A DNA stretch of 64,000 bases from Paraburkholderia sp. HP33-1. GTDB lineage: Bacteria > Pseudomonadota > Gammaproteobacteria > Burkholderiales > Burkholderiaceae. This document shows positions 1 through 64,000 of this stretch, one piece after another. Both the position numbers and the translations under genes were made by a program. The notes beneath the pieces were generated by a model. The model saw only the letters and a program-made list of their open reading frames with translations, did no database searches and was not told the DNA's origin. How positions within the stretch are numbered: the stretch's first letter is position 1; each line of letters begins with the position of its first letter. The stretch lies in contig NZ_JAJEJR010000003.1 of the NCBI RefSeq assembly GCF_021390595.1, positions 744,001 through 808,000 of the forward strand, read 5' to 3'.

Positions 1-233
1 TGACCTTTACGCCGGTTTCGAAGCTCTACGGACATCGCTATGGTAATGCCCTGGTCGTCGGGTGCCTGACAACGTTGGGCGACGCTTACTCACACCCGAG
101 TCACTACCGAATCCCCGTGATCGAGCACGTCGCGACGGGTGTTGTTTCGGGTTTGTTCGCGCTGGCAGCCTCGTATCTCCTTGAAGACCGCGCGCGGCGT
201 GTTCGGGCCGCATGGGCACGCATTTTCCGGTAG
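1..233 (+). CDS. 3' end of a membrane-protein gene (5' end outside window)
   Basis: An open frame enters from the left edge (first complete codon at 3) and ends at TAG 231-233, giving the last 76 residues of a protein. The visible part has a soluble-looking stretch containing HPSHYRIPVIEH, then a hydrophobic segment (VVSGLFALAASYLL), then an Arg-rich tail (EDRARRVRAAW), which suggests a final transmembrane helix with a positive cytoplasmic end. I do not recognise the family. Because the start codon lies outside the window, this frame is easy to miss. It converges on the small membrane-protein gene that ends at 358. Codon use looks ordinary for this genome. Confidence 0.6.
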   Translation, partial: TFTPVSKLYGHRYGNALVVGCLTTLGDAYSHPSHYRIPVIEHVATGVVSGLFALAASYLLEDRARRVRAAWARIFR

Positions 234-357
234 CCGTTCCGTTGACTATCTCTTCCGTTCTGGTCGCGCAGAATGTAGTGTCCGCGTTGTGGTGGCGACG
301 CCGGGCGGGCCAGTTTCGGCCGCTCGATCGATTGCTCGGGATCGTCGACAAGTGCGA

Positions 358-654
358 TCAACGACGCAGATTCAGTAGCTGGAGCAAAGGTGACCCAATC
401 AAAAGCACAGCTATACATCCTGCGATACACCACAAGAATAGAACATGAATCTTGGTGGCAAATCTGGACCGTTGAAGCACGCCCGGATTCCGGCGCACGA
501 TGCGATTGATGAGCATGCCGCTAAGCCCGGTCAGCAGGGCAAAAATCACAATTCCAGCGGTTCTATGGCTAGCAAGCGAGATCAGGACGCCGAGGGCTCC
601 CACGGCCTGCAAAACGTAAAGGCCGAACCCCGTCATTCTTTGACCAGTCGTCAT
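358..654 (-). CDS. Small hypothetical membrane protein
   Basis: A 98-residue protein with two or three hydrophobic segments (about residues 10-27, 29-47 and 68-88) separated by short Arg-rich loops, so probably an inner-membrane protein. The start at 654 is supported by a purine-rich Shine-Dalgarno (AAGGAAAA) a few bases upstream on the minus strand. No catalytic motif or family signature is recognised. It stands alone between the truncated gene at the left edge and the insertion sequence. Function unknown. Confidence 0.55.
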   Translation of the reverse strand: MTTGQRMTGFGLYVLQAVGALGVLISLASHRTAGIVIFALLTGLSGMLINRIVRRNPGVLQRSRFATKIHVLFLWCIAGCIAVLLIGSPLLQLLNLRR

Positions 655-807
655 CTGGTTTTCCTTTTTTGTAGATTGATTCGTATTGCGGCTTGTTCAG
701 ATATCGGCTGCCACCACCCATTCCTTTATCCCGTCCGTAGAAATTTCCGTGAAAGCGGCCCACTGAGTCATTTAATTCGCATCCAGCGAATGTCCGCTGT
801 CAAGGTG
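655..807. other. Left flank of the insertion sequence, no gene seen
   Basis: About 150 bases between the small membrane-protein gene and the IS. I see no coding frame with a plausible start. The last bases, AAGGTG at 802-807, are repeated directly after the element. Confidence 0.5.
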
Positions 808-825
808 GATTGTGTTGAAAAAGTC
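808..825 (+). repeat. Left terminal inverted repeat of the IS
   Basis: GATTGTGTTGAAAAAGTC, 18 of 18 bases matching the reverse complement of 2400-2417. It lies 60 bases before the transposase start. Confidence 0.9.
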
Positions 826-884
826 GCCCGGCATGCGGATTGTTGGGTATCCTGGAAGCCATCGATCGACGGGAGTGATTCGTC

Positions 885-2300
885 ATGATGGGTCAACTGG
901 GCAGCGGACAGGACAAACTCTTCTACTCGTTCAACCTCGATAGTCACGTCCCTCGCGAGCACCTGTTGAGAGGCATCGATCACTTTCTTGATCTGCGTGA
1001 TCTACGCCAGCATCTTGCGCCGTTCTACAGTCCCATGGGACGGCCATCGATTGATCCGGAGCTCATGATCCGCATGTTGATTGTGGGCTACTGTTTCGGC
1101 ATCCGGTCCGAGCGCAGGCTATGCGAAGAAGTGCATCTGAATCTGGCGTATCGATGGTTCTGCCGCCTGGGCCTGGAGGACGCCGTACCCGAACACTCGA
1201 CATTCTCCAAGAACCGCCACGGTCGCTTCCGCGATAGCGATGTGCTGCGCCATGTGTTCGAGTCGGTACTGGGTCGGTGCATGTCCGAAGGGCTCGTAAA
1301 GGGTGAAGGATTCGCGATTGACGCGAGCATCATCAGAGCCGACGCGAGTTCTGTACGCGGTGTTCCGGGTTCTGAACCCATCGACTGGGGTTGTGTCAAG
1401 GGCCAAAGCCGTGCCGTGCGGGAGTATCTGGAAGCGTTGGAAGAAGCGAATCCAGCAGGCACCGAAGCGGCGGAGATGACAGAGTCATCGACGCCTCCAA
1501 AGAGGATATCCCTGACGGATCCCGCTGCGAGCTGGACAGCCGCCAAGGGTGGCTTGCCGTTCTTCGCCTACTCGACCAATTATCTGATTGACCTGCAAGC
1601 AGGGATCATCGTTGACGTCGAGGCGACGCCCGCGAACCGTTCCCACGAAGTGGAATCAACCAGGACGATGATTGATCGCGTTGAGCAGCGGCGCGATCTC
1701 AAACCTCGACGTCTTGCAGGCGACACCGCGTATGGCTCAGCAGCGATGCTTGCCTGGATGATCGAAGAGAAGGAAATTGCACCACATGTTCCGGTCTGGG
1801 ATAAAACGACGCGCAAGGACAATACATTGTCCAGCAGCGAGTTCCGATGGGATGAACTCGCTAATGAATATCGCTGTCCTACCGGGCACGCACTACGCAG
1901 TGATCGGCGCAAATTCAGGAATCCGCGCTCGCGCATCACGAAGGCAGACACGATCATCTATCGGGCAAGCCCGCTCGACTGCGGGAGCTGTTCGATGAAG
2001 GAGCGCTGCTGCCCGAATACACCATTCCGCAAGATTGCCCGCAGCATCCATGAAGCTGCACGCGACGAGGCCAGGCGTATTGCGAAGACGCCTGAATACA
2101 AGCGATCTTGCCGTGAGCGAAAGAAGGTGGAAATGCTCTTTGCGCATCTCAAACGCATCCTGAAACTGGACCGTTTGCGACTGCGAGGTCCAAGCGGTGC
2201 TCATGATGAGTTCCTGATGGCAGCGACTGCGCAAAACCTGCGAAGAATGGCCAAGCGGTTCATGCCTGGAAGCAAGCAGATGAACCAGACCGTTGCATGA
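885..2300 (+). CDS. IS1182-family transposase
   Basis: A 471-residue transposase. The N-terminal region (about 20-110) has the typical order RGIDHFLDL, GRPSIDPELMIRMLIVGY and a helix-rich DNA-binding part. The likely DDE triad is D146 (FAIDASII), D280 (LAGDTAYG) and E416 (RKKVEMLFAHLK). A cysteine cluster between C331 and C376 (CPTGH, CGSC, RCCP) fits the zinc-binding insertion of this family. Length is normal and there is no frameshift. The start is ATG at 885 or 888. The gene fills the element between its terminal repeats. The long antisense frames over it are shadows. Confidence 0.93.
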   Translation: MMGQLGSGQDKLFYSFNLDSHVPREHLLRGIDHFLDLRDLRQHLAPFYSPMGRPSIDPELMIRMLIVGYCFGIRSERRLCEEVHLNLAYRWFCRLGLEDAVPEHSTFSKNRHGRFRDSDVLRHVFESVLGRCMSEGLVKGEGFAIDASIIRADASSVRGVPGSEPIDWGCVKGQSRAVREYLEALEEANPAGTEAAEMTESSTPPKRISLTDPAASWTAAKGGLPFFAYSTNYLIDLQAGIIVDVEATPANRSHEVESTRTMIDRVEQRRDLKPRRLAGDTAYGSAAMLAWMIEEKEIAPHVPVWDKTTRKDNTLSSSEFRWDELANEYRCPTGHALRSDRRKFRNPRSRITKADTIIYRASPLDCGSCSMKERCCPNTPFRKIARSIHEAARDEARRIAKTPEYKRSCRERKKVEMLFAHLKRILKLDRLRLRGPSGAHDEFLMAATAQNLRRMAKRFMPGSKQMNQTVA

Positions 2301-2399
2301 CGAGCAACGGGGGACCGTTGCCTCGTTCAAGGTCGCCGCTTCGCCGATCGCCACAACTCGAAAACGTGCTGCGAACTCCTGCGTCTCCGACCAAAACAA

Positions 2400-2417
2400 G
2401 ACTTTTTCAACACAATC
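2400..2417 (-). repeat. Right terminal inverted repeat of the IS
   Basis: Exact reverse complement of 808-825, followed by AAGGTG (2418-2423), which matches the left flank. Confidence 0.9.
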
Positions 2418-2499
2418 AAGGTGTGCGAAGGTCACTTGTGGGTCGGTCTCGGGCAACTGCATCGGGCGGCAGTCGGCCCGAGCGGATCCACGAGACGGT

Positions 2500-2676
2500 T
2501 TAAACGCCCGGAGTCAGTGGGTTCAAGGCGACCGACATACGTTTCCTGTTCGTCGCGTCGGCGACAGCCTTGCCGCTGGTGACGGCATTCATGTGCGCGT
2601 CCGTTACGGTGACTGAACTGAACGCGGGCTCAAGGCCGTCGTGCAAATCGACCACAACGTCCTTTTGCGAGGTCAT
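2500..2676 (-). CDS. Possible 58-residue hypothetical protein
   Basis: A short minus-strand frame from ATG (2674-2676) to TAA (2500-2502). It begins MTSQKDVVVDLHDGLE and ends NPLTPGV, has a balanced amino-acid composition and no excess of Arg or Ser, unlike the shadow frames nearby. An in-frame stop lies just upstream, so the start cannot move far. The ribosome site is weak. It may be a real small protein or the remnant of a gene in the IS flank. Family not recognised. Confidence 0.3.
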   Translation of the reverse strand: MTSQKDVVVDLHDGLEPAFSSVTVTDAHMNAVTSGKAVADATNRKRMSVALNPLTPGV

Positions 2677-2795
2677 GACGGTCGCGCCGGCCTACGGCTC
2701 TTGGCGGGTCGGGCGCGCGTGCGCTATGTCTGATGACAGTAGCGGTCGCAGTCCCGAAGGATCAGGCGGCGACCCCCGATCACCGCCTGTTGCGC

Positions 2796-4445
2796 TCAAG
2801 GCAATCCCGAGATTTGGCGGGTGAATTCGGACGTCACGTTCAGACCCGTGGCTACGCCGAAGACCGGGTACACGGTCGTGGGTCCGCTAGCAGTCAGACC
2901 CATGTAATCGCCGAGGAAGTGATCACCCGCCACGGGTGCATTGAGTATGTTGAACGAGGCCGTGGTCAGTCGCTGCTCGTTGCCCCAGTTAGCGGAGCTC
3001 GTGCACGCGGACGAGGTCGGGCAGAAGAGCGCGAAATAGTCCGTGCCCTCGAAGCCGGCAGGCGTGTTCGTGTCGTTACGAAAGTCGTAGTAGGTCACCA
3101 CGACCGTGTTGCCATCGCCCGACGCCACCACCGCGGGGATGAAGGCCTGCTGACGGCACGGATTCGTGGCGTTCGCCGGCGTCTTGTTGATCATCACCGG
3201 CGCCGACCAGGTGGCCCCGCCGTTATCCGACTCGCTGAAGACGATCCCGTCGATCGGGATTGATCCAGTGGGTGTGGTGCAGGTGGCGGTCGAAAAGCGA
3301 TCGTCCTGCCAGGCGAGATAGATTGCCCCCGTGACTGGGTTCACAGCGACACTGTAGAGAATGGACGCATCTCGTATCGGCTGGCCGGTGTCCGGCGTGA
3401 CCACTCTGACCACACTTATATCGTTGGCGAACGTCGGCGCGCTCCAGCTCGCGCCCTTATCCGTGGACGTTATATAGCCGATGCTGAGCCCCGACGCTGT
3501 GACGCCGATCGCAGTGAAGAAGTCGCGCAGGGTCCCATCAGGCAACACCCGTACGATGTTGTCGATCGTCTGTGCGTTCGTGCCCGGTTGGTAGATCGGG
3601 ACGGCCGTGCTCCAGGTCACGCCGTTGTTGATGGATCGCGAGAAGAAGCTCGGGCCGGTGAAATTGAACTTGAAGCTCGGGGCACCACCCGCTGCAGCGG
3701 TACGCAATTGACGCGCGATTTCGACACCATCGTTTCCCGCGATCAACTGATCGCCGGCCTGACTTGGCGGGAACACGCTCAGTTGATCCCACACTGCATA
3801 GACGTAACCGTTCGCGGTCGGATCGGCGGTGAGCGAGTTCTTGTCATTGAGCGCGTGCGGCGAGTTGGTGCGGACCAGCGTCACCGGAGCTTGCCAGCTC
3901 GCGCCGTGGTCGACCGAACGGCTGACCAGCATCCCGCTATTGCGCGCCCCAAATGGAGTCGTCGGCTTCATGGGGTCCAACACCAACGACATGAAGAACG
4001 CCGTGCCGTCTTGCGCAAAGTCAACCCAGGGATCGGACGCGCGACGGAATGCACCCCCAGTGCACTTGGTCACGCCGGTCGGGATCGAATTGGTCCAGCT
4101 GCTGCCCGCGTCGCTGGAAATGACGCCGACCAGTCCGCGTGCGCCACCGTCGTTGAAGCGGTCCTGCTGGTGGCCGACGAGCAGGCGAGACGTGCTGGTC
4201 GGGTCGGCCGCCACCCATGGCTCGATCGATGTGGCTGGATAAAGGACGCTCCCGAATGCGGACTGCTGCGCGTTAAGCTGATCGGCAGTGCATCCGCTGA
4301 ACGGATCGCCAGCGGCGACCTGGACGAGCGGGCCGAGCGTTTGCGCCTCGGCACCTGGGACGATCGCGCACGTGAGCGCGATGACGCTGCCACCTGCAAA
4401 GCCCCGGGAAGCAGAACGGGATAGTCGTCTGAAAATTGATGTCAT
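2796..4445 (-). CDS. Secreted sialidase-like protein with Asp-box (BNR) repeats
   Basis: A 549-residue exported protein. The N-terminus has basic residues, a hydrophobic core and a likely signal peptidase site after about residue 34 (GAEA/Q). Five Asp-box motifs (S-x-[DN]-x-G-x-x-W) occur at about residues 110, 177, 271, 327 and 406, each followed by a loop and strand. This is the signature of six-bladed beta-propellers of the sialidase/BNR superfamily. Asp boxes are structural, so sialidase activity does not follow; I could not identify the catalytic arginine triad with certainty. GAGG lies a few bases before the ATG. Role: probably an extracellular or periplasmic glycan- or polymer-binding propeller or hydrolase. 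Confidence 0.8.
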   Translation of the reverse strand: MTSIFRRLSRSASRGFAGGSVIALTCAIVPGAEAQTLGPLVQVAAGDPFSGCTADQLNAQQSAFGSVLYPATSIEPWVAADPTSTSRLLVGHQQDRFNDGGARGLVGVISSDAGSSWTNSIPTGVTKCTGGAFRRASDPWVDFAQDGTAFFMSLVLDPMKPTTPFGARNSGMLVSRSVDHGASWQAPVTLVRTNSPHALNDKNSLTADPTANGYVYAVWDQLSVFPPSQAGDQLIAGNDGVEIARQLRTAAAGGAPSFKFNFTGPSFFSRSINNGVTWSTAVPIYQPGTNAQTIDNIVRVLPDGTLRDFFTAIGVTASGLSIGYITSTDKGASWSAPTFANDISVVRVVTPDTGQPIRDASILYSVAVNPVTGAIYLAWQDDRFSTATCTTPTGSIPIDGIVFSESDNGGATWSAPVMINKTPANATNPCRQQAFIPAVVASGDGNTVVVTYYDFRNDTNTPAGFEGTDYFALFCPTSSACTSSANWGNEQRLTTASFNILNAPVAGDHFLGDYMGLTASGPTTVYPVFGVATGLNVTSEFTRQISGLP

Positions 4446-4684
4446 GTTGCGCCTCGCGAAAAGGGAAGACCGCTTTTGCGCTTGGCTGGCCCGACCGGAA
4501 AACCAGCGCTCACTGCCGCCGAGGTCTTTACCTGGAAAATAGTTCGCGTCATGCGCATTTGTGGGGATTTTTCGTTACAGCTGTTGGTGCATCATGCGGC
4601 GTCCCATCGCTATTGACGTGGCATAGGGCTTGCGGAGGACGGGGGAGGAATCTGCATGTAGCCGTTTGCAGAAGAGGAGAGTAA

Positions 4685-5230
4685 GTGATGCCGCGGCCCC
4701 CGGATGCGATTCGCATAGAATCAGCTCGCCTTTCGCCTAAACCCTTCGCCGCAAGTGATGCTGACGAAGCGTTTCCTTGCATCACGACTTCACTTACTCG
4801 CTGGATGTCATGGGAGCCGGCCCCTGACAGAGAGACCTTTGATCGCATTTGGCAGGCATGGTTACCTGCGATGGCTGAACGTGCGGATTTTGTCTTCGCG
4901 GTTCGCGAACGAAATAGCGGCGAATTCCTCGGCTTGGCCGGACTTCATCACGTCAAGGACGCTAGTGCAGTACTCGGCATTTGGGTTCGCGAAAATCGCC
5001 ACGGCGAAGGCATTGGCAGGGAGGCTGTCCGTCTCGTTGCAGAATGGGCAAGCTCGGAGCTCAGTATCGAGCGATTCACCTATCCCGTTGCTGAAGAGAA
5101 CTACCCGAGCCGACGCATTGCTGAATCCCTTGGTGGTGTCGTAGTGGAACGACGGGAGACGCCGAAGTATAAATCCGTCATTTATCAGATTCCACGGCAG
5201 TTAAGTTTTGAATGCTGGAGAAAATCATAA
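4685..5230 (+). CDS. GNAT-family N-acetyltransferase, RimJ/RimL-like
   Basis: A 181-residue protein of the GNAT acetyltransferase superfamily. The order RLSPKPF, DADEAF, EFLGLAGLHHV, then LGIWVRENRHGEGIGREAV matches the RimJ/RimL branch, with HGEGIG as the acetyl-CoA pyrophosphate-binding loop at about residue 106. This branch acetylates N-termini of ribosomal proteins or small amines; the substrate here cannot be told. The frame can start at GTG 4685 or ATG 4688; a GAGGAG site at about 4673 precedes both. It stands alone with a gap on each side. Confidence 0.82.
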   Translation: MMPRPPDAIRIESARLSPKPFAASDADEAFPCITTSLTRWMSWEPAPDRETFDRIWQAWLPAMAERADFVFAVRERNSGEFLGLAGLHHVKDASAVLGIWVRENRHGEGIGREAVRLVAEWASSELSIERFTYPVAEENYPSRRIAESLGGVVVERRETPKYKSVIYQIPRQLSFECWRKS

Positions 5231-5412
5231 AAGATCGCCGCGTCCGATTCGAAAGCAAATGCTGAAGTTTGCCTACAAATTGCCGTCAACCAGATAACGG
5301 AATGATGCGTTAGCACGTCCGCAATACCAGACGTGAAATCCGCGTCATCAACAAAACGCAAATAAAACAGTCCGGAGAGCGTTCTGCGCTGAACATTCGG
5401 GCAATTGGAGAT

Positions 5413-6111
5413 ATGAAAAAACAAGTGCGTAGCAGACCACTCATACGCTTCACGGTCTTACTCGCCGCGACGGGCGCTATCTCTGCGGCGGCGGCTGCCT
5501 CGACCACCGCCGCTCCGCCGCCCGCGGATCTGCCGAACGGCCTCTCGCAGCGCGTGATGCTATGTGCCGGCTGCCACGGCGCGAACGGGACCGGCAACGA
5601 TGCAGCAGGGTTTCCCCGGTTGGCCGGGGTTGGCGTGACCTATCTGAAGGAGCAACTCGACGCGTTCGCATCCGGTCAGCGCGAGAGCGAGGTGATGCAG
5701 CCGGTCGCTCAGATGCTATCCGCGGATGAACGCACCGCGCTCAGCCAATACTTCAGCGCGCTACCAGCCGTCACACCGGCATCCACGAGCGCGCCCGTCG
5801 TACCGGCGCAGCCTGGAGCGTGGCTTGCCGAGCGAGGACGCTGGAGCGACGGCCTGCCAGCCTGCACGATGTGTCATGGTCCGGGTGGGGCTGGCGTAGG
5901 CGAACACTTTCCGCCTTTGGCCGGCCAGCCCGCCGCTTATCTGTCCAACCAGTTGCACGCGTGGAAAGACGGCCGGCGCCCCGCCGGTCCGCTCGGCTTG
6001 ATGTCGGTCATCGCAAAGAAACTGTCAGACGCGGATATCGCTGCCGTGGCCGCGTACTATGGCGCGCACGACTCGTCCGCGCAACCGTCCGCCGGCAAGG
6101 AGGCGCAATGA
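5413..6111 (+). CDS. tsdB: Dihaem cytochrome c, TsdB-like electron acceptor
   Basis: A 232-residue exported dihaem cytochrome. The N-terminus is a Sec signal (basic residues then an Ala-rich core to about residue 33). Two haem c sites are present: C51-x-x-C54-H55 (CAGCH) and C151-x-x-C154-H155 (CTMCH), in two similar halves of about 100 residues joined by a Pro/Ala/Thr linker, the layout of cytochrome c4 proteins. Its stop overlaps the start of the next gene, a TsdA-like thiosulfate dehydrogenase, and TsdB proteins of this type are the known partner of TsdA. The assignment therefore rests on both fold and neighbour. A GGAGAT site precedes the ATG. Confidence 0.8.
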   Translation: MKKQVRSRPLIRFTVLLAATGAISAAAAASTTAAPPPADLPNGLSQRVMLCAGCHGANGTGNDAAGFPRLAGVGVTYLKEQLDAFASGQRESEVMQPVAQMLSADERTALSQYFSALPAVTPASTSAPVVPAQPGAWLAERGRWSDGLPACTMCHGPGGAGVGEHFPPLAGQPAAYLSNQLHAWKDGRRPAGPLGLMSVIAKKLSDADIAAVAAYYGAHDSSAQPSAGKEAQ

Positions 6112-7034
6112 TGAGCAAACGTTTTCAGGTTCGTCGGTTGCTCGGCGCAGCGATCCTCCACCTCGCGGCGGCGCACGCGCACGCTCAGGGGACATCGGCA
6201 CCGGCCCAGTTGCCGGAGGCGCGCGTCGCCACAGTCACCGCGCTGCCGTTCACGCCACCGGCAGAAGCCGACATGCCGGCCGCCGGCGACTTCGTCGCAA
6301 CCGTTAAGCTAGGCGAGCAGATTTTCATGCACACCGGAGCCTTCGCCGGAAAGTACGTCGGTAACACGCTCAATTGCGCGAGTTGTCACCTCGACGCCGG
6401 GCGCAAGGCGGATGCCGGCCCGCTCTGGGCGGCGTATGTGTCGTACCCGGCCTGGCGCGCCAAGAACGGTCGTGTCAATACGCTCGCCGAACGCATGCAG
6501 GGTTGCTTTCAGTACAGCATGAACGGCAAGGCGCCGCCAAACGGTGACCCTATCCTGGTTGCCCTCGAAACCTACGCGTTCTGGCTGGCCAAGGGCGCAC
6601 CGGTCGGCGCGGAGCTGGCCGGACGCGGCTATCCGAAGCTACCGGCACCGGCATTGCCGCCGGACTACGCGCGCGGGGCGACCGTCTATGCGGCGCGTTG
6701 CGCGCTCTGTCACGGCGACAACGGGCAAGGGCAGGCGAGCCACGGCGAAACCGTCTTCCCGCCTCTGTGGGGCGCGCATTCATTCAACTGGGGCGCGGGG
6801 ATGCACGAACTGCAGAATGCGTCGGGATTCATCAAGGCGAACATGCCTCTCGGACTGGGCGGCACATTGACGGATCAGGAGGCGTGGGATGTGGCGATGT
6901 TCATGGACAGTCATGAGCGCCCGCAAGATCCCAGATATGCGGGGTCCGTCCAGGCCACGCGTGAGCGTTATCACGACACAAAGTGGTCCATGTACGGGCG
7001 TGCCGTCAATGGGCACGTCCTCGGTTCAAAGTAA
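6108..7034 (+). CDS. tsdA: Thiosulfate dehydrogenase (tetrathionate-forming), dihaem TsdA
   Basis: A 308-residue periplasmic dihaem protein that in the TsdA family oxidises two thiosulfates to tetrathionate. Haem 1 is C90-x-x-C93-H94 (CASCH); haem 2 is C198-x-x-C201-H202 (CALCH). Cys133 in [12 protein letters not shown] matches the unusual cysteine axial ligand that defines TsdA. A signal peptide covers about residues 1-27. AAGGAGG at 6097-6103 fits ATG 6108 or, with better spacing, ATG 6111; both overlap the tsdB stop, implying translational coupling. A longer frame opening at 5820 only runs through tsdB in another frame and was not used. Confidence 0.87.
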
Positions 7035-7066
7035 CGCAACGGTATCCAATAAGAAGGGAACAAGAA

Positions 7067-8599
7067 ATGCGCTTTGAGAGGAAGCTGATTGCTTGCTTCG
7101 CCGTACCGGCCGCGATTTTTACGATCGCGGTCACCGCTTGCATCTGGGGATTGACGAGTGCGCAGGCAGAGTTTGAACGTTATATCGATGTCGACCAGAA
7201 AATCGCCGGCGGCTTCGAGGAAATGTACGCCGATGGACTGCAAATGGGCCAGGCACTGCGCAATGTCCTGCTCAAGCCGACCGACGCGACAGGCTTCAAG
7301 AACTTCGACGCAGCCGAAAAGGGATACGAAGCCGTCGCGCGCGCGACCGCTGCGTATGCGAGCGGCACGTCCGAGGCCGCGTCGTTCGACAAGCTTTCGA
7401 CATTGCGCGCAGCGCATCAAGCCTCGCAGAAGACAGTTCTCGATGCGATTCGCAGCAATGATCTGACGCAGGCGAACCAGCTTCTCGTGAACGAAGAGAC
7501 CCCGGCGTGGAGAAAATTGCGCGGCGCGCTGCTCGAGGACATTGAACGCACGCAGGCGCAGACGAAAATCGTCCGCACGAATGCGAAGGCGCACGCTGAC
7601 AACAGCGTCAGACTGGCTATCGCGTTGGCGGCCGTTGCGCTGCTGTGTGCGGCCGCGATGACCTGGGTGCTGACCCGCACGGTTCGCCGGGAAATCGGCG
7701 GCGACCCGAACGTCGCGCGCACGGCGCTAAAGGATCTGGCGCAAGGCGATCTGACGACAAAGCTTTCGCTCTATCCGGACGACCGCACGAGCATGATGGT
7801 GTCGCTCGATGCGATGCGGGTGAATCTGGCTGGTCTCGTTAGCAACATCAAGGCGACGGCCGAATCGATTTCAGGAACATCCGGCACGATTGCCGAGAGC
7901 AGTCTGAACTTGTCCCAACGGACCGATCAGCAGGCCGCTTCGCTTGAGGAAACGGCGGCCAGCATGGAACAGTTGACGACGACGGTGAAGCAGAACGTCG
8001 ACCACGCGCGTGAGGCCACCACGCTGGCGGCAACGGCTGCCGACGTGGCCGACCGGGGCAACTCGGTGGTCCGCCGGATGCAGTCTACGATGGGCGACAT
8101 CACCACCAGCTCAGACAAGATTGCCGATATCACATCGATGATTGAGGGCATTGCGTTCCAGACGAACATTCTCGCGTTGAATGCCGCGGTCGAGGCTGCG
8201 CGCGCGGGCGAACATGGCCGAGGTTTCGCCGTCGTGGCGACGGAGGTGCGAAGTCTCGCGCAGCGCGCCGGGAATGCGTCGAAGGACATCAAAAGCCTGA
8301 TCGAGCGTTCATCGCAGACCGTTAAGGAAGGCATGGTTCACGCGGGGGAGGTCGCCCACGTGATGGGAGAGGTCGAGCAAGCGATTCGCCGGGTGGCGAC
8401 GCTGAACGGCGAGATTTCGACTGCTTCGCACGAGCAGGGCAACGGCATCGAGCAGGTCAATCTTGCGATCGGTCAGATGGACCAGGTGACCCAGCAGAAC
8501 GCGGCGCTCGTCGGTCACACTGCCCAGGCCGCACAATCGATGAACGAACAGGCCGCACAGCTCAAGCAAGTTACTGCCGTATTCCGGTTGCCTGCCTAG
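7067..8599 (+). CDS. Methyl-accepting chemotaxis protein
   Basis: A 510-residue transmembrane chemoreceptor. TM1 is at residues 8-30, then a helical periplasmic sensor of about 150 residues (four-helix-bundle type), TM2 at about 180-202, a HAMP domain, and a signalling domain with the methylation region [15 protein letters not shown] and the conserved hairpin tip ([21 protein letters not shown]). The C-terminus lacks an NWETF-type pentapeptide, so tethered CheR binding is not expected. The start ATG 7067 follows AAGAAGGGAA. It lies 32 bp after tsdA in the same direction, so it may be co-transcribed and may sense sulfur compounds or redox state. Confidence 0.9.
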
Positions 8600-8660
8600 C
8601 GGCTTTGTGAGGCGTTCTGAAGGTACGTTGTCCTTCGATTAATGACGGATGCATTTGAAC

Positions 8661-9287
8661 CTAGCGCGTGACTACCACCGTGCTCTCGGATTCATACGCG
8701 ATTTGCACGTGATTATGGCGCTTGAGAGATTGCATCACTTTCACGAGTTCGGGGCGGCTGACCCGGACCGAATGCACCGTACCAGCCTTGTCCTCGACCG
8801 TGAGCAGGTTGAGCTTGCGATCGACGCCGGTGACTTCGGCCACGCCCCGGAAGACTCTGAGCGCCTGAAACTCCTCCTTTCCAGCGCCAGAGATATGCTG
8901 GGTCAGCGTGACCGTGCGGTTCAGGCGCGTGAGCGGTTCGCCCTTCGCGACGGACAGTTCGGTGACGTACGGCTCCAGATAGCGGGTCGTGACCTTGTCG
9001 CCGACCTTGACGGCGTCGAGCGCGTCCCGGTGATCTTTTGCGTCGAAACTCAGGTCGTCGTGGCCCGGAACAGTTACGACGATGATCGCGTTTTTCTGGT
9101 CGATCAGGCTGACGGTGCCGGTTTCGGTGTCGACCGACGCGCCGCTCGGGACGGCTTGCGAAGTCGCCGCTGGAACGGCGTCGTCCGCGCCACACTCGGG
9201 AATCCACGCGGCGGACAGGCCGAAAGCCGCAACAAGGCAAATACAGCGGTGGGTAACGCGATTGCGTGTATTCGATCGGAACGGCAT
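8661..9287 (-). CDS. Hypothetical exported protein
   Basis: A 208-residue protein with a signal peptide (about 1-34) followed by a mature region rich in beta strands: repeated short turns such as VDTETGTVSLID, VKVGDKVTTRYLEP and RVFRGVAEVTGVDRKLNLLTVED. The pattern suggests one or two small barrel domains similar to OB or PRC-like folds, but I do not recognise a family. It converges on the chemoreceptor gene and lies next to another exported protein on the same strand. Probably periplasmic; function unknown. Confidence 0.65.
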   Translation of the reverse strand: MPFRSNTRNRVTHRCICLVAAFGLSAAWIPECGADDAVPAATSQAVPSGASVDTETGTVSLIDQKNAIIVVTVPGHDDLSFDAKDHRDALDAVKVGDKVTTRYLEPYVTELSVAKGEPLTRLNRTVTLTQHISGAGKEEFQALRVFRGVAEVTGVDRKLNLLTVEDKAGTVHSVRVSRPELVKVMQSLKRHNHVQIAYESESTVVVTR

Positions 9288-9372
9288 GGCAGTCCTCTCG
9301 TGCGATCAGGTTGTTGTTCGATCAGTGTAGGTCTTTCAGGGGCATTTTCCTCCCCGGGGCCGTATCCATGGG

Positions 9373-9921
9373 CTATTGCGCTGACGAGGCGTCCATCGAA
9401 TGATGATTCATCATGCCGGGATCGTGCCCTGCCATTGCGTCATGGCCATGATCGGACAGCTGTGCGTCGAACCAGTCATGCAGCGCGGCAACGAGGCGAG
9501 GCTCGTCCGAGCGATAGACGATTTCGCCGCCATTGGGCAAGTCGCCATAGCGAATTTTCAGTTCGCCCGGCTGAGCTTTACGCAGCACAGCCAGTCCCGG
9601 CATATCGTTGCCGTGGATCTGCTCCGGCGCCGCGAAATCGCCCGCCGAAAACTGCCGGGCGATCCCGGCCAGATGCCCGCGGATCAGGCTGACCTGCTTC
9701 GGGTCATGATGCTTCGTGACGACCTGCTGAATCCCACCGTCCGCAGTCTTCGTAAAGATGTGAGTGGTGGCCGTAAGGGAGAACGGCATCACCTGCGCAC
9801 CGTGTTGTGCAACGTCCATCTGGTGTTGCGTAACTTCGGCGATGGCGGACGACGAAAGAACATAGGCACCGGGCAGGAAGGCGGCCCACACGACGATTAC
9901 CGTGGCCAAGGGGCGTTTCAT
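9373..9921 (-). CDS. Hypothetical exported His-rich protein
   Basis: A 182-residue exported protein. ATG 9921 was chosen over an upstream TTG because GGAGG lies five bases before it. The N-terminus is a signal sequence or anchor (KRPLATVIVVWAAFLPGAYVL). The centre reads TATTHIFTKTADGGIQQVV, then a region with HGNDMPGL and IRYGDLPNGGEIVYRS. The C-terminus is rich in His and Met (SDHGHDAMAGHDPGMMNHHSM), a composition often seen in metal-binding tails. Family and function are unknown; a role in periplasmic metal handling is only an inference from composition. Confidence 0.65.
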   Translation of the reverse strand: MKRPLATVIVVWAAFLPGAYVLSSSAIAEVTQHQMDVAQHGAQVMPFSLTATTHIFTKTADGGIQQVVTKHHDPKQVSLIRGHLAGIARQFSAGDFAAPEQIHGNDMPGLAVLRKAQPGELKIRYGDLPNGGEIVYRSDEPRLVAALHDWFDAQLSDHGHDAMAGHDPGMMNHHSMDASSAQ

Positions 9922-10201
9922 GGAGTCCTCCAATCGAGAGCGCGCTCGCAGTCTAACGCCGGCACCCGAACGTTAGCAAAGGCCGACATGCCATCGTAAG
10001 CTCTCCGGCAGATTCCAGATGCAAATCAGCTGCCCGAGCGACAGCGCTGCCGGAACCGCCGTTGGATTCTTTCTACGCGTTACGGGCCGCTTGAGACTAT
10101 CCTTGTTTCACTTCTTTGGCTTCCAACAACGCCGACGAGGTCTTCAGCCCTCTTCAATAATGGCCCGCCCGGCAAGGGCAAATCCAACAGGAGAAAACCA
10201 A

Positions 10202-10663
10202 ATGTCACGATCCATCTCGCAACGCGCTTTCATGGTGTTCAGTAGTTTGGCCTTGGCGGGTACGTTGACGTTGGCGCAAGCGGCGCCCGTCTCATTCAGT
10301 GTGCCGTTGACGGGCGCTCAACAGGTTCCACCGGTGACGACTCCGGGCAGCGGCAGCGCAAAGCTCACGTACGACTCCAGCACGCGGGTCGTAACCTGGG
10401 ACATCAGCTTCAGCGGATTGACGAGTCCGACCACGATGGCGCATTTCCACGGACCCGCTGCGGCAGGTAAAAACGCGAGCCCGAAGGTCTGGATCTCGCA
10501 GAAAGGCGCCATGGAGGTGACAAGCCCGATGACCGGTCAGGCCACGCTATCTCCGGACGAAGCCAAGATGTTCGAAGCCGGTGACATGTACATCAACGTT
10601 CACACCAAGAACAATCCGGGTGGCGAGATTCGCGGCCAGGTGATGCCGCCGAACGGCAACTGA
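10202..10663 (+). CDS. Exported CHRD-domain protein
   Basis: A 153-residue protein with a signal peptide ending near residue 27 (AQA/AP) followed by one CHRD domain: VPLTGAQQVPPV, GSGSAKLTYD, the central MAHFHGPA and the C-terminal MYINVHTKNNPGGEIRGQV. CHRD domains were named from chordin and occur widely in bacterial secreted proteins; their bacterial role is not established. The start ATG 10202 follows CAGGAGAAAA. A longer frame from 10019 would include non-coding upstream bases. It is a single-gene unit converging on the cytochrome b561 gene. Confidence 0.85.
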   Translation: MSRSISQRAFMVFSSLALAGTLTLAQAAPVSFSVPLTGAQQVPPVTTPGSGSAKLTYDSSTRVVTWDISFSGLTSPTTMAHFHGPAAAGKNASPKVWISQKGAMEVTSPMTGQATLSPDEAKMFEAGDMYINVHTKNNPGGEIRGQVMPPNGN

Positions 10664-10707
10664 AGCAACCACCGTAGCCGCGCCCCGAGATCAGGCTTGC
10701 GGCACGC

Positions 10708-11400
10708 TCAGAGATAAGCCGCAAGCAGCATCACCACAGCGGTGCCGACGCCGAGTGCAAGCAGCGCCAGCAGCGCTGGCGTCTGCCGTGGCGCATCGAT
10801 GGACGGGGGTAGCAGTTTGTAGCCGGTCAGCATCGGACGCAGCAGGTTGTGTCCCTTCGCTACTGCGTACAGTGCGATCACAAGCACGTGCAGCGCCACT
10901 GCGGCGAGCAGCACGTACCAAATGAGCCCGTGCAGGTCCGAAATTGCGTTGGCGAGCCATACCGGCACCCGTTCGCTCAACGGGCCTTCGTCGGCGATGT
11001 CATTGTTGACGTAGAGCCCGCTCAGCGTCTCGATCAGCAGCAAGGCGAGCAGCAACAGCACCATCCAGCCACCGGCCGCATTGTGACCTACCTGCACATC
11101 CGGCTCGCGATGAAACAGGCGCCGCAAATGGCGAAGCGCAGCCGCGGGTGATGCCACGAAACTGCGAAAGCGCGCGGTCTCACTGCCAAAGCAGCCCCAC
11201 AGCAGCCGGAAAATGACCAATGCAAGCAGCGTCTCGCCGACCCGCACGTGCCAGAAGATCCAGTTCAGTTTCAGAGTGACATAAGCCGCCGTCACCAGCG
11301 CGACGACCAGCCAGTGAAACAGTCGCACCGGCGCGTCCCAGACCAGCACCGGGCGGGCCATTGGCTGTGTCGGCCGCTTGATAGGTTCGTGGGCATTCAT
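10708..11400 (-). CDS. Cytochrome b561-family membrane protein
   Basis: A 230-residue integral membrane protein of the di-haem b561 / Ni-hydrogenase-type cytochrome b family. The start of the domain (VWDAPVRLFHWLVV) carries the first haem-ligand histidine; further helices are at about 30-45, 65-85, 125-145 and 170-195, with histidines in HNAAGGW, DLHGLIWYV and VALHVLVIAL. Such proteins pass electrons between quinones and periplasmic cytochromes c. ATG 11400 is chosen because the domain starts soon after; an upstream GTG at 11457 is possible. It follows a small Cys-rich gene on the same strand. Confidence 0.8.
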   Translation of the reverse strand: MNAHEPIKRPTQPMARPVLVWDAPVRLFHWLVVALVTAAYVTLKLNWIFWHVRVGETLLALVIFRLLWGCFGSETARFRSFVASPAAALRHLRRLFHREPDVQVGHNAAGGWMVLLLLALLLIETLSGLYVNNDIADEGPLSERVPVWLANAISDLHGLIWYVLLAAVALHVLVIALYAVAKGHNLLRPMLTGYKLLPPSIDAPRQTPALLALLALGVGTAVVMLLAAYL

Positions 11401-11471
11401 TTGACTTGGAATTGGCGAGAGGGCGAACACGCGGCACGTTTCAGCGGCCCTAGACACAGCAGACTTGATAG

Positions 11472-11663
11472 TCAGCCTGGTTCCTTCCGCTTCTTCGGTT
11501 CTTCGGGCGGTCGTTCACTTCCGCGTTGCGCCGGCGCCCGTGTACACGCATCCGGTGGTGTGACATAGGGCACGTCGTTGCAGCAACACGCGTAGACGGG
11601 AAATCCGTAGGCGTTCGTGCGAACAATGGTAGTTGGCCCGTGCAGCGGGCACACCGCGTTCAT
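11472..11663 (-). CDS. Small Cys-rich hypothetical protein
   Basis: A 63-residue protein with C5, the triple cysteine C26-C28 and C40, plus a Pro/Lys/Glu-rich tail (RPPEEPKKRKEPG). The start is well supported: a nearly perfect AGGAGGTGA precedes ATG 11663. The spacing of CPLHG and YACCCND could bind one metal, as in small zinc-ribbon or rubredoxin-like proteins, but the pattern is not canonical. It is upstream of the b561 cytochrome on the same strand, with about 70 bp between them, so the two may be co-expressed. Confidence 0.6.
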   Translation of the reverse strand: MNAVCPLHGPTTIVRTNAYGFPVYACCCNDVPYVTPPDACTRAPAQRGSERPPEEPKKRKEPG

Positions 11664-11786
11664 GTCACCTCCTGAAAATCGACGTCGACACGGTGATATC
11701 GTACGCCCGGCTCGTCAGCTTGGCGCGGATGCAAGCGAGCTGCCGCGGGGAGCGATCGCCGTCACTCGGCAACCCGGCGAACCGGT

Positions 11787-12401
11787 TCACGCATACCGCG
11801 CAAGAAACATATCCGCTGCCGCTTCGGCGATCCGCTTTTGCTCCCTGGCATCGAGCGGCACTTGTCCCATCGCCACTTGCGGCCAGAAAGCAAAACCCTT
11901 CACGAGCACCTGCAACTGCAGCGCCGCGAAGGCAGGATCATCGGTCTTGATGCGGCCGTCCGCGGCAGCTGCCCGGACCCACGCCGTCAGATCTTCCTCG
12001 CGCTCCCCCATGCGAGCGACCATCTCCCGTGCGCGTTCCGGCGAATGTATGCCAGCCGCGATCGCCACTCGTGCAAGCGATAAAAAGGACTCGTCGTGCA
12101 TCAGCCGCAGCTTGCGTTCCAGCAGATCGAGCAACTGTGCGCGCAAGGGCTGGTCGGCACGATAAGAGGGCGCATCGCCGTCGTGACTCGCGTCCCACAA
12201 CTGCTGGAGAATCGCCGCGAACAGCGCTTCCTTGCTGGGGAAGTGGTTATAGACCGTGCGCTTCGAGACGTTCGCGCTGGCGGCGATACGGTCCATGCTG
12301 GTCGCGTCGTAGCCGGCCGCGAGGAATTCCTCGATCGCGGCGCCGACGATCGCGACGCGCTTGCGGTCGGTCAGACGTTGTTGGGGGGCACTGGATTCCA
12401 T
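11787..12401 (-). CDS. TetR-family transcriptional regulator
   Basis: A 204-residue repressor. The N-terminal TetR helix-turn-helix covers about residues 14-60 (IVGAAIEEFLAAGYDATSMDRIA, VSKRTVYNHFPSKEALF). The C-terminal part is an all-helical ligand and dimer domain of the AefR/AcrR C-terminal type. It is divergent from the metallo-beta-lactamase-fold hydrolase gene at 12485. A long inverted repeat fills the space between them, so it very likely represses itself and that gene. The ligand is unknown. Confidence 0.9.
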   Translation of the reverse strand: MESSAPQQRLTDRKRVAIVGAAIEEFLAAGYDATSMDRIAASANVSKRTVYNHFPSKEALFAAILQQLWDASHDGDAPSYRADQPLRAQLLDLLERKLRLMHDESFLSLARVAIAAGIHSPERAREMVARMGEREEDLTAWVRAAAADGRIKTDDPAFAALQLQVLVKGFAFWPQVAMGQVPLDAREQKRIAEAAADMFLARYA

Positions 12402-12411
12402 ACAAAGATTT

Positions 12412-12461
12412 TACACTGGGCAGTTTACTTTTCTTGAAAATAAACTACACTGCCGAGTGTA
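12412..12461. promoter_or_regulatory. Putative TetR operator between divergent genes
   Basis: Two nested inverted repeats. The outer arms are TACACTGGGCAGTTT (12412-12426) and ACACTGCCGAGTGTA (12447-12461), 13 of 15 bases complementary. The inner arms are AGTTTA (12423-12428) and TAAACT (12441-12446). The site begins 11 bp upstream of the TetR start and ends 23 bp before the hydrolase start, where a bound repressor would block both promoters. Confidence 0.7.
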
Positions 12462-12484
12462 CATTTCTCCGGAAGGCCAACTTC

Positions 12485-13615
12485 ATGACGTCGCTTCCCG
12501 CCCTTGTCCACCGTATGCTCGGCGTAAGCGCCGCGCGACGTAGCCGTGCGATGTTCAACCTGTCGCCGCAGCACGACGGCGAGCGCTTCCGCAATGTCAA
12601 ACCGCGTCCGACGGAAGGCCTGCGCAAAGCGCTCGGTCTCGTGTGGACGGTGTTGTTCAACAAGCCGCGCGGCACCGTGCCGACCGACTCGTTGCCCGTT
12701 GAGACGCTCACGCGCGAGCAACTCGACGCGGCGCCCGACCGCAGCCTGTACCGGCTCGGTCATTCGACGATGCTGCTGAAGTTGCGCGACAAGTTCTGGC
12801 TGACTGATCCCGTGTTCGCCGAGCGGGCCTCTCCATTCCGCAATCTCGGTCCGAAGCGCTTTCACGCGCCGCCGATCGCGCTTGCCGATTTGCCGCCACT
12901 GCACGGCGTGATCCTGTCGCACGATCACTATGACCATCTCGACCGCGAAACCGTCATCACGCTGGCGCAGCGCACCGAGGTGTTTCTGACGCCGCTTGGC
13001 GTCGGCGATCGGCTGATCGAATGGGGCATCGACGCGGCGAAGGTACGGCAGTTCGACTGGTGGGAGGGCACAGAGGTCGAGGGCATCCAGTTCACCGCGA
13101 CGCCCGCGCAGCACTTTTCCGGGCGCAGCCTGTTCGACGGCAACCGCACGTTGTGGGCGTCGTGGGTGATCGTCGATGACGATCTGCGCGTTTTCTTCAG
13201 CGGCGACACCGGCTACTTCGATGGTTTCAGCACGATCGGCGAGCGCCTCGGACCATTCGACGTCACGTTGGTCGAAACCGGCGCGTACGATGCGATGTGG
13301 CCGTACGTTCATATGCAGCCTGAAGAAACCGTGCAGGCGCACATCGACCTGCGCGGCCGCTGGCTCGTGCCGATTCATAACGGCACGTTTGACCTCGCGA
13401 TGCACCGCTGGCAGGAACCGTTCGAACGGGTGACGGGGCTCGCGCTTGCGCGCGGTGTCGCGCTGTCGACACCGCGCATGGGCGAGCGGCTCGATCTGAA
13501 CGCGGTGCATCGCGGTGAACGCTGGTGGCGCGACGTCGCGGAAACGGTTGCCGCGCCGAAGGCTTCGTGGCGGTTGTGCGCGTCGCGCCAGATGGGGGAA
13601 GGGGAGGCTTCCTGA
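12485..13615 (+). CDS. Metallo-beta-lactamase-fold hydrolase, NAPE-PLD-like
   Basis: A 376-residue hydrolase. The metal site H146-x-H148-x-D150-H151 (SHDHYDH), H210, D241 (SGDTGYF) and H298 is complete for a binuclear enzyme of the MBL fold. The RLGHSTMLLKL entry strand and the FDVTLVETGAYD region resemble the NAPE-hydrolysing phospholipase D / UlaG-like group. Substrate unknown; a phosphodiester or lactone is typical of the group. ATG 12485 follows GGAAGG. The much longer open frame upstream (from 12029) crosses the tetR gene and is not coding. Expected to be controlled by the divergent TetR protein. Confidence 0.85.
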   Translation: MTSLPALVHRMLGVSAARRSRAMFNLSPQHDGERFRNVKPRPTEGLRKALGLVWTVLFNKPRGTVPTDSLPVETLTREQLDAAPDRSLYRLGHSTMLLKLRDKFWLTDPVFAERASPFRNLGPKRFHAPPIALADLPPLHGVILSHDHYDHLDRETVITLAQRTEVFLTPLGVGDRLIEWGIDAAKVRQFDWWEGTEVEGIQFTATPAQHFSGRSLFDGNRTLWASWVIVDDDLRVFFSGDTGYFDGFSTIGERLGPFDVTLVETGAYDAMWPYVHMQPEETVQAHIDLRGRWLVPIHNGTFDLAMHRWQEPFERVTGLALARGVALSTPRMGERLDLNAVHRGERWWRDVAETVAAPKASWRLCASRQMGEGEAS

Positions 13616-13641
13616 GGTGGTTGGTGTGGTAACTGCGCGGC

Positions 13642-14694
13642 TCAGGTGCTTTGCCGATCGACGATCGTAAATCCGGTATCGATCCTGACTTCTGATTGGG
13701 TTTTGCCACGGAGCGCGTCAGCAGAAAGCCGCCCTATCAGCGCCTGCGCTGTCTTCATGCCGATGATCGCGCCGTCGATGCGAACCGTGGACAAGGCCGG
13801 GTACACATGCGCCGCCGTACTCAGATCGCCAAAGCCCATCACCGCGATGTCGCGAGGGACGTTCAGTCCACGGCTGGCCGCCTCCGCGAGAACACCTTGC
13901 GCAAGCGTGTCGGAACTGCACACCACGATTTCGGGCGCAGAGGCGGCCAGCAGCCGGCTGACCCCTTCGCGGCCGGCTTGCAAAGTCGCCGGCGCCGGGA
14001 GTACTTCGAATGAAGGCTCCGCGATGCCCAGCCTCGCCAGCTCGCTCTTGAGACTTTCGCAACGTCGCAGGCCGCGTGGGTCATCGACGGAGACAATCCC
14101 GAATTTCCGATAGCCTTTTTGTACGAGATGTTGAGCGACTTCTTTTCCGACCTGCTCGTGCGAGAAGCCGATCACCATGTCGATCGGTCTGTCGGTGAGA
14201 TCCCAGATTTCGACAACCGGGATCCTCGCTTTTGAGAGCCGCTCTACCGTGGACGCAGTGTGACTCGTCCCGGCGAGCACGATGCCATCCGGCCGCCGAC
14301 CAAGGAGCGCCTCGACCAGTGCCTCCTCACGTGCCGTCGAATACGCGGTGAGACCCAGCAGGATCTGATAACCCGACGACGTCAGCCCATCCATGAGGGC
14401 CTGGACGGTGTCCGCAAAGATCGAGTTGGCGATCGTGGGGAGCAGGATCGCGACCAGCCGGCTGCGATTGCTTGCCAGTCCGCCCGCGAGCATGTTGGGA
14501 ACATATCCGGTGGCGCGCACCGCATCGAGAACCTTTTTCTGCGTATCGCTGCGCACCAGTTCCGGACGGTGAAGCGCACGCGATACGGTCATCGGTGCGA
14601 CGCCCGCTACCCGTGCCACATCGATCAGCGTGACGCTTTCCCCGCCGACGCCCGACGCCGGAGCATCTTCTGCCTGCTGACTTCTTCTCGCCAT
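13642..14694 (-). CDS. LacI-family repressor (GntR-like subgroup)
   Basis: A 350-residue regulator. The HTH is at about residues 22-45 (VTLIDVARVAGVAPMTVSRALH), followed by the hinge helix (YVPNMLAGGLASNRS) and a periplasmic-binding-protein-like effector domain ending DTGFTIVDRQST. The hinge and effector regions resemble the gluconate and aldonate branch. The frame is open to 14883, but an N-terminus starting at ATG 14694 puts the HTH where this family has it; the ribosome site is weak, so the start is uncertain. It is divergent from the MFS permease, and two perfect operator palindromes lie between. Likely effector: a sugar acid of the aldarate pathway. Confidence 0.88.
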   Translation of the reverse strand: MARRSQQAEDAPASGVGGESVTLIDVARVAGVAPMTVSRALHRPELVRSDTQKKVLDAVRATGYVPNMLAGGLASNRSRLVAILLPTIANSIFADTVQALMDGLTSSGYQILLGLTAYSTAREEALVEALLGRRPDGIVLAGTSHTASTVERLSKARIPVVEIWDLTDRPIDMVIGFSHEQVGKEVAQHLVQKGYRKFGIVSVDDPRGLRRCESLKSELARLGIAEPSFEVLPAPATLQAGREGVSRLLAASAPEIVVCSSDTLAQGVLAEAASRGLNVPRDIAVMGFGDLSTAAHVYPALSTVRIDGAIIGMKTAQALIGRLSADALRGKTQSEVRIDTGFTIVDRQST

Positions 14695-14844
14695 TTTCCG
14701 CGTAACCCCATCGGCGTATTCGTGCCGCCTTACAAGATAGTTTTCACGCTGCAAGGTGACACGCAGCGTGCAAATTAGATCATGAACCCGCACGACTGAC
14801 GACGCATGAGCAGGACCTTTGGCAGACACCTCAGTGTAAACCAT

Positions 14845-14862
14845 GATGATTGCGCAATCATC
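14845..14862. promoter_or_regulatory. LacI-type operator 1, perfect 18-bp palindrome
   Basis: GATGATTGCGCAATCATC is its own reverse complement, with a central CG as in many LacI-family operators. It shares the 16-bp core ATGATTGCGCAATCAT with the second site, 26 bp away centre to centre. Confidence 0.85.
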
Positions 14863-14867
14863 TTCGC

Positions 14868-14895
14868 TTGAATGATTGCGCAATCATTGTATGAT
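14868..14895 (+). promoter_or_regulatory. Predicted sigma70 promoter of the aldarate genes
   Basis: A -35-like TTGAAT (14868-14873), a 16-bp spacer and a -10-like TATGAT (14890-14895). Operator 2 occupies the spacer, which would give direct steric repression. The first gene starts 87 bp further on. Confidence 0.6.
14871..14888. promoter_or_regulatory. LacI-type operator 2, perfect 18-bp palindrome
   Basis: AATGATTGCGCAATCATT is its own reverse complement and lies between the predicted -35 and -10 boxes. Two identical cores allow cooperative binding by the neighbouring LacI-family protein. Confidence 0.87.
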
Positions 14896-14981
14896 CGAGT
14901 CCAGGGTCGATCTCGAGATGCCGTTCACACACGAGTTGCGGCCGACGCTCAAACGCCGTAACAGATCAAGGAGACAGGACA

Positions 14982-16340
14982 GTGGGAACGAACGCCGCCA
15001 GACGGACGAACGTGCGATGGTTCATCCTCGCGATGATCTTCATCGTCACCGTATTCAACTACGTCGACCGCGCGACGTTGTCGATCGCGGCGCCCAGCAT
15101 GCGTCACGAACTGGGTTTCGACGCGCTCACCATGGGCATTGCGTTTTCGGCCTTCGGTTGGGCTTATACGGCCATGCAGATCCCGGGAGGCATGATCCTC
15201 GACCGGTTTGGTGCCCGGGTCGTGCTCGGTCTAAGTCTCATCGTCTGGTCGGCACTCACGTTTTTGCAAGGGTACGTTCACCTGTTCGCGTCCGCGTTCG
15301 CAGCGCTGTTCGCGCTGCGTTTCCTGATGGGTGTCGCGGAGTCCCCCGCATTTCCGTGTAACAGCCGGCTGACGGTGATGTGGTTTCCGAACGCGGAACG
15401 TGGGCTCGCCACCTCGATTTTCCAGCTCGCGCAATATTTCGCGCTTGCCGTCTTTACCCCGGTCATGACCTACACGGTCAGCCGTTGGGGTTGGCACTAC
15501 GTGTTCTTCTCGACCGGCGCGATCGGGGTGCTGCTCGGGGTGTGGTGGCTGAAAGCCGTTCGCGAACCCCAGCGCGATCATCGCGTGAATGCGGCGGAGC
15601 TGGAGTACATCTCGGCGGGTGGCGGACTCCCTGCGATGGGCGACAGCCCGCGGCCATTCAAATGGACAGAGGTCCGCTCGATCGTGGCCAACCGGATGAT
15701 GATCGGCGTCTACATCGGGCAGTTTTGCCTGACATCGATGACCTGGTTTTTCCTGACCTGGTTTCCGACCTACCTGATCGAAGCGAAGGGCATGTCGATC
15801 CTCAAGGTCGGCGTGGCCGCGGCGATACCGGCCGTCGCGGGGTGCCTCGGCGGCCTGGTCGGCGGCCTGTGGTCGGATCGCATGCTCCGGCGTGGCTTCA
15901 GCCTCACCGCGGCGCGCAAGACACCGATCATTAGCGGCCTCGTGTTGTCGAGCACGATTGTCGTGGCGAACTATGTTCACTCGACCACGATTGTCATCCT
16001 CGTGATGTCGCTTGCTTTCTTCGCCAAGGGCGTCGGCAATCTTGGATGGTGCATCGTCGGCGACGTTTCGCCGAAGCACGCGATGGGCATCAGCGGCGGC
16101 ATTTTCAATCTCTGCGGCAATCTCGCCAGTATCGTCACGCCGCTGGCGATCGGCTGGATGATCAAGAGCACCGGTTCGTTCGAAGTCGCCCTGACCTATA
16201 TCGCGGCGCTGTCGCTGCTCGGCGCTTTCTCTTATCTATTCATTGTCGGCAAGCTCACACGCATTGAAGCGGAGGAGTCCGAAGAGACTACGCCACGCGA
16301 CGTTCCTGCCGCCGTCCTGAATCCTCGTCACGGCAGTTGA
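14982..16340 (+). CDS. MFS transporter, ACS family (glucarate/galactarate permease-like)
   Basis: A 452-residue twelve-helix carrier of the anion:cation symporter family. FNYVDRATLSIAAPSM in TM1 and the loop GMILDRFGARVVLG are typical of GudP/GarP-like sugar-acid permeases, as is WWLKAVREPQRD before the central loop. Predicted role: proton-coupled uptake of an aldarate across the inner membrane. It starts at GTG 14982, eight bases after AAGGAG. It is the first gene of the unit controlled by the twin operators; an enolase-superfamily dehydratase follows after 39 bp. Confidence 0.87.
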   Translation: MGTNAARRTNVRWFILAMIFIVTVFNYVDRATLSIAAPSMRHELGFDALTMGIAFSAFGWAYTAMQIPGGMILDRFGARVVLGLSLIVWSALTFLQGYVHLFASAFAALFALRFLMGVAESPAFPCNSRLTVMWFPNAERGLATSIFQLAQYFALAVFTPVMTYTVSRWGWHYVFFSTGAIGVLLGVWWLKAVREPQRDHRVNAAELEYISAGGGLPAMGDSPRPFKWTEVRSIVANRMMIGVYIGQFCLTSMTWFFLTWFPTYLIEAKGMSILKVGVAAAIPAVAGCLGGLVGGLWSDRMLRRGFSLTAARKTPIISGLVLSSTIVVANYVHSTTIVILVMSLAFFAKGVGNLGWCIVGDVSPKHAMGISGGIFNLCGNLASIVTPLAIGWMIKSTGSFEVALTYIAALSLLGAFSYLFIVGKLTRIEAEESEETTPRDVPAAVLNPRHGS

Positions 16341-16379
16341 AGCCGTGCATCAATCCCTCTTTTGCAAAGGACAACGTTC

Positions 16380-17540
16380 ATGAACGCTACCGGCTCTCCT
16401 GTTTCCGGCGCTTCCAACGACCAGATCAGGTGGATTCGCCTCGCCTCGACTTATCTTCCGCTAGCCAATCCGATCAGCGATGCCAAAGTCCTGACCGGCC
16501 GACAAAAGCCGATGACGGAAATCGCCATTCTCTTTGTCGAGATCGAAACTGCCGACGGTCATCGCGGCCTCGGCTTCAGCTACTCGAAGCGCGCCGGCGG
16601 TCCTGGCCAGTTTGCGCATGCGAAGGAAATCGCGCCGGCGCTGCTGGGTGAAGACCCGAGCGACATCGCCCGACTGTGGGACAAGCTCGCCTGGGCGGGC
16701 GCCTCGGTGGGCCGCAGCGGGATGGCGGCGCAGGCAATCGGTGCCTTCGATGTCGCGCTATGGGACATCAAGGCAAAACGCGCGAATCTGTCGCTCGCCA
16801 AACTGCTTGGCGCACATCGCGACTCGGTGCGTTGCTATAACACGTCCGGCGGTTTTCTCCATACGCCGCTCGATCAGTTGCTGACCAACACGGACGTGTC
16901 GCGCGAGAAGGGTATCGGCGGCATCAAGCTCAAGGTTGGTCAGCCCGACTGCGCGCTGGATATCCGCCGCGTCGAGACCGTGCGCAAACACCTGGGAGAC
17001 AGTTTCCCGCTGATGGTCGATGCGAACCAGCAATGGGACCGGCCTACCGCGCAGCGCATGTGCCGCACGTTTGAACAGTACAACCTGATCTGGATCGAGG
17101 AGCCGCTCGACTGCTACGACGCCGAAGGCCATGCGGCGCTCGCCGCGCAGTTCGACACGCCGATTGCGACGGGCGAGATGCTCACCAGCGTGTCGGAGCA
17201 CTGGGAGTTCATTCGCCTTCGTGGTGCTGACTATCTGATGCCGGATGCGCCTCGCGTCGGCGGCATCACGCCGTTTCTCAAGGTGGCGGCACTCGCGGAC
17301 CATGCGGGCTTGATGCTCGCGCCGCACTTCGCGATGGAGCTTCACGTCCATCTTGCTGCCTGCTACTCGCGCGAGCCGTGGGTAGAACACTTCGAATGGC
17401 TCGAACCGCTGTTCAACGAGAGGCTCCAGACCCGCGACGGCCGGATGATCGTGCCCACGCGTCCGGGGCTGGGGTTGACGCTCAGCGAGCGCGTCGCCGG
17501 GTGGACCAAGGAGGAAACGGAAGTAGGGCGCCGCGCTTAA
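16380..17540 (+). CDS. Enolase-superfamily sugar-acid dehydratase (talarate/galactarate dehydratase-like)
   Basis: A 386-residue enzyme of the mandelate racemase subgroup. The Lys-x-Lys pair is K183-x-K185 (GIKLKVG). The metal ligands are D214 (MVDANQQWD), E240 (IWIEEPLD) and E266 (IATGEML), and the C-terminal catalytic histidine is H316 (LAPHFAMELHVHLA). This arrangement, with HFAMELHVHLAAC, is closest to L-talarate/galactarate dehydratases, which remove water from an aldarate to give a keto-deoxy aldarate. The exact epimer specificity cannot be read. ATG 16380 follows AAAGGA. It pairs with the permease upstream; a second MFS gene follows after 144 bp. Confidence 0.83.
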   Translation: MNATGSPVSGASNDQIRWIRLASTYLPLANPISDAKVLTGRQKPMTEIAILFVEIETADGHRGLGFSYSKRAGGPGQFAHAKEIAPALLGEDPSDIARLWDKLAWAGASVGRSGMAAQAIGAFDVALWDIKAKRANLSLAKLLGAHRDSVRCYNTSGGFLHTPLDQLLTNTDVSREKGIGGIKLKVGQPDCALDIRRVETVRKHLGDSFPLMVDANQQWDRPTAQRMCRTFEQYNLIWIEEPLDCYDAEGHAALAAQFDTPIATGEMLTSVSEHWEFIRLRGADYLMPDAPRVGGITPFLKVAALADHAGLMLAPHFAMELHVHLAACYSREPWVEHFEWLEPLFNERLQTRDGRMIVPTRPGLGLTLSERVAGWTKEETEVGRRA

Positions 17541-17684
17541 GGGTTGATTGGCCGAGGGGCCGTGCCATTCAACGGCGGGGCTTTTCCCGCTACTGGAATC
17601 CACATCGCCACAGAAGCGGTGCAACCGTATTCAGCGCGGCGCCGTCGGTGAGCCGGTCGCCGCGCTGATCTTCAGGAGACGACG

Positions 17685-18944
17685 ATGATTACTCGTCAGA
17701 GATGGTGGAGTATCGGTGGAAGCCTGCTGCTAGGTCTCTTCGTGGCGTATCTCGACCGCACGGTACTTTCGGTGGCATTGCCGTCCGTTGCGCGGGATCT
17801 GGGCTTCGCTGGGCCACGCATGGCGATCACATCCAGTTGGGCGCTTACCGCTTTCCTGATCGGCTACGCAGTGGCCAATGTGCTGGGCGGGATTCTCACG
17901 CGTAAATGGGATCCGAAGCACGTTGCCATCTGGACTTTCACTCTGTGGTCGTTAGCGACTTTGTTCGTGGGTTTCACAAGTTCCGTCGCTGTTCTGCTGG
18001 TCTGCCGCGTCTTGCTTGGAATCGGCGAAGGGGTGTACTGGCCGCAGCAGTCCCGCTTCGCGAAGGCCTGGTTCGCACCCGCGGAGCGGACCAAAGCCAA
18101 TGCCGTGATCCAGTATTACGGGCAGTTCCTCGCGCTGGCGATCGGCTTTGCGTTTCTGACGCCGATCTATCACGCGTTCGACTGGCGAGTATTGTTCTTC
18201 CTGACCGGCGGTCTGGGACTTGTGGTGATCGTCCCTCTCTATGTCGTCAAACTCAAGCCGGAATCGGAAGCGCCGTATCCGCCGCCATCGCGCGGAGCGG
18301 TGGCGGCACGGCTCACACTTGCTTCGCTCGGGGGGCCATCTTTCTTCCTGCTGCTATTCAGCTACGTGATGCAAGGCATGCTCTTCTGGGGCGTGACACT
18401 GTGGATTTCCCTTGCCGTGCGTTCCGTGGGCTTTACCGGCGCATCTCAAGGTTTTGCGAGCGCGCTCCCGTACGTCGCGGCAGTTGTGTTCGCGCCATTC
18501 ATGGCCTGGATCAGCGACCGAACCGGCCGACGGGTGACCATCGCCGCCTTGGGTCTGATTCTCCCAGGACTGTTACTGATGTTATTGCCGTTGGTCTCGA
18601 GCGGCTACGCCAAGCTCGCTCTTATCACGCTCGCGCTCGGGTACTTCGCAAGTAGCTACACGCCGAATATCTGGTCGATTCTGCAAGCTTCGGCCGAGCC
18701 GCAGGCGGTGGGTTCTGCCGCCGGCATGATGAACGGAATCGGCGCTGGCGGCGGTGGAACGCTCGCGGGTTTCCTCGTCGGGCTGATCAATGCCGCTACC
18801 GGTTCCTATATGTTGGGCTTCGAAATTCTAGGTCTGCTGGCGCTCCTCGGCGGTGGATCGCTGCTGCTTTACGGGCGCATGGCTGCGAACCGGAAAGCGC
18901 TCGATGCGACTGACGCGCAAGTGGCCGTGCCTGGGGCAAGCTGA
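17685..18944 (+). CDS. MFS transporter
   Basis: A 419-residue carrier with twelve predicted helices. TM1 contains FVAYLDRTVLSVALPSVARDLGF and the 2-3 loop GGILTRKWDPKHV, close to the phthalate/aldarate (ACS) type. The C-terminal half has the glycine-rich SAAGMMNGIGAGGGGTLAGF. It has its own CAGGAG ribosome site. The 144-bp gap to the dehydratase gene shows no strong terminator, so it may belong to the same unit, but it may also take up a different organic acid. Confidence 0.83.
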   Translation: MITRQRWWSIGGSLLLGLFVAYLDRTVLSVALPSVARDLGFAGPRMAITSSWALTAFLIGYAVANVLGGILTRKWDPKHVAIWTFTLWSLATLFVGFTSSVAVLLVCRVLLGIGEGVYWPQQSRFAKAWFAPAERTKANAVIQYYGQFLALAIGFAFLTPIYHAFDWRVLFFLTGGLGLVVIVPLYVVKLKPESEAPYPPPSRGAVAARLTLASLGGPSFFLLLFSYVMQGMLFWGVTLWISLAVRSVGFTGASQGFASALPYVAAVVFAPFMAWISDRTGRRVTIAALGLILPGLLLMLLPLVSSGYAKLALITLALGYFASSYTPNIWSILQASAEPQAVGSAAGMMNGIGAGGGGTLAGFLVGLINAATGSYMLGFEILGLLALLGGGSLLLYGRMAANRKALDATDAQVAVPGAS

Positions 18945-19010
18945 TCCGGAATCTGTGCGGCGTTTGAGGTTCTGCTGACAACATGGGGCGCGTGATCGTC
19001 GATCTCGGTG

Positions 19011-19874
19011 TTAATTCTTGAGGTCAGCGAGAATGCGTTCCGCGAGAAAATCGCACGGAGGCCGTTTCGACGCGGCACTTCGCGCCAGCACGACTTCGAG
19101 CGTGCCGATTTCCGGCAGGCCGTTCGCGGCGCCCAACAGCGAGAAGTGAGCCGGTACCGCGCACTTTGCCAAAGGGGTTACCGCCAGTCCGGCCTCGGCC
19201 ATCGTCAGCAGGCCCAGCAGACTCGGACTTTCATACGACGTCCGATACGTGATGCGCGCTCGCTCCAGACTTCGTATGGCTTTCTCTCGTGCGACGCTGC
19301 CGGGTAAAAACACGGCGATGGGCAAGGGTCTTTCGCGCCAGATCTCGGTCGCCCCTGGCGCCGCGGCCCACACCATGGGTTCGTGACGCAGGAATTCCCC
19401 ATGCAAGCCTTTCACGCGCGTCGCGCAGACCAGGTCGACGGTACCGTCCTTCAACATGGGTTCGAGAGCAACGCTTGGCAGCCCCACCACCTGAATCTCT
19501 ACCTTGGGATAGGTCGCCGAGAATTTCTTGAGGATGGGTGGGAACAGCGACGTCGCATAGTCGTCCGGCACGCCGATGACCACGCGTCCGGTCACGTCGG
19601 GCCGTACCACCGCAGCCCACGCCTCGTCACGCAGCGCGATCATCCGTCGTGCGTAGGTCAACAGCATTTCGCCGTCCTGCGTGGGCACCACGCTGCGTGG
19701 CTTGCGAACGAAAAGCGTCTTGCCGAGCGCCGTCTCGAGCGTCTTGATCTGCATGCTCACCGCCGATTGCGAGCGATGCACGACTTGCGCCGCACGACTG
19801 ATCGTGCCGGTGTCCGCAACCGCGATGATCATCGACAGCACGTCCAGATCGAGCGCCTTCATTTCCGTTGTCAT
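19011..19874 (-). CDS. LysR-family transcriptional regulator
   Basis: A 287-residue activator/repressor. The winged HTH is at residues 6-65 (ADTGTISRAAQVVHRSQSAVSMQIKTLE) and the effector domain begins near residue 95 (GRVVIGVPDDYATSLFP). It is divergent from an alpha/beta-hydrolase gene starting at 19973. A small palindrome with a T-N11-A form (TTGATcccATCAA, 19899-19911) lies in the shared control region. It is expected to regulate the hydrolase and perhaps the Liv operon facing it. Confidence 0.88.
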   Translation of the reverse strand: MTTEMKALDLDVLSMIIAVADTGTISRAAQVVHRSQSAVSMQIKTLETALGKTLFVRKPRSVVPTQDGEMLLTYARRMIALRDEAWAAVVRPDVTGRVVIGVPDDYATSLFPPILKKFSATYPKVEIQVVGLPSVALEPMLKDGTVDLVCATRVKGLHGEFLRHEPMVWAAAPGATEIWRERPLPIAVFLPGSVAREKAIRSLERARITYRTSYESPSLLGLLTMAEAGLAVTPLAKCAVPAHFSLLGAANGLPEIGTLEVVLARSAASKRPPCDFLAERILADLKN

Positions 19875-19898
19875 GATCGGTGGTATCAGAAAAATAGA

Positions 19899-19911
19899 TT
19901 GATCCCATCAA
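19899..19911. promoter_or_regulatory. Putative LysR-binding site
   Basis: TTGATCCCATCAA has 5-bp perfect arms and fits T-N11-A. It lies between the divergent LysR and hydrolase genes, 25 bp upstream of the LysR start. Confidence 0.45.
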
Positions 19912-19972
19912 TATTATGCGATTTTCTTTTGTCAGCCCACCATCGATAGTGTCGGCAAAAAGGAGCGCAGTG

Positions 19973-20836
19973 ATGAATGCACGTATTAGCCCATCGATTC
20001 TCGCCACGGCCTATGGCTCGTCTGCGCCATCGTTTGTGACCACCGCATCGAGTCTTACCGTACCGTATGTCGAGTGTGGGCGTGGCGAGCCCATGGTGTT
20101 CGTGCACGGCTCGCTGTGTGACTATCGCTATTGGGACGCCCAGATGGCCTCCCTTTCGGGTCGCTTTCATTGCTTCGCTCCGAGCTTGAGCCACTACTGG
20201 CCCGAGATCGACGCGTTTGGGCGCAGCGACTTCAGCTGGGAAGCGCACGTCGAGGAGATCGCCGGATTCATCACGGCGCTCGACCTTGCTCCCGTTCATC
20301 TGGTCGGTCACTCACGCGGCGGTTGCGTGGCTTTCCATCTCGCACGCGAATATCCGCGCCTTGTGAAAACGCTGACGCTAGCGGATCCCGGCGGACCGCT
20401 GCAAACCGAATCGAGGGGGCAGCCCGCGTTCATGCCGCCGGCGACCAACGTCCTGCGAGCGCGTGTCGCGGAACTGATCGAGCGGGGCGAGTTCGACGCG
20501 GGCTTGTCGATGTTCGTGGATTCCGTGAGCATGCCGGGGTTTTGGAGCAAAAGCCCGGAGAGTTTTCGCCGCATGGCGCTCGACAACGCGCTCACGCTGC
20601 CCAAGCAGTTGCTCGATCCGCTTCCTGCCTATACGCCGGAAGCAGCGCGCGACATCAAGTGCCGCACGTTGTTGATCGATGGCCAGAAAAGCCCCCGTAT
20701 GTTCCGCAATACAGTCGACAAGCTGGAACAGTGGATCGAGTTTGCCGAACGCGAAACGATCGGCGGGGCGTCGCATGGAATGAACGTCGCGAGACCGGAT
20801 GCATTCAACCGGGCGGTCGCTGCTTTCGCGGCGTAG
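19973..20836 (+). CDS. Alpha/beta-hydrolase
   Basis: A 287-residue enzyme of the alpha/beta-hydrolase fold. The oxyanion-hole motif is HG at 45-46 (VFVHGSLCD), the nucleophile is S114 in GHSRGG, the likely acid is D236 (LLIDGQKSP) and the base is H268 (GGASHGMNV), so the triad is complete. Substrates in this fold range from esters to C-C bonds. ATG 19973 is supported by AAAAAGGAG; the frame opening at 19916 is not needed. Its position between a LysR gene and a Liv importer suggests that it hydrolyses the imported compound or a derivative. Confidence 0.83.
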   Translation: MNARISPSILATAYGSSAPSFVTTASSLTVPYVECGRGEPMVFVHGSLCDYRYWDAQMASLSGRFHCFAPSLSHYWPEIDAFGRSDFSWEAHVEEIAGFITALDLAPVHLVGHSRGGCVAFHLAREYPRLVKTLTLADPGGPLQTESRGQPAFMPPATNVLRARVAELIERGEFDAGLSMFVDSVSMPGFWSKSPESFRRMALDNALTLPKQLLDPLPAYTPEAARDIKCRTLLIDGQKSPRMFRNTVDKLEQWIEFAERETIGGASHGMNVARPDAFNRAVAAFAA

Positions 20837-20860
20837 CCCGGCTGAAGCATCCAACCCCTC

Positions 20861-21568
20861 TCAGTGTTGAGACACGGCCAGCAAGGTATCGATCTTGTCA
20901 TCCTGGGCCAATAGCTCGGCCGCTGTGCTCGCATGAATGACCGAGCCGCGCTCGAGCACCACGGCGTTGTGCGTGATGCTCAGGGCCTTGCGGGCGTTCT
21001 GCTCGACGAGAATCACCGAGAGGCCTTCGTCGCGGATGATGTCCGAGAGGATGCGCATCAAGTCCTGCACGATGATGGGCGCGAGGCCTTCGAGCGGTTC
21101 GTCGAGCAGCAGCACCTTGGGATTGAGCATCAGCGCGCGGCCGATCGCCAGCATCTGCTGCTCACCGCCCGAGAGCTGGTTGCCCATGTTCGCGCGGCGC
21201 TCCTCCAGGCGAGGGAACATCCTGTAGATTCGAGCCAGATCCCAGGGGCCGGGCACGGCGATCGCGGTCAGGTTCTCTTCGACCGTCAGCGACTTGAAGA
21301 TATTGCGTTCCTGCGGCACCCAGCCAATGCCGGCCAGGGCGCGCTGGTGCGGCTTGAATCCGGTGACGTCCTTGCCATTGAGCCAGACCCGCCCGCTGAA
21401 ACGATTCGTGTGGCCGACGATGGTGTTGATCAGCGTGGTTTTACCGGTGCCGTTGCGGCCCAGCAGCGCCAGCGCCTGGCCTTGACCCAAGGCCAGATCG
21501 ATGCCCGTCAGGATCTTGGCCTCGCCGTAACCCGCTACGATTCCTTCCAGCTTCAACAATTCAGACAT
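20861..21568 (-). CDS. livF: ABC transporter ATPase, LivF type
   Basis: A 235-residue cytoplasmic ATPase of branched-chain amino acid (HAAT) importers. Walker A is GRNGTGKT (about 37-44), the signature is LSGGEQQ, Walker B is VLLLDEP and the switch histidine region is VILVEQNARKAL. It is the last gene of the livKHMGF-type unit; its start overlaps the end of livG by eight bases and has GGAGG in front. The HAAT family also imports amides, urea and aromatic acids, so the gene symbol marks the subunit type, not the substrate. Confidence 0.9.
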   Translation of the reverse strand: MSELLKLEGIVAGYGEAKILTGIDLALGQGQALALLGRNGTGKTTLINTIVGHTNRFSGRVWLNGKDVTGFKPHQRALAGIGWVPQERNIFKSLTVEENLTAIAVPGPWDLARIYRMFPRLEERRANMGNQLSGGEQQMLAIGRALMLNPKVLLLDEPLEGLAPIIVQDLMRILSDIIRDEGLSVILVEQNARKALSITHNAVVLERGSVIHASTAAELLAQDDKIDTLLAVSQH

Positions 21569-22325
21569 ATTCGCCTCCAGCCAACTCCTCGCCCAGATAC
21601 ACAGCCTTCACGCGAGGGTCGCGGGCGATGTCGGCGCATGCGCCTTCCGTCAGCAGGCCGCCGCTCACCAGCACCGAAATGCGGTCGGCGAAGCTGAACA
21701 CCAGGTCCATGTCGTGCTCGATCAGCACAATGGTCACGTCTTCGGGCAATGCGGCGACCGTGTTGAGAATCTCGCGGCGTTCGCCGTCGGGAACGCCGGC
21801 CACTGGCTCGTCCAGTAGCAGCACCCGCGGCTTTGCCGCCAGTGCCAGCGCGATTTCAAGCAGGCGCTGCTTGCCGTAGGGCAGCACGTGAGTTTCGCGA
21901 TGCATGACGTCGGTCAGCCTGCACTGATCGAGCAGCGAAGCGACCTCGTCCATGACTTCGCCGCGATGACCCAGCGCGCGCCAGAAGCGAGCGCCGAGAC
22001 CATCACGTTCGGAGATGGCCACGGACAGCGATTCGGCGGGCGTCATCTCCTTGAAAAGCTGATTGATCTGGAACGTGCGGACGAGGCCCGCGCGGGCCCG
22101 CTTGTGCACGGACAGCGAGGTGATGTCCTGGCCTTCGAGCTCGATACGGCCCGAAGTCGGCGTCAACACGCCGGTCAGCTGATTGATCAGCGTCGTCTTG
22201 CCGGCGCCGTTGGGGCCGATCAGGGCCTGGCGAGCACCTTTCTCGACCGTGATCGACACGTCGTTGGTGGCGACGAGGCCGCCGAAGCGCTTGACCAGAT
22301 TGAATGTCTGCAGTGCGATCGTCAT
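21561..22325 (-). CDS. livG: ABC transporter ATPase, LivG type
   Basis: A 254-residue ATPase. Walker A is GPNGAGKTT (about 37-45), Walker B VLLLDEP, and the LivG-typical NQLTGVLTPTSGRIELEG and GLVRTFQINQLF are present. The signature is degenerate (LPYGKQR instead of LSGGQ), as is common in LivG. ATG 22325 overlaps the livM stop as ATGA, so the longer frame from 22358 is rejected. It forms the heterodimeric motor with LivF. Confidence 0.9.
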   Translation of the reverse strand: MTIALQTFNLVKRFGGLVATNDVSITVEKGARQALIGPNGAGKTTLINQLTGVLTPTSGRIELEGQDITSLSVHKRARAGLVRTFQINQLFKEMTPAESLSVAISERDGLGARFWRALGHRGEVMDEVASLLDQCRLTDVMHRETHVLPYGKQRLLEIALALAAKPRVLLLDEPVAGVPDGERREILNTVAALPEDVTIVLIEHDMDLVFSFADRISVLVSGGLLTEGACADIARDPRVKAVYLGEELAGGEYV

Positions 22326-23335
22326 GCTTTGCTCCCGCTGCGACGGAACCACGTCCAAGGACGCACGAGCCGCTCGTGACCGACGATCACGATGATCACC
22401 AGCAGCAGGCCGATCCAGAACTGCCAGTATTGCGGCGTGATGTCCGACAGCCAGTCCTGCATGAACCTGAACACGACTGCGCCGATGATGCCGCCATAGA
22501 GATAGCCCGCACCGCCGATCATCAGCATGAGCAGCACGTCGGCCGAGCGGTGGAAGTCGAGCACGTCGAGCGATGCGAAACCCGTGGTCTGCGCGAGCAG
22601 GGCACCGGCCACGCCGGCGTAGGCGGCGCTCAGCGTGTACACGGCGGTGCGGCGCAGGTTGACCGGCACGCCCATCGCTGCCGCGCGAAGCGGATTCTGG
22701 CGGATCACTTGCAGCGACATGCCGAACGGCGACTTGACCACGGCGCGCGCGACGACGAACAGCACGAACAGCGTGACGATCGAGTAGGTGTAGGCCACCT
22801 TGCCGAACAGGTCGAACTCGAAGTGCCCGAAGAGCGGCACCATCGGCACGCCCGTCATGCCGTCAGCCCCGCCGGTGAGCCAGCCCAGCTTGTTGGCCAG
22901 TTCATGCAGGATGGAAGCCACGCCTAGCGTGACCATCAGGCGCGTGAGATCCGAACCGCGCATCACCAGCACGCTGGTGACGAGGCCCGCAAGCGCCGCC
23001 ACCCCGCACGAGATCAGCATGCCCAGCAGCGGATCGAGATTGAAGTACTTGGCCAGCAACGCAGCCGAATAAGCGCCGAGACCGAAAAAGGCTGCATGGC
23101 CCAGCGAGACGATCCCGGTGTAGCCGAGGATCAGGTCCAGCGATACCGCGAACAACGCGAGGATCGCCATCTCATTGAGCAGCAGGTAGTTATTCAGCGG
23201 TATCAGGCAGGCGCCCAGGGCCGCGATCCAGAAAATGATTTCCGCGGGGCGCCAGCGTGACCACTGCCTGCCCATGCTGCGGACGTTGGGTGCAATCGTC
23301 GATGCACCCATTTCGTTAGAAGTTGCCGACTTCAT
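22322..23335 (-). CDS. livM: ABC transporter permease, LivM type
   Basis: A 337-residue inner-membrane permease with about nine hydrophobic segments. The LivM core is clear: GYTGIVSLGHAAFFGLGAYSAA, and VIRQNPLRAAAMGV facing the ATPases. ATG 23335 overlaps the livH stop by four bases (ATGA); the longer frame from 23374 would run deep into livH. It pairs with LivH to form the channel. Confidence 0.9.
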   Translation of the reverse strand: MKSATSNEMGASTIAPNVRSMGRQWSRWRPAEIIFWIAALGACLIPLNNYLLLNEMAILALFAVSLDLILGYTGIVSLGHAAFFGLGAYSAALLAKYFNLDPLLGMLISCGVAALAGLVTSVLVMRGSDLTRLMVTLGVASILHELANKLGWLTGGADGMTGVPMVPLFGHFEFDLFGKVAYTYSIVTLFVLFVVARAVVKSPFGMSLQVIRQNPLRAAAMGVPVNLRRTAVYTLSAAYAGVAGALLAQTTGFASLDVLDFHRSADVLLMLMIGGAGYLYGGIIGAVVFRFMQDWLSDITPQYWQFWIGLLLVIIVIVGHERLVRPWTWFRRSGSKA

Positions 23336-24192
23336 TTGCCCCCCGCCCTGACGAATAGACCTTGTGGTCGCCACATCAGGGTGATGATCATGACGCCGTA
23401 AATGATGAACGCCCCCAGATCGGGGATGTAGTACTTGCCTGCCACGTCGGCGATGCCCAACAGCAGCGAGGCCAGCAGCGGACCGGTCAGCGAGGTCGTG
23501 CCGCCCACCGCGACCACGACCAGGAAATAGATCATGAACTTGAGCGGGAAGATCGGATCGAGGCCCAGCATGTTCGCGCCCAGCGCGCCGCCGAGGCCCG
23601 CGAGGCCTGAGCCGAATGCGAAGGTGGTCAGAAACACAAAGTTGATGTTGATGCCGAGGCCGCTCGCCGCGCGCGGATCATCGACCGATGCACGCAGGCG
23701 GCTGCCGAAGCGGGTTCGGGTGAGGATCAGCTGGAGCGCAATGACGAGTACCACGCAGACGAGGATCACGAACAACCGGTAGTAGCCGATGCCGATGCCG
23801 GCGAACACCGTGCGGCCCTGGAGCCATTGCGGCAGGTTCAGGAACTGCTGGCTCGAACCCATGAAGTAGTCGACCGTCGCCATGACCATGAAGGTCAGGC
23901 CGATCGTGAACAGCACCTGGTTGAGCTCGGATTGCCCGTAGACGCGCTTGTAGAGCGTGCGTTCGAGAATGCCGCCAAGTACGGCGGACGCGACGAACGC
24001 AAGGGGCAATGCGCAGAAGAAGGGGACGCCGAGACGCGACATGGCGAGCACGGTGGCGTAGCCGCCCACCATGGCGAAGGCACCGTGCGCGAGGTTGACG
24101 AAATTCATCAACCCCAGCGTGATGGCCAGACCGCTCGCCAGCACGAACAGAAGCATGCCGTAGGCAATGCCGTCGAAGAGAATGGTTAGCAT
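23332..24192 (-). CDS. livH: ABC transporter permease, LivH type
   Basis: A 286-residue inner-membrane permease with about eight helices. LivH hallmarks are GLMNFVNLAHGAFAMVGGYA near the N-terminus and FGSRLRASVDDPRAASGLGIN in the cytoplasmic loop that contacts the ATPases. It is separated from the binding-protein gene by a strong hairpin (24211-24243), which probably lowers permease synthesis relative to the binding protein. Confidence 0.9.
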   Translation of the reverse strand: MLTILFDGIAYGMLLFVLASGLAITLGLMNFVNLAHGAFAMVGGYATVLAMSRLGVPFFCALPLAFVASAVLGGILERTLYKRVYGQSELNQVLFTIGLTFMVMATVDYFMGSSQQFLNLPQWLQGRTVFAGIGIGYYRLFVILVCVVLVIALQLILTRTRFGSRLRASVDDPRAASGLGININFVFLTTFAFGSGLAGLGGALGANMLGLDPIFPLKFMIYFLVVVAVGGTTSLTGPLLASLLLGIADVAGKYYIPDLGAFIIYGVMIITLMWRPQGLFVRAGGK

Positions 24193-24210
24193 GAATTTTT
24201 ACCGCCAGAA

Positions 24211-24243
24211 CGCCGCGCCCCTGGCAGTGCGAGGGGCGCGGCG
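24211..24243 (-). terminator. Strong hairpin between binding-protein and permease genes
   Basis: A perfect 12-bp GC-rich stem (CGCCGCGCCCCT / AGGGGCGCGGCG) with a 9-base loop. On the coding strand no T-run follows, so it is more likely an attenuator or an mRNA-stabilising hairpin than a full terminator. Confidence 0.65.
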
Positions 24244-24288
24244 GGCAAGTCGAAGTATCTGGATACCGCCTGATTTGCTTTAACGAAG

Positions 24289-25464
24289 TTATTTGATCTT
24301 GGCGGGATCCTTGACGGCCTCGACCTTGTCGAATGACACGTTGAACAGCTGGTTGTTCACGCGTTCCGTCCGGGTGATGTAGACGTTCTGGATCATTTCA
24401 CGCGTCTGCGGATCGAGTTCCACCGGGCCGCGCGGGCTGTTCCATTTCTGCCCCTTCATGGCTGCCAGCAATTTGTCGCCGCTGGTGTCGCCCTTGGTGG
24501 CTTGCAGCGCCGCGTAGATCAGGTGCATGCCGTCATAGGCGCCGACGCTGTGGAAGTTCGGGCGCATGCCGGGGTTGGCTTTTTCGAAAGCAGTAACGTA
24601 GGCGTGGTTCTCGGGATTGTCGAGCGCAGCCGTGTAGTGCATCGATGTCACCGCGCCCAGCGCGACGTCACCCATGGCGTTCAGGATGTCGTCGTCCACC
24701 ACGTCGCCGGTACCGATCAGTTTGATGCCCTGTTTGCTCAGGCCTCGCTCGGCGAACTGCTTCATGAACACGGCGCCGGCGCCGGACGGCACGAAGATGA
24801 ACAGCGCGTCAGGCTTGAGGTCGGCGACCTTCTGCAGGAACGGCGAAAAGTCCGGGTTGGCGACCGGCACGCGCAGTTGCTCGACGACGTTGCCGCCCTC
24901 CGCTTCGAAGACCTTCTTGAAGGAGTTCTGCGCGTCGATGCCGGGACCGTAGTCGGCCACCAGCGTGACCACCTTCTTGATTCCGTTCTTCGGCGCCCAA
25001 CGGGCGATGCCCAACGTGTTCTGCGGCAGCGTGAAGCCCGAGCGCACGATGTAAGGCGACTGCTCCGTGACCATCGCGGTGGCCGCGGCCATCACGACCA
25101 TCGGCACCTTCGCCTGGGTCGCGAGCGGAGCGGCGGCGAGTGCCAGCGGGGTCAGCCCGAAGCCGGCCAGCACGGAGACGTGATCCTTGACGATCAGCTC
25201 CTGCGCAAGGCGCTTGGTGGTATCCGGAACGTTGGTGTCGTCCTTCAGAATGACTTCGATTTTCTTGCCCGCGACAGTGTCGCCATGCTGGGCGATATAC
25301 AGCTTGACCGCCGCGTCGATCTGGCGCCCCGTGGAAGCGAACGGGCCGCTCATTGGGACGATGAGCCCGACCTTGACCACATCGTCCGCATGGGCGACCA
25401 CGCTCGAACCTGCCAGCATGAGTGCGGCCGCGGCTTTAAGCAAAGTGCGCTTTTTGTTTTGCAT
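24289..25464 (-). CDS. livK: Periplasmic binding protein of a Liv-type ABC importer
   Basis: A 391-residue solute-binding protein with a signal peptide (KAAAALMLAGSSVVAHA, cleavage near residue 26) and the type I periplasmic fold of the HAAT family (VGLIVPMSGPFASTGRQI; TLVADYGPGIDAQNSFKKVFE). Family members bind amino acids, amides or aromatic acids; the ligand is not identifiable here. AAGGAA precedes ATG 25464. It is the first gene of the operon running toward livF, upstream of the hairpin. Confidence 0.88.
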   Translation of the reverse strand: MQNKKRTLLKAAAALMLAGSSVVAHADDVVKVGLIVPMSGPFASTGRQIDAAVKLYIAQHGDTVAGKKIEVILKDDTNVPDTTKRLAQELIVKDHVSVLAGFGLTPLALAAAPLATQAKVPMVVMAAATAMVTEQSPYIVRSGFTLPQNTLGIARWAPKNGIKKVVTLVADYGPGIDAQNSFKKVFEAEGGNVVEQLRVPVANPDFSPFLQKVADLKPDALFIFVPSGAGAVFMKQFAERGLSKQGIKLIGTGDVVDDDILNAMGDVALGAVTSMHYTAALDNPENHAYVTAFEKANPGMRPNFHSVGAYDGMHLIYAALQATKGDTSGDKLLAAMKGQKWNSPRGPVELDPQTREMIQNVYITRTERVNNQLFNVSFDKVEAVKDPAKIK

Positions 25465-26482
25465 TCGATTTCCTTGCTAGTAACCCACGTAACAACGTTG
25501 AAAATCGGACCCCTCGTTCCTGTCTGTGAGAACACGGTGAACGGGATCCGGCGTAACGGTTTGCACACCCTAAGCCGGGGTTTGGCTGGTCGGTTGGGGG
25601 CAGGGGCGGTCACGGCGAATGCCGCGCTGAGCCCGCCAGTGGCTATTGGCCGTGCTGTATCTTTTCGCGGGGACTGTGGACGGGATGGACATAGCCGTCA
25701 CGGGATCGGTGCGCTCGCCCGAGGACCAACGTTAGAGCAGGCCGGGCGGATAAGGCGTTGACGTTAATCATCTTGCATCCGAACATCTTTTAGTCCCCTC
25801 TACGGAGGCCTCTCGATTGTGGTCCGCTCGCCTGCGATCCCGTCCGGCCATGCCGGCGGCGCAGGTATCTGTTCGCTTCTGCGAGCGCTTTTTCGACACG
25901 CCGATGTGACGGTCGCCCCTTCGCTGCAGAAGACGTCACGCGCCGTCTTGCGCGCGAATCCGCACCCAGCACGATAAGCACGCGCGCCGCGGGTTGAAAG
26001 AGCGGGTTAACCACATACGCAATATTCTGCTTGCGTCGCGCATTGGTGAACGCGCCCGCGCGCCCTGGCGATGGTCTCCCGCGGAACCTCGCAACGGCAG
26101 GCCTTGGCGAACCTCGCGAGTCAGGCATCAGGAGCGCTTCTGAGGATGTCTCGCGTCGACCCCGATAAGCAGATTCGATACCCCTGGAAAGAAATCGCAA
26201 CCCTTTGAGGTGGCTATCCGGTAGTACCCGCCAAACTATGCTTGCGAAGTTGTGGCGGCTGAGTCCCAGGCCCATCACGATGCTGCATTGACACCGGAGC
26301 TACGGCAGCCTTCGAGCTGGTTAGGGGGCTGTAAGAACGACAGCGTATTTTACGGTCTTGCGTTCAGGAATCGAGCACGCATCGTCGCGGCGTTATCCGC
26401 TTCAATCCGAAGGGGTTAGAGGGTTGTGTCCCGTCTCTATACGGGCAATGGCAATGGCTGACGAACCAGATAAGGCAGTGTA
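25465..26482. other. One kilobase without a convincing gene
   Basis: This gap between livK and the acyltransferase gene contains only frames with Arg/Ser-rich, low-complexity translations (for example minus 25790-26278) and no good ribosome sites. A 20-codon frame beginning MSRVDPDKQI near 26145 on the plus strand looks somewhat gene-like but is too short to call. The livK promoter must lie at its left end. It may hold decayed coding sequence or an unrecognised RNA. Confidence 0.4.
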
Positions 26483-27643
26483 ATGAGCACTCAAAATGCC
26501 CCGCTCGACCTCGCGGTCGAGTCGAGTAAAACAGTGACGCGTCGAAACGCCGGTTTCGACGCGTTGCGGGCTTGCCTGACGTTGCTGGTCGTATTTCATC
26601 ACTGCGCAATTACCTACGGCGCGATCGGCGGGTGGTATTACCACGAGGTAGCCCCGAATAAATCCGTCGAATCCGTGGTGTTGGTGCTCTTCTGCACGAT
26701 CAATCAGGCGTTCTTCATGGGTCTGTTTTTTTTCCTGGCGGGCCTCTACACGTCAAGATCCATTGATCGCAAGGGGCCGGGCCGTTTCGTGGCCGACCGC
26801 TTTCTGCGGCTTGGCGCTCCCTTACTCGTGTACGGTTTTCTGATCGGACCCGCGACAATCGCATTAGCACAGGTAGGCCAAGGCCATTCGTTCGTTGGCA
26901 CGCTGCTCTATCTTTGGCGATACGGTACTTTCGAAAACGGACCCATGTGGTTTGCCCAGGCCTTGTTGATCTTCAGTGTGGCTGCCGCGCTTTGGAGCAC
27001 TGCATTCTCGCGCCCCAGGAATTACTCAACAGACCGGCCGGTTCGGGAACGATTCCCGTCCAATAAGACGCTGGCCGGTGCGGCGTCGCTCACTGGTATC
27101 GGGGCGCTGGCATTGCGGTCCAGATGGCCCGTGGGGGTCAACGTATGGGGTCTTCAACTCGGGTACTTTGCCAGCTATGTCGTGTTATACGCAGCAGGTT
27201 GCCATACAGCCCGCTCGCGTTGGATCGAACGTTTGCCGGAACGGCAAGTCGGGCTATGGTGGCGCGTTACCCTGATGACGTTACCTATATTGCCGCTTGT
27301 CTACTTTATTGGCCGGTACTTTCCTGAACTGCGCGGTCGTCCGCTCGCAATGGTCTACGCGTTTTGGGAGCCATTTGTCGCCTGGGGAACGATCTTGTTC
27401 CTTGCAAGAAATTTCCAACAACGCTTCGACAGACTGGTTGGCGTGTGGCAACCGCTGTCGCGACGTGCCTACACGATCTACATTATTCATCCGCCCGTAC
27501 TGGTAGCCGTCGCGTTGGCGTGGAGAAACGTACCGGCAGCGCCTTTCCTGAAGTTCGCAATCACGGGTAGCCTCGCTTGCGCGCTGTGCTATCTGATTGC
27601 TGGACTTTTGCTTCGATTGCCCAAACTGGCATCGGTGTTGTGA
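26483..27643 (+). CDS. Acyltransferase 3 family membrane protein
   Basis: A 386-residue membrane-bound O-acyltransferase-like protein with about ten helices. The N-terminal FDALRACLTLLVVFHHCAITYG carries the family's conserved Arg and the HH pair; FFMGLFFFLAGLYTSRSIDRKGPGRFVADRFLRLGAPLL follows, as in OafA/OpgC-like enzymes. These proteins acetylate or succinylate surface glycans, periplasmic glucans or antibiotics at the inner membrane. It is a single gene convergent with the Aer-like receptor. Substrate unknown. Confidence 0.83.
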   Translation: MSTQNAPLDLAVESSKTVTRRNAGFDALRACLTLLVVFHHCAITYGAIGGWYYHEVAPNKSVESVVLVLFCTINQAFFMGLFFFLAGLYTSRSIDRKGPGRFVADRFLRLGAPLLVYGFLIGPATIALAQVGQGHSFVGTLLYLWRYGTFENGPMWFAQALLIFSVAAALWSTAFSRPRNYSTDRPVRERFPSNKTLAGAASLTGIGALALRSRWPVGVNVWGLQLGYFASYVVLYAAGCHTARSRWIERLPERQVGLWWRVTLMTLPILPLVYFIGRYFPELRGRPLAMVYAFWEPFVAWGTILFLARNFQQRFDRLVGVWQPLSRRAYTIYIIHPPVLVAVALAWRNVPAAPFLKFAITGSLACALCYLIAGLLLRLPKLASVL

Positions 27644-27694
27644 AGGATGGGCCGCCGCTCGCGAATCGCTTGTTGATGGCGCAGGCGGTGTCAG

Positions 27695-29269
27695 TCACGA
27701 TCCGGCTGCTGACCCGGCAATCGTAAAAAGGCGCACGGCTTCATCAAGGACATGAGCCGAGTCGACCAGCCGCTGCGAGGTGGCCGCCGCTTGCTCCACG
27801 AGCGCGGCGTTTTGTTGGGTCGCGCTATCGAGGTGGGTGATTGCCTGATTCACTTGCGTGATGCCCTTGGCCTGCTCGTCGCTTGCATTGGAGACATCGT
27901 CGATGATGGTGAGTACGCGTCTGACCGTCTCGTCAATCACTTTCATCTGCGACGCGGTACGGTCGATCAGTTCCGTTCCTTGCGAGACTTCCGCGACGGT
28001 CAGATCCACCACGGACTTGATCTGCTTCGCAGACTCCGCGCAACGTTGCGCCAACATGCGGACTTCGGTGGCGACGACCGCGAACGATCGACCGGCATCG
28101 CCAGCACGGGCGGCTTCAACGGCCGCGTTCAATGCAATGATGTTGGTCTGAAAGGCGATTCCATCAATCACGCCTGTGATATCGGCAATACGCTTCGACG
28201 CCGATGTGATGCCGGACATGGTGCGCTCAACGTGACCCACGATCTCACCGCCAAGCGCCGCGGCGTCCTGCGCCTCCCGGGCAAATCCGAGCGCAGACGC
28301 GGCTGCGTCTGCATTGGCTTTAACGGTCGTGGTGAATTGCTCCATTGTCGCTGCCGTTTCCTCGAGCGAGGCGGCTTGCATTTCAGTGCGACGTGCCAGA
28401 TCGGCATTGCCGCTCGACATTTCGCGAGCGGCGTCGACCACCTGGCCAATCTGCCCTCGCACGTCCAGCACGATGGCTCCAAGGTTCGCCTTGAGTTGGT
28501 TCAGGGCGCTCTGCACATCTGCGAAATCGCCGTTCCTCGAAACGTTCATTTCAACGGTCAAATCACCGGCAGCCATTCGGGTGGCGAGATTGGACAGCCG
28601 CGCGATCGGCGCACCCAATTGCTTATTGAGCGCGAACCAGGCGCACCCGGCCAGCACAGCGGAGATTGCCGCCGCGGTCCAGAACGGCGACGGCGGCATC
28701 CCATCGTACTGGAATGCACCCACGAGCAGGAGTGCAAGTGGCGCGATCGCATAGCCGATCGCGATGCGCGCCACCACGGAGAAACGCGTTAGTGCCAGCA
28801 GCTTGCCGGCTAGCCCGGTACGCACCAGTTTTCCACGTTGCAACTTGTGCGAGCGCAAAGCGCCTTCGCGCATCTGCGTGTAGGTCGACTCGGCGAGCCT
28901 GACTTCGTCACGCGAAGGCTTGGTACGGACGCTCAGATAGCCGACGGTCTTTCCGTTTTCAACGACCGGTGTGACGTTCGCGCATACCCAGTAATGGTCA
29001 CCGTTCTTGCGGCGGTTTTTCACGAGCCCCGTCCACGGGTAACCCGCCTGGAGACTGTTCCACAGGTCGGCGAAGGCCTCGCGTGGCATGTCGGGATGCC
29101 GGATGATATTGTGTGGCGCGCCGAGCAATTCTTCTCGCGCGTAGCCTGAGATCGCGATGAAAGCGGGGTTGCAGTACTGGATTCTTCCCTTCACGTCAGT
29201 CGCCGAGACAAGCATGTCGGAGGCGGAGAAATCGAATTCGCGTTGGGTTACGGGCTGGTTATTGCGCAT
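27695..29269 (-). CDS. aer: Aerotaxis receptor, PAS-containing chemoreceptor (Aer-like)
   Basis: A 524-residue receptor (ATG 29269; the frame is open to 29299). Residues 1-120 form a PAS domain very close to the FAD-binding Aer PAS: MRNNQPVTQREFDF, GAPHNIIRHPDMPREAFADLW and GLVKNRRKNGDHYWV. A hydrophobic hairpin (about 165-215) anchors it to the membrane without a periplasmic domain. A HAMP-like region and an MCP signalling domain ([34 protein letters not shown]) follow. There is no C-terminal NWETF-type peptide. Role: sensing redox or oxygen through the FAD state. No chemotaxis genes are adjacent. Confidence 0.9.
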   Translation of the reverse strand: MRNNQPVTQREFDFSASDMLVSATDVKGRIQYCNPAFIAISGYAREELLGAPHNIIRHPDMPREAFADLWNSLQAGYPWTGLVKNRRKNGDHYWVCANVTPVVENGKTVGYLSVRTKPSRDEVRLAESTYTQMREGALRSHKLQRGKLVRTGLAGKLLALTRFSVVARIAIGYAIAPLALLLVGAFQYDGMPPSPFWTAAAISAVLAGCAWFALNKQLGAPIARLSNLATRMAAGDLTVEMNVSRNGDFADVQSALNQLKANLGAIVLDVRGQIGQVVDAAREMSSGNADLARRTEMQAASLEETAATMEQFTTTVKANADAAASALGFAREAQDAAALGGEIVGHVERTMSGITSASKRIADITGVIDGIAFQTNIIALNAAVEAARAGDAGRSFAVVATEVRMLAQRCAESAKQIKSVVDLTVAEVSQGTELIDRTASQMKVIDETVRRVLTIIDDVSNASDEQAKGITQVNQAITHLDSATQQNAALVEQAAATSQRLVDSAHVLDEAVRLFTIAGSAAGS

Positions 29270-29411
29270 GAAAGTCGTTAGCGAGGCGCGGCGCTCCATT
29301 TGGGGCGCGCCGGGATGTCGGTCAATTTGCGCTCTAACGGCAATAACCCTAAATTCTTTACGGTTATCTGACTAGCGTAGTCGGGTACTCGGAAGCTGGG
29401 TCGGCCATATG

Positions 29412-30257
29412 TCAGGCCGAAAGACGGCTCGTCTTTGGCGGAGAATTGACGGCACTGCGAATGCGCATTGCGATTTGCGCGTCGAGCGGTGTGTACACGA
29501 GCATGCTCAGGTCTGGCCGGCCATCGACGGCGAATAGTGAAAACTCCATCTCGATGGTTCCGAACTGGGGATGCAAAAGGCGCTTAACGTGCTCTACTTC
29601 GCTATGGCTGAATACCTGGTTTTCTCGCCACATCCGCTCGAAATCAGGGCTGGTGCGGCACAGATCATCCACCATGTCGCCCACTTCGGAAGCGAGCCCG
29701 GCGCGTGCAACGTCCGCGCGGAACGTCCCCACGACGAAGCGCGCGACGCTCTCCCAGTCGTGCTGTTTTGCCCGGACGGCCGGGTCGCCGAACAGGAAGC
29801 GGAGGATGTTGCGCTGGCCCGGCGGCAGCGTGCTGTAGTCGGTGAGCACGATAGCTGCGGCAGGATTCCACGCTATGACGTCCCACGTCGCGGTCTTGAT
29901 GATCGACGGGCTGGCGTCGAGCGAATCGAGCACGCGCTGCAAGCGCGGGTCCACTCCATCGGTTGACTGGTAGCGCACCTCTGGCGGTCGACCGAGGCCC
30001 AGCATGAAAAGATGCTCGCGCTCGGTATTCGTCAGCATCAGCGCGGCACAGATGCGCTCCAGCACCGCGGCGGAAGGCGCGCCGCCACGGCCCTGCTCGA
30101 GCCACGTGTACCACGTCGAACTGATATTCGCGCGCTGGGCCACTTCTTCCCGGCGCAGTCCGGGCGTACGCCTGCGGCCCGAGAATCCGAAGCTGGCCGG
30201 ATCGAGCCGCGTGCGGCGGCTGCGCAGGAAGTCCCCGAGAGTTTGGGCGGTGTTCAC
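29412..30257 (-). CDS. XRE-family regulator with MmyB-like ligand domain
   Basis: A 281-residue protein. The N-terminal HTH (about 5-75) contains RRTPGLRREEVAQRANISSTWYTWLEQGRG, the hallmark of the MmyB-like group common in actinobacteria and Burkholderia. The C-terminal PAS-like domain (about 105-270; TWDVIAWNPAAAIVLTDYSTLPPGQRNILRFLF) probably binds a fatty acid or similar ligand. It is divergent from the dehydrogenase gene at 30362. Regulators of this group often sit beside and control one short-chain dehydrogenase, so that is its likely target. Confidence 0.88.
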   Translation of the reverse strand: MNTAQTLGDFLRSRRTRLDPASFGFSGRRRTPGLRREEVAQRANISSTWYTWLEQGRGGAPSAAVLERICAALMLTNTEREHLFMLGLGRPPEVRYQSTDGVDPRLQRVLDSLDASPSIIKTATWDVIAWNPAAAIVLTDYSTLPPGQRNILRFLFGDPAVRAKQHDWESVARFVVGTFRADVARAGLASEVGDMVDDLCRTSPDFERMWRENQVFSHSEVEHVKRLLHPQFGTIEMEFSLFAVDGRPDLSMLVYTPLDAQIAMRIRSAVNSPPKTSRLSA

Positions 30258-30361
30258 TGGGATGATTAACCTGTTAGTCGCTTTACCGGGATAAGCTCAC
30301 TACTTCAATAGCATAGTGAATGATCGCATAGTGCGCGGGTGGCTATCCTGGAGACTTGACC

Positions 30362-31249
30362 ATGCGAATCTTTCTGACGGGAGCAACCGGGTTTATCGGC
30401 TCGGCTTTGGTGCCCGAACTTATCGAAGCCGGGCATCAGGTTATCGGCATGACCCGGTCTGATCAGGGCGCGCGGGCGCTGAGCGCAGCGGGCGCCGACG
30501 TCCATCGCGGCACGCTCGAAGACACCGACAGCCTGCGCATCGGCGCCGCGAAGGCAGATGCCGTCATCCACCTTGCGTTCGATCATGATTTCTCGCACTT
30601 CGTGGAGAACTGCGAGAAGGACAAGCGCGCGATCGAGGCACTTGGTTCGGCGCTGGCCGGCTCGGATCGTCCGCTTCTGATCACGTCAGGCACGGGCGTT
30701 GGCAGCCGCGATAACGGGCAGCCGGCCATCGAGGATGTGTTCAACACTGATCACCCGAACCCGCGCATTGGATCTGAGCTGGCCGGCAATGCACTGCTGG
30801 AGGCGGGCGTCAATGTGTCGGTGATGCGCCTGCCGCAGGTGCATAACCCGTACAGGCAAGGCCTTATTACGCCGCTCATCCAGATCGTGCGGGAGAAAGG
30901 CGTGTGCGCCTATGTGGAGGATGGCAGTAACCGCTGGCCGGGGGGACATCTGTCGGATGTCGTGCGACTGTACCGGCTGGCGATCGAGAAGGGCGAACGC
31001 GGTGCACGCTATCACGCGGTCGGCGAAGAAGGTGTCAGTGCCCGCGAGATTGCCGAGGCGCTGGGGCGGGGCCTGAAGGTGCCTGTCGTCTCGATTGCGC
31101 GCGAGGAAGCGCCGTCGTACTTCGGATGGATGGCGATGTTCGCCGCGCTCGATATGCCGGCATCAAGTGCGCAGACGCGGGCGCGGTTGGGCTGGCAACC
31201 GACAGGTCCGACACTTCTCTCCGATCTGAACGAAGCGCGTTTCGTTTAG
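30362..31249 (+). CDS. NAD(P)-dependent epimerase/dehydratase-type SDR
   Basis: A 295-residue extended short-chain dehydrogenase. The Rossmann motif is GATGFIG (7-13); TRSDQGARALSAAGADVHRGTLED follows as in atypical SDRs that act on carbonyl compounds; SAREIAEALGRGLKVPVVS is the substrate-side part. ATG 30362 has GGAG eight bases upstream, better than the in-frame TTG at 30356. It is expected to be regulated by the divergent MmyB-like protein. Substrate unknown. Confidence 0.87.
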   Translation: MRIFLTGATGFIGSALVPELIEAGHQVIGMTRSDQGARALSAAGADVHRGTLEDTDSLRIGAAKADAVIHLAFDHDFSHFVENCEKDKRAIEALGSALAGSDRPLLITSGTGVGSRDNGQPAIEDVFNTDHPNPRIGSELAGNALLEAGVNVSVMRLPQVHNPYRQGLITPLIQIVREKGVCAYVEDGSNRWPGGHLSDVVRLYRLAIEKGERGARYHAVGEEGVSAREIAEALGRGLKVPVVSIAREEAPSYFGWMAMFAALDMPASSAQTRARLGWQPTGPTLLSDLNEARFV

Positions 31250-31427
31250 GTGTCGACGTGAACCTGGTGATCGCTGTCAGCTGGACGGTCGCAGTTTGGC
31301 GTCCGGCTGATGAAGGAACGGGCCTTGAGTTGCCCAACTGGGATGGAAGCGTGGCTGCGGCAGAAGCGGCGAAATCCGAAGCAGCTTCTGTACTGTGATA
31401 GTGCGGCCGCGTTGACAGCCGCTGTGT

Positions 31428-31565
31428 TCAGGACTGACGACGTGCAGCGAATAGTTTGCGCACAAACGCAAGCAGACGTGAAGGTTTCAGGCGGAAATGA
31501 CTATGACGTGTAATGCCCGCGCGGTTGTAAAGGTGGGTGGTTTCGATCAGGGTGATGGGACTCAT
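31428..31565 (-). CDS. Putative 45-residue basic small protein
   Basis: A frame from ATG 31565 to TGA 31428-31430 that begins MSPITLIETTHLYNRAG and ends RKLFAARRQS. GGAG lies seven bases before the start. The composition is basic (about 10 Arg/Lys), with a non-random N-terminus and a short amphipathic C-terminal helix. It is downstream of the integrase gene on the same strand, with about 160 bp between. No family recognised. The ribosome site and composition make it more credible than the overlapping plus-strand frames. Confidence 0.45.
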   Translation of the reverse strand: MSPITLIETTHLYNRAGITRHSHFRLKPSRLLAFVRKLFAARRQS

Positions 31566-31723
31566 GATTAGCTCCGTTAAGTTTGAATAGAGCATAAGTC
31601 TCGCTGTCTCAAAATCATGTAGGTTCGGTCCGAATTGTCGCGTTGCGGGTCGAGTATTACCTCGGCCTCGCGCCGGCGCTGACTGTCATGGTGCTCGGCC
31701 TTGGCATCGCCGACTATACGACT

Positions 31724-33430
31724 TCACTTGCGCGCAGCGAACACGTCGCTGATCTGCCGTGCCCGCTTCACCTCATCGCTGTGCAGATAGATCGACGTCG
31801 TCGCGATCGAAGCGTGCCGCAGATTGTCCCGCACGGTCGTCAGTTCCGCTCCGCGCCCGAGCGCATGCGTCGCGTGGGTGTGGCGCATCCAGTGCGGACT
31901 CGCGCGACGCAGCGTGTCCGCAAGCGGCGGATGATCGGCTTCGATACTTTTCGCGGCGACCAGGAAGAAGCGCCTGAGCACACCCCATAGGCGCACGCTG
32001 CTGATCGCCGCATCGCTGTCTGCTTCGAGGCTGCCGATGACCGGCGTTTCAGGCCGCCAGCGCACAGGCGTGATGGGCAGGTCCCGTTCAGCCAGGTAGC
32101 GCGCAAGGGCGTCCCACGCGAGCGGCGGCAGAGCGACGCGCGCCAGCTTGTTTCCCTTACCCCGCACGCGCAGCCAGTGATCGCCGCGCGGATCGGTCTC
32201 GACGTGCCCGAGCGTCGCGCTGACGAGTTCGCTCGCGCGCAGCCCCGTCGCGTAGCCGAAGTCGAGCAGAAAGCGCAGCCGCTGCGCGGCCGGGGCTGAC
32301 CAGCCATACGACCACTCGAGTCCATCGGCGATCGTGCGCACAAGCATCCATTCGCCCTCGCTGAACGCGTGCGAAGTGTCCAGCGCGTTGGCGCGGGCGG
32401 CCTCCCGCACCTTCACGCCGGCGAACGGATTGGCGAGCACGTAGCGCTGCTCGATGAGCCAGCGGAACAGCGCGCCCAGAATCGACAGCGCATGCGCGAC
32501 CGAGCGGGCCGACAGGCTGCCGTTGAACGGCCGCCAGTCCAGCGACGTGCGCGCACGCACCGGTCCAATCCAGCGCTCGCGCGGCGACGGGTGGCGCAGG
32601 AACGCGCGATAGGCGATCGCGTCTTCCGTCGTGAGTGAGGACAACGCGCGGCCGCGCTCCACGATCGCCCACAGGATCAGGCGCTCGGCTTCCTTGCGAT
32701 AGGTGCGCTGCGTGGCGGGTGATTCGTGCAGTGCAAGCCATGTCTGCACCGCTTCGTAGTCGTTGGCGGCGTCAAGTGTGCACGCAGCCTTCGGTGCGCG
32801 GAATGTACCCTGGGAGCCATCGACTTCGTGCGGCACCTGCAGCGATTCCCACGGCACGAGCTCGCCGCGGCGGCTCGCGATGATGAGCGCACGCGCCTTT
32901 TCAGTGAGAGCAGGCCACGCCGCGAAGAACTGCTCGATTGCGCGGGCGCTCGCCGCGCCGAGGCCCGGTACGGCTTTCCACCACTGGCGGCGACGCGGGA
33001 TGCGTACGGTCAGATCGGCGAGCGTGTTGATGTCGTGAGCATGCAGCACTCGCACGGCGCGCGGTGCGAGCCATTGCGCGATGTCGTCGGTGATTTGCGG
33101 TTCGGGCGGACGCGCCGAGCGCAGCACATCGACGGCCTGCGCGACTGCCTTCGCGTGGTGCGCCCGATCGTCCGCGGGGTGATCGAACAGGGCTGCAAGA
33201 TCGTCACGATGCAGGGCCCGCGCGAGTGCGATCAGCCTGCGCCGGATGCGTCCGAGCACCCCGCGCGCGGATTTGCCGTCGCCAAGCGACGCAGGCTGAT
33301 AGCGCTCGACCGCTTTGCGCACGGGCAGTCCGGCGTACCAGGCGCGCAGCACGGCGAGCTCGTCGGCAGCGGGGAAGCCTGGCGGTTCTTCGATGCGAGG
33401 GGAGGGTAAAGGGAGGCGGTGCGTCTTCAT
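31724..33430 (-). CDS. Tyrosine recombinase/integrase with N-terminal DUF3701 region
   Basis: A 568-residue site-specific recombinase. The catalytic set is complete: R398 (ATGLRASELV), K428 (GKGNK), H513-x-x-R516 (HWMRHTHATH), H539 (LRHASI) and Y548 (TSIYLH). Residues 225-345 form the SAM-like core-binding domain. The long N-terminal extension (1-190) has a helix-hairpin-helix-like stretch (INTLADLTVRIPRRRQWWKAVPGLGAASARAIEQFF), the DUF3701 arrangement. No phage genes or att repeats are visible nearby, so this may be a resident chromosomal recombinase or the integrase of a lost element. Confidence 0.88.
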   Translation of the reverse strand: MKTHRLPLPSPRIEEPPGFPAADELAVLRAWYAGLPVRKAVERYQPASLGDGKSARGVLGRIRRRLIALARALHRDDLAALFDHPADDRAHHAKAVAQAVDVLRSARPPEPQITDDIAQWLAPRAVRVLHAHDINTLADLTVRIPRRRQWWKAVPGLGAASARAIEQFFAAWPALTEKARALIIASRRGELVPWESLQVPHEVDGSQGTFRAPKAACTLDAANDYEAVQTWLALHESPATQRTYRKEAERLILWAIVERGRALSSLTTEDAIAYRAFLRHPSPRERWIGPVRARTSLDWRPFNGSLSARSVAHALSILGALFRWLIEQRYVLANPFAGVKVREAARANALDTSHAFSEGEWMLVRTIADGLEWSYGWSAPAAQRLRFLLDFGYATGLRASELVSATLGHVETDPRGDHWLRVRGKGNKLARVALPPLAWDALARYLAERDLPITPVRWRPETPVIGSLEADSDAAISSVRLWGVLRRFFLVAAKSIEADHPPLADTLRRASPHWMRHTHATHALGRGAELTTVRDNLRHASIATTSIYLHSDEVKRARQISDVFAARK

Positions 33431-33478
33431 GCGGCCAAGTTTAACGCGTAGATCGGCACCTTATGATAAGAATGTGCC

Positions 33479-34363
33479 TTACCGACTCCAGTTACATCCG
33501 ATCAACGCACGAACGAGGCACCAGTTCTTCCAGTCGCAAAAATCGAGCATCACGCTGCCGGACGGCTCCGAACGCGCCGCGAGTCGCTCGACAAGACGCT
33601 CGTGAATACCACGATGCTGTGCATCGCCCAACGCCACGACGACCGGCGGTGCCGCCATCCCGGTGCCGCTGCAAAAGTTGATGACCCAACGTTCGCCGCA
33701 CAGACCGGGAGCGAGGTCCAGCAGCGAATCGATGGCGTGCCATTTGTAAGCGATCGATGCCGGCACCGGCACGCGAAACTCATCCTGAATGGTGAACGGC
33801 GCCGGCACATTGTCGATATCGAACATCGCGTTGTCGGACCAGGCCGTCAGATCGATGCCGAGCGGTTTTTCGCTCGTGAAGCGCCGCAGCAGCACGATGC
33901 TCCCGCGTACCGCCCGTAGCGGCAGCAGTTCAGGGGCAAGGTGCCAGCGCGCGTCCGCGTATTGCGCCACGTACCATTCGAAGGTCGCGGCAAACGTGCG
34001 GGTGCAGTCACGCGCGGGCCACTCGTCCTTCACCGACATGACGATAGATTCGCCGGGGTGACGCGCGAGAAACTGACCGCAGGTCCGCACCACATCGTCG
34101 AAGGTGAGACCCAGCGGGATGCCGCCGTGATGAATCGCGAAGCGGTCGCGCTCATGGCGGCAGCGAATGTCGAGGACCCGCACGCCATGGTGCAACTGAT
34201 CGTCAAGCGTGGCCTGTTGCGTGCGTGCGAGCCGGTCATCCACTGTGTAGGCGCAGGTGTCGTGGCTGCCCGGCAAGGTCAGTGCGCAAAGCAATCGGTT
34301 GCCATCGATTGCCGACATCCAGTCAGCCAGCGAAACGGTGGGGTCGATCAGGGTAGGGCGCAC
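33479..34363 (-). CDS. PI-PLC-like phosphodiesterase coupled to an ABC importer
   Basis: A 294-residue protein with the phosphatidylinositol-specific phospholipase C X region. H34 in LPGSHDTCAYT and H78/H79 in FAIHHGGI are the expected acid/base pair; LDIRCR and SVKDEW are further barrel strands. No signal peptide is visible, so it is probably cytoplasmic, unlike secreted bacterial PI-PLCs. The GTG start at 34363 is one base after the stop of the permease gene (TAG-c-GTG), which indicates translational coupling. It may cleave an imported phosphodiester such as a glycerophosphoinositol. That role is an inference from context. Confidence 0.82.
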   Translation of the reverse strand: MRPTLIDPTVSLADWMSAIDGNRLLCALTLPGSHDTCAYTVDDRLARTQQATLDDQLHHGVRVLDIRCRHERDRFAIHHGGIPLGLTFDDVVRTCGQFLARHPGESIVMSVKDEWPARDCTRTFAATFEWYVAQYADARWHLAPELLPLRAVRGSIVLLRRFTSEKPLGIDLTAWSDNAMFDIDNVPAPFTIQDEFRVPVPASIAYKWHAIDSLLDLAPGLCGERWVINFCSGTGMAAPPVVVALGDAQHRGIHERLVERLAARSEPSGSVMLDFCDWKNWCLVRALIGCNWSR

Positions 34364-34364
34364 G

Positions 34365-35216
34365 CTACTTCAACCCGCCCGAAAAACCCTGCATCAGATA
34401 GCGCTGCACATAACCCGCGAGCAGAAGCGTCGGCACTGACGAAATCAGACCCGCGCTCATCAGCTCTCCCCAGTCGATACCGTTCTCGGTGACATAGCCC
34501 GCCATGGCGAGCGAGAGCGTGAAATGACTCGGCGACGAGACGAACAGCAGCGCCAGCAGAAACTCGTTCCACGCAATGATGAACACGAAGATGGCAGTGG
34601 CAACGAGACCTGGCGCGCAAAGCGGCATGACGATGAAGACGATGCGCTGCGCGAGGTTCGCGCCGTCGAGCGCCGCGGCCTCCTCGAATTCGATCGGCAC
34701 ATCGCGCACGAACGGCAGCAACATCCAGATGGCCATCGGCAACGTGTACAACTGATACGCGAGTATCAGACCGAACAGCGAATCGAGCAGATGAAGCCAC
34801 TTTGCCAGCGAAAACAGCGGTACGGCCACCGTAATCGGCGGCATCAGCTTGAGTGCCAGCACGAGCATCAGGAACACCAGATCGAGTCGCGCCGGAAATG
34901 CGAGTCGCGCGAGGGCATAGGCGGCCGGAAAGGCCAGCGCGAGTGCGAGCAACGTGGCGCCCAGCGCGACCCACACCGAGTTCAGCACCGGCTGGGCCAT
35001 GCCGTTTTCCCATACCGCTGCGAAATGTTCGAACGTGGGCGCTGAAGGCCACAACGCAAGCGGATGAGCGAGGCGTTCCAGCGTTGGCGTGAAGGCCGCA
35101 CCAACCATCCATACGCACGGCAGCAGCAGCACCGCTAGCGCGCCGAGCCGCAGCAGCCCACGTACCGCGGCACCGGATGAGCGTCGCGCGAAACCCTGAA
35201 AGCGCGCGGCCGGCAT
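34365..35216 (-). CDS. ABC transporter permease, MalG/UgpE type
   Basis: A 283-residue inner-membrane permease of the carbohydrate uptake family 1. Six hydrophobic segments and the EAA loop (EFEEAAALDGANLAQRIVFIVMPLCAPGL) are clear. ATG 35216 overlaps the upstream permease stop (TGATG); the longer frame to 35495 runs through that gene and is rejected. It forms the channel with the MalF-type permease. No cognate MalK/UgpC ATPase is encoded nearby. Confidence 0.88.
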   Translation of the reverse strand: MPAARFQGFARRSSGAAVRGLLRLGALAVLLLPCVWMVGAAFTPTLERLAHPLALWPSAPTFEHFAAVWENGMAQPVLNSVWVALGATLLALALAFPAAYALARLAFPARLDLVFLMLVLALKLMPPITVAVPLFSLAKWLHLLDSLFGLILAYQLYTLPMAIWMLLPFVRDVPIEFEEAAALDGANLAQRIVFIVMPLCAPGLVATAIFVFIIAWNEFLLALLFVSSPSHFTLSLAMAGYVTENGIDWGELMSAGLISSVPTLLLAGYVQRYLMQGFSGGLK

Positions 35217-36085
35217 CACCGGTCGCGCTTGACGGCCGATTTCCATATGTATCCCGAGACCAGCACCGCGCACGTCACCAGCATCAGTACCGAAGCCGCG
35301 CTGGCAGGCCCAACGTTGAAGAAACGGAAGCCCGTGTCGTAGATGTACGTCGACAGCGTCTGCGTGGCATTGCCCGGACCGCCGCCCGTCAACGCGTACA
35401 CCTTGTCGAACAGCTTGAATGTGTCGATTGACCGCAGCAGCATGGCGAGCGCGACCTGCGGCGCAACGAGCGGCAGCGTGATGTAGCGCAGGCACTGCCA
35501 GTCGTTCGCACCGTCGATGCGCGCCGCTTCCGCGATTTCAGGCGGAATCGACTGTAGCCCCGCGAGGATGACGAGGAACGCCATCGGCGTCCATTGCCAC
35601 ACATCGACCAGCATCAGCGACCAGAGCGCGAGGTGCGGATCGGATAGCCAGGGCACTGGCGGCAGATCCGCCGCCGCGAGCAGCGCATTCAGGAAGCCTC
35701 GGTAGTTGAGCCAGTTGCGCCAGATGGCGGAGCACACGAGCGTGGAGAGCATCATCGGCAGCACGGCGAGCGGCAGCGCGATGCGCCGGCCCGGAAACGC
35801 GCGGACGAACAACAGCGCGAGCGCGAGTCCGAACAGGACTTCAGCGATCGAGGCCACGATCATGAACTGGATCGTATTGACGAAACTCGTGCCGAACTCG
35901 TCGTCCGCAATGACCGATCGATAGTTGGCGAGCCCGATGAACGAGCGATGTCCCGACGCGTAATCCACCGAGCAAACGGAATCGATCAGGACACGCGCCA
36001 CCGGGTAGAGCGCCAGCACGCCGAGCACGAGCACGGCAGGGCTCATCAGGACGATCAGCGGCAGGTAACGCCGCAACCGGCTCAT
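35216..36085 (-). CDS. ABC transporter permease, MalF/UgpA type
   Basis: A 289-residue permease with six helices and the EAA motif AEAARIDGANDWQCLRYITLPLVAP; TGGGPGNATQTLSTYIYDTGF near the C-terminus is standard for sugar-type MalF/UgpA proteins. It follows the binding-protein gene by 28 bp and overlaps the next permease, so the four genes form one unit running from 37370 to 33479. Confidence 0.9.
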   Translation of the reverse strand: MSRLRRYLPLIVLMSPAVLVLGVLALYPVARVLIDSVCSVDYASGHRSFIGLANYRSVIADDEFGTSFVNTIQFMIVASIAEVLFGLALALLFVRAFPGRRIALPLAVLPMMLSTLVCSAIWRNWLNYRGFLNALLAAADLPPVPWLSDPHLALWSLMLVDVWQWTPMAFLVILAGLQSIPPEIAEAARIDGANDWQCLRYITLPLVAPQVALAMLLRSIDTFKLFDKVYALTGGGPGNATQTLSTYIYDTGFRFFNVGPASAASVLMLVTCAVLVSGYIWKSAVKRDR

Positions 36086-36113
36086 CGATCCGTTCCCACG
36101 CTTGCTTGCGCGG

Positions 36114-37370
36114 TCACCGCGATACCGCGTTGGCCTGGGCGATCTTCTGCGCGGCCTGATGCAAGGCCGCGTCGGGCGCGGCCTGCCCCGTCAGCGCGAG
36201 TTGCAACGCGTCGCCGAGAATTGCCTCGATCTGCTGCCAGTCCTTAACGCGAGGCCGCGCGCGGCCTGCTTCGAGCGCCTTGAGCTGGTCCGGATACCAG
36301 CGATATTGCTTGACGAGCGTCGGATTGGCGAAGACGCTCTTGCGGGTCGGCGGAATGCCGAGCATGGCAAGTTGCGTTTGCGTGGCCGACGAAGTCAGAT
36401 AGGCAAGGAAATCCGCGGCCACTTTCGCATGCGCCGCATCTTTCGCAATGCCCATTTGCCAGATGCCGAGCATCGGCGCCGGCCCCTTGACCTGTCCGGG
36501 CGGAGGTTGCAACGCGATCTGGCCGACGACGCGCGACTTCGCCGGATCGTCGAGAGCAGGCAGCCAGGCGGGCCACACTTCGATGGCCTGAGCGGCCATG
36601 CCGCCCTGCAACGCGTCGCGCACTTCGCCGGCGCCATACACGTCGACGTCCTTCGGTGCCCACTTCTTGAGGGCGAGGAGCATCTTCAGCGCCGTCAGCG
36701 CCTCTGGTGAATCGATCGTGACCTTGCCGTCCGCGTCGACGACTTCTCCACCATACGCCCACAGGATCGGCAGAAAACCGGTGACGACGGGGTTGCCCTT
36801 TACGCCGCGAAACACGACAGGCGAAACGTCCTTGTCGGCGGCACCGATGGTTTGTGCGATCTTCAGCACGTCGTCCCAGTTGCGCGGCGGCTGCAGGCCG
36901 CGACTCGCCAGCAGATCCTTGCGATAGGCGAACATCTCGACGTTGCCGACTATCGGCATCGCGTACAAGGTGCCCGTCGGCGCGCGTCCCAGGGAGACCG
37001 TGGAGGTCACCATGTCGGCATCCGCGAGCGTGGCGGGCAGCGGCTGAAGCCATCCGTTGGCGATGAATTCAGGAGACCAGGTGTCGTCCATCATGACCAG
37101 GTCATAGGCGCGCGTGTTTTCCCGCAACGAGAGCTTCAGCTTCTGATAGAGGTCGTTGTTCGGCAGCTTCAGCAACTCGATGTCGACGCCCGGGTGCTGT
37201 TTCTTGTAGCCGTCCACCGCTTGCGCGAGACCGCGGCCGTAGATGTCGTCCCGGCCTGCGATCACGAGATCCGCGGCATGGGCTCCAGGTGCAGCGATGG
37301 ACAGGCATGCCGCGATGCAAGCCGCGCGGAGGCAGGCGAACAGGGTCGTCCGCTGGATCATTGAAGCCAT
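36114..37370 (-). CDS. Periplasmic sugar-type solute-binding protein
   Basis: A 418-residue binding protein of the family 1 (MalE/UgpB-like) type. The signal peptide ends near residue 34 (GAHAADL). The mature part has VDGYKKQHPGVDIELLKLPNNDLYQKL, LVMMDDTWSPEFIANGWLQPL and the C-terminal FLAYLTSSATQTQLAMLGIPPTRKSV. The ligand could be a sugar, polyol or glycerophosphodiester. ATG 37370 precedes the signal; codons upstream to 37517 are unlikely to be translated. First gene of the operon with two permeases and the PI-PLC-like enzyme. Confidence 0.87.
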   Translation of the reverse strand: MASMIQRTTLFACLRAACIAACLSIAAPGAHAADLVIAGRDDIYGRGLAQAVDGYKKQHPGVDIELLKLPNNDLYQKLKLSLRENTRAYDLVMMDDTWSPEFIANGWLQPLPATLADADMVTSTVSLGRAPTGTLYAMPIVGNVEMFAYRKDLLASRGLQPPRNWDDVLKIAQTIGAADKDVSPVVFRGVKGNPVVTGFLPILWAYGGEVVDADGKVTIDSPEALTALKMLLALKKWAPKDVDVYGAGEVRDALQGGMAAQAIEVWPAWLPALDDPAKSRVVGQIALQPPPGQVKGPAPMLGIWQMGIAKDAAHAKVAADFLAYLTSSATQTQLAMLGIPPTRKSVFANPTLVKQYRWYPDQLKALEAGRARPRVKDWQQIEAILGDALQLALTGQAAPDAALHQAAQKIAQANAVSR

Positions 37371-37507
37371 GGCTCTTGAATTCCTCTTGGGGATAGGCTT
37401 ATGCGTACGATGAGTCCGGAGCAACCCACCACGCTTATTTTTTATCGCGCGCAGAGTCGCGAAAAAAAGATGCCAGATACGGCAGCGTGGATTGCAGCAA
37501 CCTGGCA

Positions 37508-37840
37508 TTACACCCATGTGTCAGCAAGCGCGGTTGCCGCACGGCTTTCTGCTTCCCGGCCAGCTTCGGCAATGCTTCCACCGACAGCAAACAGGACGAC
37601 TGCCTCGCCAAACGTTTGCGTTTCCCGACGCACACCGATCCCGCAGGGCGGCTGTTCACGAACCGGCTTCCCTTCCGAATCTGTGAGAACGCATGTTGCG
37701 CCATCAATGTAGGCGGAGTTCTTCTGTGTTTTCGCCGAAGACATCTGTGTCGTTCCGCCGGTGACAGTCGCGCATCCGGTTGTCATCACGGTCAGTCCGA
37801 CGGCAGAGAGCAGTGCGGCGATTCGTCGTTATTTAACAGT
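37508..37840 (-). pseudogene. Remnant of a CAT-TGGTTQ lipoprotein gene (start lost)
   Basis: Reading the minus strand from about 37840, the translation RRIAALLSAVGLTVMTTGCA followed by TVTGGTTQ is almost the same as the N-terminus of the intact lipoprotein gene at 40389-40916 (LRIAALLSSVAFTAMTTGCA, then TITGGTTQ). Here the codons where the start should be read TAA CGA CGA, so the start codon is gone. After GATCVLTDSEG the similarity ends and the frame runs on to 37508 with an unrelated Ala-rich tail. A start at 37789 would cut away the signal peptide. It is most simply a decayed second copy. Confidence 0.6.
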
Positions 37841-37976
37841 TGCCGCGCGTGCAATCGGGAGTCCAACCACCACGCGGTTGATAAGGCCCCTCAATTTTCC
37901 GCGTGAGATGCCGATAAGAAAGTTTGCGTGCAAAACCACACTACATGCTCGCTGTTATGGCTCACGGAGAAAAAAA

Positions 37977-38732
37977 ATGAAGCGTTACGCAAAAACTATT
38001 TTCGTCGCCGCATCTCTGGCGGCAATTGGTTCGACCAGTCTGCTCGCAGGGTGCGCAGCCACCCAGCTAGCCATCGAGAAGCGCGAGCTGGATGTCCAGA
38101 CGAAGATGTCCGACACCATCTTCCTCGACCCGACGCCGGAAGCCAAGCGAACCATCTTCGTTCAAGTGCGCAATACGTCCGACAAGCAGGACTTTGATAT
38201 TGCGGCGGACGTCACGTCGGCCATCGCGGCCAAGGGCTACCGCGTTGTCACCGACCCGGACAAGGCGCAATTCATCCTGCAGGCGAACATTCTGCAAGTT
38301 GGCAAGGTGTCGGCGTCGGCTGCGCATATGGCGTTCGGCGGGTACGGCGCGCCGCTTGGCAGCGCGTTCCTGGCGGCGGGCGCCGCTGCCGGCATGGGGG
38401 CTCGCAATGGCGCGATTGTCGGCGCGGGCCTCGCTGGCGGACTGGTCGAATTGGTCGCCAACTCAGCGGTGAAGGACGTGTATTACACGGCCATCACGGA
38501 TGTGCAGATCAAGGAGCGTCAGCGCAGCGGCGTGAAGAGCCACGAAAGCTCGATGCACAACGTGCACCAGGGCAACAGTGGCGGCACGACTGTTACCTAC
38601 AACGACGACACGGACTACCGCACCTACCAGACGCGCGTGATGAGCGTCGCGAACAAGGTGAACCTCGACTTCAACGACGCGGTCACGCCGCTGCGTAGCG
38701 GTCTCGTGCGAGTTGTTTCGGGCGTGTTCTAA
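37977..38732 (+). CDS. traT: TraT-family outer-membrane lipoprotein
   Basis: A 251-residue lipoprotein. The signal ends at the lipobox LLAGC with C26. The mature part reads AIEKRELDVQTKMSDTIFLDP, VFVQVRNTSDKQDFDI and the glycine-rich GARNGAIVGAGLAGGLVELVANSAVKDVYYTAITDVQI, the TraT complement-resistance / surface-exclusion signature. TraT on F-like plasmids prevents redundant conjugation; chromosomal copies in other bacteria have no clear role. No tra genes are nearby. ATG 37977 is preceded by GGAG (about 37967). A hairpin at 38748-38776 follows the stop. Confidence 0.88.
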   Translation: MKRYAKTIFVAASLAAIGSTSLLAGCAATQLAIEKRELDVQTKMSDTIFLDPTPEAKRTIFVQVRNTSDKQDFDIAADVTSAIAAKGYRVVTDPDKAQFILQANILQVGKVSASAAHMAFGGYGAPLGSAFLAAGAAAGMGARNGAIVGAGLAGGLVELVANSAVKDVYYTAITDVQIKERQRSGVKSHESSMHNVHQGNSGGTTVTYNDDTDYRTYQTRVMSVANKVNLDFNDAVTPLRSGLVRVVSGVF

Positions 38733-38747
38733 CAGGCTATTGCCATG

Positions 38748-38776
38748 CCTCCCGCCGCCTTGATTTGGGCGGGAGG
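38748..38776 (+). terminator. Hairpin downstream of traT
   Basis: A 9-bp perfect stem CCTCCCGCC / GGCGGGAGG with an 11-base loop, 16 bp after the traT stop. No T-run follows, so termination is uncertain; it also opens the structured block that runs to 39143. Confidence 0.5.
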
Positions 38777-39207
38777 GTGTCCCCATCAGTACGACCGACC
38801 GAGTTCCTGACGGCATCGGTCGTTTGCACGATGGTGACTTGGTCGACGTGTACCTTAAGAGCGTAGCTCGTTCTAACTTCGATAAGCTGGATTCAGCGGT
38901 TGTGCCACCCCCTTCCCGGAAAGACGATTCCAGACGACCGGTGAGTACCTGCCCATGGGGCGTTACACGCACGCGCTGGGCTGGAGCACGGCAAAGACCG
39001 AAACGGCGTTCGCAAGGCAATCCGGAAAGTTGGGGAAAAAATAGCGGCCGTGAGAACTTCCAGAAAAACGAATCGAATAACGGCTTTGCGTATCGCATAA
39101 CGCATGATGTGTCTTTGCATGACGCGGAGCCGAAGCTCCGCGTGTTAGACGCAGTGATGCGGACTTGCAGCGTGTCTCAATCTCTCCACCTCTTCGGCGG
39201 CAAAGGG
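38777..39207. other. Structured intergenic block, possible repeat element or RNA
   Basis: No credible gene. It contains an 8-bp stem ACGACCGA (38791-38798) / TCGGTCGT (38816-38823) and a 9-bp stem ACGCGGAGC (39122-39130) / GCTCCGCGT (39135-39143). On the minus strand from 39120 the frame reads as a protein-like sequence that is stopped by TGA near 38893 after GRGWHN and then continues in frame (RTSYALKVHVDQVTI) to a stop just inside the traT hairpin. That suggests a conserved block or a decayed ORF. Confidence 0.4.
39122..39143. terminator. GC-rich hairpin
   Basis: ACGCGGAGC-cgaa-GCTCCGCGT, a perfect 9-bp stem with a four-base loop, located 65 bp after the stop of the minus-strand lipoprotein gene. 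No T-run on either strand. Confidence 0.4.
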
Positions 39208-39948
39208 TCAGCGGTTTGCTGTCGATGCAGGTGGGAGTCGTTTGTAAGTCGAAGTGTCAATCATCGTCCCATTCTCCTTCGGGGCGAGACTGGTGTCGAG
39301 TTCACGTCCGGTAGCAGCGTCGAATCGCCCGCGTTCATAGTTGGCGGCGCACACGCGATAACTCTTCCCGCCGTCTTCGGTAGTCGAGTCCTTGCACAGG
39401 ACCTGGGTGACGAATACCCAACCGTCATCGTTCGAGAGTCCCGCGACGAGGTCACCCGTCTTTTGAATCATCAATGATGCGAACGTGGAGGGAAACGAAA
39501 TTTCCTTCACGACCGAATAGGGAACCTGTGCTGGAACTCGCATGCTCATGACGCCGGGAATGGAATAGGTCTCAACGCTCGTCCATCCCGCGACCTGCTG
39601 TGTGTAGTCGGCTTCGGTCATATAGGGCTCCGGGTGTTCCGGATGCCACTGCCTGGCACTATTCACATAGCCTTTCTCGTAATTTTTCCGGGCGTCGTCG
39701 CCATCGTACGTGCGTAAGGGACCGACGGTGCCAATCAGGACGAGTCCGCCGCGTGAATTCCTGGTCAGGACCGCATTGGCCACGTGCTTGGCCGACGTCG
39801 AAAGCGCGCTTTGCTCCATTTCAGAACGGGCCTTCGCCAGTTCCGATGCGTTAGGACCCGAGCCAAAGCCAATGCCCACGCCGTCACGATTAGCGGCACA
39901 GGCGGAGAGGAGAACGCACATGCTTACTGCGATTAGAGATTTGTTCAT
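39208..39948 (-). CDS. Hypothetical lipoprotein
   Basis: A 246-residue protein with a short signal and the lipobox LLSAC (C17), so it is probably anchored in the outer membrane. The mature region has no repeats; it contains TRNSRGGLVLIGTVGPLRTYDGDDARKNYEKGY and a Cys pair (VLCKDST, VCAANYERG). Family not recognised. It belongs to a group of lipoprotein genes and remnants between 37.5 and 43 kb. Confidence 0.7.
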   Translation of the reverse strand: MNKSLIAVSMCVLLSACAANRDGVGIGFGSGPNASELAKARSEMEQSALSTSAKHVANAVLTRNSRGGLVLIGTVGPLRTYDGDDARKNYEKGYVNSARQWHPEHPEPYMTEADYTQQVAGWTSVETYSIPGVMSMRVPAQVPYSVVKEISFPSTFASLMIQKTGDLVAGLSNDDGWVFVTQVLCKDSTTEDGGKSYRVCAANYERGRFDAATGRELDTSLAPKENGTMIDTSTYKRLPPASTANR

Positions 39949-40059
39949 TGTCGTCTTGTGTCTATCAAATTGTTTTTTTCAGACGCTGGAGGCCGCGTAA
40001 TGCGCATGCCGGTCGGGGAGGTCGTTCGGATGAAAATGCGAGGGCGAGCAGGCGACAAT

Positions 40060-40424
40060 TCAACTGGTAGCTTGTGAGTTGGCCGCCGATTTGTCCGCCA
40101 TCGAAACACCTTGAGCGGATTGCGCCGGCGACTCAGTCGGAAGAGCTTCCAGCGGCGAGGCGGTTGTGGGTTCCGCGATAGGCGCCCCCACCTCCGCACC
40201 GGGCGTGTTTGCAGCCGTGTCAGAAGACACAGGCAGTTCTTCGTGTCGGGATGCGTTTGCCTGTAGGCTCGCTATCAGGGTATCCATCTGCTTTTGTTGG
40301 TCCGTGTCGAGCAGGAACGTGTTACCGCCTTGCCGGACCAGGGTCCACAAAGCGCCCGTCCTGGCACAGTACTCCGATGCCGGTGAGGTCAGTCCGAGTG
40401 AGTCGAGGCGGAATTCGTTGACGC
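40060..40424 (-). pseudogene. 3' fragment duplicated from the M48-like lipoprotein gene
   Basis: The minus-strand frame (VNEFRLDSLGLTSPASEYCA, then NTFLLDTDQQKQMDTLIASL) aligns with the C-terminal part of the lipoprotein at 41544-42806 (AHMDKLGMNPAAGEALEK, NAFLLDDEREKQMSTLLASL), followed by a similar Pro/Ala/Glu-rich tail. No start codon or signal peptide belongs to it; its 5' side runs into the 3' end of the small lipoprotein gene (40389). It is therefore a 3' remnant of a duplicated gene. Confidence 0.65.
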
Positions 40425-40916
40425 CGTTGAATCGCTCCCGACGTCCGGTGTTGACCTGGCAGCAGGTACCGATGCGTTGGCAACCGGTTGCTGCGTTTCC
40501 GGATTGCCGAAAGACACCGTAATGTCATCGGGATAGGCCCACCACGCGCCGGTAGCGCGGTCGATACCGCCAGTGACGAGTGTGCCGACGACTCCGGTCA
40601 TGATGAGGTTGCCGGCAAGTGCGCCCTTGCGAGTCGATGATTGAACGGTAGTCGTCGCGTCCGGTTCGCCGGGCTTGGTGCACTTGACGTTCAGGTCATC
40701 CTTCGCGCGATGCACCTTGACACGACCTGGCGTTGTAACTTCGTAGTTGCCCTCGGAATTTGTCAATACGCAGTTTGCTCCAGCGATGTCGGCAGCAGCT
40801 TTCTGCGTCGTCACCGATACATTCTGTGTGGTTCCGCCGGTGATGGTTGCACATCCGGTCGTCATCGCGGTAAATGCGACGGAAGAGAGCAGTGCGGCGA
40901 TTCGTAGGGATTTCAT
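40389..40916 (-). CDS. Small lipoprotein (CAT-TGGTTQ type)
   Basis: A 175-residue protein with a signal ending at MTTGC (C22). The mature part has TITGGTTQNVSVTTQKAAADIAGANCVLTNSEGNYEVTTPGRVKVHRAKDDLNVKC, then a hydrophobic Gly-rich stretch (GALAGNLIMTGVVGTLVTGGIDRATGAWWAYPDDITV) and a Ser/Thr-rich tail. Proteins of this pattern are common, uncharacterised lipoproteins in proteobacteria. ATG 40916 is chosen because the signal starts there; the frame is open to 41009. Its last residues overlap the 3' remnant of another lipoprotein gene, so its own C-terminus may have been replaced. Confidence 0.7.
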   Translation of the reverse strand: MKSLRIAALLSSVAFTAMTTGCATITGGTTQNVSVTTQKAAADIAGANCVLTNSEGNYEVTTPGRVKVHRAKDDLNVKCTKPGEPDATTTVQSSTRKGALAGNLIMTGVVGTLVTGGIDRATGAWWAYPDDITVSFGNPETQQPVANASVPAARSTPDVGSDSTASTNSASTHSD

Positions 40917-41350
40917 TTCTGTCGGTTTTTGCCGTTGTTTATTCTTCGTGCCTGCGGTCAGTGCGAGCACGGGCGCAATGCCGGCCATTACAAGTATCGT
41001 TCCCTTCAATTCTCCCCCGTCTGGTGCGAAGCTCTCAAATTACTCAGATTATCTTCATCCGCCCCTGTTCCACGAAATTAGGACGGCATGGTGAATATCG
41101 GCAGCCTGTTTCTCAGACTTTAGGCAGATGGGCCGCGATGTGCTTCTGGTTATGCGATTAGATTTTTTTCTGCACGACATTTCGCGACTTATCGCCTGTC
41201 GAGGTGATGCCTCCGCTTCCTTTCCGTAACTTTCTTCCTGCCATGGACAGAGGGATATTCACAAAATATCTCATTGCGACATTCAGTATCGTTACCCTGG
41301 TTGCGCGCCAGTACCACGCTGCATGCCGGTTTACGACAACTTGCTTGGAT
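40917..41350. other. Intergenic region, no gene seen
   Basis: About 430 bp between the lipoprotein start and the XRE remnant. The frames here have no ribosome site or recognisable product. Confidence 0.4.
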
Positions 41351-41535
41351 ATGGCGACGCAGATGGAGAAAGTGGCAAAGAAGGTGGGAAAGGCGACTGC
41401 GCATGACGGGCTTGCCCGCGAGCTGACCCAGGAACGCCCTGCAGAAGTGTTGGGCGTCGAGCAGGAAACCATCAGTCGCTTCGAGCGTGGGCGTACCTTG
41501 CCTCCGTTGCCCCGACTGATTCAGCAGCAAGGTCT
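41351..41535 (+). pseudogene. Truncated XRE-family regulator gene
   Basis: From ATG 41351 the frame reads MATQMEKVAKKVGKATAHDG, then an HTH (ARELTQERPAEVLGVEQETISRFERGRTLPPLPRL), clearly the DNA-binding domain of a small XRE-family regulator. After about residue 60 the translation changes to Arg/Ser-rich text that is antisense to the neighbouring lipoprotein gene. The ligand or dimer part of the gene is lost. TQERPAEVL carries a proline where the family has leucine or valine, which would distort the helix. Confidence 0.6.
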
Positions 41536-41543
41536 CCAGTCTG

Positions 41544-42806
41544 CTACTGGATCGTCTCGGCCTGATGGATCGAGGAGTCGTCGATCGGCGCGGCGACGGT
41601 CTCAGCCTGAACCGGACCGGGCGCAGTCGATAACTCGACCGGCGCTGTCGACCCCGCCGGCAACGTGGGCGCCGGCGCATTTTCGTCTTTCGCCTGAACC
41701 GGTTGAGTCTGTGCGGGCAGCGATGCCAGAAGGGTCGACATCTGCTTTTCCCGCTCGTCATCGAGCAGGAAGGCATTGCGGGTCGAGCCGGCGGACGCGA
41801 GGTGCTTTTCGAGAGCTTCCCCGGCAGCCGGGTTCATGCCGAGTTTGTCCATATGGGCAAACGCCCATTTGTCGGCCTTGTGGAATCCCGTGGACGCCAC
41901 CCAGTTGATACCGTGAAGGCTCGCGGTATTGGACACCGCATACCCGGCAATCGAAGCCGCCTCGCGCGGCAACACGACTAAGGCCATGCTCGTTGCCGCC
42001 GCGCCGAGGGTGGCGCCGACCGAAGCCCCAGCCGCCGCACCTGCGGCCGTCGCACCTGCGGCCGCGGCCGCCGCGGCGCCGGCGGTCGCTACAGTCAACG
42101 CCACCTCACCCGCGAATGTGACCAGCCCAACACCCGTCTTCCATACACGCATCCGTACGCCTGCCTCTTCACTGAGGCCTTGGGTCCACAGCACGACCCA
42201 TTGCGCCTCGTCCGGACTCAGGTGAGCCGCCGCGATCTGCAGCGGCTGATGGACGGCAAGCCAGTGATACTCCTGGTCATCCGCATGCTTGCCGGGCTCA
42301 CCCAGAACGATGTGCCCGCGGCAGACCTCGACCGGCGTGATTTTCACCGTGCGGCCCGACTCAAGCTTCACGTCGAAGGGCTTGCCATGATCGCGATCGG
42401 AGATCAGCTCTTTTTGCATCTTCACGGCGTTCTTCGACTCGTACCCGTCGATCTCCGCGAGGATGTCGCCGACGGCAAGATCAGCCGCGGCCGACGTCGC
42501 GATCACGCGCAGATGCTCGTCGATGCCCGCGCCGCGCACCCACGCCACCTTCGCGTCATCATCCTTGAGGGGGTAGGTCGTGTAGGCGTCGAATGGCAGC
42601 TCCCACTGGTGGGAGCAGTCCTGATCGTGGAGGTCGGCCGAGCGAACGATTGCCGGACGCAGCGCCCGTTCGCCATCAGCATAGGTGCGAATCTGTGCGA
42701 GAAGCTTCTCGTCGACCTGGCGGCCGTCGTCCACCGTGTAGGTGGTCGAACATGCCGCCAGGCTAGCCAGTGTCACTGCGGCCGCAATGAGACGGAGGTT
42801 GGGCAT
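41544..42806 (-). CDS. Lipoprotein resembling M48 peptidases with PDZ, catalytic motif lost
   Basis: A 420-residue lipoprotein (LAAC, C19). Residues 104-165 form a PDZ-like domain (VGDILAEIDGYESKNAVKM, DVKLESGRTVKITP). The order around it resembles M48 peptidases with an inserted PDZ domain. The expected HExxH site at about 207-211 reads W-T-Q-G-L, and the third-ligand motif ExD reads K310-A-D312, so no zinc site remains. A long Ala/Gly-rich hydrophobic stretch (230-275) follows. AGAGGA precedes ATG 42806. It is best read as a pseudoenzyme; the M48 link is my inference from pattern. A 3' duplicate lies at 40060. Confidence 0.62.
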   Translation of the reverse strand: MPNLRLIAAAVTLASLAACSTTYTVDDGRQVDEKLLAQIRTYADGERALRPAIVRSADLHDQDCSHQWELPFDAYTTYPLKDDDAKVAWVRGAGIDEHLRVIATSAAADLAVGDILAEIDGYESKNAVKMQKELISDRDHGKPFDVKLESGRTVKITPVEVCRGHIVLGEPGKHADDQEYHWLAVHQPLQIAAAHLSPDEAQWVVLWTQGLSEEAGVRMRVWKTGVGLVTFAGEVALTVATAGAAAAAAAGATAAGAAAGASVGATLGAAATSMALVVLPREAASIAGYAVSNTASLHGINWVASTGFHKADKWAFAHMDKLGMNPAAGEALEKHLASAGSTRNAFLLDDEREKQMSTLLASLPAQTQPVQAKDENAPAPTLPAGSTAPVELSTAPGPVQAETVAAPIDDSSIHQAETIQ

Positions 42807-43002
42807 CGTTGATCCTCTTCTTATTGGTGGAATCAGCTGTTGCGGCAAGCAAGGTGCATCGCCACGCACCGTATTGTTTTCACGAAGCCTATGGTGAGAC
42901 GTGACTCCGGCAGCGGAGCGCCTTCCGCGCGAGATACGGATGCATCGGCTCCGCTGCTCATTAACGACCGATTTCCAATAACCTTGAGGCGGGTTATCTG
43001 CC
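42807..43002. other. Intergenic region upstream of the M48-like lipoprotein gene
   Basis: Holds the promoter and ribosome site of the minus-strand lipoprotein; no gene recognised. Confidence 0.4.
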
Positions 43003-43200
43003 TCAGTTCGGCTGCGCCCCCTCATGTTGCTGCGGAACGGCACCACCGATCTGCTTTGCCGTCGTCACCTGACCCGTCGTGAACGACCACGTCTGGTCGA
43101 TGGAGTACGCCTTGTCCGATGTCTGTACGCCCGTCGCATCGCGGCGCAGCACGCGCCCGGCTATAAGTTGAGCGTATAGGTGCTCTCGGAAATCACTAGT
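43003..43200 (-). pseudogene. 3' remnant of an unidentified gene
   Basis: On the minus strand a coding-like tail (GRVLRRDATGVQTSDKAYSI, then DQTWSFTTGQVTTAKQIGGA) ends at TGA 43003-43005. Immediately upstream the gene-like text ESTYTLNL continues in another frame, which points to a one- or two-base frameshift near 43165. No start or N-terminal part exists, as the ALDH operon begins at 43256 on the other strand. Family not recognised. Confidence 0.4.
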
Positions 43201-43255
43201 TTTGCTCGCGAAAGCAAGGACCTACACTGGGCCCCATCGCACGGAGTTCAATTCG

Positions 43256-44692
43256 ATGATTGAATCACCCACCTCGCTATCCGAAGTACGACTGCTGATC
43301 GACGGCCATTGGACCGATGGCGGCGACCAGATGGCGGTCCTCGACAAATACCGTCTCACGCCCTGCGCAAGGCTGCACGTGGCCTCTCATGAGCAGGCGC
43401 GCGCCGCCGTAGCCGCGGCGCAGCGCGCGTTCGAAGCGTCGACGCTGACACCGTACGAACGCGGCGCCGTGCTCGAGCGCGCCGCGGCGATTCTCGAACG
43501 CGAGACGCCGAAGCTCGTTGCCGCATTGCAGACCGAGGGCGGGTTTACGCTCACGGATGCGCAAGGCGAAGTCCGGCGCTGCCTGCAAACCTTCCGGCTC
43601 TCTGCCGAAGAGGCGCGCCGGCTCGCCGGCGAGATGGTGCCGCTCGACGGCGCACCGCAACAAGGTGGCCGGCTCGGCTTCACGATGCGGGTACCGCTCG
43701 GCGTGGTCTGCGCCATCACGCCGTTCAACGCACCGCTGAACACGGTCGCGCACAAGGTGGCGCCGGCGCTCGCCGCAGGCAATGCCGTCGTGCTCAAACC
43801 ATCGACGCACACGCCCGCCATCGCGAACATGATGGCGTCGAGCCTGCTCGAAGCGGGCTTGCCGCCAGGACTCATCAACGTCGTCCACGGCGGCGCGGAT
43901 GTCGCCGGCTGGCTGATCGACGAACCGGCGGTGCGCTTTTTCGCGTTCACGGGCAGCACCGAGGTCGGGCGCTCGATCCAGCAGCGCGCCGGGCTGCGCC
44001 GCACGCAGATGGAACTCGGCAGCATCGCGTTTACCATCGTCGACGACGACGCGAACCTCGATCAGGCGCTGCCGAAAATCGTCGCGGCGAGCTACCGCAA
44101 GGCGGGTCAGGTCTGCACGTCGATCCAGACCTTGCTCGTGCATCGCAGCCGGATCGGCGAAGTGGAAGCGAGACTGAGCACACTGGTCAATGAACTGTGC
44201 TACGGCGACCCGAGCGAGCCGTCGACACTCGTCGGCCCGGTGATCAGCCTCGCGGCGGCCGAGCGCATCGAGCGCTGGATCGACGAGGCGGTGTGCCGCG
44301 GTGCGCGCCGGCTGGCAGGCGGTGCGCGCCAAGGCGCGCTGGTGCCGCCCACGTTGCTCGCCGACGTCGCTGCGGACACGCCGGTCAGTTGCAAGGAGGT
44401 ATTTGGGCCGGTGATGTCGCTGGTGCCGTTCGATACGCTCGACGAGGCTATCGACCTCGTCAATGCGACGCCATACGGTCTCGCCACGGGGCTCTTCACG
44501 AACCGCCTCGACGCGGCATTGAAGGCCGCGCGCCGGCTGCAGGTCGGCGGCGTGCACATCAACGAGACCTCGAGCTCGCGCGTCGATCTGATGCCCTACG
44601 GCGGCAGCAAGGATTCAGGCTTCGGCAGGGAAGGCCCGCACTATGCCGTGCGAGAGATGAGCGAAGAACGTTTGATCACGCTGAGTACATGA
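43256..44692 (+). CDS. Aldehyde dehydrogenase family protein
   Basis: A 478-residue NAD(P)-dependent aldehyde dehydrogenase. The catalytic cysteine is C287 (KAGQVCTS), the general base E253 (MELGS) and the oxyanion Asn N158 (PFNAPL); FTGSTEVG is the cofactor loop. The usual ELGG is ELGS here, a minor variation. ATG 43256 follows ACGGAG. It is the first gene of a ten-gene operon and lies 13 bp before a ThDP-dependent enzyme, which suggests it oxidises the aldehyde which that enzyme makes. Substrate not determinable. Confidence 0.9.
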   Translation: MIESPTSLSEVRLLIDGHWTDGGDQMAVLDKYRLTPCARLHVASHEQARAAVAAAQRAFEASTLTPYERGAVLERAAAILERETPKLVAALQTEGGFTLTDAQGEVRRCLQTFRLSAEEARRLAGEMVPLDGAPQQGGRLGFTMRVPLGVVCAITPFNAPLNTVAHKVAPALAAGNAVVLKPSTHTPAIANMMASSLLEAGLPPGLINVVHGGADVAGWLIDEPAVRFFAFTGSTEVGRSIQQRAGLRRTQMELGSIAFTIVDDDANLDQALPKIVAASYRKAGQVCTSIQTLLVHRSRIGEVEARLSTLVNELCYGDPSEPSTLVGPVISLAAAERIERWIDEAVCRGARRLAGGARQGALVPPTLLADVAADTPVSCKEVFGPVMSLVPFDTLDEAIDLVNATPYGLATGLFTNRLDAALKAARRLQVGGVHINETSSSRVDLMPYGGSKDSGFGREGPHYAVREMSEERLITLST

Positions 44693-44705
44693 AGGGGACG
44701 ACGCA

Positions 44706-46484
44706 ATGCCGATGATGAAAGGCGGTCAACTGATCGCCGAGACGCTGGTCAAGGAGAAGGTGCCCTATGTGTTCGGGATCTGCGGGCACGGCAATGTCGG
44801 CATACTCGATGCGCTGTACGACGTCCGCGACTCGCTGAAGCTGATCTCGCCGCGCCATGAGCAGTGCGCGGGACACATGGCCGACGCGTATTTCCGCGTC
44901 AAACACAAACCGGTGGCGACGCTCACGTCCACCGGACCGGGCTCGGCGAACATGGTGATGTCGCTCGCCACCGCCTTGTCGGACTCCTCGGCGTTCATGG
45001 CGATCACGGCCAACGTGCCGACTTCGCAGCATAATCGCGGGCCGTTCCAGGAGCTCTACCGCCACAATCAGGCCGACTTCGCCCAGGTGATGCGCCCGGT
45101 CGTCAAGCGCGCCTTCCAGCCCTCGCGCGTCGACATGCTTCCGCTCGCGCTGCGTCAGGCCATGGACACGATGGTGACGGGCCGCCCGGGCCCGGTGAAC
45201 CTCGACATTCCCTACAACGTGTTCCAGGAAGAGGCCGACGTCGAGCTGCCCCCGGCTTCGCAGCTCGGGCGGCCGGTGCGGCCCGGAGCGAGCGATGCGG
45301 ACGTTGCCGCGGTGCTGGAGCTGCTCGCCGCCGCGCGCAAGCCGGTGCTGTTCATCGGCCACGGCGCGACGCTTGCCGAGGCCGGCCCGGAGCTGACCGA
45401 GCTGCAGAAAACGCTGCACATTCCCGTCATCACGTCGCCGAACGGCATGGGCTGCGTGCCGGCGAACGACGCGCTGACGCTCGGTTTCATCGGCCGCAAC
45501 GGCGCTTATGCGGCGAACGAGGCAGGCCGTCACGCCGACCTCGTGATTACGATCGGCACGCGCTTCGACGACCGGTCGTCGTCGAGCTGGCATGCGGGTT
45601 ACTCGTGGAACTTCCCGAAGACGAAGCTCGTGCACGTCGATATCGACCCGACGGAGCTCGGCCGCAATTATGCGGCGACGATCGGCATCGTCGCGGACGC
45701 GAAGGTGTTCACGCGCCAGCTGCTGAACGCGCTCCCGCGCCACCCGGCGATCGAGGCGAAGCGCTACGCGCCGTGGACCGAGGAAGTGCTGGGCTGGGTA
45801 CGCCAGTGGGAGGCGTTCGTGCGCCCGCATTTCGGCGATTCGACGAGCCCCCTGCGGCCGGAGTTCGTCGTCGGTACGTTGCAGAAAACCCTGCCCGACG
45901 ACGTGATCCTTTCGCTCGATTCGGGTGTCCATCACAACTGGTTCATGCAGTTCTGGAAGCCGGCGCGCGCGCAAAGCATGTTGAACAGCTGGGGCTATTC
46001 GTCGATGGGCTTCGGCGTGTGCGGCATCCTCGGCGCGCAGCTTGCGGCGCCTGACCGGCCGTGTGTCGCGGTGGTCGGCGACGGCGGCTTCACGATGACG
46101 CCGTACGTGCTTTGCACGGCAGTCGAATACGAGCTGCCGGTCGTCTGGATCATCTGGAACAACTTCGCGTGGGGCGCGATTCGCGATCTGCAGTACGGCC
46201 TGTTCGACGGCCGCGAGATCGGCACCGCTTTCTACAAGGGGCAATCGGGCGAGCGCTACAACCCGGACTTCGCGGCGTGGGCGCGTGCTTGCGGTGCGGA
46301 CGGAGTGACCATCACGCGGCCTCAGGATCTTGGCAATGCGGTCGAGCAGGCGCTTCGCAACCGGCGACCGTGTGTCATCGACGTGCACGTCGACGCCGAG
46401 GTCAGGCCGCCTTCGACCGGAACCTGGCAATTGCCGCCGATTCCGTACAAAGAGCCGGTCTACGGCAAACCCTACATCGCATAG
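44706..46484 (+). CDS. Thiamine-diphosphate-dependent enzyme, acetolactate-synthase-like
   Basis: A 592-residue ThDP enzyme with the three standard domains. The activating glutamate is E52 (SPRHEQCAGHMAD). The PP/Mg site is G458-D-G-G to N485-N486 (VVGDGGFTM, WIIWNNFAWG). The middle domain (GHGATLAEAG, IGTRFDDRSS) could bind FAD or ADP as in acetohydroxyacid synthases. No regulatory small subunit is present and ilv genes are absent, so biosynthesis is unlikely. Relatives include C-C lyases and the diketone hydrolases IolD and cyclohexane-1,2-dione hydrolase. The true reaction is open. Confidence 0.85.
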   Translation: MPMMKGGQLIAETLVKEKVPYVFGICGHGNVGILDALYDVRDSLKLISPRHEQCAGHMADAYFRVKHKPVATLTSTGPGSANMVMSLATALSDSSAFMAITANVPTSQHNRGPFQELYRHNQADFAQVMRPVVKRAFQPSRVDMLPLALRQAMDTMVTGRPGPVNLDIPYNVFQEEADVELPPASQLGRPVRPGASDADVAAVLELLAAARKPVLFIGHGATLAEAGPELTELQKTLHIPVITSPNGMGCVPANDALTLGFIGRNGAYAANEAGRHADLVITIGTRFDDRSSSSWHAGYSWNFPKTKLVHVDIDPTELGRNYAATIGIVADAKVFTRQLLNALPRHPAIEAKRYAPWTEEVLGWVRQWEAFVRPHFGDSTSPLRPEFVVGTLQKTLPDDVILSLDSGVHHNWFMQFWKPARAQSMLNSWGYSSMGFGVCGILGAQLAAPDRPCVAVVGDGGFTMTPYVLCTAVEYELPVVWIIWNNFAWGAIRDLQYGLFDGREIGTAFYKGQSGERYNPDFAAWARACGADGVTITRPQDLGNAVEQALRNRRPCVIDVHVDAEVRPPSTGTWQLPPIPYKEPVYGKPYIA

Positions 46485-46588
46485 CGGTCCATCACGACAT
46501 CAGCACAGCGTCGCAGCAGCAGGGAAGTACCCGGGCGTCCGCGCAATACCAACTGGCGGGCGGACCATCATAAAACAAGGAGACAACC

Positions 46589-47821
46589 ATGAAGTTCCGG
46601 AATCCGCGCGCGCGGGTAGGGTTTCGTTCGCTCTTCGCCATCGCAACAGGTCTCGCATTCAGCGCCGCAGCATTCGCACAGGGCAATGACCCGGTGCGGA
46701 TCGGGCTTATCTATTCGAAGCAGGGGCCCGGCGCGTCGATCGGCCAGTTCCTCGAGCGCGGCAGCGAAGTGGCGGTCGAGCAGGCCGGTGGGAAAGTCCT
46801 TGGCAGGCCGATCGAACTCGTCTGGCTCGACGAAGCGAACCCTCAGGTCGCGCAGCAGAACATGCAGAAGCTGATCGGCGAAAACAAGGTGGTCGCGGTA
46901 GTCGGCGGCAACTACAGCTCCTCCGCGCTCGCGATGATGAGCGTCGCGAACCGCGAGAAGATTCCGCTGATCCTGCCCGGCGCCGCCGCGCGCGAGATCA
47001 CCGGCAAGGAGTGCAGCCGCTACACGTTCCGCACCCAGGCAACCGTGCCGGTGCAGATCGCGGGCCTGATGCCGTACCTTGCGCAGACCGGAAAGAAGGT
47101 CTACTTTGTTACGCCATCCTATGCATTTGGTCAGGACATCCTGCGCGCCGCGCGCGACCGGCTCAAGCAGGACGGCATGACGGAAGTCGGTGTCGACGAA
47201 GTGCCGATCAATACCGCCGACTACAGTTCCTACATACTCAAGATCCGCCAGGCAAAGCCGGACGCCGTGCTGGGCGGCCTCGTCGGCGGCGACTTCTCGA
47301 ACTTCCTCAAGCAATGGAACGAGATGGCGATGACGGGCAAGATTCCGTACGTGGCCGTCGCGGTGACCGACACCGACTTCTGGGACGTGGGGCCGCAGGC
47401 ATCCACCGGCACCTTCGTGAAGCCCTGGTACTACAACAACCCGAAGAACCCCGAAATCGAGAAGAAGTTCACCGCCGACTTCGAGAAGAAATACGGCCGT
47501 CCTCCGTCGGACAAGTCATGGTCGGGCTGGATCGCCATGCGCTCGCTGCTTGACTCGATCAACGCGGCGAAGTCGACGGACCCGCAGGCGATCGTCACCC
47601 AGCTCGAACAGTGGAAGGACACCGACGGCGCCTTGCCGGTCTACTACCGTCCGTGGGATCACCAGCTGATTCGCCCATCCGTGGTCGTGAAAGTGAAGTC
47701 GAAGATCACCGACAAATACGACTATTTCGACGTGGTGCGCGATACCTCGAGCACGTCGGCCGATACCGAAAAGGCGTTCGGCAGCCAGCAGGAGATCGGC
47801 TGCAAGATGCCGGCGCTGTAG
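46589..47821 (+). CDS. Periplasmic binding protein of a HAAT-family ABC importer
   Basis: A 410-residue solute-binding protein. The signal peptide ends at FAQG (about residue 31). The mature part starts DPVRIGLIYSKQGPGASIGQFLERG and has the type I fold of amide/aromatic-acid HAAT proteins (FVTPSYAFGQDILRAARDRL, GGLVGGDFSNFLKQWNEM). AAGGAGA precedes the ATG. It lies between the ThDP enzyme and the permeases of the same operon. It presumably binds the compound that the operon degrades. Confidence 0.88.
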   Translation: MKFRNPRARVGFRSLFAIATGLAFSAAAFAQGNDPVRIGLIYSKQGPGASIGQFLERGSEVAVEQAGGKVLGRPIELVWLDEANPQVAQQNMQKLIGENKVVAVVGGNYSSSALAMMSVANREKIPLILPGAAAREITGKECSRYTFRTQATVPVQIAGLMPYLAQTGKKVYFVTPSYAFGQDILRAARDRLKQDGMTEVGVDEVPINTADYSSYILKIRQAKPDAVLGGLVGGDFSNFLKQWNEMAMTGKIPYVAVAVTDTDFWDVGPQASTGTFVKPWYYNNPKNPEIEKKFTADFEKKYGRPPSDKSWSGWIAMRSLLDSINAAKSTDPQAIVTQLEQWKDTDGALPVYYRPWDHQLIRPSVVVKVKSKITDKYDYFDVVRDTSSTSADTEKAFGSQQEIGCKMPAL

Positions 47822-47852
47822 CGGCCGCGCCATCGCCCAACCAGGAGCCATC

Positions 47853-48722
47853 ATGCTCGATATGCTCGTTTCCCAATCGGCCAACGGACTCGTGTTGGGT
47901 TTTATCTACGTGCTGATCGCCGTGGGCCTGTCCATCACGTTCGGTCTGCTGGGCGTGATCAATTTCGCACACGGCGCTTTCTTCGCATTGGGGGCTTATG
48001 TCGCGTACCAGCTCTTTCAGATGTACGGCTGGCCCGCGGTGGTGTTCGCCCCCATTCTCGTCGGCGTGATCGGCATGGTCGTCGAGATGACGATCATCCG
48101 GCGGCTATACGGCAAGGAGCCGCTTTCCAGCCTGATCGTAACGTTCGCGCTTTCGCTGCTGATCGAGGCGCTGATCCGTTTCTTCTGGGGCGCTGACGGC
48201 AAGCCGTTCAATCAGCCCGAATTCCTCGCGGGCATCGTCGAGGCGGGACCGCTGCTCATCACGAAATATCGCGTGGCGGTCCTGTTCGCGACGCTCGGCA
48301 CGTTGGTCGCGCTTGCAGCATTTCTGGCGTGGACGCCGTATGGGCGGGTCCTGCGCGCCGGCAGCCGCGACCCGGAAATGGTCCAGCTGCTCGGCATCAA
48401 TCTGCCGCGAGTGATGACAGGCGTATTCGGGCTCGGCTGCGCGCTCGCGGCGATTGCAGGCGTGCTGGCCGCGCCGTTGTGGACCGTGTCGCCCTCGATG
48501 TCGCAGAACGCGATCATGCCGGCGTTCGTCGTCGTCGCGATCGGCGGTCTCGGATCGTTTGCCGGTGCTGTCGTCGCCGGGCTGGCGGTCGGCGTCGTGA
48601 TGTCACTGACGATTCAGTTCCAGCCGGATGCGGCGGCGGCGTCGATGTATGCGCTGATGTTCGTCGTCATGCTGCTGCGTCCACGCGGGTTGTTTGGAGA
48701 ACATTGGGAGCGCTTCGAATGA
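47853..48722 (+). CDS. ABC permease, LivH type
   Basis: A 289-residue inner-membrane permease with about eight helices and the LivH core (GLLGVINFAHGAFFALGAYVAY; GRVLRAGSRDPEMVQLLGIN). AGGAGCC precedes the start. Its stop overlaps the start of the fused LivMGF gene by four bases (ATGA). Pairs with the LivM part of the fusion. Confidence 0.9.
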   Translation: MLDMLVSQSANGLVLGFIYVLIAVGLSITFGLLGVINFAHGAFFALGAYVAYQLFQMYGWPAVVFAPILVGVIGMVVEMTIIRRLYGKEPLSSLIVTFALSLLIEALIRFFWGADGKPFNQPEFLAGIVEAGPLLITKYRVAVLFATLGTLVALAAFLAWTPYGRVLRAGSRDPEMVQLLGINLPRVMTGVFGLGCALAAIAGVLAAPLWTVSPSMSQNAIMPAFVVVAIGGLGSFAGAVVAGLAVGVVMSLTIQFQPDAAAASMYALMFVVMLLRPRGLFGEHWERFE

Positions 48723-51328
48723 ATCTGCGCACGAATACGACTAGTTCCGCCGCCGCGCAGCCGAACGCGCACGCGCGGAACCTGCTGCGCCCGTGGCGCA
48801 ATCCGGTCATCGTGATGGCCGTGGTGCTGATCGCCGGCTCGGCTCTCGCGCTGGCCATCGGCCTGCCGATCGACCGCATTACGCAGATCGCGATCTATAC
48901 ACTTTATGCGGCGGGCACCAATTTCCTGATCGGCTATCTCGGCCTCGTGCCGTTCGGCGCCTCGTTCTTTTTCGGCTGCGCAAGCTATGCGCTGGCGATT
49001 GCGTCGGCAGCCTGGGGCGGCAACGAGATCACGGGCGTGCTGATCGGCATGGGCTTTTCCCTGCTGCTCGCGCTCGTGATCGGCGCGCTGATCCTGCGCC
49101 GCAAGGGCCTCTATTTTTCGCTGCTGACGCTGGCGTGTTCCCAGATCGCTTTCGAGATCGCGTACAAGTGGACTTCGGTCACGGGCGGCGAGAACGGCAT
49201 GCAGAACGTCGCGCGTCCGTTGTTCGCTTCGGCGCTGTCGTTTCACGCGTTCACGGTCGTGGTCGTGCTTGCCGCGACGTGGTTGCTCTGGCGCATCGCG
49301 CATGCCCCGTTCGGCCGGCTGATGCAGGCGCTGCGCGACAACGAGCAACGCGTGACCAGTCTCGGCTACGACGTCTATACGACGCGCCTGATCGCACTGG
49401 TCGTCGCGGGCGGCGTGATCGGCGTGGCGGGCGGTCTGATGGCGCTGCTGTTGCAGGGTGTGTACGCCAACAACCTGAACTGGTCGCATGCCGGTGACCC
49501 GGTGCTAATGGCTGTGCTGGGCGGTGTCCATCAGTTCCTCGGCCCGCTGTGGGGCGCGGTGACTTTCATCGTGCTCGAAGATCGGCTGAGCGCCATCACC
49601 GAAAACTGGTGGCTGTTCTTTGCGCCGGTCATCATCGTCATGGCGCTGCTGTCGCCGGAAGGCATTCAGGGATTCTGGCAACGCTTCGGCAAGCGTCCGC
49701 GCTGGACGCTCACGCGTCACGGCATTCCCGCGCGTCCGGCGCGTATCGTGCCGTACCGGCCAGCCGATGCAGGCGGCGACGAAGGCGAGGCCGTGCTCTC
49801 GGTGCAGCAGTTGTCGAAGCGGTTCGGCTCGATCGTCACGCAAAGCGAGATTTCGCTCGACGTCAAGCGCAATCAGCTGCACAGCTTCATCGGACCGAAC
49901 GGCGCGGGCAAGACGACGTTCTTCAACATCCTGACGGGTTTCATCCTGCCCGATGAAGGCCGCATCGTCTTCGAGGGCAGCGACATCACACGGTTGTCGC
50001 CGCACAAGCGCGCGCGTCTTGGCCTTGCGCGCTCGTTCCAGATCCTGAGCGTGTTTCCGAACCTGAGCGCGTTCGAAAACGTGCGTGTCGCCGTGCAGGC
50101 CGCGCGGCGTCAATGGCGCGGTTTCTGGCTCGACGCCTACGCGGACGACGAAGCGAACGAACGTGTCTGGTCGCTGCTCGAGGCGGTCAGTCTCGCGGAT
50201 CGGGCCGCCGACCTGTGTGCGGAGCTGTCCCACGGCGAGAAGCGGTTGCTCGAAATCGCCATGACGCTCGCGACCAGCGCGAAGCTGCTGCTGCTCGACG
50301 AACCGCTTGCCGGCCTCGCTGAAGCGGACCGCAAGATCGTCGCCGCGTTGATCCGGCGCCTCGCGAACTCGCACGCGGTGCTGCTGATCGAGCATGACAT
50401 CGATCGCGTGCTGGCACTGTCAGACCGCATCACGGTTCTGCACCAGGGCCGCTTGATCGCCGACGGTTTGCCGGCGGACGTGGCACGCGACCCTCAGGTG
50501 ATCAGCGCGTATCTCGGTGACGCCGGCGCGTCGGACCAGGACAGGCACAAGGAGACCACGGCCAGCGGCAGCTTGCCGGCAGCCGCGCAGCCCACGGGAC
50601 GCCCACTGCTGGAGCTAGAGAAGGTGAGGGCAGGCTACGACGGCAGCACCGTACTCGAAGGCATCGACCTTTGCATCTATCCGGGAGAAGTCGTCGCACT
50701 GCTTGGCCGCAATGGCGTGGGCAAGACGACCCTGCTGCGCACGATCACGGGAACGCTGCACGCGGCGAGCGGCCGTGTGACGTTCGATGGCAACGACGTC
50801 ACGTCGATGCGTCCGGATCTTATCAACCGGCTCGGCATCTCGCTGGTGCCCGAAGGGCGGCGGCTGTTCCCGAACCTCACGGTGCAGGACAACCTGAAGA
50901 TCGGCGCGCGTGCCGGCGGTGCGCCGCTCGACGAAATCTGCGAGCTGTTTCCGAAGCTGCGCATCCTGATGCGTTCGCAAGCGGCGAGTCTGTCCGGCGG
51001 CGAGCGGCAGATGGTGGCGATCGCCCGTGCGCTGATGGTGCCGAGCAGGCTGATTCTGCTCGACGAGCCGTTCGAAGGGCTCGCACCGGCGGTCGTGCAC
51101 GAGGTCCGGCAAGCCGTCATGAAGCTGACGTCGCGAGCAAGTCTCGTGATCGTGGAGCACCAGGCGGATTCGGTGCTCGCATCGGCGGACCGTGCCTATG
51201 TGCTCGTGAACGGTGCCGTCGCGTTTGGCGGCAGCGCGTCGGAGCTTGCGGCTGACACCGCGCTGCAGGAGCGGCTGCTCGGCGTGTCGGCCGCCGACAC
51301 GGAACACCTTTTGAGGAAGACCGCGTGA
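48719..51328 (+). CDS. Fused ABC importer subunit: LivM permease + LivG ATPase + LivF ATPase
   Basis: One uninterrupted 869-residue frame. Residues 1-325 are a LivM permease (GYLGLVPFGASFFFGCASYA; ALRDNEQRVTSLGYD). Residues 355-602 are a LivG ATPase (Walker A GPNGAGKT 392-399, signature LSHGE 503, Walker B LLLLDEP 523). Residues 628-869 are a LivF ATPase (Walker A GRNGVGKT 663-670, LSGGE 758, Walker B LILLDEP 778). The linkers are about 30 residues, Pro/Arg/Ala-rich. ATG 48719 overlaps the livH stop. The wider frame from 48329 runs through livH. LivM-LivG fusions are known; a three-way fusion is less usual. Confidence 0.92.
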   Translation: MNLRTNTTSSAAAQPNAHARNLLRPWRNPVIVMAVVLIAGSALALAIGLPIDRITQIAIYTLYAAGTNFLIGYLGLVPFGASFFFGCASYALAIASAAWGGNEITGVLIGMGFSLLLALVIGALILRRKGLYFSLLTLACSQIAFEIAYKWTSVTGGENGMQNVARPLFASALSFHAFTVVVVLAATWLLWRIAHAPFGRLMQALRDNEQRVTSLGYDVYTTRLIALVVAGGVIGVAGGLMALLLQGVYANNLNWSHAGDPVLMAVLGGVHQFLGPLWGAVTFIVLEDRLSAITENWWLFFAPVIIVMALLSPEGIQGFWQRFGKRPRWTLTRHGIPARPARIVPYRPADAGGDEGEAVLSVQQLSKRFGSIVTQSEISLDVKRNQLHSFIGPNGAGKTTFFNILTGFILPDEGRIVFEGSDITRLSPHKRARLGLARSFQILSVFPNLSAFENVRVAVQAARRQWRGFWLDAYADDEANERVWSLLEAVSLADRAADLCAELSHGEKRLLEIAMTLATSAKLLLLDEPLAGLAEADRKIVAALIRRLANSHAVLLIEHDIDRVLALSDRITVLHQGRLIADGLPADVARDPQVISAYLGDAGASDQDRHKETTASGSLPAAAQPTGRPLLELEKVRAGYDGSTVLEGIDLCIYPGEVVALLGRNGVGKTTLLRTITGTLHAASGRVTFDGNDVTSMRPDLINRLGISLVPEGRRLFPNLTVQDNLKIGARAGGAPLDEICELFPKLRILMRSQAASLSGGERQMVAIARALMVPSRLILLDEPFEGLAPAVVHEVRQAVMKLTSRASLVIVEHQADSVLASADRAYVLVNGAVAFGGSASELAADTALQERLLGVSAADTEHLLRKTA

Positions 51329-52209
51329 TGGCGGCGGCACGAGAGGGCGCGCGGCCGCTCGGCGTGAACACTTACGGCTATATCTGGTCGACGCCAGCGC
51401 AGCAATGTGTGCTCCGGCTGGGCGAACTGGGCTACCGTGAGTTCGAGCTGGTGCTGAATCCGCCGCATCTCGCACTCGAAGAATTCCCGTCCGGCGAACG
51501 CGCAAAACTGCGCAGCACGATGGCGGCGGTTGGCTTGAGCGTGCGTTCGCTGAACGTGCCGAGCCTAGATCACAACCTGGCGAGCCCGATGCGCCGCATG
51601 CGTCGCTATTCGATCGATCTGTTTCTCGACGCGATCGATCTGGCGGCGGATCTCGGCGCAACCGATCTCGTTGTCGTGCCCGGCCGCATGAGCCCATTGT
51701 TTGCGCCGCTGCCCGCGCAGCGCGATGCATGGATGCGCGAGTCGCTCGACGCGCTGTTGCCGCACGCGCAACGGCGGGGCGTGACACTCGCGCTCGAAAA
51801 CGTGCCGTTCGCGTCGTTTCCCGATGCGCACACGCTCGGCGCGTTCGTAAGCAGCTACGGGTCGGATTCGCTCGGCGTTTGCTATGACGTCGCGAATGCG
51901 CATTTCATCGGAGAGTCGCCGGGCGCCGGCCTGCGGCAGTTGGGCGAGCTGGTCCGCCTCGTGCATTTGTCCGACACCCGCCGCGACGCGTGGCGCCATG
52001 ACGAGGTTGGCCTTGGCGACGTGCCGTTCGCGCAGGTGCACGACGCCCTCACAGACATTCACTTCGAAGGTGCTTGCATGCTTGAAATCATCGCGGCCGC
52101 GCCGGAAGGCGCGATCCTCCGTAGCCACCGCGCGTTGACGGCATTCGGCTTCGCGCCCCAGTACGACCAGCAGCATTTGCCTGCCGGCTTGCCCGGCTTC
52201 GAGAACTGA
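51328..52209 (+). CDS. Xylose-isomerase-like TIM-barrel protein (sugar phosphate isomerase/epimerase)
   Basis: A 293-residue TIM barrel of the AP-endonuclease-2 / IolE / IolI superfamily. Metal-ligand candidates are E in LALENVPF, D in CYDVANAHF, H in VHLSDTRRDAWRHDE and E in MLEIIAAA. Members isomerise or dehydrate sugars, inososes and hydroxypyruvate. The start is ATG 51328 or GTG 51325, overlapping the fusion-gene stop, so it is translationally coupled. In this operon it may isomerise a keto intermediate. Confidence 0.84.
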   Translation: MAAAREGARPLGVNTYGYIWSTPAQQCVLRLGELGYREFELVLNPPHLALEEFPSGERAKLRSTMAAVGLSVRSLNVPSLDHNLASPMRRMRRYSIDLFLDAIDLAADLGATDLVVVPGRMSPLFAPLPAQRDAWMRESLDALLPHAQRRGVTLALENVPFASFPDAHTLGAFVSSYGSDSLGVCYDVANAHFIGESPGAGLRQLGELVRLVHLSDTRRDAWRHDEVGLGDVPFAQVHDALTDIHFEGACMLEIIAAAPEGAILRSHRALTAFGFAPQYDQQHLPAGLPGFEN

Positions 52210-52211
52210 CC

Positions 52212-52634
52212 ATGACGACCATCATTCCCGACGACAAACATTACCGGAACGCGGCGAAGGAACAGCAGGCCGTGACGCGCAACCTCGCCGAGTTGCTGTG
52301 GGTGCAGTATCCGGGCCACTTCAACCAGGCGCTATCGAAAGCGATCGTGACGCCGGAGACGGTCGGCAGCCGCTTCTTCGATCACCGGATTTCCTGCTAC
52401 GAGCCAGGCGCTTACGTCGAGAATCACGTGCATAAAGTGCAGGAGCAGATCTATCACGTGCTATCCGGCGAGGGCGTGCTAACGGTCGATGGCGAGCGCC
52501 GTCTGGTTCGCGCCAATGACGTGACCTACATCCCGCCTGGCGTGCATCACGAATTCCATTGCACCGGCACCGACACGCTGGTGTTTCTGGTGATCACGAG
52601 CCCGCCCACCGACGAGGAGCCGCAGCCGCGCTGA
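52212..52634 (+). CDS. Cupin-domain protein
   Basis: A 140-residue single-domain cupin. Motif 1 is EPGAYVENHVHKVQEQIYHVLSGEG with the His-x-His and Glu metal ligands; motif 2 is IPPGVHHEFHCTG. Metal-binding cupins serve as isomerases, dioxygenases or sugar-acid binding proteins. It starts two bases after the TIM-barrel gene, so co-translation is likely. Its exact reaction is unknown. Confidence 0.86.
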   Translation: MTTIIPDDKHYRNAAKEQQAVTRNLAELLWVQYPGHFNQALSKAIVTPETVGSRFFDHRISCYEPGAYVENHVHKVQEQIYHVLSGEGVLTVDGERRLVRANDVTYIPPGVHHEFHCTGTDTLVFLVITSPPTDEEPQPR

Positions 52635-52656
52635 GGCGGCACGACGAGACACGACG

Positions 52657-53646
52657 ATGAAAAATATTCTGGTAACCGGTGCGAGCGGCTGGCTTGGCAC
52701 CGAAATCGTGAAGGCATTGCTCGCGCGCGGCGACGCCGTCGTCGGCACCGATATCGCGATCAGCCCGGCAACGGCCGCGCTCGCGGCGCGCCAGCCGAAC
52801 TTCACGGCAATCGCCGCGGATCTGTGCGAGTGGCCCCAGGTGCTGCGCCTGATGCAGACGCACAGGCCTGACGCGGTGATCCACGCGGCGGCGATCGTCG
52901 GCGTGATTCAGTGCGCCGATATTCCGATCAAGGCGAATCGCGTGAACGTGGAGGGTGCCCTCAACCTGTTCGAGGCGATGCGCTTGACGGGCGTGAAGCG
53001 CGTCGTGCATGTCAGCACCGAGGAAACCTACGGCGATTTCGGCGCGCCGTCGATCGATGAGGAGCACGCGCAAAACCCCACCAGCGTGTATGGCGCGACG
53101 AAGCTGGCGGTCGAGCATTACGGCCGCATCTACACGCGCGAGCACGGGCTCGAATGCCTCAATGTGCGCACCTGCTGGGTGTACGGACCGCATCTGCCGC
53201 GGCTGCGCGTGCCGCGCACTTATGTCGAAGCCGCGTTGCGCGGCGAGACGCTGCATGACCCGGACGGCGCGGATTTCGCCGTCGATCAGGTTTATGTCGA
53301 CGATACCGTCGCAGGCTTGCTGCTCGTGCTCGACAAGCCGGTGCATCGCTTCGACAGCTACAACATTGCAACGGGCGCCGCACCAACGATCGCGGACATC
53401 GCAGCGGCCGTCAACCGCACGATCCCGGGTGCGCGCATCAGTGTGGGCAGCCGTGGGCCATATCGTCATGGCGGCAGGGTGCTCAGCGCGAAGAAGGGCG
53501 CGCTCGACATCAGCCGCGCGCGCGCCGAACTCGGATACGAGCCGCGTTACGACCTGCAACGCGGCATCAAGGCAACCGTCGAGGCCACCCGCACCGCGCT
53601 CGCGCGTCAGGGTGCGGGGGCCGAATCGCTTTCAACCGGAGACTAG
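52657..53646 (+). CDS. NAD-dependent epimerase/dehydratase
   Basis: A 329-residue extended SDR. The cofactor motif is GASGWLG (8-14), D32 (GTDIAI) prefers NAD, and the catalytic pair is Y145-x-x-x-K149 (YGATKLAVE) after HVSTEETYGDF. The C-terminal half (VRTCWVYGP) resembles sugar-nucleotide epimerases, though such enzymes also act on free sugar acids. In the middle of the catabolic operon, 22 bp after the cupin gene. Confidence 0.88.
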   Translation: MKNILVTGASGWLGTEIVKALLARGDAVVGTDIAISPATAALAARQPNFTAIAADLCEWPQVLRLMQTHRPDAVIHAAAIVGVIQCADIPIKANRVNVEGALNLFEAMRLTGVKRVVHVSTEETYGDFGAPSIDEEHAQNPTSVYGATKLAVEHYGRIYTREHGLECLNVRTCWVYGPHLPRLRVPRTYVEAALRGETLHDPDGADFAVDQVYVDDTVAGLLLVLDKPVHRFDSYNIATGAAPTIADIAAAVNRTIPGARISVGSRGPYRHGGRVLSAKKGALDISRARAELGYEPRYDLQRGIKATVEATRTALARQGAGAESLSTGD

Positions 53647-53648
53647 CA

Positions 53649-54392
53649 GTGAACGAAAACAGACAACTCGCACTCGTGTTTGGCGGCTCGCGTGGCATCG
53701 GCGCCGCGTGTGTGGAAGCGCTCGTGCGCGATGGCATGGACGTCGCATTCACCTATACGGCCCAGGCCGAAGCGGCCCGTGAGCTGGAAGGCAAAGCCGA
53801 TGCGCATGGCTCGCGCATTCGCGGGTATCAAGTGGACATTCGCGATGCCGCGGCCGTCGATGCCGTCTGCCGCGACGCCGTGCGCGACTTCGGCCGTCCG
53901 TTGCAGGTGGTGATCGCGAACGCTGGCATCAACGTTCCGCCCGCGCCGCTCGCGCAGTTCGGCGACGCCGACTTCCAGCGTCTCGTCGAGGTGAATATCG
54001 TTGGCGCGTTTCACGTGCTGCGCGCAGCCGCGCGCGAGGTGAGCGACGGTGGCGCGATCGTCGCGCTCACCACCTCGCTTGTGCGTCACGCCGTGCCGGG
54101 CGTCGGTCCGTACAGTGCGACCAAGGCCGCCGTCGAGTGCCTGGTGCGGTCGATGTCGAAGGAACTCGCATCGCGCACGGTGCGTGTGAATGCAGTCGCA
54201 CCGGGGCCAGTCGATACCGACCTGTTCCGCGCGGGCAAGACCGACGAAGCGATGCAGCGCTCCGCCGCGATGAGCCCGATGAACCGTGTCGGCCAGCCGG
54301 CTGAAGTGGCCGAAGTCGTCTCGTTCCTCGTGTCGGCGAAGGCCTCGTGGGTCAACGGTCAGATCGTCCAGGCCAACGGCGCGCTCGTCTGA
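53649..54392 (+). CDS. Short-chain dehydrogenase/reductase
   Basis: A 247-residue classical SDR, GTG start two bases after the previous stop. Cofactor motif GGSRGIG (12-18), NAG (91-93), S143, Y155-x-x-x-K159 (YSATK). SPMNRVGQPAEVAEVVSFLVSAKASWVNGQ is the usual FabG-like C-terminus. Likely oxidises a secondary alcohol of the imported compound or reduces a ketone. Part of the ten-gene operon. Confidence 0.9.
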   Translation: MNENRQLALVFGGSRGIGAACVEALVRDGMDVAFTYTAQAEAARELEGKADAHGSRIRGYQVDIRDAAAVDAVCRDAVRDFGRPLQVVIANAGINVPPAPLAQFGDADFQRLVEVNIVGAFHVLRAAAREVSDGGAIVALTTSLVRHAVPGVGPYSATKAAVECLVRSMSKELASRTVRVNAVAPGPVDTDLFRAGKTDEAMQRSAAMSPMNRVGQPAEVAEVVSFLVSAKASWVNGQIVQANGALV

Positions 54393-54410
54393 GCGCGAGG
54401 AGCGCAAGCC

Positions 54411-55931
54411 ATGCTGACACCGAATCGACGCTTTGCGCCGGCAGACGAAACCGTCGACGTGCTGGTGGTCGGCGGGGGCGGCGCGGGACTCGCGGCGGCG
54501 ATCGAGGCGGCGGAATCCGGGGTGCGCGTCGTCTTGCTCGAGAAAAACGACGCGCCGGGCGGCTCGACGGCGTGGTCGATCGGCTCGGTGAGCGCGTCGC
54601 AAACACCGCATCAACGCGCCCAGGGTATCGCTGACACGCCGCAAGCGCATTGGGAGGACATGCCGGGCTTCGCGGGCGAGCTCGCCGGGCGCGACAACGA
54701 CGCCTTGCGCCGCATGCTGTGCGACGCGATGCCCGAGACGTTCCAGTGGCTGCTCGACAGCGGCGTGCGGTTCATGGGGCCCATGCCGGAGCCGCCGCAT
54801 CGCGTGCCGCGCATGCACAACGTGCTGCCGAACTCGCGCTCGTTCATCTATCACCTGACGCGGCGCGCACGCCGTGCTGGCGTCGAGATTCGCGTGAGCA
54901 CACGTGTGTCGGAACTCGTGGTCGAAGATGGACGCGTGCGCGGCGTGCTGGCCGGGCGCGACGGTGGCGCGCAGCGACGCATCGATGCGCGCGGCGGCGT
55001 CATTCTCGCCGCAGGCGACTTCACCAACAGCCCGGAGCTGAAGGCGCGCTTCATGGGGCCGCAGGAGGCGAAGGTCGCCGCGGTCAATCCTGGCGCGACC
55101 GGGGACGGTCAGCTGCTCGCGGAGCGTTGCGGCGCGCAAATCGTCAACGGCGATCTCGCACTCGGCCCTGAAATCCGCTTTATTGCGCCGGTGAAGGAGA
55201 ACTTCATCCGCCGGCTGCCACCGTGGCGCTCGCTCGCGGCGCTCATGCAATGGTCGATGCGGCATGTGCCCGATGCGATCCTGCGCCCGTTTCTCATGAA
55301 GTTTTTGACGACGGCGCTCGCACCGTCGCTTTCGCTGTTCGAAGACGGCGCGGTGCTGGTCAATGCGCGCGGCGAACGTTTTGGCGAGGAGACCGACCGG
55401 CCTGCCTATCGCTTGCCGGATCAGCCGGACGGCGTCGGCTATATCGTGATCGACGGACGTATCGCCGAACGCTATTCGCAATGGCCGCATTTCATCTCGA
55501 CGGCGCCGGGCGTCGCCTACGCCTATCTGGCCGATTACCGCCGCAACCGGCCGGACGTCTATCGGGAAGCGCAAACCGTCGATGAACTGGCCGCGCTCAC
55601 CGGCATGTCCGCGGCCGCGCTGCGTGAAAGCATGGGTGGACCGAAGGCGCTCACGCGGGCGCCGTTCATCGCGCTCGGCCCGGTGCGCGCGGTATTCGTG
55701 CACGCGGAGGGCGGCTTGCGGGTCGACGAGCAACATCGCGTGCTCGATGCGAGCGGACAGCCGATTGCAGGGCTCTTTGCGGCGGGATCGACGGGGCAGG
55801 GCGGGCTGCTATTGAAGGGGCACGGCCATCACCTGGCGTGGGCGTTCGCATCCGGCCGGCGCGCGGGAAGGTTGGCCGCAATCGCGGCTCGTCAGGAATC
55901 CGCAGCGATGAGTCGAGCCGCAACGGCGTGA
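54411..55931 (+). CDS. FAD-dependent oxidoreductase (ketosteroid-dehydrogenase / fumarate-reductase flavoprotein type)
   Basis: A 506-residue flavoprotein. The FAD Rossmann motif is VVGGGGAGLAAAIEAAESG (about 20-38), followed by EKNDAPGGSTAWSIGS. The C-terminal FAD part is LFAAGSTGQGGLLLKGHGHHLAWAFASGRRAG. The layout (alpha/beta cap with ILAAGDFTNSPELKARFMG) matches the FAD_binding_2 group that includes 3-ketosteroid dehydrogenases and tricarballylate dehydrogenase. It may introduce a double bond next to a carbonyl. GAGGAG precedes the ATG. Last gene of the operon; the convergent LysR gene ends 18 bp later. Confidence 0.87.
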   Translation: MLTPNRRFAPADETVDVLVVGGGGAGLAAAIEAAESGVRVVLLEKNDAPGGSTAWSIGSVSASQTPHQRAQGIADTPQAHWEDMPGFAGELAGRDNDALRRMLCDAMPETFQWLLDSGVRFMGPMPEPPHRVPRMHNVLPNSRSFIYHLTRRARRAGVEIRVSTRVSELVVEDGRVRGVLAGRDGGAQRRIDARGGVILAAGDFTNSPELKARFMGPQEAKVAAVNPGATGDGQLLAERCGAQIVNGDLALGPEIRFIAPVKENFIRRLPPWRSLAALMQWSMRHVPDAILRPFLMKFLTTALAPSLSLFEDGAVLVNARGERFGEETDRPAYRLPDQPDGVGYIVIDGRIAERYSQWPHFISTAPGVAYAYLADYRRNRPDVYREAQTVDELAALTGMSAAALRESMGGPKALTRAPFIALGPVRAVFVHAEGGLRVDEQHRVLDASGQPIAGLFAAGSTGQGGLLLKGHGHHLAWAFASGRRAGRLAAIAARQESAAMSRAATA

Positions 55932-55948
55932 GGGCCGCGATGAAACCG

Positions 55949-56953
55949 TCAAGTTTCCGCGTCGTGCAACGAAAGGTCGTGAAGCTCGATGTCTTCGGGC
56001 TCGGGCAGATCGTGCGGCAACATCAGTTGCACGCCTTGCCACTCGTGGCGCTCGATCAGCATCCGGATCACGTGCTTGAGCTCGTCGCGAACGATGACCG
56101 CCGCCTGCGACAGCTTTTCCGGCGCAAGCGCGTAAAGGTAGTTGCGCCGAACCATCTGTGCGTCGGAGATGCGCAGGCAGCGCCATTGTTCCGGCGCGTT
56201 CTGCAGCGCGTGCACAGCGGCCATCGGCTTGATCGTCGCGCCGATGCCGTCCGCCACGCAGTGCATGAGCAGCGGCAACGAGTCGATTTCCGCGACCGCT
56301 TCGACGCACAGGTTCATGCGGTCGAACTCGATCGTGATGCGCCGGCGCAGTCCGTGGCCGGGGCTCGGCAGGATGAGCGGCAGCTTCGCCAGCTCGCTCA
56401 GCGTAACGTCGGTGCGATGCGGCGAGATCATCTGGCTGTCGCGCGGCACGATCACGAACAGTTCTTCTTCGAGCAGAGACTCGACGGGCAGGTCAGGCGC
56501 AGCGGTCGCACTGAAGAGAATCGCGAGATCGAGTTCACCGAGGCGCGTCATGTGTTCGAGGTGCCCCGACAGCGCCTCGACGACGTTCAGCACGATGCCC
56601 GGGTACTTCGCCCTCAGATGCTTGATGAGGGGCAGCCCGAGTGCGCAGACGGTGGTGGGCGCCATCCCCAGATTCACGCGGCCGCTCACGTTCGCGTGAT
56701 CGCGGCGCGCGACCGACACGGCCAGATCGAGCTGACGCAGAATGAAGCGCGCGTGATGGTAAAGCGCCTCGCCGTTCTCGGTCGCCCGGACACCGCGCGA
56801 AGAGCGCACCAGCAACGGCCTGCCGACTTCCTCTTCGAGGCGGGTCATCTGCTGGCTGAGCGCCGGTTGCGCGATGAAGAGCTGCCGCGACGCTTTCGAG
56901 AGACTGCCGCTCTCGACAATCTGTACGAAGTACTTCAGCTGACGCATGTCCAT
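55949..56953 (-). CDS. LysR-family regulator (first of three related copies)
   Basis: A 334-residue regulator. HTH at residues 1-60 (LKYFVQIVESGSLSKASRQLFIAQPALSQQMTRLEEEVG). The effector domain has VNLGMAPTTVCALGLPLIKHL and VVEALSGHLEHMTRLGELDLAILF. It is closest to NAC/TcuR-like regulators. Convergent with the long catabolic operon and divergent from the second LysR gene. Confidence 0.88.
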   Translation of the reverse strand: MDMRQLKYFVQIVESGSLSKASRQLFIAQPALSQQMTRLEEEVGRPLLVRSSRGVRATENGEALYHHARFILRQLDLAVSVARRDHANVSGRVNLGMAPTTVCALGLPLIKHLRAKYPGIVLNVVEALSGHLEHMTRLGELDLAILFSATAAPDLPVESLLEEELFVIVPRDSQMISPHRTDVTLSELAKLPLILPSPGHGLRRRITIEFDRMNLCVEAVAEIDSLPLLMHCVADGIGATIKPMAAVHALQNAPEQWRCLRISDAQMVRRNYLYALAPEKLSQAAVIVRDELKHVIRMLIERHEWQGVQLMLPHDLPEPEDIELHDLSLHDAET

Positions 56954-57014
56954 GTCTCATCCCTGCGCGGCGCGTCGGATGTGCCGCATGTCTTTCGTTC
57001 ACCGAATGCAACCC

Positions 57015-58013
57015 ATGTCGACAGCAAATCTGGATTTTGCCGATGAAGACCCGCTCGATCTGCCTATCGAACTGCGGCAGATGAGGTTCTTCGTGCGGGT
57101 AGCCGAATCGGGCAGTATAAGGCGAGCTGCATCGGAATTGGGCGTGGCGGCGTCGATGCTGAGCCGCGACCTGGAGAAGCTCGAAGCGCAACTCGCGACG
57201 CCGCTGTTTCGTCGCGCGCGCACGGGGCTTATTCCAACCGATGCGGGATTCGCCTTTTTGCGCCATGCGCAAATGACCCTGCAGCACGCGCTCGACGCGG
57301 TGGAGGCGGCGCGGCACCGGCGGCTCGTCGGGCACGTCACGGTCGGCTTGCCGCCGAGCACCGCCTCGGTGCTCGGCATGCCGTTGCTGTTGGCAATGCG
57401 CGAGCGTCATCCCGAGCTGCGCGTGCATCTGGTCGAAGCCTTGTCGGGGCATTTGAGCGCGATGCTCGACGCGCGTCAGCTCGATCTGGCATTGGTCGCG
57501 CGCGGCAATGTCATGCGGCGCTGGAGCCTGTGGCCGCTAATAGAGGAACGCGTCTACCTGCTCGCTCGCGCCGACCTCGCTGGCCTTCCGCAATCGAGCA
57601 CGCTGAGCCTGGCCGATCTCGGCGAGCTGCCGCTCGTCATGCCGAGCGGCTCGCACGGACTGCGCGCGATCCTCGACATCGCATTTGAGCGCGCGGGCGT
57701 GCGGCCGAATATCAGCCTCGAAATCGACGGCCTCGCATTGCTGATGGACGCCGTTCGCGCGGGGCTTGGTGCAACCCTGCAGCCGGGCTCGGTGATCTGC
57801 CGCGATCCGGGCCGCCAGTTGCGGGCACTGCTGGTCAGCGACTCCGATGCGCGCCGTCAGACGTTGATCGCGGGACGTCACGAGGACGAGCTTTCACCCG
57901 CGGTGCTAGCTACGCGCGTGGTGATCGCCGACGTGGCGCGCGAGCTGGCCGCGACTGAACGCTGGCCGGGTACCCTGTTTCATGAATTGAGCCCGAAGGG
58001 CGACGAATCATGA
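57015..58013 (+). CDS. LysR-family regulator (second copy)
   Basis: A 332-residue regulator (start uncertain; ATG 57015 chosen, ATG 57006 and further upstream starts are open). The HTH begins near residue 18 (LRQMRFFVRVAESGSIRRAASELGVAASMLSRDLEKLE). The effector domain VTVGLPPSTASVLGMPLLLAM and LVEALSGHLSAMLDARQLDLALV is very similar to both neighbours. Divergent from the copy at 55949, tandem with the copy at 58109. Confidence 0.86.
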   Translation: MSTANLDFADEDPLDLPIELRQMRFFVRVAESGSIRRAASELGVAASMLSRDLEKLEAQLATPLFRRARTGLIPTDAGFAFLRHAQMTLQHALDAVEAARHRRLVGHVTVGLPPSTASVLGMPLLLAMRERHPELRVHLVEALSGHLSAMLDARQLDLALVARGNVMRRWSLWPLIEERVYLLARADLAGLPQSSTLSLADLGELPLVMPSGSHGLRAILDIAFERAGVRPNISLEIDGLALLMDAVRAGLGATLQPGSVICRDPGRQLRALLVSDSDARRQTLIAGRHEDELSPAVLATRVVIADVARELAATERWPGTLFHELSPKGDES

Positions 58014-58108
58014 GCGGCCAATGACGATTTATTCACGTAAACGAGAGCCGTGAGGGGCCGTCTGCACCTGCGACAATAGCTCCGATTCTCGTCCTCGCCG
58101 ATCGTGAA

Positions 58109-59074
58109 ATGGAACTCAGACAACTACGCTATTTCCTCAGCGTCGTGGAACACGGCAGCATGGGAAAGGCCGCGCTGGAACTCGGCGTCGTCACTTCCGC
58201 GCTGAGTCAGCAGATCAGCCGTCTCGAAGGCGAACTGTCGACTCGCCTCCTGCAACGCACCTCCAGCGGCGTCGTGCCGACCGACGCCGGTCTCGCGTTC
58301 TGGCGTCAGGCACAACTGGCGCTGCGCCATATCGACGATGCCGCGCTCGCCGCGCGTGCCGCCCGGCTCTCGGGCCACGTCAGTGTCGGCATGGCGCCCA
58401 GTACCGCCAGCGTGCTCGGCGTCGCCTTCATGCAGGCCATGCGCGCGCGCTATCCCGATGTGCGCCTGCGCATCGTCGAAAGCCTCTCCGGATATCTCGC
58501 CTCGATGTTGAGCGCACGCCAGATCGACCTTGCCGTGCTGTTCCGCGCGGAGCCCGCGCAGCGCTGGAGCGTGGTGCCGCTGCTCGACGAACGGCTCTTC
58601 GTGATCGGCCGGCACGAGCTCGAAGGCATGCCGTCCGGCGCGAACGTCCGTCTCGGGCAACTCGGCAAGCTTTCCCTCGTGCTTCCGAGCAGCGCGCACG
58701 GCCTGCGCTCGCAGCTGTCCGCCGCGTTCAAGCGTGCCAGATATGAGCCCAACATCGTGGCCGAAGTCGACGGCCTCGCGCTGCTGATGGACTTCGTGCG
58801 CACGGGCTGCGCCGCGACCATCCAGCCCGGCGCCGCGCTGGCACGGCCGGAGAACGCGGTACTCGCAAGCGTGCCCGTGACTGAGAGCTACGCTACGCGG
58901 CCCAATATGCTCGCCAGCATCTCCGACGACGAGCTTTCGCCCGCGGGGCTCGCGGCGCGCGTGGTGCTTGCCGATGTCACGCGCGAGCTCGTGCGCGAAG
59001 GCCGCTGGCCCGGCGCGCGCCTGCGTGAGGCCGAAGGCTTCACGAAAAGTGAAGACCTGTTGACGGCCCGCTGA
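58109..59074 (+). CDS. LysR-family regulator (third copy), likely regulator of tcu genes
   Basis: A 321-residue regulator. HTH LRYFLSVVEHGSMGKAALELGVVTSALSQQISRLEGELS at residues 4-42; effector domain VSVGMAPSTASVLGVAFMQAM and IVESLSGYLASMLSARQIDLAVLF. It precedes the tricarballylate genes by 52 bp on the same strand, where TcuR-type regulators are usual, although TcuR is often divergent from tcuABC. No clear ribosome site is seen at ATG 58109. Confidence 0.87.
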   Translation: MELRQLRYFLSVVEHGSMGKAALELGVVTSALSQQISRLEGELSTRLLQRTSSGVVPTDAGLAFWRQAQLALRHIDDAALAARAARLSGHVSVGMAPSTASVLGVAFMQAMRARYPDVRLRIVESLSGYLASMLSARQIDLAVLFRAEPAQRWSVVPLLDERLFVIGRHELEGMPSGANVRLGQLGKLSLVLPSSAHGLRSQLSAAFKRARYEPNIVAEVDGLALLMDFVRTGCAATIQPGAALARPENAVLASVPVTESYATRPNMLASISDDELSPAGLAARVVLADVTRELVREGRWPGARLREAEGFTKSEDLLTAR

Positions 59075-59126
59075 TGGCGGATGGCGAGCGCGGCCTTTAG
59101 AGTGCGTCCGAAAGGAGGCCAACACG

Positions 59127-60536
59127 ATGGTCGATGTACTCGTGATCGGAGGAGGCAATGCTGCGCTATGCGCGGCATTGATGGCGCGCGAAGCCGGCGC
59201 TTCGGTTCTGATGCTGGAATCAGCGCCGCGCGAATGGCGCGGCGGCAATTCCCAGCACACTCGCAATCTGCGCTGCATGCACGACGCGCCGCAGGACGTA
59301 CTTGTCGATGCCTATCCAGAAGAGGAGTTCTGGCAAGACCTGCTGAAGGTCACGGGCGGCATCACGAATGAGCATCTCGCGCGGTTGACGATTCGCGCGT
59401 CGTCCTCATGCCGTCCCTGGATGCAACGGCATGGCGTGCGCTTTCAGCCGCCGCTGTCCGGCGCGCTGCATGTCGCGCGCACCAACGCGTTTTTCATGGG
59501 CGGCGGCAAGGCGCTCGTGAATGCCTACTACCGGAGTGCCGAGGCGCTAGGCGTAGAGATTCGCTATGAGACGCCGGTCGATTCGCTGGAACTCGATGGC
59601 GGCCGTTTCGTCGCGGCTATCAGCGGCAAGCAGCGCTTCGAGGCGCGCGCCTGCGTGCTGGCGGCTGGCGGCTTCGAGTCCAACCGCGAATGGCTGCGCG
59701 AGGCCTGGGGGCAAAACGAGCGGGGAGAATGGCCCGCCGACAACTTCCTGATTCGCGGCACGCGTTTCAACAAGGGCGTGCTGATCCGGCACATGATGGA
59801 TGCCGGCGCGGACATGATCGGCGATCCGTCGCAGTCGCACTGCGTGGCCATCGATGCGCGCGCGCCGCTCTACGACGGTGGCATCTGCACGCGGATCGAC
59901 TGCGTGTCGCTGGGCTTGGTCGTCAATCGCGACGCGGAGCGCTTCTACGACGAAGGCGAGGACTTCTGGCCGAAGCGCTATGCGATCTGGGGGCGCCTCG
60001 TTGCGCATCAGCCGGGGCAGATCGGCTATTCGATCATCGATTCGAAGGCCATCGGCCGCTTCATGCCACCCGTCTTTCCGGGTGTGAAAGCTGACACGCT
60101 GCCCGAACTGGCGCGCAAGCTGGAGCTGCCGGAAGCACGCTTCGTGGAAACGCTCTCGCGTTACAACGAGGCATGCCGGGTCGGCACCTTCGATCACACC
60201 GCGCTCGACGACTGCCATACCGAAGGCATCACGCCGCCCAAGACGCACTGGGCGCGCCCCATCGATACGCCGCCGTTTTACGGCTACGCATTGCGCCCGG
60301 GCATCACGTTCACGTATCTCGGCCTCAAGACCAACGATCGCGCCCAGGTGCACTTCGGCGGCGAGGCGAGCGAGAACCTCTTCGTCGCGGGGGAGATGAT
60401 GGCGGGCAACGTGCTCGGCAAGGGTTATACAGCGGGCGTCGGCATGTCGATCGGCACGGCGTTCGGGCGCATTGCCGGCACCCAGGCCGCGCGCGCCGCA
60501 TTGCATACAACGGAGGCTTCCTGTGCAGCAAACTGA
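59127..60536 (+). CDS. tcuA: FAD-dependent tricarballylate dehydrogenase
   Basis: A 469-residue flavoprotein. FAD motif [21 protein letters not shown] (4-24) and the TcuA-typical [15 protein letters not shown]-terminal [30 protein letters not shown]. TcuA oxidises tricarballylate to cis-aconitate. AAAGGAGG precedes the ATG. Followed, with a 14-bp overlap, by the TcuB gene and then a citrate-type MFS carrier, the full tcuABC order. Confidence 0.88.
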
Positions 60537-61740
60537 AACGCTCGCGCCCGAACGCACGCGCGCCGATGCGTTCGAATCGAAGCAGGATGCCAACGGCACT
60601 CGCGGCGGCGCCCGCGTCATTCCCATCGTGCCGATGACCGAAAACGAAGGCGAAGTCGCGCGACAGATGCAGATCTGCAACGCTTGCCGCTATTGCGAAG
60701 GTTTCTGCGCCGTGTTCCCGGCGATGACGCGGCGACTCGAATTCGGCAAGGCCGACGTCAACTATCTCGCCAATCTCTGCCATAACTGCGGCGCCTGCTA
60801 CCACGCGTGCCAGTACGCGCCGCCGCACGAATTCGCTGTCAATGTGCCGCAGGCGATGGCGAAAGTGCGTCTCGAAACTTACACGGAATACGCGTGGCCG
60901 GCGGCGCTAGGCGTCCTGTACAAGCGTAATGGCGTGACGCTTTCAGTTGCGCTGGCGGCAGGGCTCGCGCTCTTTCTGCTGCTCGGCACGGCGCTGCATG
61001 GCGGTTTGAGCGGCAACGTCGCGCCCGCGAACTTCTACGCGATCTTTCCGCACAACCTGCTCGCGGCAATGTTCGGAGCGGTCTTCCTGTTCGCCATCGT
61101 GGCGCTCGGCATCGGCGTGACGCGCTTCTGGCGCGACGTGTCGCCGGGTACGGCGAAAGCGAGCACGCTGGCTGTGACGGAAGCGGCAAAAAACGCGTTG
61201 ACGCTGAAGTATCTCGACGGCGGACATGGCGACGGCTGCAACGAATCCGACGATGCCTTCACGCTCGCGCGGCGGCGCTTTCATCACTTCACGTTCTACG
61301 GGTTTATGCTGTGTTTCGCGGCAACGGCGGTGGCGACGCTCTATCACTACCTGTTCGGCCTGGAAGCGCCGTATGCTTACCTCAGCGTGCCGGTGCTGCT
61401 GGGTACGGCGGGCGGGATCGGGTTGATCGTCGGGCCGGTGGGACTCCTGTGGCTCAACCTGAAGCGCCATCCCGAACAGGGCGATGCGCGCCAGCGCCCG
61501 CTGGACCGTGCCTTTATCGCGCTGCTGTTGCTCACGAGCGCGTCGGGCCTCGGGTTGCTGGCGGTTCGCGAAACGGCAGCGATGCCGTGGCTGCTGGCCG
61601 TGCATCTGGGCATCGTGATCGCGTTGTTCGCGACGCTTCCCTACGGCAAGTTCGCGCATGGCATTTTCCGCTCGGCGGCGTTGCTCAAATCGTCTATCGA
61701 AAAGCGCCAGCCCAATACATTGGGCCTTGGCTCGGACTAG
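60523..61740 (+). CDS. tcuB: TcuB, membrane Fe-S protein reoxidising TcuA
   Basis: A 405-residue protein (GTG start with GGAGG six bases upstream, overlapping tcuA). Two cysteine clusters in the N-terminal part, C52-x2-C55-x2-C58-x3-C62 and C86-x2-C89-x2-C92-x3-C96, fit [4Fe-4S] centres. The rest has six hydrophobic helices with paired histidines ([22 protein letters not shown]), the CitB/TcuB type. TcuB passes electrons from reduced TcuA to the quinone pool. Confidence 0.87.
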
Positions 61741-61788
61741 GCGCCAGAGGCGGCGCTGGCGGCCATACCAACGACAGGAGACCCATCC

Positions 61789-63108
61789 ATGAACCTCGCA
61801 AAGCCAATCGCCGGCACCCCAGACGGCTCGCGCCGGTCGAAAGTCGCGACCGTACTGCGCGTGACGAGCGGCAACTTCCTCGAACAGTTCGACTTCTTTC
61901 TGTTTGGCTTCTACGCCACCTCGATCTCGAAGATCTTCTTTCCGGCGTCGAGCGAGTTCGCCTCGCTGATGCTGACCTTCGCCGTGTTCGGCGCGGGTTT
62001 TCTGATGCGTCCGCTCGGCGCTATCTTTCTCGGCGCCTACATCGACAAGGTGGGGCGGCGTACCGGCCTCATCGTCACGCTGTCGATCATGGCGAGCGGC
62101 ACGATACTGATCGCGTGTGTGCCGGGTTACGCGACCATCGGCCTGCTCGCGCCCGCGCTCGTTCTGATCGGACGGCTCTTGCAGGGTTTCTCGGCGGGCG
62201 CGGAGTTGGGCGGCGTGTCGGTGTATCTCTCGGAAATGGCGACGCCCGGCGCAAAGGGCTTCTACACGAGCTGGCAGTCGGCTAGCCAGCAGGTCGCTAT
62301 CGTGATGGCGGCGGCGCTCGGTTACGGGCTCAATCACTGGATGAGCGCGCAGCAGATCGGCGCGTGGGGATGGCGCATTCCGTTTTTCATCGGCTGCGCG
62401 ATCGTGCCGTTCCTTTTCATGCTGCGCCGCTCGCTGCAGGAAACCGCCGCGTTCGAGGCGCGCCCGCATCATCCGCAGACGCGTGAAATCTTCGCGCTGT
62501 TGCTCAGCAACTGGCGCACGGTGGTCGCAGGCATGCTGCTCACCGCGATGACGACCACCACGTTCTACCTCATCACGGTTTACACGCCGACCTTCGGCAA
62601 GTCCGTCCTCAAACTGTCGACGTCGGACAGCCTGATGGTGACACTGCTCGTGGGCGTCTCGAACTTCATCTGGCTGCCGATCGGCGGCGCGCTGTCGGAC
62701 CGGATCGGCCGCAAGCCGATCTTGCTCGCCATTACCGTATTGGCGATCTTCACCGCGTATCCGGCATTGTCATGGCTTGCCGCGGCGCCGAGCTTCGGCC
62801 GCATGCTGATGGTGCTGTTGTGGTTCTCCTTCTTCTTCGGCATGTATAACGGCGCGATGGTCGCCGCGCTCACCGAGGTCATGCCCGCGGAAGTACGCGT
62901 TGCGGGCTTTTCGCTGGCGTTCAGTCTCGCGACGGCGTTGTTCGGCGGCTTCACGCCTGCCGTGTCGACCTTTCTGATCGAAGCCACGCATGACAAGGCT
63001 GCGCCCGGCTACTGGCTCAGTTTCGCTGCGCTGTGCGGGCTTGCCGCGACGCTTGGACTGTATCGGCGTCGTACGGGGCGGGAGGCTTCGACGGCTTCGT
63101 CGGTGTAA
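61789..63108 (+). CDS. tcuC: MFS tricarballylate/citrate:proton symporter
   Basis: A 439-residue carrier of the metabolite:H+ symporter family. [48 protein letters not shown] and [42 protein letters not shown] are characteristic of citrate/tricarballylate carriers (CitA/TcuC). The operon position after tcuAB supports tricarballylate. AGGAGAC precedes the ATG. Confidence 0.88.
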
Positions 63109-63281
63109 CGCTGATTTCGGTTCACTGAGCCGACCGCAATACGTATCTGCTTCAGATCAGTGAGCTGCTGTATCAGATCGAAGCCCGAGGTTTTTTGGCC
63201 CTGGCCATTGCTCAGATATTCAAGCGTCGGCTTCGCTTGAGTGTCGGACTTTCCAGGGCCTACGCTATCACTGCGCGAAAA

Positions 63282-63845
63282 TCAACGAGGCTTGTAAGAG
63301 AACTTCTGGCCGCCAACGCTAGCCTCATACATCAGCCCACCCTTGGCCACCGTAAATACAGCCATGCCTTTTTTATAGCCGCCCGAAGTTTTAGCATCTT
63401 TCTTGCCACCACTAACGTTAGCAGACGTGCCCGTCGTGCCTGCCTGCGCGCCAGCCGCCGCAGTAATCGCGATCGCATTGGCATCCGCGCCGAATTCAAA
63501 GTTGCCAGCGGTGAATTCTTTGAGGGCTCGTTCATCCTCGAACAAGATCAGTTCACTGTACACCTGGCCGCCTAGTTGCAAGCCCACAGTCACCTGAGTC
63601 ATCGACGTATCGCCGATATGCTTCCCTTGCTCATAGACACGGCCCTTGCCGTGGGCACCACCTATTCCGACCCCTCCCTTGCCTATCTTCGGGAAAACAG
63701 CGTAGGCATAGGCATTTTGCAGAAGAACGCCGCTTTCTCCCGCGTTCCTGAACAGATTGAGTGTGTCGCTATATTCATCGGCCCGAGCAGCGGAAATAGG
63801 CAACATCAGCAGAATTGTGAGCGTCAATACCAAACGTTTGAGCAT
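63282..63845 (-). CDS. SYLF-domain lipid-binding protein (BPSL1445-like)
   Basis: A 187-residue exported protein. Signal peptide 1-22 (ILLMLPISAARA/D). The mature part has the SYLF/Ysc84 features: AYAYAVFPKIGKGGVGIGGAHGKGRVYEQGKHIGDTSMTQVTVGLQLGGQVYSELILFEDERALKEF. It is very like the Burkholderia BPSL1445 antigen family. SYLF domains bind phosphoinositides in eukaryotes; a lipid-related role at the outer membrane is presumed in bacteria. Convergent with tcuC; not part of that operon. Confidence 0.9.
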   Translation of the reverse strand: MLKRLVLTLTILLMLPISAARADEYSDTLNLFRNAGESGVLLQNAYAYAVFPKIGKGGVGIGGAHGKGRVYEQGKHIGDTSMTQVTVGLQLGGQVYSELILFEDERALKEFTAGNFEFGADANAIAITAAAGAQAGTTGTSANVSGGKKDAKTSGGYKKGMAVFTVAKGGLMYEASVGGQKFSYKPR

Positions 63846-64000
63846 GATATGTTCTCCATGGATTGATCACATTAAAGCACTGCCGTGACGTACTTCACCC
63901 GCATTATTCGATCCTGCCGCGGACGAGAAAATATTTTTTATGATCTTCCGGGAGTGGATAGCATCCAGAGTGCGTCTCCGCGCTCGCGGGGCCGGGGAAA
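63846..64000. other. Upstream region of the SYLF gene, no further gene seen
   Basis: Contains the SYLF promoter on the minus strand. A GGAGA site lies about five bases before the SYLF start. Nothing else recognised to the window edge. Confidence 0.4.

Follow-up and report, generated by a model that had tools for sequence, protein, structure and literature searches.

Conserved genes of soil bacteria for the import of a probably ring-shaped acid

Introduction

What compound is taken up and degraded by a compact run of ten genes that carries its own importer? The question is raised by a stretch of 64,000 nucleotides (hereafter the window) from Paraburkholderia sp. HP33-1 (NZ_JAJEJR010000003.1, positions 744,001 to 808,000), in which an earlier note described a catabolic operon for the opening of a ring or the degradation of a polyol. 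Our answer, which we hold tentatively and as something just short of an even call, is that these genes represent, in reduced form, a conserved island that catabolises an imported small carbon-ring acid, by way of a tricarballylate-type acid, to cis-aconitate.

Results

The ten genes are intact open reading frames on one strand (43256-55931; internal stops in none of the ten translations), separated in order by 13, 104, 31, -4, -4, 2, 22, 2 and 18 bp (Table 1). The arrangement originally reported – spacings of 2-104 bp or 4-bp overlaps – was thus recovered from the ORF coordinates, and Pfam concurs with the enzyme and transport classes then named. Three features had been missed: the fusion of LivM, LivG and LivF in a single ORF (~869 aa), the tcu genes nearby, and the absence of two genes that relatives possess. 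The best solved matches of the substrate-binding protein are 3i09, 4maa and 4ey3. Among the best 25 NCBIfam families listed for it, the aldehyde dehydrogenase (ALDH) falls under every cut-off (NF040648, 400.6 bits against 650); the top NCBIfam score of the flavoprotein is 148 bits against a cut-off of 369, and its assignment as a KSTD was rejected (NF009478, 143 bits against 789).

Table 1. Features of the catabolic unit and its downstream neighbours, in window coordinates
Feature	Position	Strand	Basis
FAD3 remnant, final 13 codons and stop	43138..43179	+	alignment with L013
Aldehyde dehydrogenase (ALDH)	43256..44692	+	PF00171, 466 bits; lactaldehyde/phosphonoacetaldehyde-dehydrogenase-like
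ThDP enzyme, putative hydrolase of a cyclic 1,2-dione	44706..46484	+	PF02776/00205/02775
Substrate-binding protein (SBP), periplasmic, Liv/Urt type	46589..47821	+	PF13458
LivH/UrtB-type permease	47853..48722	+	PF02653
LivM permease-LivG ATPase-LivF ATPase, single fused ORF	48719..51328	+	translation, PF02653 and two PF00005 stretches
TIM barrel, xylose-isomerase-like	51325..52209	+	EPI1 tail from residue ~270 on
EPI1 deletion scar, final 25 codons in frame with TIM gene	52132..52206	+	window and L013 against L014
Small cupin (Cupin_2)	52212..52634	+	PF07883
Extended SDR, epimerase/dehydratase class (EPI)	52657..53646	+	PF01370
Classical short-chain dehydrogenase (SDR)	53649..54392	+	PF13561
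FAD_binding_2 flavoprotein	54411..55931	+	PF00890; distant from TcuA, flavocytochrome c and KSTD
LysR-type regulator accompanying cluster	55949..56953	-	similarity to window LysR at 58109
Second LysR regulator	56946..58013	+	PF00126/PF03466
LysR regulator, TcuR position	58109..59074	+	PF00126/PF03466
TcuA, tricarballylate dehydrogenase	59127..60536	+	NF006130, 781 bits (cut-off 369)
TcuB, 4Fe-4S electron-transfer protein	60472..61740	+	NF011607, 707 bits (cut-off 524)
MFS transporter, TcuC position	61789..63108	+	PF00083/PF07690 and position next to TcuB

The earlier note had staked its proposal beforehand on the genes being conserved together, and they are. Across 38 chosen loci (the window counted in) whose ThDP enzyme is at least 60% identical, the ALDH is retained in 34, the cupin in 33, the TIM barrel and the LysR gene adjoining the unit in 29 each, and EPI in 28. 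The gene order recurs in Burkholderiaceae and in several alphaproteobacterial families, and the set is conserved in rearranged contexts too; in the alphaproteobacterial loci the counterpart of the adjoining LysR gene lies upstream of ALDH and is divergent, its counterparts standing at 38-40% to the window LysR at 58109. Between the window and its near relative L013, dN/dS for the ten genes is 0.00-0.21, and the cupin protein is 100% identical. The same order in several families, combined with these ratios, indicates that the layout is more than chance, and the unit looks, as had been claimed, like a catabolic one with its own importer. It occurs on plasmids as well as on larger contigs, in plant-associated and marine proteobacteria.

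The extent of the unit needs revision: the ten genes stand, but they are what the window retains of a larger set. Two further genes are found in relatives: one for a KSTD-like flavoprotein (FAD3), which lies whole upstream of ALDH, and, following the TIM barrel, one for an epimerase (EPI1). The window has lost both, whereas Paraburkholderia sartisoli LMG 24000 (L014) and Tardiphaga robiniae Vaf-07 (L027) have the complete set. Homology with L013 begins at position 43138, L013 FAD3 matching over 113-1810, and the remnant frame reads IAAQHAPGYKLSV before its stop in the window and IAAQHALGYKLSV before its stop in L013. The EPI1 deletion junction falls within a TCGGCTTCG(C/T)GCC repeat. A pathway drawn from the ten genes alone may therefore lack steps, and flux in the window strain may rely on other enzymes that substitute for FAD3 and EPI1, or be impaired.

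Downstream of the unit stand TcuA, TcuB and an MFS transporter, TcuA being the sole place in the genome above the NF006130 cut-off. As the NF011607 match to TcuB begins only at residue 43, its true start lies later than 60472; likewise the helix-turn-helix match of the second LysR protein begins at residue 43, so that its start is probably near 57,066. A homologue of this second regulator lies directly before TcuA in L014, L015, L017 and L018. The window tcu genes resemble an ordinary standalone LysR-tcuA-tcuB-MFS unit: homologues of the LysR gene at 58109 precede TcuA in 20 of 20 standalone loci, and those of the MFS gene follow TcuB in 19 of the 20. Moreover, a genome that lacks the ThDP gene carries a TcuA 97% identical to the window one, and for these two reasons the proximity of tcu to the unit could be accidental here. 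By contrast, no MFS homologue was found within the locus stretch of eight cluster loci that reach at least 2.4 kb past TcuB (L019, L020, L023, L027, L028, L029, L039, L044), which is as expected if tricarballylate is made inside the cell.

A critical issue is whether tcu and the unit belong together at all. The tcu genes could form an independent operon, with the unit ending in another central metabolite and the association stemming from gene-rich, metabolically versatile genomes; this we think unlikely. In its favour, the window TcuA nests among standalone TcuA sequences, and many genomes of the genus have a TcuA (61 of 144). Yet TcuA occurs in 8/8 ThDP-positive against 53/136 ThDP-negative genus genomes (Fisher p 7.8e-4) and, in the order of L027, in 21/25 against 64/372 (p 6.3e-12), kinship and genome size being ignored in both tests; with three genomes already known left out, the latter becomes 18/22 (p 3.8e-10). 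No comparable excess is seen in the genus genomes for the control family HpaE (above its cut-off in 6/8 against 107/136). The association is also one of position: in five of the eight genus genomes no more than 15 kb separate TcuA from the ThDP gene (in G350, G366 and G384 the two are not neighbours), and ten loci from alphaproteobacteria or the order of L027 have TcuA inside the examined stretch (L023, L025-L029, L039, L044, L109, L110). Cluster-linked TcuA is, furthermore, spread over several lineages: the label changes five times on the tree, and supported branches force no fewer than four of these changes. Four ThDP-positive genomes of the order show no TcuA match: G483, G523 and G541 (ThDP enzyme 62-63% identical) and G587 (44%).

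Evidence on the chemistry comes from the ThDP enzyme, which bears a GHG motif whose His is residue 28 and keeps the Glu of RHEQ. All 58 aligned rows carry GHG, a count in which one locus occurs more than once; the window reads GHGNV, as do the IolD of Rhizobium Q54 and that of the window genome, two sequences from which GHG(N)V appears typical of IolD. Among seven other ThDP enzymes of the genome, none of the five that can be aligned has this His. The cleavage of a diketone in the manner of IolD or CDH, as proposed earlier, thereby gains a concrete marker. Against our best explanation counts the overall identity to IolD of ~27%. The curated IolD model is absent among the best 25 of 52 families listed for the protein. 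In favour of our explanation we count that IolD itself is encoded separately in the window genome, by a gene 56% identical to the annotated one. Alignment to BbmA and acetolactate synthase (ALS) bears on the quite improbable alternative that the enzyme is a decarboxylase or carboligase of either type and cleaves no ring. These are its best solved relatives, and it retains the RHEQ glutamate and a GRPGPV stretch; however, His replaces the Gly of ALS and BbmA in all 58 rows, and the protein falls under every acetolactate-synthase cut-off among the same best 25 of 52 families. The large-subunit assignment was rejected at 394.5 bits against 538.35 (TIGR00118).

The GHG motif would also suit a pathway for cyclitols that runs alongside the one for myo-inositol. 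It would act on an inosamine/rhizopine, a methyl-inositol or a deoxy-inositol, using a cupin together with a TIM barrel like IolE and a ThDP enzyme like IolD, and TcuAB would then be a frequent neighbour with no part in it. Three variant loci lie near inositol- or rhizopine-like genes, which suit a neutral cyclitol and count against our best explanation: in Rhizobium Q54, iolD-iolE-iolB and an inositol dehydrogenase are close by on the same plasmid; in Aminobacter there is a ferredoxin, desaturase and reductase set that we take to resemble the rhizopine moc genes; and in Antarctobacter there are inositol monophosphatase and glycerophosphodiesterase genes. Nevertheless we consider a cyclitol a possible but somewhat unlikely substrate. 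Pfam analysis of the operon proteins found neither a Gfo/Idh inositol dehydrogenase nor an IolB-family cupin, and the unit was rejected as a myo-inositol operon. In the Antarctobacter variant a tripartite tricarboxylate transporter replaces the Liv importer, which fits an acid and which a cyclitol leaves unexplained, as it does the co-occurrence with TcuA. The original proposal is supported in part: the catabolic unit itself stands, and the polyol version is incomplete in that it leaves the link to tricarballylate dehydrogenase unexplained.

Discussion

Our preferred reading is thus the ring acid. We infer the ring, each step, their order and the tricarballylate intermediate as follows. An alicyclic acid would be taken up by the Liv-type ABC importer. 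Oxidation and desaturation of the ring would fall to SDR-class enzymes and KSTD-like flavoproteins, its isomerisation to the TIM barrel and the cupin. The ThDP enzyme would then, like IolD and CDH, open the ring by hydrolysis where two carbonyls stand side by side, and the ALDH would oxidise the freed aldehyde to tricarballylate or a closely related tricarboxylate; TcuAB would oxidise this product to cis-aconitate for entry into the TCA cycle.

A more specific version, which we regard as decidedly unlikely, is an oxygen-independent, non-aromatising cleavage of shikimate-family C7 carbocyclic acids without a C1 hydroxyl, again ending in tricarballylate and, via TcuAB, cis-aconitate. Once C3, C4 and C5 were oxidised, the ThDP enzyme would hydrolyse the vicinal dione; with C4 then lost, exactly propane-1,2,3-tricarboxylate (tricarballylate) would remain. 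The C7 skeleton fits the type II 3-dehydroquinate dehydratase genes found inside the Antarctobacter and Ponticoccus variants; were this version true, tricarballylate dehydrogenase would gain a role in a plant-matter pathway.

Free tricarballylate is, in our view, an uncommon growth substrate. If correct, the ring-acid reading would help account for the wide distribution that tricarballylate dehydrogenase nonetheless has, and would provide a route from an alicyclic compound to the TCA cycle that we did not find in the literature searched. Since both ends are constrained – by the binding protein and by the tricarboxylate – the substrate could be tested by a small screen.

There are parallels with several known systems. 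Myo-inositol catabolism (IolG-IolE-IolD-IolB-...-IolA) employs a TIM barrel, a ThDP enzyme, a cupin and an ALDH; both units have these in common, the ThDP enzyme with GHGNV, whereas the window unit has extended SDRs and KSTD-like flavoproteins instead. Likeness to the dehydrogenation of cyclohexanecarboxylate (Chc) is distant: the relatives' FAD3 matches ChcC2 and the SDR matches ChcB2, with scores far under the cut-offs (448 against 900 and 144 against 350 bits). Cyclohexane-1,2-dione hydrolase (CDH) has the same ThDP fold, although it is a weaker match (158 bits); PMC12247030 names a CDH_H28A_N484A variant in which His28 is altered, and PMC3534367 gives the standard position 28. The His28 number matches the window enzyme, and from that number we infer the equivalence of the two residues. 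Finally, PMC10468695 describes the TcuA reaction and tcuRABC, there an operon for imported tricarballylate; TcuA and TcuB of the window exceed the curated cut-offs, and here these genes are tied to a putative ring-type island.

Organization and conservation of the gene set

The genome of Paraburkholderia sp. HP33-1 comprises 7.35 Mb in four contigs, and the window covers positions 744001–808000 of contig 3. The ten catabolic and transport genes claimed in the earlier note were all found, intact and on the forward strand, with Pfam classes matching the names given to them and spacings of 2–104 bp plus 4-bp overlaps at LivH/LivM and LivF/TIM (TIM: a xylose-isomerase-like TIM barrel). Overlooked in that note was that LivM, LivG and LivF form a single fused ORF of ~869 aa, which places the permease and both ATPases of the importer in one polypeptide. 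Many related loci likewise have a single ORF, read as ~830–870 aa or longer; the Liv genes are separate in those of Azospirillum argentinense and Neorhizobium petrolearium. The window also holds a second Liv-type importer of separate genes, 26–43% identical to the first, and a ~167-bp stretch present twice (77% identity), one copy of which overlaps the ORF start of a TraT-family gene.

A TIM profile search of genome contigs yielded 31 loci, to which plasmid searches added annotated examples. In one, Methylobacterium nodulans pMNOD01, the annotation of others gives the order ALDH, ThDP enzyme, binding protein, permease, fused ATPase/permease, TIM, epimerase-type oxidoreductase, cupin, epimerase-type oxidoreductase, SDR and flavoprotein, followed by a GntR gene on the opposite strand and then tcuA and tcuB.

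The earlier note would have been refuted by a gene set not conserved together; the set proved to be conserved among 38 chosen loci, window included, whose ThDP enzymes are at least 60% identical. Same-genome repeats (among them L016, L073, L074, L078 and L080) and stretches that were too short or did not contain the ThDP gene (for example L019, L032, L040 and L079) were left out; L031/L049, L046/L048 and L107/L108 are close kin. By a threshold that we set for each gene, ALDH is present in 34 loci, the cupin in 33, FAD3 (the KSTD-like flavoprotein preceding ALDH in relatives) in 32, TIM and LysR in 29 each, the window's extended SDR/epimerase and the SDR in 28 each, EPI1 (the epimerase following TIM in relatives) in 27, each Liv gene in 23, TcuA in 17, TcuB in 14 and the window's flavoprotein in 11; true presence may be higher because many stretches are cut off by a contig end or stop at 20 kb. 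Sixteen of the loci are rearranged (L030 onward); among these, ALDH occurs in 12, the cupin in 11, either flavoprotein in 14, TIM in eight and the window-type importer in one (L104). The ThDP gene is uncommon, being found at E 1e-150 or better in 8/144 genomes of the genus, 4/398 of the family and 2/274 of the class.

Several variants carry further genes (see table). Those of Antarctobacter and Ponticoccus include a type II 3-dehydroquinate dehydratase, the former also a tripartite tricarboxylate transporter. The variant on Aminobacter sp. MSH1 pUSP3, a plasmid typed as conjugative, contains a polar-amino-acid-type importer, a second ThDP enzyme, a ferredoxin/desaturase/reductase set and a formaldehyde-type dehydrogenase, which might mean that the substrate is methylated or carries an amino group. 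Each RraA/LigK-type aldolase had its own locus as sole match at the threshold used.

Features of the window and of compared loci
Locus	Position (strand)	Feature	Context
Window	20861-25464 (-)	Second Liv-type importer	
Window	37668-37834, 40747-40913	~167-bp repeat	
Window	37761-38732	TraT-family gene	
Window	41544-43046 (-)	500-aa ORF	Directly upstream of FAD3 remnant
Window	43138-43179	FAD3 remnant	
Window	43256-55931 (+)	Ten-gene set	
Window	48719-51328 (+)	Fused LivM-LivG-LivF ORF	Within ten-gene set
Window	58109-63108	LysR gene, TcuA, TcuB, MFS gene	
L046	19812-20279	Type II 3-dehydroquinate dehydratase	Inside cluster variant (Antarctobacter, Ponticoccus)
L048	3195-3662	Type II 3-dehydroquinate dehydratase	Inside cluster variant (Antarctobacter, Ponticoccus)
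L050	25225-25698	Type II 3-dehydroquinate dehydratase	Near TIM homologue (~39%), Sinorhizobium plasmid
L051	7520-7972	Type II 3-dehydroquinate dehydratase	Near TIM homologue (~39%), Sinorhizobium plasmid
L047	3463-32563	Cluster variant	Aminobacter sp. MSH1 pUSP3
L039	1482-2141	RraA/LigK-type aldolase	Near cluster, Roseibium
L045	28792-29466	RraA/LigK-type aldolase	Near cluster, Neorhizobium

Gene losses in the window

The window is a reduced version of the gene set. FAD3 lies upstream of ALDH in eight of nine Burkholderia-type loci (L013, L014, L015, L017, L018, L035, L075 and L077; in L018 the binding-protein gene sits between the two), and the ninth, the window, retains no more of it than the final 13 codons and the stop codon. 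The eight top-scoring TcuA-family matches in this genome include no close FAD3, with 41% as the highest identity. The ORF directly upstream of the remnant, which has no Pfam match, may have arisen by chance as an open frame in GC-rich, non-coding sequence, or it may belong to the event by which FAD3 was lost.

EPI1 is absent from the window and from its nearest relative among the loci of the TIM search, L013 of Burkholderia sp. H160 (TIM 90%, ThDP enzyme 98% identical). In both, the last 25 EPI1 codons extend the TIM reading frame; in Paraburkholderia sartisoli (L014) a TCGGCTTCG(C/T)GCC repeat stands at the TIM end and near the EPI1 end. Since the deletion is common to both loci and dN/dS between them is 0.00–0.21 across all ten genes, the remaining genes have been under purifying selection after EPI1 loss. 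The later loss of FAD3, seen in this one genome, may have crippled the pathway.

The ThDP enzyme

The enzyme scores 394.5 bits, below the acetolactate-synthase cut-off of 538.35; among proteins of solved structure it is most closely matched by BbmA and plant acetolactate synthases. Residue 28 is His within GHG in 58/58 aligned rows (44–100% identical, some being same-locus repeats). Acetolactate synthase and BbmA have Gly at this site; the IolD of Rhizobium Q54 and that of this genome share the same GHGNV. Of seven other ThDP enzymes of this genome, two do not align at the site and five do; none of the five has His there, but in one of them, L003, the next residue is His. We infer that residue 28 corresponds to the position so numbered in PMC3534367; PMC12247030 describes a cyclohexane-1,2-dione hydrolase variant, H28A_N484A, that couples pyruvate with ketones. 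At the level of sequence, His28 supports the diketone cleavage proposed in the earlier note more directly than do gene names.

Association with tricarballylate genes

Omitted from the earlier note were neighbours that include TcuA (781 bits, cut-off 369) and TcuB (707 bits, cut-off 524). According to PMC10468695, TcuA converts tricarballylate to cis-aconitate and TcuB is its quinone oxidoreductase. TcuA exceeds the cut-off in 61/144 genomes of the genus: in 8/8 ThDP-positive versus 53/136 ThDP-negative genomes (p 7.8e-4, uncorrected for kinship and genome size), and in five of these ThDP-positive genomes (G000, G309, G354, G378 and G401) it lies within 15 kb of the ThDP gene. In the order of Tardiphaga robiniae (L027; 397 genomes) the counts are 21/25 versus 64/372, likewise uncorrected; identity reaches 60% or more for 13 of the 25 ThDP matches, and ten of those 13 genomes have TcuA. 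HpaE, taken as an unrelated catabolic control, exceeds its own cut-off in 6/8 versus 107/136 genomes of the genus; by these raw counts it shows no excess, although it is commoner than TcuA.

Among 34 TcuA proteins placed in a tree, 14 were cluster-linked and 20 standalone, with L101–L116, repeats and fragments left out. The tree contains five changes of cluster label, at least four of them forced by supported branches. Four of the standalone rows (L093–L096) belong to ThDP-positive genomes. The window TcuA is 97% identical to that of L083, whose genome is without the ThDP gene. Together, the label changes and this likeness indicate that different tricarballylate dehydrogenases adjoin the island. 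Eight cluster loci whose sequence extends 2.4 kb or more past TcuB (L019, L020, L023, L027, L028, L029, L039 and L044) contain no homologue of the MFS gene. This is consistent with tricarballylate being made intracellularly, although a transporter may lie elsewhere in those genomes.

A possible pathway and its relation to known systems

Following import, SDR-class enzymes and flavoproteins would oxidise the ring of the substrate, TIM and the cupin would isomerise the product, the ThDP enzyme would cleave a C–C bond hydrolytically, ALDH would oxidise the aldehyde, and the resulting tricarboxylate would pass to TcuAB. Boldly read, a cyclohexanecarboxylate might undergo oxidation at C3, C4 and C5 and ring cleavage and then lose C4 to give tricarballylate, a proposal that comes from carbon counting and is reasoning, not evidence. 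The same scheme would lead from quinate to citrate and from shikimate to aconitate, so that a saturated acid bearing hydrogen at C1 would be needed for TcuA to matter. A neutral cyclitol remains the main rival as substrate.

Among titles and abstract openings of the open-licence literature on tricarballylate operons, tcuAB, alicyclic ring cleavage, dione hydrolase and mycosporine breakdown, we found no recognisable description of an island of this kind, nor of this combination of enzymes and its coupling to TcuAB. The kinds of enzyme that it brings together are already known.
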